A stretch of DNA of 23,697 nucleotides from positions 1 through 23,697 of the IMG/VR virus record IMGVR_UViG_3300038701_000951; one strand, 5' to 3'. The notes under the pieces were generated by a model. It worked only from the letters and a program-made list of their open reading frames with translations, did no database searches and was not told where the DNA came from. This DNA is from a virus. Made by a program: the position numbers and the translations under genes. Shown here in pieces: positions 1 to 23,697 of the stretch (the first letter of the stretch is position 1; each line of letters opens with the position of its first letter).

Positions 1-1
1 T

Positions 2-100
2 AGGGTCTCGGAGCAGCGTAGGGTATTAAATTATGAGGAAAGGATGGCTGTTAGACAGAAGGGTATGGATCTTTTGAAACAAATACTAATTAATTATTAA
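2..100 (+). CDS. C-terminal end of an unknown plus-strand gene (5' end outside window)
   Basis: The frame is open from the window edge to a TAA at 98-100 and encodes 32 residues rich in Arg, Glu and Leu, ending LLKQILINY. It lies 11 bases upstream of the next plus-strand start, which fits an operon. Too little is present to assign a function. It could also be chance open frame, because only 32 codons are seen. Confidence 0.4.
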   Translation, partial: RVSEQRRVLNYEERMAVRQKGMDLLKQILINY

Positions 101-111
101 CTTAAAGGGAT

Positions 112-1050
112 ATGGGAAAGAAATTAATATTTGTGAAATTTAATGGCTTCACAATCACTACAAAAGGAGGGCTTAACGTAAGAAATGGGGAGATTCTCTT
201 TGATGGCAAGAAGGTTGAAATTGATGATAAACAACCATTACTATCTAAGAACTTCGATAGTTGGGTAGAAGTCGAGATGCCTGATAAAGTTGAGTGGTAT
301 GAACGTCAATCTAAAACCCTCCACTACACCTCTGAGGATGGGAAGCAGTTGACGAATGAGGAGTATACAGAACGGTTAGGACAGCTGGACTTAAGAGGAG
401 ACACCACCGCCTTCCCGGACATTGACAGTGAGTATGCTTACTATAAATTTAAACAGAAGTATCAGCCAGTAAGAGAAGAGGTTACTATTGATAGGACAGA
501 CGAGCTGGAGTTGATAATACATGATTTCAGCAAGTCGGGATATATCCAAATAACACCACTCCCGGTAAGTAATAAGAAACTCCTAGAAGGTAGAGGTAAT
601 GTCTGGGTTTACGAGGAATCAATGGTAGGTCTCTTTATTGAGACGGGGTTAAGGCTTGGGTTTGAGAGGATTAATAGCTACCAGGATACAAAGGGGAGGA
701 AATTCAGAACCCCTGATCATAGGGATGATGATCTAAAGTATTGTCAAATAAATGGTAAATACATGAATGACAATTTAGATCGTAGGCTCACAAGATCCTT
801 CCTAGGTACGTATGAGCAGTGTGTCGAAAAACTCAACCAAAACCGTGAGACTATTGCGAAGCTTTATACAGATGTGATCTTTCTACTAGATAACAGGGAT
901 ATAGATAGGGAGAGCGTATATCACAGTATCCAATCTATCAGGAGTAGTGTTATTGGTCTATCTGTAAAAGTAAAGTCGGGAGGTAGCAAGCGGGGGCTGA
1001 TAGATAGGATAGATGAACTTTTAGAGAATCTTACTACACCAGCAGATTAG
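112..1050 (+). CDS. Unknown 312-residue protein
   Basis: I do not recognise this protein. It is a soluble, charged protein with no signal peptide, membrane segment or cysteine cluster. The N-terminal 60 residues look beta-rich (LIFVKFNGFTI near the start). The middle contains GRGNVWVYEESMVGLFIETG around residues 161-180. The last 80 residues look helical and are charged. The ATG at 112 has a GGGA only two bases upstream, which is too close to act as a Shine-Dalgarno site. It is on the same strand as the resolvase and HNH genes, so a role in early or DNA-related functions is possible, but this is inferred only from position. The long uninterrupted frame makes the gene itself secure. Confidence 0.85.
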   Translation: MGKKLIFVKFNGFTITTKGGLNVRNGEILFDGKKVEIDDKQPLLSKNFDSWVEVEMPDKVEWYERQSKTLHYTSEDGKQLTNEEYTERLGQLDLRGDTTAFPDIDSEYAYYKFKQKYQPVREEVTIDRTDELELIIHDFSKSGYIQITPLPVSNKKLLEGRGNVWVYEESMVGLFIETGLRLGFERINSYQDTKGRKFRTPDHRDDDLKYCQINGKYMNDNLDRRLTRSFLGTYEQCVEKLNQNRETIAKLYTDVIFLLDNRDIDRESVYHSIQSIRSSVIGLSVKVKSGGSKRGLIDRIDELLENLTTPAD

Positions 1051-1075
1051 GATAAGGATTAAATTAGTACACTCG

Positions 1076-1102
1076 TAAGTATACTAACCATAAGTATATT
1101 AA
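1076..1102. repeat. Tandem 12-bp repeat TAAGTATAYTAA, operator-like
   Basis: TAAGTATACTAA (1076-1087) is followed by TAAGTATATTAA (1091-1102), 15 bp start to start and one base different. The first copy holds the perfect palindrome AGTATACT. The pair lies between the 312-residue gene and the 41-residue reading frame. This could be a repressor or activator site or paired -10 elements. The region is AT-rich, so chance is not excluded. Confidence 0.3.
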
Positions 1103-1136
1103 TTTACTCTAATCTAATTATCAACTTATCCCAGCG

Positions 1137-1262
1137 ATGAAGAAGCTATTTATAATCACACTATTAAGCCTACCATTACTAATCACATGTGGGGCCTTAG
1201 CCTACTTTCTATTAGAAATGGCTAGGGCTTTATTAGTGATGAGTGTGGTGGGAAATCTATAA
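1137..1262 (+). CDS. Possible 41-residue membrane peptide
   Basis: ATG at 1137 opens a 41-codon frame with a basic start (MKK), a long hydrophobic run (residues 4-26, LFIITLLSLPLLI then TCGALAYFLL) and a short C-terminal part. The run could be a signal anchor. Cys18 is in a weak lipobox-like setting. There is no Shine-Dalgarno site, but that is normal in this genome. It lies between the 312-residue gene and a minus-strand hairpin. The short length leaves real doubt. A 37-codon frame on the opposite strand overlaps it and looks less protein-like. Confidence 0.4.
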   Translation: MKKLFIITLLSLPLLITCGALAYFLLEMARALLVMSVVGNL

Positions 1263-1264
1263 AA

Positions 1265-1294
1265 AGGCCCCCATTCAAGCCAAGGGGGAGGGCT
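1265..1294 (-). terminator. Probable minus-strand intrinsic terminator
   Basis: Read on the minus strand, an arm AGCCCTCC (plus 1294-1287) can pair with GG-GGGCCT (ending at plus 1265), with one G-U pair and one bulge, followed by TTTTT. The wobble and the T tract work only in the minus direction. It would stop leftward transcripts before they run into the plus-strand genes. Confidence 0.5.
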
Positions 1295-1423
1295 AGCATT
1301 TGTATACCGCAACATCCAGTACACAGCCTAAAATTTATGACTATATAGAGGGTAGCATCGCTTGTGCGGAAGGTTCTTTACCGTCATAACCAGGACTGTA
1401 TATATTATCTGATATACTAAAAG
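1295..1423. other. Gene-poor leader upstream of the resolvase gene
   Basis: No convincing gene is present. A 29-codon plus-strand frame opens with TTG at 1301 and lacks an ATG. Small pairings are possible (CCGCA near 1308 with TGCGG near 1363, and GGT/ACC around 1372-1382). The stretch resembles a transcribed leader more than a tRNA: the T-arm-like GGTTC is not followed by the conserved purine and A. I see no attachment site or known riboswitch. Confidence 0.25.
1406..1418 (+). promoter_or_regulatory. Putative extended -10 element, TATCTGATATACT
   Basis: TGATATACT matches an extended -10 (TGn followed by TATACT) and lies 5 bases before the resolvase ATG. Almost the same 13-mer occurs at 2140-2152 before the next membrane-protein gene, and ACTG lies upstream in both cases. 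If this is the -10, the transcript would be nearly leaderless. No -35 match is clear. Confidence 0.35.
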
Positions 1424-1753
1424 ATGGCAAGAATCAATAGTAGACAAAAAGGTAAACGCATAGAGCGCTATTTCGCTAATTTACTCAAAGACCTATTCCC
1501 AGACATACGCAGAAATGCAGGCACTCAAGCCCAATCAGGAGGGGTAGACCTAGAGAATACCCCAGGGTTCAACTTCGAGGTTAAGGGCGGTAAGCAAACC
1601 AATATAAAGAAGGTTTTAGGTTGGCTAGAACAGGTTAAAGGTGAGGGTAACCCGGAATACAAAGATGTAATACTAGTAAAACCTGATAGGTTAGAGCCTT
1701 ACGTTGTGATGCCCTTTACAGTATTTATAGAGCTGATAGATGAGAACAATTAA
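1424..1753 (+). CDS. PD-(D/E)xK Holliday-junction resolvase-like nuclease
   Basis: This 109-residue protein has the layout of small archaeal/phage-type junction resolvases and related PD-(D/E)xK nucleases. It has a basic start (RQKGKRIER), a catalytic Glu14 in the first helix, then RRNAGTQAQSGGVD with Asp42, and FEVKGG with Glu52 and Lys54. These residues would bind metal and cleave DNA. In phages such enzymes resolve branched replication intermediates before packaging. The gene overlaps the following HNH gene by 14 bases, so the two are probably co-translated. The length and all catalytic residues are intact. A related restriction-like nuclease role is the main alternative. Confidence 0.82.
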   Translation: MARINSRQKGKRIERYFANLLKDLFPDIRRNAGTQAQSGGVDLENTPGFNFEVKGGKQTNIKKVLGWLEQVKGEGNPEYKDVILVKPDRLEPYVVMPFTVFIELIDENN

Positions 1754-2111
1754 ATCTGTAGAGAATTCTCTGGATAAACTCTGGGCACAAGCCATTAAGC
1801 AAAGAGATGGCTATAAATGTCAGAAATGCGGAGGAGTAGGGACTGACCCGCACCATATATTCTCTAGGATTAACAAAGCTACTAGATGGAATCCACAAAA
1901 CGGAATTACGTTATGTAGGGAATGTCACACAGGGAGCAATGGACTGCAAAGAAGTATGACAAAACCTCGTAGGAATATAGAGGTAGTATTGAAACATGTA
2001 GGAGGCGAGAAAGAGTTAGACGAGCTTAGATTACTAGCTAAGGGTGTCTACAAGTCAACGCTCCAGGAATTAATTGACTTAGAATCTGAATACAAGAAGG
2101 TAGTTAAGTAG
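1740..2111 (+). CDS. HNH-type zinc nuclease (NinG-like)
   Basis: This 123-residue protein carries an HNH/zinc-finger core: Cys27-x2-Cys30, His38-His39 (DPHHIFSR), Asn54 (NPQNGITLC), and Cys59-x2-Cys62-His63. This spacing is typical of small phage HNH proteins and of lambda NinG-type recombination proteins. The C-terminal half is helical and charged (residues 84-123). The protein probably cuts or nicks branched or packaged DNA. It starts inside the resolvase gene, and the pairing of a junction resolvase with an HNH protein suggests joint work on replication or recombination intermediates. HNH proteins near terminase genes can assist packaging, but this one is far from them in the window. Confidence 0.8.
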   Translation: MRTIKSVENSLDKLWAQAIKQRDGYKCQKCGGVGTDPHHIFSRINKATRWNPQNGITLCRECHTGSNGLQRSMTKPRRNIEVVLKHVGGEKELDELRLLAKGVYKSTLQELIDLESEYKKVVK

Positions 2112-2139
2112 TAGGTATATATACTGCATTATATAATAG

Positions 2140-2152
2140 TATCTGATAAACT
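2140..2152 (+). promoter_or_regulatory. Second copy of the TATCTGATAWACT element
   Basis: TATCTGATAAACT differs from the 1406-1418 copy at one base. It lies 42 bases upstream of the ATG of the small membrane protein. A perfect TATAAT also occurs at 2132-2137. The whole spacer 2112-2194 is very AT-rich. A promoter here is plausible, but no -35 match is evident. Confidence 0.35.
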
Positions 2153-2194
2153 GGAATCATTGTTTATAGTGGTGGTGTGTTGTATTATATAACC

Positions 2195-2488
2195 ATGAAT
2201 CCCAGTGAGAAAAAAACCTTTCAGGCAGTCAAAACAATTCTTAACAGTCCTACTGTTCGGACTGTTCTTATTGCTGTTTTTACCGTTACTAGTAGTATTA
2301 TTAGCTTTGGTGCTGGAGTATCTCAGACTTTTCGTGATATCGAATCAACAGTTACTGCTAACGCTGATAGCGTAACTACCCTAGAGGAGGCCATAGTGGT
2401 AATACAAGCCTACGTTGAAAGGGACAACATCCAAGATGCTGAATTGAACGCTAAGCTGGATACGGTATTGCTTTTACTAAGCGACTAG
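2195..2488 (+). CDS. Small membrane protein with one transmembrane segment and helical tail
   Basis: This 97-residue protein is read from the ATG at 2195; a GTG at 2177 would add six residues. A charged N-terminus (MNPSEKK) is followed by a hydrophobic segment at about residues 26-46 (RTVLIAVFTVTSSIISFGAG). The rest is a predicted helical, acidic tail ending LDTVLLLLSD. The topology would suit a membrane-anchored accessory protein, an antiholin or a superinfection-exclusion factor, but no family is recognised. Its TAG stop at 2486-2488 shares a CTAG with the stop of the convergent minus-strand gene. It is the last plus-strand gene of the window. Confidence 0.7.
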   Translation: MNPSEKKTFQAVKTILNSPTVRTVLIAVFTVTSSIISFGAGVSQTFRDIESTVTANADSVTTLEEAIVVIQAYVERDNIQDAELNAKLDTVLLLLSD

Positions 2489-2889
2489 CTCTCCCTCATA
2501 GCCCAAGGGTTCTTTTCAAAATAATCACTCTTTATAGCTATCAACTCGGCTGCACTTATCTCCCCTTGGTGATATCTCCATATATGCCAACTAACAAAAA
2601 GGCCCATCTGAGCAGGCCTGTTCTGTTCTGGTGTTAACCCGTTTTGTCTCTCGGCTTCTGCTGCTGTTATCCACTCTGGAGGGTTCTCCATTAAGTGTTG
2701 ATATAGGTTGTGTTGGTGAAAGTGTTCAGACTGCCTAAGCATTAGACCATTCTCTGGGTTGTCATAGTATTCCCCTCTAGTATGATTTTTATGAGCACAT
2801 ATCATTGGCTCTGTATTTAATCCAGTAACCTCTGATTTATGCCCTGCTCTATCTTTTATGATTCGTCTGGACTTTGCGGAAAACGGCAT
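2485..2889 (-). CDS. HNH-like nuclease family protein, Cys-poor
   Basis: This 134-residue protein has a basic N-terminus (KSRRIIKDRAGHKSEVTG). A central block follows, with CAHKNHTRGEYYDNPENG and then LMLRQSEHFHQHN (about residues 31-62). The order His, His, DNPENG, His is that of small HNH proteins that lack the two zinc CxxC pairs. If active, it would cleave DNA using a metal bound by these histidines and the Asn. The C-terminal half is helical and has Trp residues. It overlaps the upstream 101-residue gene by 34 bases, so they form a unit. The nuclease assignment rests on this motif alone. Confidence 0.65.
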   Translation of the reverse strand: MPFSAKSRRIIKDRAGHKSEVTGLNTEPMICAHKNHTRGEYYDNPENGLMLRQSEHFHQHNLYQHLMENPPEWITAAEAERQNGLTPEQNRPAQMGLFVSWHIWRYHQGEISAAELIAIKSDYFEKNPWAMRES

Positions 2890-3161
2890 TGTATGTTTTT
2901 AATAGATACAGAATAAGCCTCATTCACCGCAGCTGTTATTCTTCCTATCATTTCTTCTCTACCTTCCGTGCTTCTATCACAAAGATCTATTGCGTCTAAT
3001 ATACCTGCATAGATTAGGTCAAGTGTGCCCCTAGGGTCCTCTTGGTCCAGAATATCAAAAAGAGACCTGAAAGACACGAAGTCTTCGATCTCATTTATGA
3101 GTAGCGGTTCTAGACCTAGGTACTCTGAAGTGTTAGGAAATTTATCGGGATGTATAGGCAT
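2856..3161 (-). CDS. Unknown acidic 101-residue protein
   Basis: I do not recognise the family. The protein is acidic and mostly helical, with INEIEDFVSFRSLFDILDQE (about residues 23-42) and a second helix region near EEMIGRITAAVNEAYSVSI. There is no membrane segment and only two cysteines. It is directly upstream of, and overlaps by 34 bases, the HNH-like gene, so it may partner or inhibit that protein. This is inference from position only. The ATG is preceded by AT-rich sequence without a ribosome site. Confidence 0.7.
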   Translation of the reverse strand: MPIHPDKFPNTSEYLGLEPLLINEIEDFVSFRSLFDILDQEDPRGTLDLIYAGILDAIDLCDRSTEGREEMIGRITAAVNEAYSVSIKNIQCRFPQSPDES

Positions 3162-3210
3162 TTCTCATTCTAAACACATAGTTTAGTTTAGGCAATGACT
3201 TATAGTGAGA

Positions 3211-3229
3211 AGGGGCGGACTAGGCCCCT
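3211..3229. terminator. G+C-rich hairpin AGGGGC/GCCCCT, weak terminator
   Basis: A 6-bp perfect stem (3211-3216 with 3224-3229) encloses a 7-base loop. On the minus strand it is followed only by TCTCACTAT, so the T tract is poor. It lies just downstream of the 29-residue basic peptide and upstream of the 101-residue gene. It could attenuate transcription or stabilise an mRNA end. Confidence 0.35.
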
Positions 3230-3252
3230 GATAGAAAAAGATCACCTACTTT

Positions 3253-3342
3253 CTAATGTCTGTTAATAGTTTTATTATTAACTTTCTTGCGGGTTGGCTT
3301 CTGCTTTTTACGCTCCGCTTGCCGCTTCTTTTTCTTAGACAT
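3253..3342 (-). CDS. Tiny lysine/arginine-rich peptide, 29 residues
   Basis: ATG at 3342 to TAG at 3253-3255 encodes MSKKKKRQAERKKQKPTRKK followed by VNNKTINRH. About half of the residues are Lys or Arg. Unlike most genes here, it has a purine-rich AGAAAGG about nine bases upstream of the ATG, which can serve as a ribosome site. It lies between a double terminator (3391-3499) and a hairpin (3211-3229), so it would need its own promoter. The composition suggests nucleic-acid binding, for example a packaged basic peptide or an RNA-binding regulator. This is inference, and the short length makes even the gene call uncertain. Confidence 0.5.
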   Translation of the reverse strand: MSKKKKRQAERKKQKPTRKKVNNKTINRH

Positions 3343-3390
3343 AGGGTTAAACCTTTCTAATAATTTTATAGTCCATATAATATAACAAAA

Positions 3391-3410
3391 CCCTCCCGTA
3401 CTTGGGAAGG
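3391..3410 (-). terminator. Intrinsic terminator, distal of a tandem pair
   Basis: On the minus strand CCTTCCC pairs with GGGAGGG around a 6-base loop, with one T-G wobble, followed by TTTTGTT. It repeats the stem sequence of the terminator at 3482-3499. Together they would firmly end the long tail-and-lysis transcript. Confidence 0.75.
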
Positions 3411-3481
3411 CTTCAGCGCACTTACTTATATTTCATTGTAGCAATTCACATACTTATGAACTATACCACTATACACAAAAA

Positions 3482-3499
3482 ACCCTCCCGAAGGAAGGT
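3482..3499 (-). terminator. Intrinsic terminator with UUCG tetraloop
   Basis: On the minus strand ACCTTCC pairs with GGAGGGT around TTCG, followed by TTTTT. One pair is a G-T wobble that exists only on this strand, which fixes the direction. It is placed 53 bases after the last candidate lysis-region frame. Confidence 0.85.
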
Positions 3500-3551
3500 C
3501 TCTTGCAATTATTAAACTGCCCAATGTTTAATATAGATAGTTCGTAGACTA

Positions 3552-3665
3552 TCAATGTATTCTAACAGGTTTTTTTCTAAGTACATAGGGTTTACGTACT
3601 TTAGAGTGGATTTGCCTATATCTATAATAATGATAAAAAGCCAACCCAGGAAAAACTACCAGCAT
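3552..3665 (-). CDS. Small membrane peptide after the holin, or in-frame extension of it
   Basis: ATG at 3665 encodes 37 residues: a hydrophobic start (MLVVFPGLAFYHYY) then a basic tail (RYRQIHSKVRKPYVLRKKP). The same frame is open back to the TAG stop of the holin gene at 3702-3704. That upstream part adds FILERELFTIVL and completes a transmembrane-length hydrophobic stretch. It may be a separate small gene using this ATG or an upstream GTG/TTG, or the product of occasional read-through of the holin stop. The position after amidase and holin and before a strong terminator suggests a lysis accessory such as an antiholin or spanin-like protein. A 24-codon frame (3512-3586) overlaps its end in another frame. 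Confidence 0.4.
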   Translation of the reverse strand: MLVVFPGLAFYHYYRYRQIHSKVRKPYVLRKKPVRIH

Positions 3666-3701
3666 CAACACAATTGTAAATAGCTCACGTTCTAAAATGA
3701 A

Positions 3702-3905
3702 CTACTTACTAACAGGTAAAGCACGCACATCTCTCCAACCCTCAACACCAATGTACGCCAGTAAAGGCACGATAACACTCATAACCTCTTCTACAGTCAA
3801 GCCCCAGTCCCAATACGCATTGCCGAAAGCAACTGTCCCACCAGCAACGGCTAGTACGAACTTTCTACTCAGTAGGCTGTTTCCGAATCTTTTTAATGAT
3901 TCCAT
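3702..3905 (-). CDS. Holin
   Basis: This 67-residue protein, read from ATG at 3905, has the pattern of a common family of small holins. It has an amphipathic basic start (MESLKRFGNSLLSRK), a first membrane segment (about residues 16-34, FVLAVAGGTVAFGNAYWDW), the short turn GLTVEEV, a second segment (VMSVIVPLLAYIGVEGW), and a charged C-terminus. Holins open the inner membrane so that the endolysin reaches the cell wall. The gene overlaps the 3' end of the amidase by 41 bases. An earlier in-frame ATG at 3932 would add nine residues (MELIYYKSY), a possible dual start as in holin/antiholin pairs. The frame continues open after the TAG stop. Confidence 0.75.
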   Translation of the reverse strand: MESLKRFGNSLLSRKFVLAVAGGTVAFGNAYWDWGLTVEEVMSVIVPLLAYIGVEGWRDVRALPVSK

Positions 3906-4548
3906 GTAACTTTTGTAATAAATTAACTCCATTATCTAGTTTTTCAACTCTTTTTTTCAACTTTTCGACTTCCCCCTCTAGTTTCTCGCTGTAGTCCTCC
4001 TCATTCTCAAGTTGCATCTTTGTGGCACTATGTAACACCTTCTCTGCTTCAAGTGCCTTCTCGGCCCTCTCAGCTCGAGATATTTGGGTTCGTAGTTCAT
4101 CCATAAGTTGTTTTGCTCTATTAACTATTCTATCAACATCTAGGCCACCGGGGCAACCAGTCACAGACATCTCAGAGTGTTTTCTGATTGTATGCCTGCT
4201 AATTGGTAACTTATAAGCTCTACATAGTTCAAACACTAGCTGAGCTGACTTCTCGTACATTGCATCAGTTCTAGGTGCGTTAGGTTGTCCGTTATCTTGG
4301 TGCTCTATTCCGATACTCACACTATTAGCCCAATAGCTTCCTGCATGATGTGCCATATCTTTATGCTTAACGTATCTTTCTGCACCGCCATCTAGAAACA
4401 CCGCATAGTGAGCAGATAGCCCAGCAGTGTTATTTTGGAACCAACTATACAAAGATCTGCCTTTCCCATTATAGGTATGTAGAACTATTAACCTAACCCT
4501 CTCCCCACCTCGACCTTTCGTGTAGTTTTTCGTTATATATCCTGACAT
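3865..4548 (-). CDS. Endolysin: N-acetylmuramoyl-L-alanine amidase (Amidase_2) with coiled-coil tail
   Basis: Residues 1-140 form an Amidase_2/PGRP-like domain. LIVLHTY gives the first zinc ligand His24, MAHHAGSYW (65-73) is the usual substrate-side motif, and HSEMSVTGCPGG gives His124 and Cys132. The enzyme cleaves the bond between MurNAc and L-Ala of peptidoglycan to release phage. The C-terminal 80 residues (about 145-225) are a long charged helix with heptad-like Leu spacing and end IIKKIRKQPTE. Most endolysins have a wall-binding domain there instead. The coiled coil may cause oligomerisation or attachment to the membrane or envelope. There is no signal peptide, so export depends on the holin that overlaps its 3' end. 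Confidence 0.9.
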   Translation of the reverse strand: MSGYITKNYTKGRGGERVRLIVLHTYNGKGRSLYSWFQNNTAGLSAHYAVFLDGGAERYVKHKDMAHHAGSYWANSVSIGIEHQDNGQPNAPRTDAMYEKSAQLVFELCRAYKLPISRHTIRKHSEMSVTGCPGGLDVDRIVNRAKQLMDELRTQISRAERAEKALEAEKVLHSATKMQLENEEDYSEKLEGEVEKLKKRVEKLDNGVNLLQKLHGIIKKIRKQPTE

Positions 4549-4549
4549 A

Positions 4550-4777
4550 CTAAACGTTATATGCTTGGTAAATAGCCGCTTCCAGTAAGTACGATTTTAT
4601 TGATTCAGCGCTAATACCATCATCCGTTTCTTTTTGTATAAACGCATACCTACCACCCCATTTACTTGCTCCTTCTAGTATGGCTATTTGTTTGGACACA
4701 TCATCATAGCTATAGAATCCTCCTGAGAAGGCCCATTTTATTAGCTGAGTTAGTGCTTTTTTCTGTGTTGGATTCAT
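4550..4777 (-). CDS. Unknown 75-residue protein between fibre and endolysin
   Basis: I do not recognise this protein. It is soluble, with the motif WAFSGGFYSYDDVSKQ (about residues 15-30) and an aromatic middle (GASKWGGRYAFIQK). Its ATG overlaps the stop of the upstream fibre gene (TAATG), and its own stop lies one base before the endolysin ATG, so it is certainly part of the same operon. It could be a fibre chaperone or a lysis accessory; position alone suggests this. Confidence 0.75.
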   Translation of the reverse strand: MNPTQKKALTQLIKWAFSGGFYSYDDVSKQIAILEGASKWGGRYAFIQKETDDGISAESIKSYLLEAAIYQAYNV

Positions 4778-6354
4778 TACGCTGGATCAATCATAATAGA
4801 TAAATGTTTCGGGTGCATCTCAAAGCCGGTTGACCAGTTTGCAGATGCGTTTATTACTTTAGTTACACATGGATAAGCTGAGTAGTCACCACTTGGTAAA
4901 TTCGTACTTAGTGTAGCTGCTAACGTACCGTTTAGGTAACATTTAATATCTGTGCCACTTGTCATGTCCATAGTTATCTCAAAGTGTTTATTGTCAGTAA
5001 CACTAGACCCAAGATCACTAGACTGGGTAGCTGTAGTGCCATCAGCACAGAAGAAGTAGAACTCAGTACCTGTGGAGTCGTAGTGGTAAATAAAGCCCAT
5101 CCCCTTAGTTACACCTGCAGTCCCATCTCCAAGAGACGCATTCTCATCGCCACCTATAAATATAAATCCATCAGAGCCAGTAGACCCTGCTGTGTTCCCG
5201 TCACACTTCCCTACAAAATTAATAGTTGGATTTCTATCAAAGAAGGAGTTCTTTTGCCCACTCTGTTGTGACCAAGCTACTGGTCTAATCTTCACACTAG
5301 AGAAGAGTGTAGATCCTGAAAGCATTCTAAGTTCCCCACCTGAGTAAGATATAGATGCCCCACTACCACTCACTCCTGTTGCATAGTTTTGTGTGAGTGT
5401 AGAGTAGTCGGTTGAGAAGAATAGCGCTTGTGCGCCACCACCACCGCCACCACCTAAGTCTGCAATAGATTGTGCTGTGACTGTCTTAAGATTGCCTGAG
5501 TCACTTGTATCTTGTATTAAAACCTTATCATCTGTAGCCACCGTTACAGAGCTTAATGTGGCCCCATCTAATGAGGAAACTACATTTGCTTCATCTGTCA
5601 CGTCAGCGTTCACCTCTATTGTAATCATTTTCATCTGATCCGCAGTTGGGTAGGTGTTCTTGGCAGTATTGGCTACTACATCTGCATTATTACTTACTTC
5701 TGTGTCAAAGTCTGAGATCGTAGAGGCTGTCTGTGTCCCTGTGTGGTTAGCACGAGCAAAGGAATCCCCTTCTATATTCGTAGGGTCATAAACTGCCTTT
5801 TCCATATCTCCGCTTCCCCCGCTATTATTCAACGCGTCCTGTAGCCCTGCTATATCTTTTATTCTATGCTTGTGTCCAACTGGGGCTAGGTTTACCCTCA
5901 GTTGTGCGAAGTTCTCTGTAACGAGATCATCAGGGATAAGACCAACAACAGTAGGTAGCTCTGGAGATTCCTTGAGATACTTACTAATGTCGGTCTTCTT
6001 TATATACTCTGTATGTGAGTGTTTCTTAGGGGCCTTGTCTTTTAGGACGTCTATAATAGCCTTCTTGTCCCCCTTAGATATTGCGTCTAATAATCCCACA
6101 GACTCGAGAGCAGCCTGGGTATCCTTCTTAAGTCCTGCTATTTGTCTAGTAACTTTATCACTACTAGACTTCACCTTCTTGCTTACGCTTTCTATCTTGT
6201 CGGTGACTTCCTCTTTGTTTATAAACTCAACAATCTCTCCATTTAAACTTGTAACTAGTCTTTTCTCATCGGTAGTGAATACTGGCTCCGCCTCTGCTAG
6301 TTTTGGTAGGTTTTTCTTTTTACCGTGTTTAAGTTGTAGCTGTCCGATCTTCAT
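4777..6354 (-). CDS. Tail fibre / receptor-binding protein with HxH motifs
   Basis: This 525-residue protein has a modular fibre layout. Residues 1-110 are charged and include coiled coil (VTDKIESVSKKVKSSSDKVT). HSH (112-114) and HKH (161-163) each open a short loop. Residues 198-218 carry the widespread fibre repeat SFARANHTGTQ...ISDFDTEV. A Gly run (about 298-305) follows. The last 220 residues are Ser/Thr/Gly-rich beta structure that resembles a lectin-like or concanavalin-type receptor-binding domain (for example FYFFCADGTT and FEITMDMTSGTDIKCYLNGT). Such proteins are trimers that recognise the host surface. It lies directly after the 185-residue HxH protein and before the lysis genes. 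The fold of the tip is inferred from composition and pattern. Confidence 0.82.
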   Translation of the reverse strand: MKIGQLQLKHGKKKNLPKLAEAEPVFTTDEKRLVTSLNGEIVEFINKEEVTDKIESVSKKVKSSSDKVTRQIAGLKKDTQAALESVGLLDAISKGDKKAIIDVLKDKAPKKHSHTEYIKKTDISKYLKESPELPTVVGLIPDDLVTENFAQLRVNLAPVGHKHRIKDIAGLQDALNNSGGSGDMEKAVYDPTNIEGDSFARANHTGTQTASTISDFDTEVSNNADVVANTAKNTYPTADQMKMITIEVNADVTDEANVVSSLDGATLSSVTVATDDKVLIQDTSDSGNLKTVTAQSIADLGGGGGGGAQALFFSTDYSTLTQNYATGVSGSGASISYSGGELRMLSGSTLFSSVKIRPVAWSQQSGQKNSFFDRNPTINFVGKCDGNTAGSTGSDGFIFIGGDENASLGDGTAGVTKGMGFIYHYDSTGTEFYFFCADGTTATQSSDLGSSVTDNKHFEITMDMTSGTDIKCYLNGTLAATLSTNLPSGDYSAYPCVTKVINASANWSTGFEMHPKHLSIMIDPA

Positions 6355-6356
6355 AC

Positions 6357-6914
6357 TTAAAAAGTTCCTCCTTGATATAAAACTCCACCTACTGGGCTCG
6401 TAAACGTTCCAAAGTTAAAGCTTGTCTGTTCTTTTAACTCTTTTTTAACTCCCGTATCTATCTCTTTAATCTTCTCTAGAATACTTGTTTCCATCTCTTT
6501 TATTCTATCAGACATACTTAATGCAGTATCCTCTATCTCCCTATGGTTGTGCCCCTCTAGGGAATATCTCTTAAACTCTTGTGTGATTCTATCTAATTCC
6601 AGGTCTACTGCATCCCTAAGCCTTACTAGGTCCTTCTGAGTGGCCTTCTTATCTAGTTCCTTGTAAACCCTAGATAGTAGTAGCTCATTACTCTGCTGTA
6701 CTAAAGTAGATACGGCCATTAACTTTGGCCTTAGCTCGTCCTTAAGTACATATTCACCGTGCCTATGCTCATAGGGAACCGGCTGTTTAGCTAGCTCCCT
6801 AATCTCATTTATCTCTTTTGACTGGTCGTACTCAGGGTGGTCATGTGACCTTAGGGCATATTCATTATGCTCATGGTCTAGATGCCCCTGTAGTCTTTTG
6901 TCATATGTCTGCAT
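6357..6914 (-). CDS. Histidine-rich fibre or fibre-adaptor protein with coiled coil
   Basis: This 185-residue protein has four HxH motifs: HEH (14-16), HDH (24-26), HRH (50-52) and HNH (122-124). The first three lead into x-E-Y (HEHNEY, HDHPEY, HRHGEY). In trimeric phage fibres such HxH motifs hold metal ions along the axis. Residues about 62-165 are a long charged coiled coil. The C-terminus (FGTFTSPVGGVLYQGGTF) is Gly/aromatic. The similar HSHTEY in the next gene shows that the two products share building blocks and probably join end to end in one appendage. The start overlaps the upstream stop (TAATG). A structural role is clear, but its exact position in the virion is inferred. Confidence 0.75.
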   Translation of the reverse strand: MQTYDKRLQGHLDHEHNEYALRSHDHPEYDQSKEINEIRELAKQPVPYEHRHGEYVLKDELRPKLMAVSTLVQQSNELLLSRVYKELDKKATQKDLVRLRDAVDLELDRITQEFKRYSLEGHNHREIEDTALSMSDRIKEMETSILEKIKEIDTGVKKELKEQTSFNFGTFTSPVGGVLYQGGTF

Positions 6915-9151
6915 TAGAAGTATGAGTTAAACAATCCTTCGAGTTCCTGTAATTTCAACGCTGCGGTCTCTGGTGTATCTCCAAACCCTGGTACGAATCT
7001 ATAGAACTGTATACGTTCCTCTTCATTAATAGCACCACCTGAATTCAACCTACCAACTGCCTCTGCTATTTGATCTCTTAATTGAGCATATGCTTGTGCC
7101 TCTCCACTTCTAGCGAACTGTGGCAAGCTTAACTGAGCACTCATAAGATTAATATCTTGCCCCTCTAGTAGGTTCCTCAGCTGAGATAACCCTGTTAGTC
7201 CGAATTGTGCCCTACCTTGGTTTTGACTCATTTCTTTGCTACCCTCCTGGTCTTCTCCTAAGTAATCAGCCAACCTCAAAGCGTCTCCAAAGTCTCCTCC
7301 TGTCATTTGCATAGCCATTTGGAATAGGGCCATCTTATCGGGAGCCGTCCCTTGTGTTGATACTGATTCGTACTGCTCAATGTCCCTCGCAGGGTCACCT
7401 GTGATTTGAACCGCGTCTGTATTTACTGGGGGTTGTGCACCGCCAGTACTACTACCTAATAACGCCCCTACTCTTTGTGGCACTGCCTGGTTACCCAGTA
7501 ATTGTGCTGCTTGGAATGCCTGTGGTGAGCCTACTCCTGGTACTCTTGCAAGTCCCCCAACCAACGCATCGTCAACTCTACTAGTCAAAGCCCTTGGCGA
7601 GAACCTACCTGCCGCACTAATACCTCTACCTGCAACATCTGTGCCCGCTTCTACCGCCTTACCAACCCCTGGTAGTGGGACCCTTAGGAAAGGTCCAAAA
7701 TCAACCCTAGTTCCCTTAGACGCAGCCTCAAGTGTCGCGTCTTGCAACATCAATAGATTCGATAGATCATCCATTACTCCTGAGAACCTAGTTCCTTGTG
7801 CCTCTTTTTTAACTGCGTTAGATATTCCTTTTCTCACTTCCATCAATACTCTATTCTTATCAGCCAACTTAACCCCCTGGAAAGCCCTAGAGCCTAACCT
7901 TTGGTCTAACGATCTCCTGAAGTTATTAAGTTGTGTGACACTGACCTCGTCACCCAGGTCAGCCAAGTCTGCGAATATAGAGGAAATACCCTCTCTATTT
8001 AGTAGTTTAGGTTCATTCTTAAAAGCACTTCTAACTGAGTCTAATATACCCTTAGTCTTCACGGTCTTGCCTGCCGATACCAATGCTTCATCAGCTTGGC
8101 TCACTAAGGCACTTATAGCCTCGTCTGTACTATTAGCAATCTGTGATTTGGTTGCTGTTGGAAGGTTAAAATCATCTAGTGTTTTCATTAGCTGGGTTCC
8201 ACGTCTCGTTAGCTCCTTAGGTGCCATATTAAGCTTCTTAGCATCTAATCCTAGTCTAGATGCCCTAACCCTTGTTCCCGCACCTGCTACTGCCTCTCCT
8301 GTCTCCCTAGTTGCTGTTGTGACTGCCCTACTTGGAGTTACTCCCTCACTAAGCTCAGCCATATTTAAGATTGATTTTCTAAGTGGGTTATCTGGCGCTA
8401 TATTATCAACAAGATCCTGAACCGCCGCTGTTCTTTGTCCACCCTGTGGCATTCTCATAGCTCTTTCTAGTGCCGCATTTGCATCGTCAGCCGAACTTAA
8501 CACTAGTCCCTCACCTGTCTCTTGTACACCTTTTTGTGCTGCTCTTCCACTAGCCTTGCTTAGTACTTTCCCTGCCTGTTGGAACGTTCCACCAAGTACA
8601 CCACCTACTAAGGCCCCGCCTGCTACATCTTCAGCACTTATCTCCCTATCTAGTGGTGTTGCCCCTGCTGTACCTAGCGCTCCACCTAATGCCCCCGATG
8701 CTACCGCACCTCCGAAACCTCCGAGTCCTCTTGCCAATGTTCCACCTGGTATCAAATAAGAACCTACACCTGCAGCTGTTCTAGCTAGAAATGCTGGCGT
8801 ATTATCTTGCTCTTCTTTTGTCAGTATTTGTGGTCTACCTGGTGCTCCACCACTTGCTAGGTCAGATACTAACTGCCCTCCTATACGTGCTGTATTTGCA
8901 AATGGGTCTACTATCCCTGCTGCAACATTCCCTATAAGACCTTTATCTCCACGTCTGAAGCCATACTCTTGCCCATCTTTTACAGTCCTATAGTCTGCTT
9001 GTGGGTTCTCTGTTAAGTATTGCTGTGCTTGTGAACCCCTAAGGATCCTTCGCCCTTGACTAGTGAACTCGGTAGGGTCCACTTTAGGCTTTCTAAGTGT
9101 CCCTGCTTTGAACCTTTTTTTAATATCATCATCAAATTGTTTCTTAGCCAT
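6914..9151 (-). CDS. Large internal virion (ejection) protein, 745 residues
   Basis: There is no recognised catalytic domain. The N-terminus is basic (MAKKQFDDDIKKRFKAG). Residues about 70-200 hold three Ala/Gly-rich hydrophobic stretches (such as FLARTAAGVGSYLIPGG and EDVAGGALVGGVLGG) that could insert into membranes. The rest is mostly helical, with Gln/Ala-rich segments near the C-terminus. This composition and the position after adaptor, nozzle and fibre genes match ejection proteins of podoviruses, which leave the capsid before the DNA and build a channel through the cell envelope. No lysozyme or transglycosylase motif is visible, so the channel role is the main inference. Confidence 0.7.
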   Translation of the reverse strand: MAKKQFDDDIKKRFKAGTLRKPKVDPTEFTSQGRRILRGSQAQQYLTENPQADYRTVKDGQEYGFRRGDKGLIGNVAAGIVDPFANTARIGGQLVSDLASGGAPGRPQILTKEEQDNTPAFLARTAAGVGSYLIPGGTLARGLGGFGGAVASGALGGALGTAGATPLDREISAEDVAGGALVGGVLGGTFQQAGKVLSKASGRAAQKGVQETGEGLVLSSADDANAALERAMRMPQGGQRTAAVQDLVDNIAPDNPLRKSILNMAELSEGVTPSRAVTTATRETGEAVAGAGTRVRASRLGLDAKKLNMAPKELTRRGTQLMKTLDDFNLPTATKSQIANSTDEAISALVSQADEALVSAGKTVKTKGILDSVRSAFKNEPKLLNREGISSIFADLADLGDEVSVTQLNNFRRSLDQRLGSRAFQGVKLADKNRVLMEVRKGISNAVKKEAQGTRFSGVMDDLSNLLMLQDATLEAASKGTRVDFGPFLRVPLPGVGKAVEAGTDVAGRGISAAGRFSPRALTSRVDDALVGGLARVPGVGSPQAFQAAQLLGNQAVPQRVGALLGSSTGGAQPPVNTDAVQITGDPARDIEQYESVSTQGTAPDKMALFQMAMQMTGGDFGDALRLADYLGEDQEGSKEMSQNQGRAQFGLTGLSQLRNLLEGQDINLMSAQLSLPQFARSGEAQAYAQLRDQIAEAVGRLNSGGAINEEERIQFYRFVPGFGDTPETAALKLQELEGLFNSYF

Positions 9152-9163
9152 TTATATGAGACT

Positions 9164-10189
9164 TTAATTACTAAATCTGTTTTGTAGAACACTAGGATTT
9201 AAGTTTGGTGTAGGCGTTTGTACTAAACTCCCATTCCTTGCTGCCTGTGCCCTTTGGAGTTCATCAATATTTATATTCATTAGTGGAACCCCTGGTACGT
9301 CAACCATCCCCATCAGAGGGCCTCCGCCCGCTCCAGTCAAGAATTTAGCCCTTTGGGTTGGGTCCATGTTGGCTCCTAGGTATGCTAGGTACTCAGGGTC
9401 TACCTGCTGGCCTGCGAGGTCTCTTCTTATCTTAGTACCATCAATCGCAATTGCCGTATCATCTACCGCTCCAGCTACTTGTCCCTCCTGGATTGGGGCA
9501 TTAGCCGCCTCTGATCTGCCGTATAAGGCATTCATAATGTCATACGGGTTGTATCCACTAGCTGAAGCTCTTGCTGCTGCTGCTCTCTCTTGTGCAGATC
9601 TAATAGCATTATCTTTCTCCCTTAGTGTCAATGTTGCATTGTTTAGAATTTGTCCTATTGTACTTTGTAGGTTTTGTTCGATCCCTGTTAGACCCTGTAA
9701 GGCTGTGTTCTCTAATTCACCCCTTCTCGTGCTAAATCTCTCTCCAATCTGTCCTAACTGCTGTAGGGTGTCTCGGTCGATTCTATTTGATAGCTCTAAA
9801 CTAGCACTTGACGGTGCTCCACCAATAGCCCTGATCCTTTGCCTTGCCCTTGTTTGTGCTTCGTCTGCTCCCTGTCTGGCTGCTCCACCTGCTCTAATTC
9901 TCTCTTGTTCTGCCGCCTGTGTGCCCCTCGTAAGGTTCTGTGCAAGTAAATCTCTGGATACATTGGCCTGGTCAATTGCGGCCTCTCTTTGCCCCTGTAG
10001 GGCTCCGATTGATTGGTTAAACTGCCTGTAGATATCCCTGTATTGAGGGTCTACTGAAGACACATCAGCCCTACCTATCTGTAGTTCTGGTGTTCTAAAT
10101 TGTCTAGTTAAAAACTCTGGTAACGGTGCTCTTTGAGCTGGGGTGAACTGTGAATTAGTTCCTGTTATTGGTACTGTTCCTGGTAACAT
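9164..10189 (-). CDS. Second internal virion / ejection protein, helical
   Basis: This 341-residue protein is rich in Ala, Gln and Arg, with long helices (about residues 60-210: REAAIDQANVSRDLLAQ, QEQ-type repeats, ERAAAARASASGYNP). The C-terminal third is Pro/Gly-rich and ends LNPSVLQNRFSN. Such proteins, adjacent to a larger hydrophobic one, are typical of podovirus ejection modules. I chose ATG 10189 because the earlier ATG at 10228 only adds an AT-rich spacer that translates as a run of Leu and Ile and would overlap the upstream gene by 14 bases. If the longer start is real, the protein would have a membrane-targeting N-terminus. Confidence 0.68.
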   Translation of the reverse strand: MLPGTVPITGTNSQFTPAQRAPLPEFLTRQFRTPELQIGRADVSSVDPQYRDIYRQFNQSIGALQGQREAAIDQANVSRDLLAQNLTRGTQAAEQERIRAGGAARQGADEAQTRARQRIRAIGGAPSSASLELSNRIDRDTLQQLGQIGERFSTRRGELENTALQGLTGIEQNLQSTIGQILNNATLTLREKDNAIRSAQERAAAARASASGYNPYDIMNALYGRSEAANAPIQEGQVAGAVDDTAIAIDGTKIRRDLAGQQVDPEYLAYLGANMDPTQRAKFLTGAGGGPLMGMVDVPGVPLMNINIDELQRAQAARNGSLVQTPTPNLNPSVLQNRFSN

Positions 10190-10214
10190 AATGATTAATA
10201 GTAATAATAATATT

Positions 10215-11405
10215 TTATAGATATGCACAAACTAGCAATACCTTAGTTGTAACAATGTCGCCACGGAACCCTAGGTTTGTTAGAGTCCCGCTGGTTGATA
10301 CTATTCTGGTATTTAAATAATAGGTGGTTGGTGTCGTAATTGATAATGTTGTATTTAGTGCTCGATCTATACCTGCTCTGAACAGTCCAGTATAAGAACT
10401 ACTAGAAAGTCCGCCTACTACAGAGGATGAACCATAGGTTGTCAGAGTAGAATCACTCTCACTGTTATCCGCAGTCGAGATAGTAAGCTCCATAGTTGGG
10501 CTACTTGAAGAGGACGCGGTATTAGCTCTTGTACCAGTCATAAGACACTGGATAACTGGTATCCATAAACCGGTTATAGCTGTTCCTTCTAGGCCTGAGC
10601 CACCGCCGTTGTACCAAGTATCTAAACTCACAGCGGCCTGTACATTATTAGCCGTGTTGCTGAACATTTCATATGTCCACTTAGTTTTATCCAATGGGAA
10701 ACCTATTGGGGATACTCCTGGTAGTGCGTACTGTGGAGATGTGATAGCGGCATCAGCTAAATCATAATCAATACCTCCATAGATAGTTACCGTTGTGTCG
10801 GTAGAGAAAGCCACTTTTGTGATTATGAAATATTTGTCAGTTGTTTGGTTCAATTTAACTTTCATCCCTGGGGCCAGTGTGTCCGTCCTATCAACCCCTG
10901 CGATTGTGAATGTGAATTCAGGATCACTTGCGCTTGCGTAAGTCCAGGTATCTGAGGTTGATATCCAACCTGACTCTGTCAGTGCTCTGTTTGTAGAATC
11001 TATGTTACTACCATTTGCTGATAGGCTTGATCCAATACTAGTTGCTGTTATAGCCCCGTGTGTACCGTCATCGTTATGTTCCGTCTCGTAGCTATCTATG
11101 AAACCGTTGAACATTTCTTTTACTACAATATCTGTAATAGCTGCCCCTGCCTCGTGTGACACTGCAGAAGTGTCTGCCTTCCCTCTCCCATCTGTAGATA
11201 CTGTTAATGTATTCCCTGATACGCTTTCAATATACACAACCTCTTCTGAACTTGTTCCTTCGTCAATAATTGCATATCCGCCTGTAGCGTCGAATACAGA
11301 ACCGTCAGAAACGCTTATAGTCGTAGCCGAGTTGGTTAATGTACTAGAAAGTGTTGTCGCCGCCTCGTTTCCTATCGCTCTTTGTAAATTCGGTGTGTTT
11401 CCCAT
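10215..11405 (-). CDS. Tail fibre/appendage protein
   Basis: This 396-residue protein is rich in Ser, Thr and Gly. Residues 14-85 form a small beta domain (TLTNSATTISVSDGSVFDAT, then EVVYIESVSGNTLTVS) of the type found at the virion-attached end of many phage fibres. A HNDDGTH motif lies near residue 110, and the rest looks like beta structure. The C-terminus ends in hydrophobic TTKVLLVCAYL. It sits between the nozzle gene and the ejection proteins, so it is probably a nozzle-attached fibre or plug. Its sequence differs from the downstream HxH fibre pair, so the phage may have two kinds of appendage. It could also be a capsid decoration protein. Confidence 0.68.
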   Translation of the reverse strand: MGNTPNLQRAIGNEAATTLSSTLTNSATTISVSDGSVFDATGGYAIIDEGTSSEEVVYIESVSGNTLTVSTDGRGKADTSAVSHEAGAAITDIVVKEMFNGFIDSYETEHNDDGTHGAITATSIGSSLSANGSNIDSTNRALTESGWISTSDTWTYASASDPEFTFTIAGVDRTDTLAPGMKVKLNQTTDKYFIITKVAFSTDTTVTIYGGIDYDLADAAITSPQYALPGVSPIGFPLDKTKWTYEMFSNTANNVQAAVSLDTWYNGGGSGLEGTAITGLWIPVIQCLMTGTRANTASSSSSPTMELTISTADNSESDSTLTTYGSSSVVGGLSSSSYTGLFRAGIDRALNTTLSITTPTTYYLNTRIVSTSGTLTNLGFRGDIVTTKVLLVCAYL

Positions 11406-11407
11406 TG

Positions 11408-13357
11408 TTATATCTGATTAACTTCGTCTAGAGGTATAAATTTATTACTTCTCTCTCTCATTGTATATGACAAATTAAGTAATGTCGCCTTAGCGTTGAG
11501 TGTGCTACTGGCCATCCCGTAAGCAAAAGACCTTCCTACCGCTGCCCTTCCCAGCCTATGGAACGGGAAACGCTTATTTACTAAGTTATCCCCAAGGTCC
11601 GTGTTAACAAACGTAGAGATTCTAAGTCTAAGCCTTCTAAGTCTTCCTGATCTAAGTGTGGTCTGTGTATAACTAGGCGCTACGGTTACGTCATACTCGT
11701 TCTTCACATTGTCTACAAAGAAATTAACCTTAACCTGTCCTCTAGCGTTTCTCATCCTAAAATCTGCCCAGCCCCCTCTTTTGTATAAGAAAGGTTTTTT
11801 GCCGTCATCTACTCTTGTTTTCCATTCCCAATTAATAGCGCTCCCTCGGTCATTTTCATAATTCTCTGATAGCTCTGCTGTCCGATAATCGGAGTTATCA
11901 ATAAATAGCTTTCTTTCTACTCCACCACTGTCTACAAACAACCTCATATGTTCCATCCCTATTTCTACCCACTTAGTAAATGCTAGTCTTTCTCTGTCGT
12001 AAACAATTGCTTGATTGTTCATTAAACTGCTTCCATTAGCAAATGACATAATGTATTTACCATCAAAGTATTCTGCTGTTATCCACTCTTCCCTACTTGG
12101 ATTGATTGTATCTAGTTCCGGTCTAACTCTTGCTGATAGCTCATTAGTTCTCAGTGATGTAAAGTTGGGTTCATTTCCTAATACATAGATCGAATACCCC
12201 CTACCTGGTTTTTTACCTACAAAAAATAGATCGTTTTCTATCTGCCTAATCGATCTGTGTGAGACACACCCTAGTGATCTATTTATATTCCCTAGTGCTG
12301 GGATACCGTCTGATGTGAAGTTGAACTGCCAAACACTGTTCTCCTTCAAGATAACCGCAATGCTCTGGAATAGTCCAATGCCTCTAATATCTCCATCCGC
12401 ATCTGTTGCAGACACGTCCACAAAACCACCACCGTCACCTAGTGCAAAACTATCTGGTTTATCTACACCAGCAGAGAAGTAAAGCCTAGAAGGTGCATTT
12501 GTATCACCTGCGATGAGTAATGCTGATTTGAATGTTTGGATATATTTACCCTTGGGACCTGTTGTTGTATTAGCTAGCGGCACACTATAAAGCACAGAAG
12601 GAGTGATCGTTCCGTAATCTACAAACTCCGTAGCATCCTCCCCGTTAACTCTTGCAATGAATGTTTCAAAGCCTGACTCAACACCGTAAACGTTATATCC
12701 AGACGCTCCACTTACCGCGTTCCATGTAATTGTAGTTGAATAGTTGCTATCTGGTGCACTTGGGTCGAAGTTCCATTGATCTCGCTCTCTATTAGTTTGT
12801 ACTACTCCAGCTGTAGATCCATCGGTCTCACCTACATTTGTTATTGCTGTTATCTTATAGCTTAGTGACGAATTACCAGAGATAAGCGATGCCCCTCTAG
12901 CTACGCTAACACCGGTTGGTGCTGATATTTGTGTGAACCTTGTGAACCCACTTCCATCATACTTAGTCAAATCATCAGTCCCATTACTGATATACATAAC
13001 ATTATTCAAGGTTGTTGACGTCGCTAGTGCCGTACTTGTGAACGAAGCCCCACTAATAGTTGTCCAATCACCCGTAACCTGGTTAAGTTTCTTACCTAGT
13101 CCATCTTCGATTTTAATTAACTCTTGCTCCCCACTTTCGTTTGTGTAAGTGTCAAACATCGTCACAATAGAGCCATTAGAGTCGTTTTGGTATGTCGCAG
13201 AACCCCATCTTGGAGTTGGGGAACCCTCATCTACTATAATTATATTATTCGCTATAGAAAGCTGGTTTGATTCAATTTTGTTTGCGTTTACAAGTGTATT
13301 TAGACCACCTTTAAAGTTATCTATCGCTACTTGTATTTCTCTTTTTGGTTTTGCCAT
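11408..13357 (-). CDS. Tail nozzle protein (gp10/gp12-like beta-propeller)
   Basis: This 649-residue protein begins with the signature of podovirus nozzle proteins: NFKGGLNTLVNANKIESNQL followed by SIANNIIIVDEGSPTPRWG (about residues 13-51). Here an Asn-rich segment leads into R-x-G. The middle has blade-like repeats (ITNVGETDGSTAG, WNAVSGASGYNVYGV, a fibronectin-like piece, and SVWQFNFTSDGIPALG). In P22 and T7 such proteins form the hexameric tube below the adaptor and hold the DNA until ejection. The start overlaps the adaptor stop by one base (TAATG), which fits adaptor and nozzle being made together. The family call is by pattern, not by search. Confidence 0.8.
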   Translation of the reverse strand: MAKPKREIQVAIDNFKGGLNTLVNANKIESNQLSIANNIIIVDEGSPTPRWGSATYQNDSNGSIVTMFDTYTNESGEQELIKIEDGLGKKLNQVTGDWTTISGASFTSTALATSTTLNNVMYISNGTDDLTKYDGSGFTRFTQISAPTGVSVARGASLISGNSSLSYKITAITNVGETDGSTAGVVQTNRERDQWNFDPSAPDSNYSTTITWNAVSGASGYNVYGVESGFETFIARVNGEDATEFVDYGTITPSVLYSVPLANTTTGPKGKYIQTFKSALLIAGDTNAPSRLYFSAGVDKPDSFALGDGGGFVDVSATDADGDIRGIGLFQSIAVILKENSVWQFNFTSDGIPALGNINRSLGCVSHRSIRQIENDLFFVGKKPGRGYSIYVLGNEPNFTSLRTNELSARVRPELDTINPSREEWITAEYFDGKYIMSFANGSSLMNNQAIVYDRERLAFTKWVEIGMEHMRLFVDSGGVERKLFIDNSDYRTAELSENYENDRGSAINWEWKTRVDDGKKPFLYKRGGWADFRMRNARGQVKVNFFVDNVKNEYDVTVAPSYTQTTLRSGRLRRLRLRISTFVNTDLGDNLVNKRFPFHRLGRAAVGRSFAYGMASSTLNAKATLLNLSYTMRERSNKFIPLDEVNQI

Positions 13358-14073
13358 TAATAATCTAGATAACCACCAATTGCCTCAATGCCTTGTGCAT
13401 TATCAACAAACACCATAGACACCCCCTGATTACTCTCTCCTAGTTCATTGTTAATTAGCATCCTATCCATTTCCATCTGCGCCATGTCCCTATATTGCGA
13501 GTACTGGTCTCCCTCATCGTCAATTAAGAACATGTCCGCCACAGTGTCATAAACCAAGAAGTCATCACTTGGGCACTTACTTATGTCTGTTCCGTCCGTA
13601 AGCTCAGCCCTAGATACTCCCAGTGAGTCTGTTGCTAGGTTACTTGTGTAGTAATTTAGGGGGATACTTGCAACAACTGTAGGTGTTGGGTTGATATTTA
13701 GTCTGTATCCTGTGCCTGGGTTCCCACTAATATATATGTAAAAATCGGCTGTATTGCGGTTTAAAGCGTCTCCAATCTCTACTACTGGATATTGTTCAGC
13801 TCCAACAGTCAATCTTTGACTCTGTGGAATAAGTAGGTTCCCATACTTATAGTCAGATGGGAGGTCTACATAATTCTGGTCTGCAACTGTATTTAGTGTT
13901 GTAGTCTCAATTAACTGTCTCCATGTATATCCCTTCTCTAAAGCCCATTTACGCAAAGACTTATTTAGTAGTGTCTTCCTTCTTGTATATTCTGAGGAGC
14001 TAGAATCTATACTACCACCTGCTTGATCGAAGATTGCGGTAATTCTAGTCTGTAGTTCTGTTAAATTAGCCAT
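13357..14073 (-). CDS. Head-tail adaptor (connector) protein
   Basis: This 238-residue protein begins with helical MANLTELQTRITAIFDQAGG, followed by RRKTLLNKSLRKWALEKGYTW. It then has a beta-rich centre (NYVDLPSDYKYGNLLIPQS, YPVVEIGDALNRNT) and a C-terminal helix with YRDMAQMEMDRMLINNE. This helix, beta, helix plan is that of podovirus adaptors (gp4/gp11-like), which form a dodecamer under the portal and bind the nozzle. It is the first gene after a terminator and is coupled to the nozzle gene. The exact subfamily cannot be named from the sequence. Confidence 0.7.
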   Translation of the reverse strand: MANLTELQTRITAIFDQAGGSIDSSSSEYTRRKTLLNKSLRKWALEKGYTWRQLIETTTLNTVADQNYVDLPSDYKYGNLLIPQSQRLTVGAEQYPVVEIGDALNRNTADFYIYISGNPGTGYRLNINPTPTVVASIPLNYYTSNLATDSLGVSRAELTDGTDISKCPSDDFLVYDTVADMFLIDDEGDQYSQYRDMAQMEMDRMLINNELGESNQGVSMVFVDNAQGIEAIGGYLDY

Positions 14074-14124
14074 TAATGTTTTTTAATCCTATTACATTGT
14101 AAATGACGTCCGAGCAAAAGAAAA

Positions 14125-14142
14125 ACCCCCCTTGCAGGAGGT
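14125..14142 (-). terminator. Intrinsic terminator after the glycosyltransferase gene
   Basis: On the minus strand ACCTCC pairs with GGGGGT around a 6-base loop, with one T-G wobble, followed by TTTTCTTTT. It lies 37 bases after the glycosyltransferase stop and 52 bases before the adaptor start. It closes the modification cassette and implies a separate promoter for the tail operon in 14074-14124. No clear promoter consensus is visible there. Confidence 0.8.
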
Positions 14143-14178
14143 CTCTCTCAAATTGTGCACTTATACACAACCCTATAA

Positions 14179-16524
14179 CTAGTTTAGTTTACCACGGAAT
14201 AAATCCTCTATCCAGCGGTCTGCAACTCTATCCCAACTGAAATGTTCCCTAGCCCACTTCTTCATATCCTCTCGGTATTCTTCCTCTCCACCTATTTCTT
14301 CTTTGTTGAGTAATGTTATAAGTGTACCCTCAAATTTACTTAACGGTACTTTAATACCATACTGCTGTGTTTCTTCTAGTGCCGTAATCCCTGTAGTGAT
14401 TGGGATTGCTCCTAGTGCTTGTGCTTCCATTGCTGTAATGCAGGATGTTTCGGCAGGTCCTATTAATGGATAAACCCAGTACTCAGCTTTCAAATACTCT
14501 TTGTATAGTTCTTTTTTACCAATACGTCCACCTTCATTGATACCGAACTCTTTCATCTTTTTAATAATCTTTTCTTTTAGTTCTGTAGCCCAGTCAAACT
14601 TAGCGAATACATTCCAGCTATGCCAACCGTAATACCAACTTAGTGTTGCATGTGGTGCGTCTTTGGTCACCCTCTCCCAGAAATTTACTAGATGTTCTAG
14701 CCCCCTGTCTGCGCTTGAAGCATTAACACAATATCCCTTTACCCTCTCAATGCCCCCGACTTCTTTCTCTACCTCTTTGATTAGGTCTATGTTAATCCCG
14801 TTTGTGGTGTAATAAAATTTGCTAGATGGAACCGCAGGTGCCGTCATTCTGTGGTAATCAGATAGCACAATAACCTTATCTAACTGGTCAATAACATCCT
14901 TAGTATAATCAAATGGCTGCATTATATCTTGTAGCCATAAATACTTTTTATCCGCCTTTATGTCGTAGTTCTTGAATAAATCTACGTTTCTCCAGCTTAC
15001 TAGTATGTCGAACTCATCTTCATAAGGGAAGCTATAAACATCCCTCCAAGTAACCCCGTCAAATACCGACCCGTCTTCTACAGGATTGCCCCATACAGTG
15101 ACGGTATACCCAGCCTTTTGAAACCTGGTAGCCAACTCCACGACTGCCGTCTCACTACCACCACCGCCTTTAGCTAATATCGTGCCAGGATCCCATTTCT
15201 CGAAGTTGTTTAAACAGTAGAAGTCCACAGCGTCTTTGTGTACCTTGTAGTCTCCTAGGGCCCTTCTAACTTGAATTTGTTCAGGTATTGGGAAGTCTAG
15301 TTTAGGTAGTAACTCCTCCGCTTTGTATGGGTCTTCTCCCATATTTGAATATTGTTGTGCTGATTTAGCAAATGTTTGTCTCACATCGTGCATTCTGGCC
15401 TGCTCTACCGTTTCCTTTATACTCTGCTTTAATACTTTTGTATCTCCCTTACCCTTAACTAACTTACTAAATTGCTCAAGTACATCTAGGGATTGGCTAT
15501 ACATCTTCAGTCTTTCATAGGCTTCCGCAAGTATGTATGTGTTCATTTTCGTCATTTCATAAGGCATGATCTCAGCCCCGCTCATTGCATCGTACTGGAA
15601 CATTGTTGCCCTTTTGGCGAACGCAATAGCCTCTACATTGTCACCAAGTAGCAAATAGTACTTAGCCATGAATATGTTAGGTTCTGGAGATAATGGTTGC
15701 CTTGCATGTGCCATAGCCGCATAGTCTAGTGCAATTTTGTAACTACCTGATGATTCATACAGTTCAGCAAGCATGATACACGCTGATTTATAATCCTTAT
15801 CCGATAACTCCATCCCAACAGCTTTAGATAACGCCATCTCCATTAAGTCAGGCATCTTAGCCCCTCCAGCGTCTCTACCTAATAAGTACCAAACCCTTGG
15901 GTCTTCTGGCATCTGTTGGCTCATCCACTTTAAAGCCCTTACGTTACGTAATGCGCTCTTTTTGAAGTCTGGGTTGTAGTGATTAACTTGGAAGTAATCC
16001 GTAAACATCTCAAGCATTTCGCCTACTGGGTAGATATTCTCGTGCACTATCCATTTATCCTCGTCGTTCTCCCACTTGTAAGCATCTCTCTTTAATATCC
16101 TCTGCTTGGTGTGGCTACTAATAACCTTATCACCATCAAGCTTGTAGTTATATGTACACCCTATACCAGTGACGCCCTCTTCTTGTGCCTTCTCTAGTAG
16201 TGGGGCTAAATCACCCCTAGTTATAAACTCATCATCGCTATCTATCCACAAAATCCATTCAGATGTTGCGGGTTTAAATGATCTGTTTCTAGCTTTTGCA
16301 AATCTAATCTGTGGGGCGCCTTCTAGTCCTACGTAGTACTCAGGGTTATCTTCTGGGTTAATAGTGTCTATTACGCAATTGTGTTCTTTTAGTACTTCTA
16401 GTGTGTTGTCTGTTGAACCAGTGTCTAGTACGTAAATATTCTCTACATGTGGTTTGATCGACTCAAGCATCTTAGAGATATATTCAGCACTATCTTTGGT
16501 AATAATACAAGCATCTATTGTCAT
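14179..16524 (-). CDS. Two-domain glycosyltransferase (GT2 + TPR-like + GT-B)
   Basis: This 781-residue protein has two catalytic-looking domains. Residues 1-200 are a GT-A family 2 domain: CIITKDSAEY at the start, LDTGSTDNT (33-41) and the metal-binding WIDSDDE with Asp95-x-Asp97. Residues about 205-410 are helical repeats resembling TPR units (EALxYA-like pairs such as YKIALDYAAMAHARQPLSPE). Residues 440-781 are a GT-B family 4-like domain, with AKGGGGSETA (451-460) at the start and the donor-binding E-x7-E (Glu692, Glu700) in ETSCITAMEAQALGAIP. It would transfer sugars in the cytoplasm to virion protein, host polymer or nucleic acid. The methyltransferase gene ends 10 bases upstream. Two linked transferases suggest a disaccharide or polymer product. 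The acceptor is unknown. Confidence 0.9.
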   Translation of the reverse strand: MTIDACIITKDSAEYISKMLESIKPHVENIYVLDTGSTDNTLEVLKEHNCVIDTINPEDNPEYYVGLEGAPQIRFAKARNRSFKPATSEWILWIDSDDEFITRGDLAPLLEKAQEEGVTGIGCTYNYKLDGDKVISSHTKQRILKRDAYKWENDEDKWIVHENIYPVGEMLEMFTDYFQVNHYNPDFKKSALRNVRALKWMSQQMPEDPRVWYLLGRDAGGAKMPDLMEMALSKAVGMELSDKDYKSACIMLAELYESSGSYKIALDYAAMAHARQPLSPEPNIFMAKYYLLLGDNVEAIAFAKRATMFQYDAMSGAEIMPYEMTKMNTYILAEAYERLKMYSQSLDVLEQFSKLVKGKGDTKVLKQSIKETVEQARMHDVRQTFAKSAQQYSNMGEDPYKAEELLPKLDFPIPEQIQVRRALGDYKVHKDAVDFYCLNNFEKWDPGTILAKGGGGSETAVVELATRFQKAGYTVTVWGNPVEDGSVFDGVTWRDVYSFPYEDEFDILVSWRNVDLFKNYDIKADKKYLWLQDIMQPFDYTKDVIDQLDKVIVLSDYHRMTAPAVPSSKFYYTTNGINIDLIKEVEKEVGGIERVKGYCVNASSADRGLEHLVNFWERVTKDAPHATLSWYYGWHSWNVFAKFDWATELKEKIIKKMKEFGINEGGRIGKKELYKEYLKAEYWVYPLIGPAETSCITAMEAQALGAIPITTGITALEETQQYGIKVPLSKFEGTLITLLNKEEIGGEEEYREDMKKWAREHFSWDRVADRWIEDLFRGKLN

Positions 16525-16534
16525 CTTTATGTTG

Positions 16535-17104
16535 TTAATATGTTTTATATTTCATGTCTGGTCTGCCTTGGCTCCAGGTCTCATCCCATTCAAGTCCTAG
16601 CCAATCGGTATTATCAATCATCACAATACCACCTTCTATCATCCTACCTTCTAGTAACTCTAACTCTTTAGTCACGGCCTCATCTGTGTGGTCACCGTCC
16701 AGTAGTATAAATGCAAACTTCATATCTTTTAGTCTAGATTCGTTACCACCTAGCCATAAGGTGTGATCTAGCGTTAGGAAGTCATGTGATGGCATTCTGT
16801 AGTGTATATGTGTCTTATTAATCTCTTTAGCCTTAGATGTAAGTAGGTCCATAGTCCCTAGTGCCATCTCGTCGTTAAACTCATTAGATATATGCCCATG
16901 CATCATTTGGTAGGGCTTTGCTCCCCAAGGATCTACACTAATAACTATACTGCTTTGGGGCTGTAGTAGGGCTAAAAGGGCTGAACCCCCCATACGTGTG
17001 CCTACATCAACAAAAACCCCTTCTGGAGCCTCTTTCATTATCTCTTCTAAGTGCATGAACTTGCTAAGTCCCATGTCTGAGTATTTCATTATGTCTTCAA
17101 TCAT
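16535..17104 (-). CDS. Class I SAM-dependent methyltransferase (Methyltransf_24-like)
   Basis: This 189-residue protein has the core of a small Rossmann methyltransferase. Motif I is VFVDVGTRMGGSALLAL (30-46), the acidic end of strand 2 is ISVDPW (Asp58), and the later strands are FILLDGDHT (132-140) and GGIVMIDNTDW (158-168). The LDGDHT and DNTDW pair is typical of sugar or surface-polymer methyltransferases and of cephalosporin-hydroxylase-like relatives. It probably methylates the glycan made by the adjacent glycosyltransferase, capping or masking it. The ATG overlaps the upstream stop (ATGA), so the gene is translationally coupled. DNA methylation is unlikely because no DPPY/NPPY-type motif is seen. 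Confidence 0.82.
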   Translation of the reverse strand: MIEDIMKYSDMGLSKFMHLEEIMKEAPEGVFVDVGTRMGGSALLALLQPQSSIVISVDPWGAKPYQMMHGHISNEFNDEMALGTMDLLTSKAKEINKTHIHYRMPSHDFLTLDHTLWLGGNESRLKDMKFAFILLDGDHTDEAVTKELELLEGRMIEGGIVMIDNTDWLGLEWDETWSQGRPDMKYKTY

Positions 17105-17427
17105 GAATTGTAGCTAAATTGTGGATGTCGTTTAAAAAATTCTCTATATACTTCTTGCTTCCCACTAAAAGGCAGTGACCCCTCCTCTTTATAGATTAGG
17201 TCTAACCACTTCATATATCTTACTGGGATGACCCCATTACCACCCTTACCTTCTTTATGGAATTGTCTCATATGTGCTGCAGCCTGTTCGTGTTCTATCA
17301 TCTCTATCGGGTGTGTGCTGTATAGCAAACCAAGTATTGCTTCTGTCTGCTCCCAAAACCTTTTCTTATTAGGGGCTTGGTCATCTAGGTACGCAAACCT
17401 GATTGTGCTATTTAGTTTGGAGCTCAT
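17101..17427 (-). CDS. Unknown 108-residue protein in the modification cassette
   Basis: I do not recognise this protein. It is basic and helical, with conserved-looking blocks KKRFWEQTEAILGLLYSTHP (about residues 21-40) and REFFKRHPQFSYNS at the end. There are two His-rich stretches (IEHEQAAAHMRQFHKEGKGG). No membrane segment is present. It overlaps the upstream 80-residue gene by 20 bases and the downstream methyltransferase by 4 bases, so it is expressed with both. A structural accessory or an adaptor for the modification enzymes is possible, but nothing in the sequence proves either. Confidence 0.75.
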   Translation of the reverse strand: MSSKLNSTIRFAYLDDQAPNKKRFWEQTEAILGLLYSTHPIEMIEHEQAAAHMRQFHKEGKGGNGVIPVRYMKWLDLIYKEEGSLPFSGKQEVYREFFKRHPQFSYNS

Positions 17428-17650
17428 ATATCTTACTCTTAAGAAGTTTAGTCGAGTTCCAGTAGCTCGGTGCTACAACGGGGAGTGTTCCTTGATACCA
17501 TGCCTGCTCAATCGCAAGTATATTCATGTCATCTGGGAATATAAATTGGAGTTTCTTTGGACTTAGTCGTACGATATCAGAGTAAGGATATCCTAGACTA
17601 TGGATTGCGCTAGCAAGTCCTAGGTCTGATGTTCTATACATAATCTTCAT
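17408..17650 (-). CDS. Small DUF5659-like phage protein
   Basis: This 80-residue protein has the pattern of the DUF5659 family often found near phage capsid genes: an initial YRTSDLGLASAIHSLGYPY, a strand LQFIFPDD, and a C-terminal helix with W-x-G-x-L-P-V and LLKSKIYEL. The function of the family is not known. The ATG at 17650 follows an A-rich leader (TATAAAG) just after a terminator, so it opens the next transcription unit. A second ATG (MYRT) three codons later could also be used. The family call is from memory of its pattern and is moderate in strength. Confidence 0.65.
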   Translation of the reverse strand: MKIMYRTSDLGLASAIHSLGYPYSDIVRLSPKKLQFIFPDDMNILAIEQAWYQGTLPVVAPSYWNSTKLLKSKIYELQTK

Positions 17651-17667
17651 CTTTATATTTTAAATAA

Positions 17668-17687
17668 AGGGGGCTTTGCACCCCCCT
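17668..17687 (-). terminator. Terminator or attenuator after the coat protein gene
   Basis: On the minus strand AGGGGG pairs with CCCCCT around an 8-base loop, followed by TTATTT. It lies 13 bases after the coat stop and 18 bases before the next ATG. The T tract is imperfect, so partial read-through into the next genes is likely. This would give more coat than downstream protein. Confidence 0.7.
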
Positions 17688-17699
17688 GTCTTAATAAGC

Positions 17700-18593
17700 T
17701 TAAGCTGCTGTGATGTTCTCTACTGAGATTCCTCCCTTAGGGAAGTTCACTTCTAGAGTTCCGCTACCTAAGATAGCTTCCTTCTCGAAGTATCCATCAC
17801 GGGATAGTTCTTCGATGTGTGGTGTGTCGAATACGGCTAGTTTAGCTGTATTGTCTCTGAACATGAACAAACGGTCAGATCCTGCTAGGTCACGGTGAGG
17901 ATACATTTCAATAGTACCGAAGTCTGACTCGTATACCTCAATGTTTGTGATTAGCTTGCTTGCTTTAGAAGCTTCTAGGTTCTTTGTTGTGCTTGTTACG
18001 AAGTTCTCTGAGATAGTTCTCTTTAGTGAAGCATCAGCGAATAGCATGATTGTTCCACCTGTTGAGTTCTCCCATACGTTCTGCACGTAGCTGTTCAATC
18101 GGTTTTCAGTGATTGACTGTCCTGATGCGTTAGTAGCTGTTGAAAGAAGTGTTAGGAAACCCTTCATGATACGAGCTGTACCAGAAGTACCAGAGATACC
18201 AGATCCCCAGATGATTTCATTTTCCATCTTAGTCTTCCATGCGGCCATTGCGTATCGGCGCTGCTTTGCCAATTCTGATCCACCTACCGCATCAACGATG
18301 TTTTGCTCTCGTGATACTTGGTAAGGTGCTTCAACTGTTTCTACGTAGTTTACGTTTCGTGTTGGTGTTAGGTTGTTAGCTGTTCCAGCTGCAGTTCCTT
18401 CTGCGTATGCACTTGCACCTGCTCCACGGACTTGTTCCTGTGTTAGGTACTCATGATACACGTTGGTTGCCTTACCCTTCTCTAGTTTTCCATAGATAGG
18501 AGTATCCATTGGAGACAACTCACCGATTACATCGGATAGGTCTTCTCTGTTCTGGATTCTGTTACCAGCGTATGTGTTTTGTACGTCTGCCAT
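17700..18593 (-). CDS. Major capsid protein, SU10/phiEco32 type (HK97 fold)
   Basis: This 297-residue protein resembles the SU10 major capsid family (DUF5309). It has NREDLSDVIGELSPMDTPIY (about residues 15-34), a following EAPYQVSREQNIVDAVGG (about 89-106) and WKTKMENEIIWGSG in the long-helix region. The C-terminal part (EVYESDFGTIEMYPHRDLAG, then FDTPHIEELSRDGYFEKEA) is also typical. Many copies form the icosahedral or elongated head. Its codon use (CGT, GCA, TAC) looks more regular than that of its neighbours, as expected for a highly expressed gene. It follows the scaffold gene by six bases and is followed by a terminator. There is no prohead protease gene beside it. Confidence 0.9.
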   Translation of the reverse strand: MADVQNTYAGNRIQNREDLSDVIGELSPMDTPIYGKLEKGKATNVYHEYLTQEQVRGAGASAYAEGTAAGTANNLTPTRNVNYVETVEAPYQVSREQNIVDAVGGSELAKQRRYAMAAWKTKMENEIIWGSGISGTSGTARIMKGFLTLLSTATNASGQSITENRLNSYVQNVWENSTGGTIMLFADASLKRTISENFVTSTTKNLEASKASKLITNIEVYESDFGTIEMYPHRDLAGSDRLFMFRDNTAKLAVFDTPHIEELSRDGYFEKEAILGSGTLEVNFPKGGISVENITAA

Positions 18594-18599
18594 TTTGTT

Positions 18600-19343
18600 T
18601 TAAACTAATATTGAATCTAAATGCCTTGGATCCCCTGTAGCTCGATACTTTTCTAATGCCTTCTGTCTAGCCCTTGCTGCAGTATCGGTTGTGCTATTAG
18701 TCTCGCTTGAACCAATGTTCGATGCGGAACTTGCTACCTTCTGCGTTAAGGCCTTTTCAGCTTGCCTAGCTGCTTTCTTACCACTGGTTTTAGAGTGTCT
18801 ATCTAGATAACCAATAAACTTCTTAGCTGCATCCCTAGGATGTGCTTCTCCGTTTACCTGCCTCATAGTTAGAAAATTCTCATACACCAAGTTTTCGAGG
18901 TCCCGATCCTCTTTAAGTTGCGGGAACTCACTTTCAACTTCTCGCCATGCCTGTTCGAGCTCTCTACGTTCACTTGCGAGTCGTAGCGCATACATTTCGG
19001 CTTGTAGGGCTTCTTGCGTGCCTGGGTTTAGTTGTCTCGCAGCTTGTTGGACCTGTGTTTCCACTTGTCGCATTTGCCTTGAAGCATCTTCCCTGAGTCG
19101 CCTCTGCTCTATTTCTGACTTAAGTTGCTTATTCTCGTTAGCAAGTTCTTGATACCTGTTCCCAGATTTCTCGTTTGCTTGCTCAGTCTCACTTGCCTCG
19201 TCATCTGTATCAGGAGTGTTTGAGTCTTCTCCAGACTGATCTGATACCTGCTCGGTTTGTTCCTCTGGTGCTACTTGTTCTTCACTTGTCGATGGTGAAT
19301 CCGGCTGCTGCACTTCAGCCTCTGTTGTTACGACATCTTCCAT
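18600..19343 (-). CDS. Capsid scaffolding protein
   Basis: This 247-residue protein has a very acidic, disordered first 60 residues (many Glu, Asp, Ser, Gln and Pro). A coiled coil follows (about 62-100, YQELANENKQLKSEIEQRRL), then a long helical centre and a basic C-terminal helix (TAARARQKALEKYRATGDPR near the end). In podoviruses scaffolds drive coat assembly through such a basic C-terminal helix and leave the shell before DNA enters. Its place immediately before the coat gene supports the role. No protease motif (catalytic Ser or His cluster) is seen, so it is probably recycled rather than self-cleaved. Confidence 0.82.
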   Translation of the reverse strand: MEDVVTTEAEVQQPDSPSTSEEQVAPEEQTEQVSDQSGEDSNTPDTDDEASETEQANEKSGNRYQELANENKQLKSEIEQRRLREDASRQMRQVETQVQQAARQLNPGTQEALQAEMYALRLASERRELEQAWREVESEFPQLKEDRDLENLVYENFLTMRQVNGEAHPRDAAKKFIGYLDRHSKTSGKKAARQAEKALTQKVASSASNIGSSETNSTTDTAARARQKALEKYRATGDPRHLDSILV

Positions 19344-19401
19344 ATTTATGTTTTTAACCTACCTATATTCTGATTAACATGACTATAGGTTGTCAACAAA
19401 A
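19344..19401 (-). promoter_or_regulatory. AT-rich spacer upstream of the scaffold gene with TTGACA box
   Basis: Between the terminator and the scaffold ATG, the minus strand has TTGACA (plus 19391-19396) within the palindrome GTTGTCAAC (plus 19389-19397). Possible -10 boxes (AATATA, TATAGG) sit 21-23 bases away, further than the usual 17. A new promoter is expected here because a terminator precedes it, but the consensus match is incomplete. Confidence 0.25.
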
Positions 19402-19419
19402 AGGAGCCCTAAGGCCCCT
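19402..19419 (-). terminator. Intrinsic terminator between portal unit and scaffold/coat unit
   Basis: On the minus strand AGGGGCC pairs with GGCTCCT around TTAG, with one G-T wobble, followed by TTTTG. It lies 19 bases after the stop of the 75-residue gene and separates the packaging genes from scaffold and coat. Confidence 0.85.
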
Positions 19420-19437
19420 GGTTGTGTATATGTGTTA

Positions 19438-19665
19438 CTAGTCCGCTGATTCTATACTTGATACTAACTTTCTAAGTGCTCTAATATGCCCTACTATGTA
19501 AGCCATCTTGACTGGGTCTGTGTAGTAGTCTTCTAACTGATTACGCAATGCTTCGATCTCCTCGTTCACGAAGACATTAAAGTCCCCCCATTCCCCCGAA
19601 CTGCGGATCTTGTGTGAAATCTGCTTCAACTGCTGCGCCCGGTATAGCGCTTGCTTCTCGTCCAT
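19438..19665 (-). CDS. Small helical protein overlapping the portal 3' end
   Basis: This 75-residue protein is helical and charged (MDEKQALYRAQQLKQISHKI, then WGDFNVFVNEEIEALRNQLE). It ends AYIVGHIRALRKLVSSIESAD. I do not know a named family, but small helical proteins beside portal genes are common in phages. Its first 30 codons lie inside the portal gene in another frame (89-base overlap). No later ATG would leave a sensible protein, and the residues encoded in the overlap are protein-like (WGDFN). It is the last gene before a terminator. A head-assembly role is inferred from position. Confidence 0.65.
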   Translation of the reverse strand: MDEKQALYRAQQLKQISHKIRSSGEWGDFNVFVNEEIEALRNQLEDYYTDPVKMAYIVGHIRALRKLVSSIESAD

Positions 19666-21427
19666 TTGGTGTGCCTAATATATTAAGTTCTTCGTTCTGT
19701 GCTTCTACTGACTCAAATATTCTATCTAAATTCTTGATGTCTAGCTTAAGCATTAATTCTTCTACTATTGGTCTTAAATTAATACTCACTCCCTCTTTGG
19801 CCTCTAGAGCCTGTGACACCCCACCCAATGTATTCAACGCCATTGTATAGTTCTGTACCTCGTTGTTTACATCTACTGCCCTTGTTGAACCACTCTCTAC
19901 CTGGTAATCAAATACTCCTGCAATGTCTTCTGGGTCTACTTGTAGGAATGCAAAGTCTGTTCCTTCTACTTCCTTTAGCTTGCCGTCCTCAGATAGTCCT
20001 GTTGGTGAGGTTCTACCTGTCATATCATCAAACATCTTCAGTGAGTCTATTGCATCTTGTCCTACTATCCTAACTAACTTATCCTTGCTCAAGAACTTCT
20101 GGTTGTACTGAAGTACCTTTGTGTATAGATCCTTAAGCATCATATCGATATTTCTTTGTTTATACCTCATCCTTGCATTCTGCTCTCCTGCCATCGCTTT
20201 AATCTCTGTAGCTGTTCTACTGCCTGCAGTCTCGTTTCTACTTAAGAAGTCCAACTGACCTAGTGACTTGGCTATGGTGTCTTTAACGTCGTTAGAGATG
20301 TTGTTGAACACGTTCACATATCCTGTTGGGAACTCTAATGTTCTAAGATCTCCTGGCTTCTCTTCTATGAATACAGCACCCTGTCCCCACTTCCAAGTGT
20401 GTCTATGTTTCAGGTTATCCTTAGTGGTAACCATTGGCTTCTGTAAGCTCAACTTAATATTATCTAGAGCCATGTTCAAGAACTGGTTCTGTGCCACTAT
20501 TAAGCTTTGTACTGGTTCTATCTCTCCACGACCGTATAAAAGACCTGGGTAATCGTAGTCTCTTAGGGTAACAATTGGCAGTCCCGCCTCTGGTACTGGG
20601 TTCTTCTTCCTGCTTAACGTAATAGCAAAGTCAGGGGCTACTGTTACAAACTCCTTTTTATCGAAGTAGTTTCTGATTAGTATTCTACCTGTGTTCCCGT
20701 CTGTCTTATCTCTCTTAACGCCCATTCTATTAGCTGCGTTCTGCCTATAACTATTAGGACTGCTACTTGAAGTGTCCCCGTTGTAAGCCTCCTTTAGCTC
20801 GTTTAGATTCTCGTACTTTCTTTGCCCTCTGTATTTAAAATTCTCCACCTCTAACTGCTCTATAGTTTTGTACTCATCAAAGATGAAGTACTCCATATCA
20901 CCAGGGTTACTTGCTGACATATCAGGGTAGCAATCATATATGTTCAGTGGCTGTAGATACCAATCATCCCATGTGGTAACAAAGTCTCCCTTCTCTCCGT
21001 CCTCTCTTTTTTTGTTCTCTACAAACCTGCGCTCGTATTTCCACCCAAGGAAACCAAATGCTGTTCCAAATACTCCTGCAGTCCTCCCCATATCTTGAAG
21101 CTTCCTAAGCATGTTTTGCCCTGGTCGGTTCCATTGATAGTCAACAAGTGAGTCTAAGATGGCTGCTGCTCTCTCGTCTCCTGGCTCTAGTCCTACGTAG
21201 TTCCCTCTTGGATCTGCTGCGAATAGTGTTGATACCATCCTCTCTACAACCTCAAAACCAAGTGGTGTGAATGCGTTAGATTTAGCGCTCTTTTGTGATT
21301 TGCGTAAATGGTTGAAGTATAAGTCCTCTAGTCTATTGAACTTTCTATGTAGTGACTCAACCTTATCTTCGGAGGCCTCGTATTTCTTTTGTACCTTACT
21401 AAAGGCTTTTTGGTCTGCGTTTGTCAT
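19577..21427 (-). CDS. Portal protein
   Basis: This 616-residue protein begins with helical YEASEDKVESLHRKFNRLED. It has the portal-like block FEVVERMVSTLFAADPRGNYVG (about residues 59-80), then DYQWNRPGQNM, the wing-region DYDYPGLLYGRGEIEPVQSL, and NETAGSRTATEIKAMAGEQNARM before the long stem and crown helices. These are hallmarks of podovirus portals, which form a dodecameric ring at one capsid vertex. The length is usual for this group. It starts one base after the terminase stop and is followed by a small gene that overlaps its 3' end. Its low-complexity C-terminus (DPQFGGMGGL) is probably flexible. Confidence 0.9.
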   Translation of the reverse strand: MTNADQKAFSKVQKKYEASEDKVESLHRKFNRLEDLYFNHLRKSQKSAKSNAFTPLGFEVVERMVSTLFAADPRGNYVGLEPGDERAAAILDSLVDYQWNRPGQNMLRKLQDMGRTAGVFGTAFGFLGWKYERRFVENKKREDGEKGDFVTTWDDWYLQPLNIYDCYPDMSASNPGDMEYFIFDEYKTIEQLEVENFKYRGQRKYENLNELKEAYNGDTSSSSPNSYRQNAANRMGVKRDKTDGNTGRILIRNYFDKKEFVTVAPDFAITLSRKKNPVPEAGLPIVTLRDYDYPGLLYGRGEIEPVQSLIVAQNQFLNMALDNIKLSLQKPMVTTKDNLKHRHTWKWGQGAVFIEEKPGDLRTLEFPTGYVNVFNNISNDVKDTIAKSLGQLDFLSRNETAGSRTATEIKAMAGEQNARMRYKQRNIDMMLKDLYTKVLQYNQKFLSKDKLVRIVGQDAIDSLKMFDDMTGRTSPTGLSEDGKLKEVEGTDFAFLQVDPEDIAGVFDYQVESGSTRAVDVNNEVQNYTMALNTLGGVSQALEAKEGVSINLRPIVEELMLKLDIKNLDRIFESVEAQNEELNILGTPNGREASAIPGAAVEADFTQDPQFGGMGGL

Positions 21428-21428
21428 A

Positions 21429-22769
21429 TTACCAGCTGTCGTTGTCCCAAGATGTAAATGTCAGGTGCTTGTTGGGATCTTCATAGCGATCTGATTTTAG
21501 GTCTTCTAAGCCTACGACCAAGTATCTAAACGCATCTGCTGCATGTGATGCCCAGTCATGTAGTGGCTCAGTTGAATAAGAGTTGAGTCTTTTGACCCAA
21601 GTCCTCTTATATTCCTTTAAACATTGTAAACCACGTTCACACGTTTGTGAATTAATCCGCACTCGGTGGAAGTTCGTACGAACACGTTGAATACCGTCCT
21701 GAACACCCAATTTTGCTACGATTTTGACGTTATTTAGCCCTAATTCCTGCAACATCTCTTTTCTGGTCTTCGCCTCTGCACTGCGTCCTTGTATTCTATT
21801 ATCAGCGTCATGGGGCAAGTAATGGGCTGCGTAATCATAGCCCTCCTTGGAGCTTAGTACATCCCTGTAATGTTCCATTCCCTTGCCAAAGGCTTCGTAG
21901 TAATCAATCACGTTAATCATAGTCTCATCTGGTCTTTGATAGAACCATATAGAAGTTGAGTCGCTCACCCCTAAGTCCCATGCTGTATAGACCTTTAGTT
22001 GTGGATTATGTTCTACTCCCTCTATTCTCTTTTCTCTAAGCATCTGCCCTATCTCATTAGCATAGATAGCACCTTGTACTGGCGTTGAGAAGTCACAGTA
22101 ATACTCTTGCCTAAATAATCCTTCATCCCCGTAGTTTCTTACATATTCCTTTCTAATTTCCTCCAGCTCCTGATCGCTAAATACTTTCGTATTCTCTACT
22201 GTAAGTGTTGTGCTGAACCAGTGCTCTAGCTCCTCTGCATTCTTGTGAAATGCTTTAGCGTGATTATCCCCTCTAGGTGTGTAGTTGAATATAGCCCATC
22301 CTTTATTCTCCCTAAGTATTGGGTCCATATAACCAAGCACTGTTGGATCTTGCAGAGACCACTCTGAAAAGATAATGCCTACGGGGTTGGTACCAACAAG
22401 TCTATCTACGTCTTTAGACCCTACAATCTGTAAATAAGAGCCGTTCTTAAGGGTAAGTTTCATCTGCTGCCCATTCTCTGACTCCCACAATTCTTCTGGT
22501 ATATGTTTTAGTGTTCTGAATCCATCACCATCTACGTTGTCCCACAGAGCTTTACGACCTTGGTTAAACTCAGGGAATACATAGAAGTAACCACCTACAC
22601 GCTCTACCATTGCTTTAGCAAGCACCGCTACACACACCTTATCCTTACCTGATCTTCTATGCTGAACTAAATCAAACCTTTTATACTCTCCACTATCCCA
22701 TGCCTTAAGGAAAGGTAGTTGGTACCCTCTAGGTTGGAAGTTGGCAGGTATTAGTATCTCGTTACTCAT
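21429..22769 (-). CDS. Terminase large subunit (ATPase and nuclease)
   Basis: This 446-residue protein has an N-terminal ATPase with Walker A RRSGKD (38-43), Walker B GIIFSE (131-136, Glu136) and coupling motif FNYTPRG (161-167). A C-terminal RNase H-like nuclease follows, with Asp264 in TAWDLGVSDST, LPHDADN further on, and DWASHAADAFRY near the end as the last metal ligand. It drives DNA into the head and cuts the concatemer. I chose ATG at 22769, whose ATGAGTAA overlaps the stop of the upstream gene. A TTG at 22784 would add five residues. Motifs are complete, so it should be active. Confidence 0.95.
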   Translation of the reverse strand: MSNEILIPANFQPRGYQLPFLKAWDSGEYKRFDLVQHRRSGKDKVCVAVLAKAMVERVGGYFYVFPEFNQGRKALWDNVDGDGFRTLKHIPEELWESENGQQMKLTLKNGSYLQIVGSKDVDRLVGTNPVGIIFSEWSLQDPTVLGYMDPILRENKGWAIFNYTPRGDNHAKAFHKNAEELEHWFSTTLTVENTKVFSDQELEEIRKEYVRNYGDEGLFRQEYYCDFSTPVQGAIYANEIGQMLREKRIEGVEHNPQLKVYTAWDLGVSDSTSIWFYQRPDETMINVIDYYEAFGKGMEHYRDVLSSKEGYDYAAHYLPHDADNRIQGRSAEAKTRKEMLQELGLNNVKIVAKLGVQDGIQRVRTNFHRVRINSQTCERGLQCLKEYKRTWVKRLNSYSTEPLHDWASHAADAFRYLVVGLEDLKSDRYEDPNKHLTFTSWDNDSW

Positions 22770-23004
22770 CGTGGAATATATCAAAAACTCCCTTAAACTT
22801 GTTGTAAACTTCTACTCCTGGCTTATCGATGTCAAACACCCTAAGTACATATGGCTTAGGGAAAACATCAACAAGACTTCGTATCTCTTTTATTACATTT
22901 TGTTTAGGTAGGAACTCAACCTCCTTAGTATTGCTATCGTCCGCTACTCCTATTCTAAGTACCAGTAGGTTCGTGAAGTATTTCTTTTTTATCCTCGGGT
23001 GCAT
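22762..23004 (-). CDS. Unknown 80-residue protein between terminase subunits
   Basis: I do not recognise this protein. It starts basic (MHPRIKKKYFTN) and then alternates strands and helices (LLVLRIGVADDS, PYVLRVFDIDKPGVEV). Its first 50 bases overlap the end of the small terminase gene in another frame, and its last 8 bases overlap the large terminase start. This tight nesting supports co-translation. It might be a terminase accessory, but the sequence does not prove this. Without the overlap the remaining frame still encodes about 64 residues. Confidence 0.6.
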   Translation of the reverse strand: MHPRIKKKYFTNLLVLRIGVADDSNTKEVEFLPKQNVIKEIRSLVDVFPKPYVLRVFDIDKPGVEVYNKFKGVFDIFHDE

Positions 23005-23392
23005 CTAGTTCGTTAATATCTGAGTAACTAATCGGTCTAATTGTCAGTGTCCCTGTATGTTCCTGTTCTACCTTTGTTGAATATCTTCCCTTGTCCCTTC
23101 TATCCTTCCACTTAAGAGCTAGGTCTGCATTGCCTTCTTTTACTGCATCTAGTATTACCCTTTCGGTAAGCTTGTGCATAAAGTCCTCTGCCCCTTCAAT
23201 CTCTTCTTTGAATTCATTAGATTCCTTTAACCACCTATAGAAAGTCTCGTTAGAGATACCTGCATGTCTAATTGCCCTCTCTCTTGTGCCGTCTGCCATC
23301 AATACCTGCTTTAAGTCAGAGAGAATCACCGCAAAAGACTTCTTATGAAATCCCCCTTTATTGGTTCTTGTCTCTAGTTCTTTAAGTGTCAT
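22955..23392 (-). CDS. Terminase small subunit
   Basis: This 145-residue protein has an N-terminal helix-turn-helix: RERAIRHAGISNETFYRWLK (about residues 36-55), followed by ESNEFKEEIEGAEDFMHKLT and a basic KWKDRRDKGRY. Such phage small terminases bind the packaging site in DNA and load the large subunit. The gene lies upstream of the large subunit with one small gene between them. The purine-rich TAGGA close to the ATG is one of few Shine-Dalgarno-like sites here. The C-terminal tail is acidic and probably contacts the large subunit. Confidence 0.85.
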   Translation of the reverse strand: MTLKELETRTNKGGFHKKSFAVILSDLKQVLMADGTRERAIRHAGISNETFYRWLKESNEFKEEIEGAEDFMHKLTERVILDAVKEGNADLALKWKDRRDKGRYSTKVEQEHTGTLTIRPISYSDINELDAPEDKKEILHEPTGT

Positions 23393-23396
23393 TGTT

Positions 23397-23693
23397 CTAT
23401 CCTATAGTCTCTGGATCTATATCAACTATCTTAATCTCAATCTGTTGCCCCGTTCCGGAGGCATACATACTATATGAAAGGTCTCCCTTGATGATCCCCT
23501 TTTCAATAAGCAACCTAAGCCCCATACTACTATGCTCTGGAATCTTTTCATCTAGATCGGATATCACACCCCCCTCAACTTCCATTTCCTCTATGGTCTC
23601 GATTAGGGTGGAAAGATCTATCCCTAGTAGCCTCTCAACATCCTTATAGGTCCCTCTATTTACTGGTAGCGATAGGTGTCCCGTCCTAGACAC
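23397..23693 (-). CDS. Unknown protein upstream of small terminase (may be 5'-partial)
   Basis: At least 98 residues are seen. The first candidate start is a GTG at 23693, but the frame remains open to the window edge, so the real start may lie outside. The protein has an acidic helix (LSTLIETIEEMEVEGGVISD, about residues 28-47) and an amphipathic C-terminus (GQQIEIKIVDIDPETIG). I recognise no family. The pattern of helix, then MGLRLLIEKGIIKG and beta strands, faintly recalls small winged-helix DNA-binding or head-protein modules, which is weak evidence. It ends four bases before the terminase small-subunit ATG, so it belongs to the packaging unit. Confidence 0.65.
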   Translation of the reverse strand: MSRTGHLSLPVNRGTYKDVERLLGIDLSTLIETIEEMEVEGGVISDLDEKIPEHSSMGLRLLIEKGIIKGDLSYSMYASGTGQQIEIKIVDIDPETIG

Positions 23694-23697
23694 ATAC

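Follow-up and report, generated by a model that had tools for sequence, protein, structure and literature searches.

A candidate capsid-linked glycosylation module in uncultured podovirus-like phages

Gene content and transcription of the locus

We focus here on a gene cassette in a 23,697-nucleotide stretch of viral DNA, the whole of which we call the window. As an earlier note had described, four tightly coupled open reading frames (ORFs) occupy the interval between coat and adaptor genes, all on the minus strand. The coat gene (17700–18593, minus strand) encodes a major capsid protein (MCP) of the SU10 type, with matches to SU10_MCP (Pfam PF17236, E 2.5e-54) and to the phrog_1328 major head protein (1.4e-45), and the gene for the head-tail adaptor (13357–14073, minus strand; Pfam PF24175, SU10_adaptor, 3.1e-8) forms the cassette's downstream border. 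Between them lie, in order from the MCP, an 80-aa ORF (17408–17650), the gene for a small helical protein of 108 aa (17101–17427), that for a class I SAM-dependent O-methyltransferase of 189 aa predicted from Pfam matches (16535–17104) and that for a bifunctional glycosyltransferase (GT) of 781 aa with the arrangement GT2-TPR-GT4 (14179–16524). The first two overlap by 20 bp, the second and third by 4 bp, and 10 bp separate the methyltransferase gene from that of the GT. No nucleotide match to the window was found among phages, and a bacterial genome collection searched with the MCP and with the GT yielded no relative by either.

A hairpin was found on the coding strand at each flank of the cassette (17687–17668 and 14141–14127), where terminators had been proposed. 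The intrinsic terminator 3′ of the GT gene (14127–14141, minus strand; extended hairpin −20.2 kcal/mol) is clearly stabler than shuffled sequences (z −3.1), and the intrinsic-terminator-like hairpin in the gap between MCP and cassette (17668–17687, minus strand; −14.2 kcal/mol) is moderately so (z −1.8). Hairpins like the latter trail the MCP in 9 of 70 relatives, where the expectation is 0.9. The proposal that the cassette is independently transcribed found no promoter support: promoter-like sites number 7 against 18.2 expected from shuffles, fewer than chance, and a search for a Bacteroidota-type site upstream returned none. We thus discard a promoter of its own, the candidates not rising above chance. 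The hairpin behind the MCP is probably a partial terminator that some transcription reads through; it would probably pass only part of late transcription on to the cassette, so that coat is made in quantity and enzyme sparingly.

Of the two small proteins, that of 80 aa is a singleton. It has no Pfam match up to an E value of 10, a limit at which HMMER filters could conceal very weak ones, and no relative among phages or in IMG/VR; its description as DUF5659-like is dropped. The 108-aa protein, on sequence grounds, is a divergent member of a family of MCP-adjacent small proteins, which we call sp (hmmsearch E 8e-4 among 7070 ORFs, the next non-member at 0.41). Its AlphaFold2 model (mean pLDDT 78) has four helices. 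The fold has no match in the PDB, and its top match in BFVD is an uncharacterised phage protein (E 0.7).

Domains and nearest relatives of the glycosyltransferase

The GT was described earlier as a GT2 and a GT4 domain joined by helical repeats, and signals for all three are present: GT2 at residues ~1–180, TPR/helical repeats at ~187–425 and GT4 at ~430–781. The repeats lie directly behind the GT2 catalytic domain, with Pfam TPR matches at 250–361 and model helices at 187–425. No membrane helix was found. The GT2-TPR half matches the profiles of GmaR (22ao, 3.9e-37), SunS (7msp, 8e-30) and ThuS (7msk, 1.3e-24), and a phmmer search with the window GT alone recovers the GmaR/SunS-type homology of GT2 at 1.7e-7. 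The earlier note had put forward structure prediction of the two transferase domains. In fold comparison, the GT2-TPR half matches SunS and ThuS first (3e-18 to 3e-15), over ~300–390 columns for SunS, followed by OGT and SPY, and the GT4 half (430–781) adopts a GT-B fold with Z ~29 to MshA and sucrose-phosphate synthase. At the GT2 site, F75, R79, D95, D97, D98, H161 and E162 are invariant in 50 sequences, and the F..AR motif and DxD align with those of SunS. In the E-x7-E motif of GT4, the first Glu (E692) is invariant in 50 relatives; the second is E700 in the window and Lys in most relatives. Both catalytic sites are thus apparently intact, and we assign the GT2-TPR half, from its sequence, to the GmaR/SunS/ThuS type of protein glycosyltransferase and the GT4 half to the retaining type. 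Against the SunS S-glycosyltransferase equivalog TIGR04195, the GT scores 37.5 bits, below the cut-off of 350.

GmaR glycosylates flagellin, which its TPR domain is thought to recognise (PMC9638930). The window GT shares with GmaR, SunS and ThuS the GT2 fold, the DxD, the F-x-x-AR(N) motif and the TPR repeats that follow; unlike them, it carries a second catalytic domain, GT4, fused on, has no flagellin or glycocin gene alongside, and its neighbouring proposed acceptors lack Cys. OGT and SPINDLY, also fold matches, are TPR-coupled protein glycosyltransferases whose catalytic domain belongs to GT41 (GT-B), whereas the window GT places a GT-A domain of family GT2 before the repeats and GT4 after them.

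Linkage to the capsid gene and the variable island

A full-length relative of the GT is present in ctKR88 (27% identity over 99%), in the order MCP, small protein, GT. Scanning IMG/VR with the GT as bait gave 144 relatives, and in 31 of the 80 loci kept the GT lies within ~1.4 kb behind an SU10 MCP. A second scan, baited with the MCP and made blind to the GT, used two narrower alignments, a 20-sequence MCP alignment being too diverse. Among its 53 nonredundant loci, which are non-independent events with much shared ancestry, the GT lies downstream of the MCP in 48, within 1.8 kb in 45, and the order MCP-sp-GT holds in 45. Over 42 loci, Mantel correlations of sequence distances in the MCP with those in GT2, GT4 and portal reach 0.84, 0.86 and 0.94, respectively. 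Furthermore, in a second MCP family, phrog_14242, the GT likewise stands directly before the adaptor, without sp. Relatives retrieved with the terminase gene terL that have at least 6 kb of sequence downstream (n = 23) contain no GT there. In L019, L059 and MW202497, the GT lies between terL and portal, with sp still trailing the MCP, and the enzyme also occurs in 140–430-kb phages without an SU10 MCP match; the capsid link is therefore not universal. On these gene orders and distances, the GT is no moron that comes and goes but stays genetically tied to the gene for the SU10-type capsid protein, though not in every lineage.

The cultured podoviruses with an SU10 MCP (PaP3, Bjorn, RHph_Y25 and Venkman) have the same order as the window lineage, portal-scaffold-MCP-small protein-adaptor, but their MCP-adaptor slot holds neither a glycosyltransferase nor an island. 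Their small protein is phrog_3982 and is not detectably of the sp family: an R...IP motif common to PaP3 Orf8/phrog_3982 and sp is suggestive, but the hhalign probability is 4%.

The earlier note had asked whether the cassette comes and goes as a unit. Comparison across phages shows that it does not, with MCP, sp and GT near-constant and the methyltransferase drawn from a variable pool. The islands downstream of the GT in relatives hold 131 genes, among them at least 26 GT2 and 18 methyltransferases, and nucleotide-sugar epimerases also occur. By its gene content, the window is a stripped-down version of this variable island of methyltransferases and extra transferases behind the GT. Its own methyltransferase has a homologue in the glycan island of one relative, L024 (E 4e-16), and exceeds the Pfam gathering scores of two O-methyltransferase families, Methyltransf_24 (31.8 against 26.3 bits; E 2.8e-7) and RMNT_CmcI (25.2 against 23.2 bits; E 1.6e-5); the earlier note had placed it in a class that often acts on sugars. 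Its predicted role is O-methyl capping of a sugar.

Proposed function and competing explanations

The virion shell is probably glycosylated, because the GT resembles enzymes that glycosylate proteins and stays beside the coat gene in dozens of distant relatives. We thus consider it rather likely that the cassette is a late-expressed virion glycosylation module; the same two lines of evidence favour the earlier suggestion of a late-block unit that glycosylates and methylates a virion protein. For the acceptor, the MCP is our first choice, ahead of another head or tail protein, and we give this assignment about an even chance. In the cytoplasm, the TPR superhelix would bind capsid protein soon after its synthesis, and the GT2 site would place a first sugar on Ser or Thr rather than Cys, since MCP (17% Ser+Thr), sp and the 80-aa protein are all free of Cys. 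The GT4 site would add a second sugar, the Methyltransf_24 enzyme would then O-methylate the glycan, and in relatives the further transferases, methyltransferases and epimerases of the islands would build larger glycans. On the coat, such a glycan would conceal or shield the particle, or adjust how it attaches to surfaces.

A weaker explanation, which we regard as unlikely, is late remodelling of the host surface, in which the transferases and the methyltransferase modify a host polysaccharide or surface protein so that particles no longer adsorb to the dying cell or competitors are kept from adsorbing. This has been suggested for a late-block glycosyltransferase of Gratiaviridae phages (PMC8008677), and the many transferases and epimerases of the relatives' islands fit it; surface polysaccharide synthesis could be another use of the large islands. 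Yet the nearest solved relatives of the GT act on proteins, the enzyme has no membrane segment, and its inheritance follows MCP and portal rather than terminase, a pattern not required of a moron that acts on the host surface.

It is more doubtful still that the 108-aa protein, instead of the MCP, serves the GT as its dedicated acceptor or as an adaptor for targeting; it could, for instance, be a head decoration protein that carries the glycan. The earlier note had raised a partner or acceptor role, which the position of sp between MCP and GT in most relatives favours, as does the failure to find one in the GT-less SU10-MCP records L148, L150 and L151. However, because it trails the MCP even where the GT is elsewhere, sp more closely resembles a member of the head module than a partner reserved for the GT; in the second MCP lineage the GT occurs with no sp, and GT-less phages carry the similar-sized phrog_3982 protein in that slot, so sp may be a plain head-module protein. 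A glycocin-like acceptor role is ruled out by its lack of Cys.

Glycosylation and methylation of phage DNA to hypermodified bases, as a defence against restriction, is very improbable: DNA-hypermodifying phage GTs are known (cited in PMC12619734), but TPR-bearing GT2 enzymes of this type act on proteins, no base-hydroxylating enzyme occurs among the proteins scanned (a 23.7-kb fragment, less several small ORFs), and the methyltransferase fits O-methyltransferase families, its phrog DNA-methyltransferase match being weak (0.005).

Returning to virion glycosylation, we tentatively suggest a broader picture: a large uncultured lineage in which coat glycosylation is nearly a core trait, the fused GT attaching and extending the first capsid sugar, a hot-spot island swapping enzymes to yield phage-specific glycans, and sp possibly acting as a targeting factor. 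The capsid-locked arrangement of the GT in uncultured podovirus-like phages appears undescribed. Comparative genomics suggests that virion glycosylation may be conserved across a diverse lineage, its enzyme tied to the capsid gene, and the defined gene set makes coat glycosylation in environmental phages, and the reason for it, directly testable, while offering a compact, predicted two-site protein glycosyltransferase for laboratory study. Phage virion glycosylation has so far been documented for a few mycobacteriophages. In Che8, Corndog and Myrna, phage-encoded GTs glycosylate capsid and tail proteins (PMC12363180, PMC11256854), much as we propose for a virion protein of the window phage. 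Maravista, a relative of Che8 within cluster F1, differs from the window in having its GT genes near the genome's 3′ end and not beside the coat gene (PMC11256854).

Architecture of the cassette and its glycosyltransferase

The window, which is an entire IMG/VR virus record of 23,697 bases, carries between coat and adaptor the four-gene cassette described in the earlier note: closely packed minus-strand ORFs of 80, 108, 189 and 781 codons follow, in that order, the SU10-type major capsid protein (MCP; 17700-18593, minus strand) and directly precede the SU10-type adaptor (13357-14073, minus strand). The terminators claimed for its two sides were also found, each as a minus-strand hairpin with a T run; compared with shuffled sequence, the gain in stability is clear for the downstream one (14141-14127; z -3.1) and moderate for the upstream one (17687-17668; z -1.8). 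As to the suggestion that the cassette is transcribed independently, nothing was found in favour of a private promoter. Of 70 relatives, 9 have a hairpin behind the MCP gene (0.9 expected), and a leaky terminator that lowers expression behind the coat gene would be a simpler reading than a private promoter. In third-position GC the cassette genes (0.37-0.40) resemble the neighbouring virion genes (0.34-0.42), so that nothing here points to recent import.

The 781-residue enzyme (14179-16524) is a two-site glycosyltransferase of protein-modifying ancestry. The proposed GT2 and GT4 domains joined by helical repeats are recovered as GT2, TPR and GT4 signals in Pfam and PHROGs. AlphaFold2 models the enzyme with confidence (mean pLDDT 88.7; 50 aligned sequences), and the top Foldseek matches of the model are SunS and ThuS (E 3e-18 to 3e-15), followed by SPINDLY and OGT. 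In VIA-align, residues 430-781 group with GT-B enzymes, MshA among them (Z about 29). Among solved proteins, the family profile matches GmaR (3.9e-37), SunS (8e-30) and ThuS (1.3e-24), the last two being S-glycosyltransferases in their depositors' naming; GmaR adds N-acetylglucosamine to flagellin, presumably recognising this substrate through its TPR domain (PMC9638930). Invariant in the 50 sequences are F75, R79, the acidic D95, D97 and D98, and H161/E162 in the GT2 half, and G455-E458, N575/G576, R607 and E692 in the GT4 half; at the second position of the E-x7-E motif of GT4 the window has E, where most relatives have K. Furthermore, the two halves are separate adjoining genes in several relatives (L035, L040, L049, L058, L062, L066, L072), which supports joint function of GT2-TPR and GT4.

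Retention of the enzyme with the capsid gene

In the nearest annotated phage, ctKR88 (MW202524), the same enzyme is present in full length (27% identity), separated from the MCP by one gene, and more transferases and methyltransferases come after it. An enzyme-baited scan of IMG/VR gave 144 relatives, of which 80 were kept; 31 of these have an SU10 MCP upstream of the enzyme at a distance of about 0.35-1.3 kb, and two more have one at 7.6 kb. Once duplicates are removed and a 5.2-kb limit is set, the count is 28 of 72 loci. Because such a bait selects for the enzyme itself, a second scan was baited with MCPs, yielding 53 nonredundant loci in which the sequence continues for at least 3 kb past the MCP; about a dozen contigs are common to the two scans. 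The enzyme lies downstream on the same strand in 48 of the 53, within 1.8 kb in 45 of these; the five loci that lack it (L148, L150, L151, L152, L154) have the weakest MCP scores of the set. Pairwise distances over 42 loci correlate with those of the MCP at r 0.84 and 0.86 for the enzyme halves and 0.94 for the portal. A scan baited with the window terminase (21429-22784) found no detectable glycosyltransferase in 39 loci, 23 of them with at least 6 kb downstream, and only one weak match to the MCP profile. Taken together, co-occurrence, distance tracking and the glycosyltransferase-free terminase relatives show that the enzyme goes with the capsid gene rather than with the terminase, and that capsid gene and enzyme are retained together in a diverse uncultured lineage. 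The SU10 MCP module is missing from the terminase-baited relatives: the terminase is of different lineage from the capsid, which suggests that modules have been exchanged.

The enzyme also stands behind a capsid gene of another family in L078 and L085, with small genes in between; for L078 this MCP was tested and is phrog_14242, and there the adaptor comes next after the enzyme. The link to the capsid gene has exceptions: L019, L059 and MW202497 are SU10-MCP phages with the enzyme between terL and portal. In that interval, L019 has a phage chaperonin GroEL (phrog_5725; 1804-3246) just before the glycosyltransferase, and MW202497 a gene annotated groEL (35734-37302) beside its glycosyltransferases. 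Large phages carry the enzyme with no SU10 MCP match, as GT2-TPR-GT4 fusions on 140-430 kb contigs (L013, L020, L023, L032, L042, L048, L050, L074), where one or two extra GT4-like genes often adjoin the fusion.

Genes around the enzyme

Whether the cassette comes and goes as a unit, a comparison proposed earlier, has a divided answer: the enzyme stays with the capsid gene, and the genes behind it are variable. The 131 genes after the enzyme in relatives include at least 26 GT2 and at least 18 Methyltransf_11 members, further Methyltransf_24 members and five epimerase/dehydratases. The window methyltransferase passes the Methyltransf_24 and RMNT_CmcI (rhamnosyl O-methyltransferase/CmcI) thresholds and has a homologue inside this variable island in L024. 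With one methyltransferase, the core enzyme and the adaptor directly behind, as also in L016 and L077, the window is a reduced island.

Between MCP and enzyme, 26 loci share one family of 95-251-residue proteins (sp), whose profile, run against 7070 ORFs, finds the window 108-residue ORF at E 8e-4 (noise begins at 0.41); sp is present in 45 of the 53 MCP-baited loci. The protein that the earlier note had left as a possible partner or acceptor is thus explained as an sp member. It follows the MCP also in phages with the enzyme elsewhere, and a phrog_3982 protein of similar size takes its slot in relatives lacking the glycosyltransferase, so from gene order we lean towards a head-module protein. 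A profile comparison of sp with phrog_3982 did not establish homology (probability 4%). In L122 and L123 (93-100 kb records), sp lies about 30-60 kb from the MCP and the enzyme is still behind the MCP.

Proposed function and alternatives

We propose that the enzyme glycosylates a virion protein, the MCP being first choice, and that the glycan would then be elongated and O-methylated. Glycosylated capsids are already known in mycobacteriophages (PMC12363180, PMC11256854); a limited search of the open-access literature found no description of a capsid-locked glycosyltransferase module. Among the alternatives, the cassette might remodel the host surface, as proposed for Gratiaviridae (PMC8008677). 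DNA hypermodification would be another, and sp in place of the MCP could still be the acceptor, or else an adaptor. As for linkage, the window MCP, 108-residue and 80-residue proteins contain no cysteine; in this phage that rules out SunS-type S-linkage to them and makes O-linkage the natural inference.

Elsewhere in the window, two long proteins rich in Ala, Gln and Arg (354 residues, 9164-10228; 745 residues, 6914-9151) lie where ejection (internal virion) proteins have their place; the first set of fetched loci contained no relatives of either. A Shine-Dalgarno-like motif precedes only 3 of the 27 gene starts examined, possibly a hint that the host makes weak use of such motifs, as in the Bacteroidota for example.
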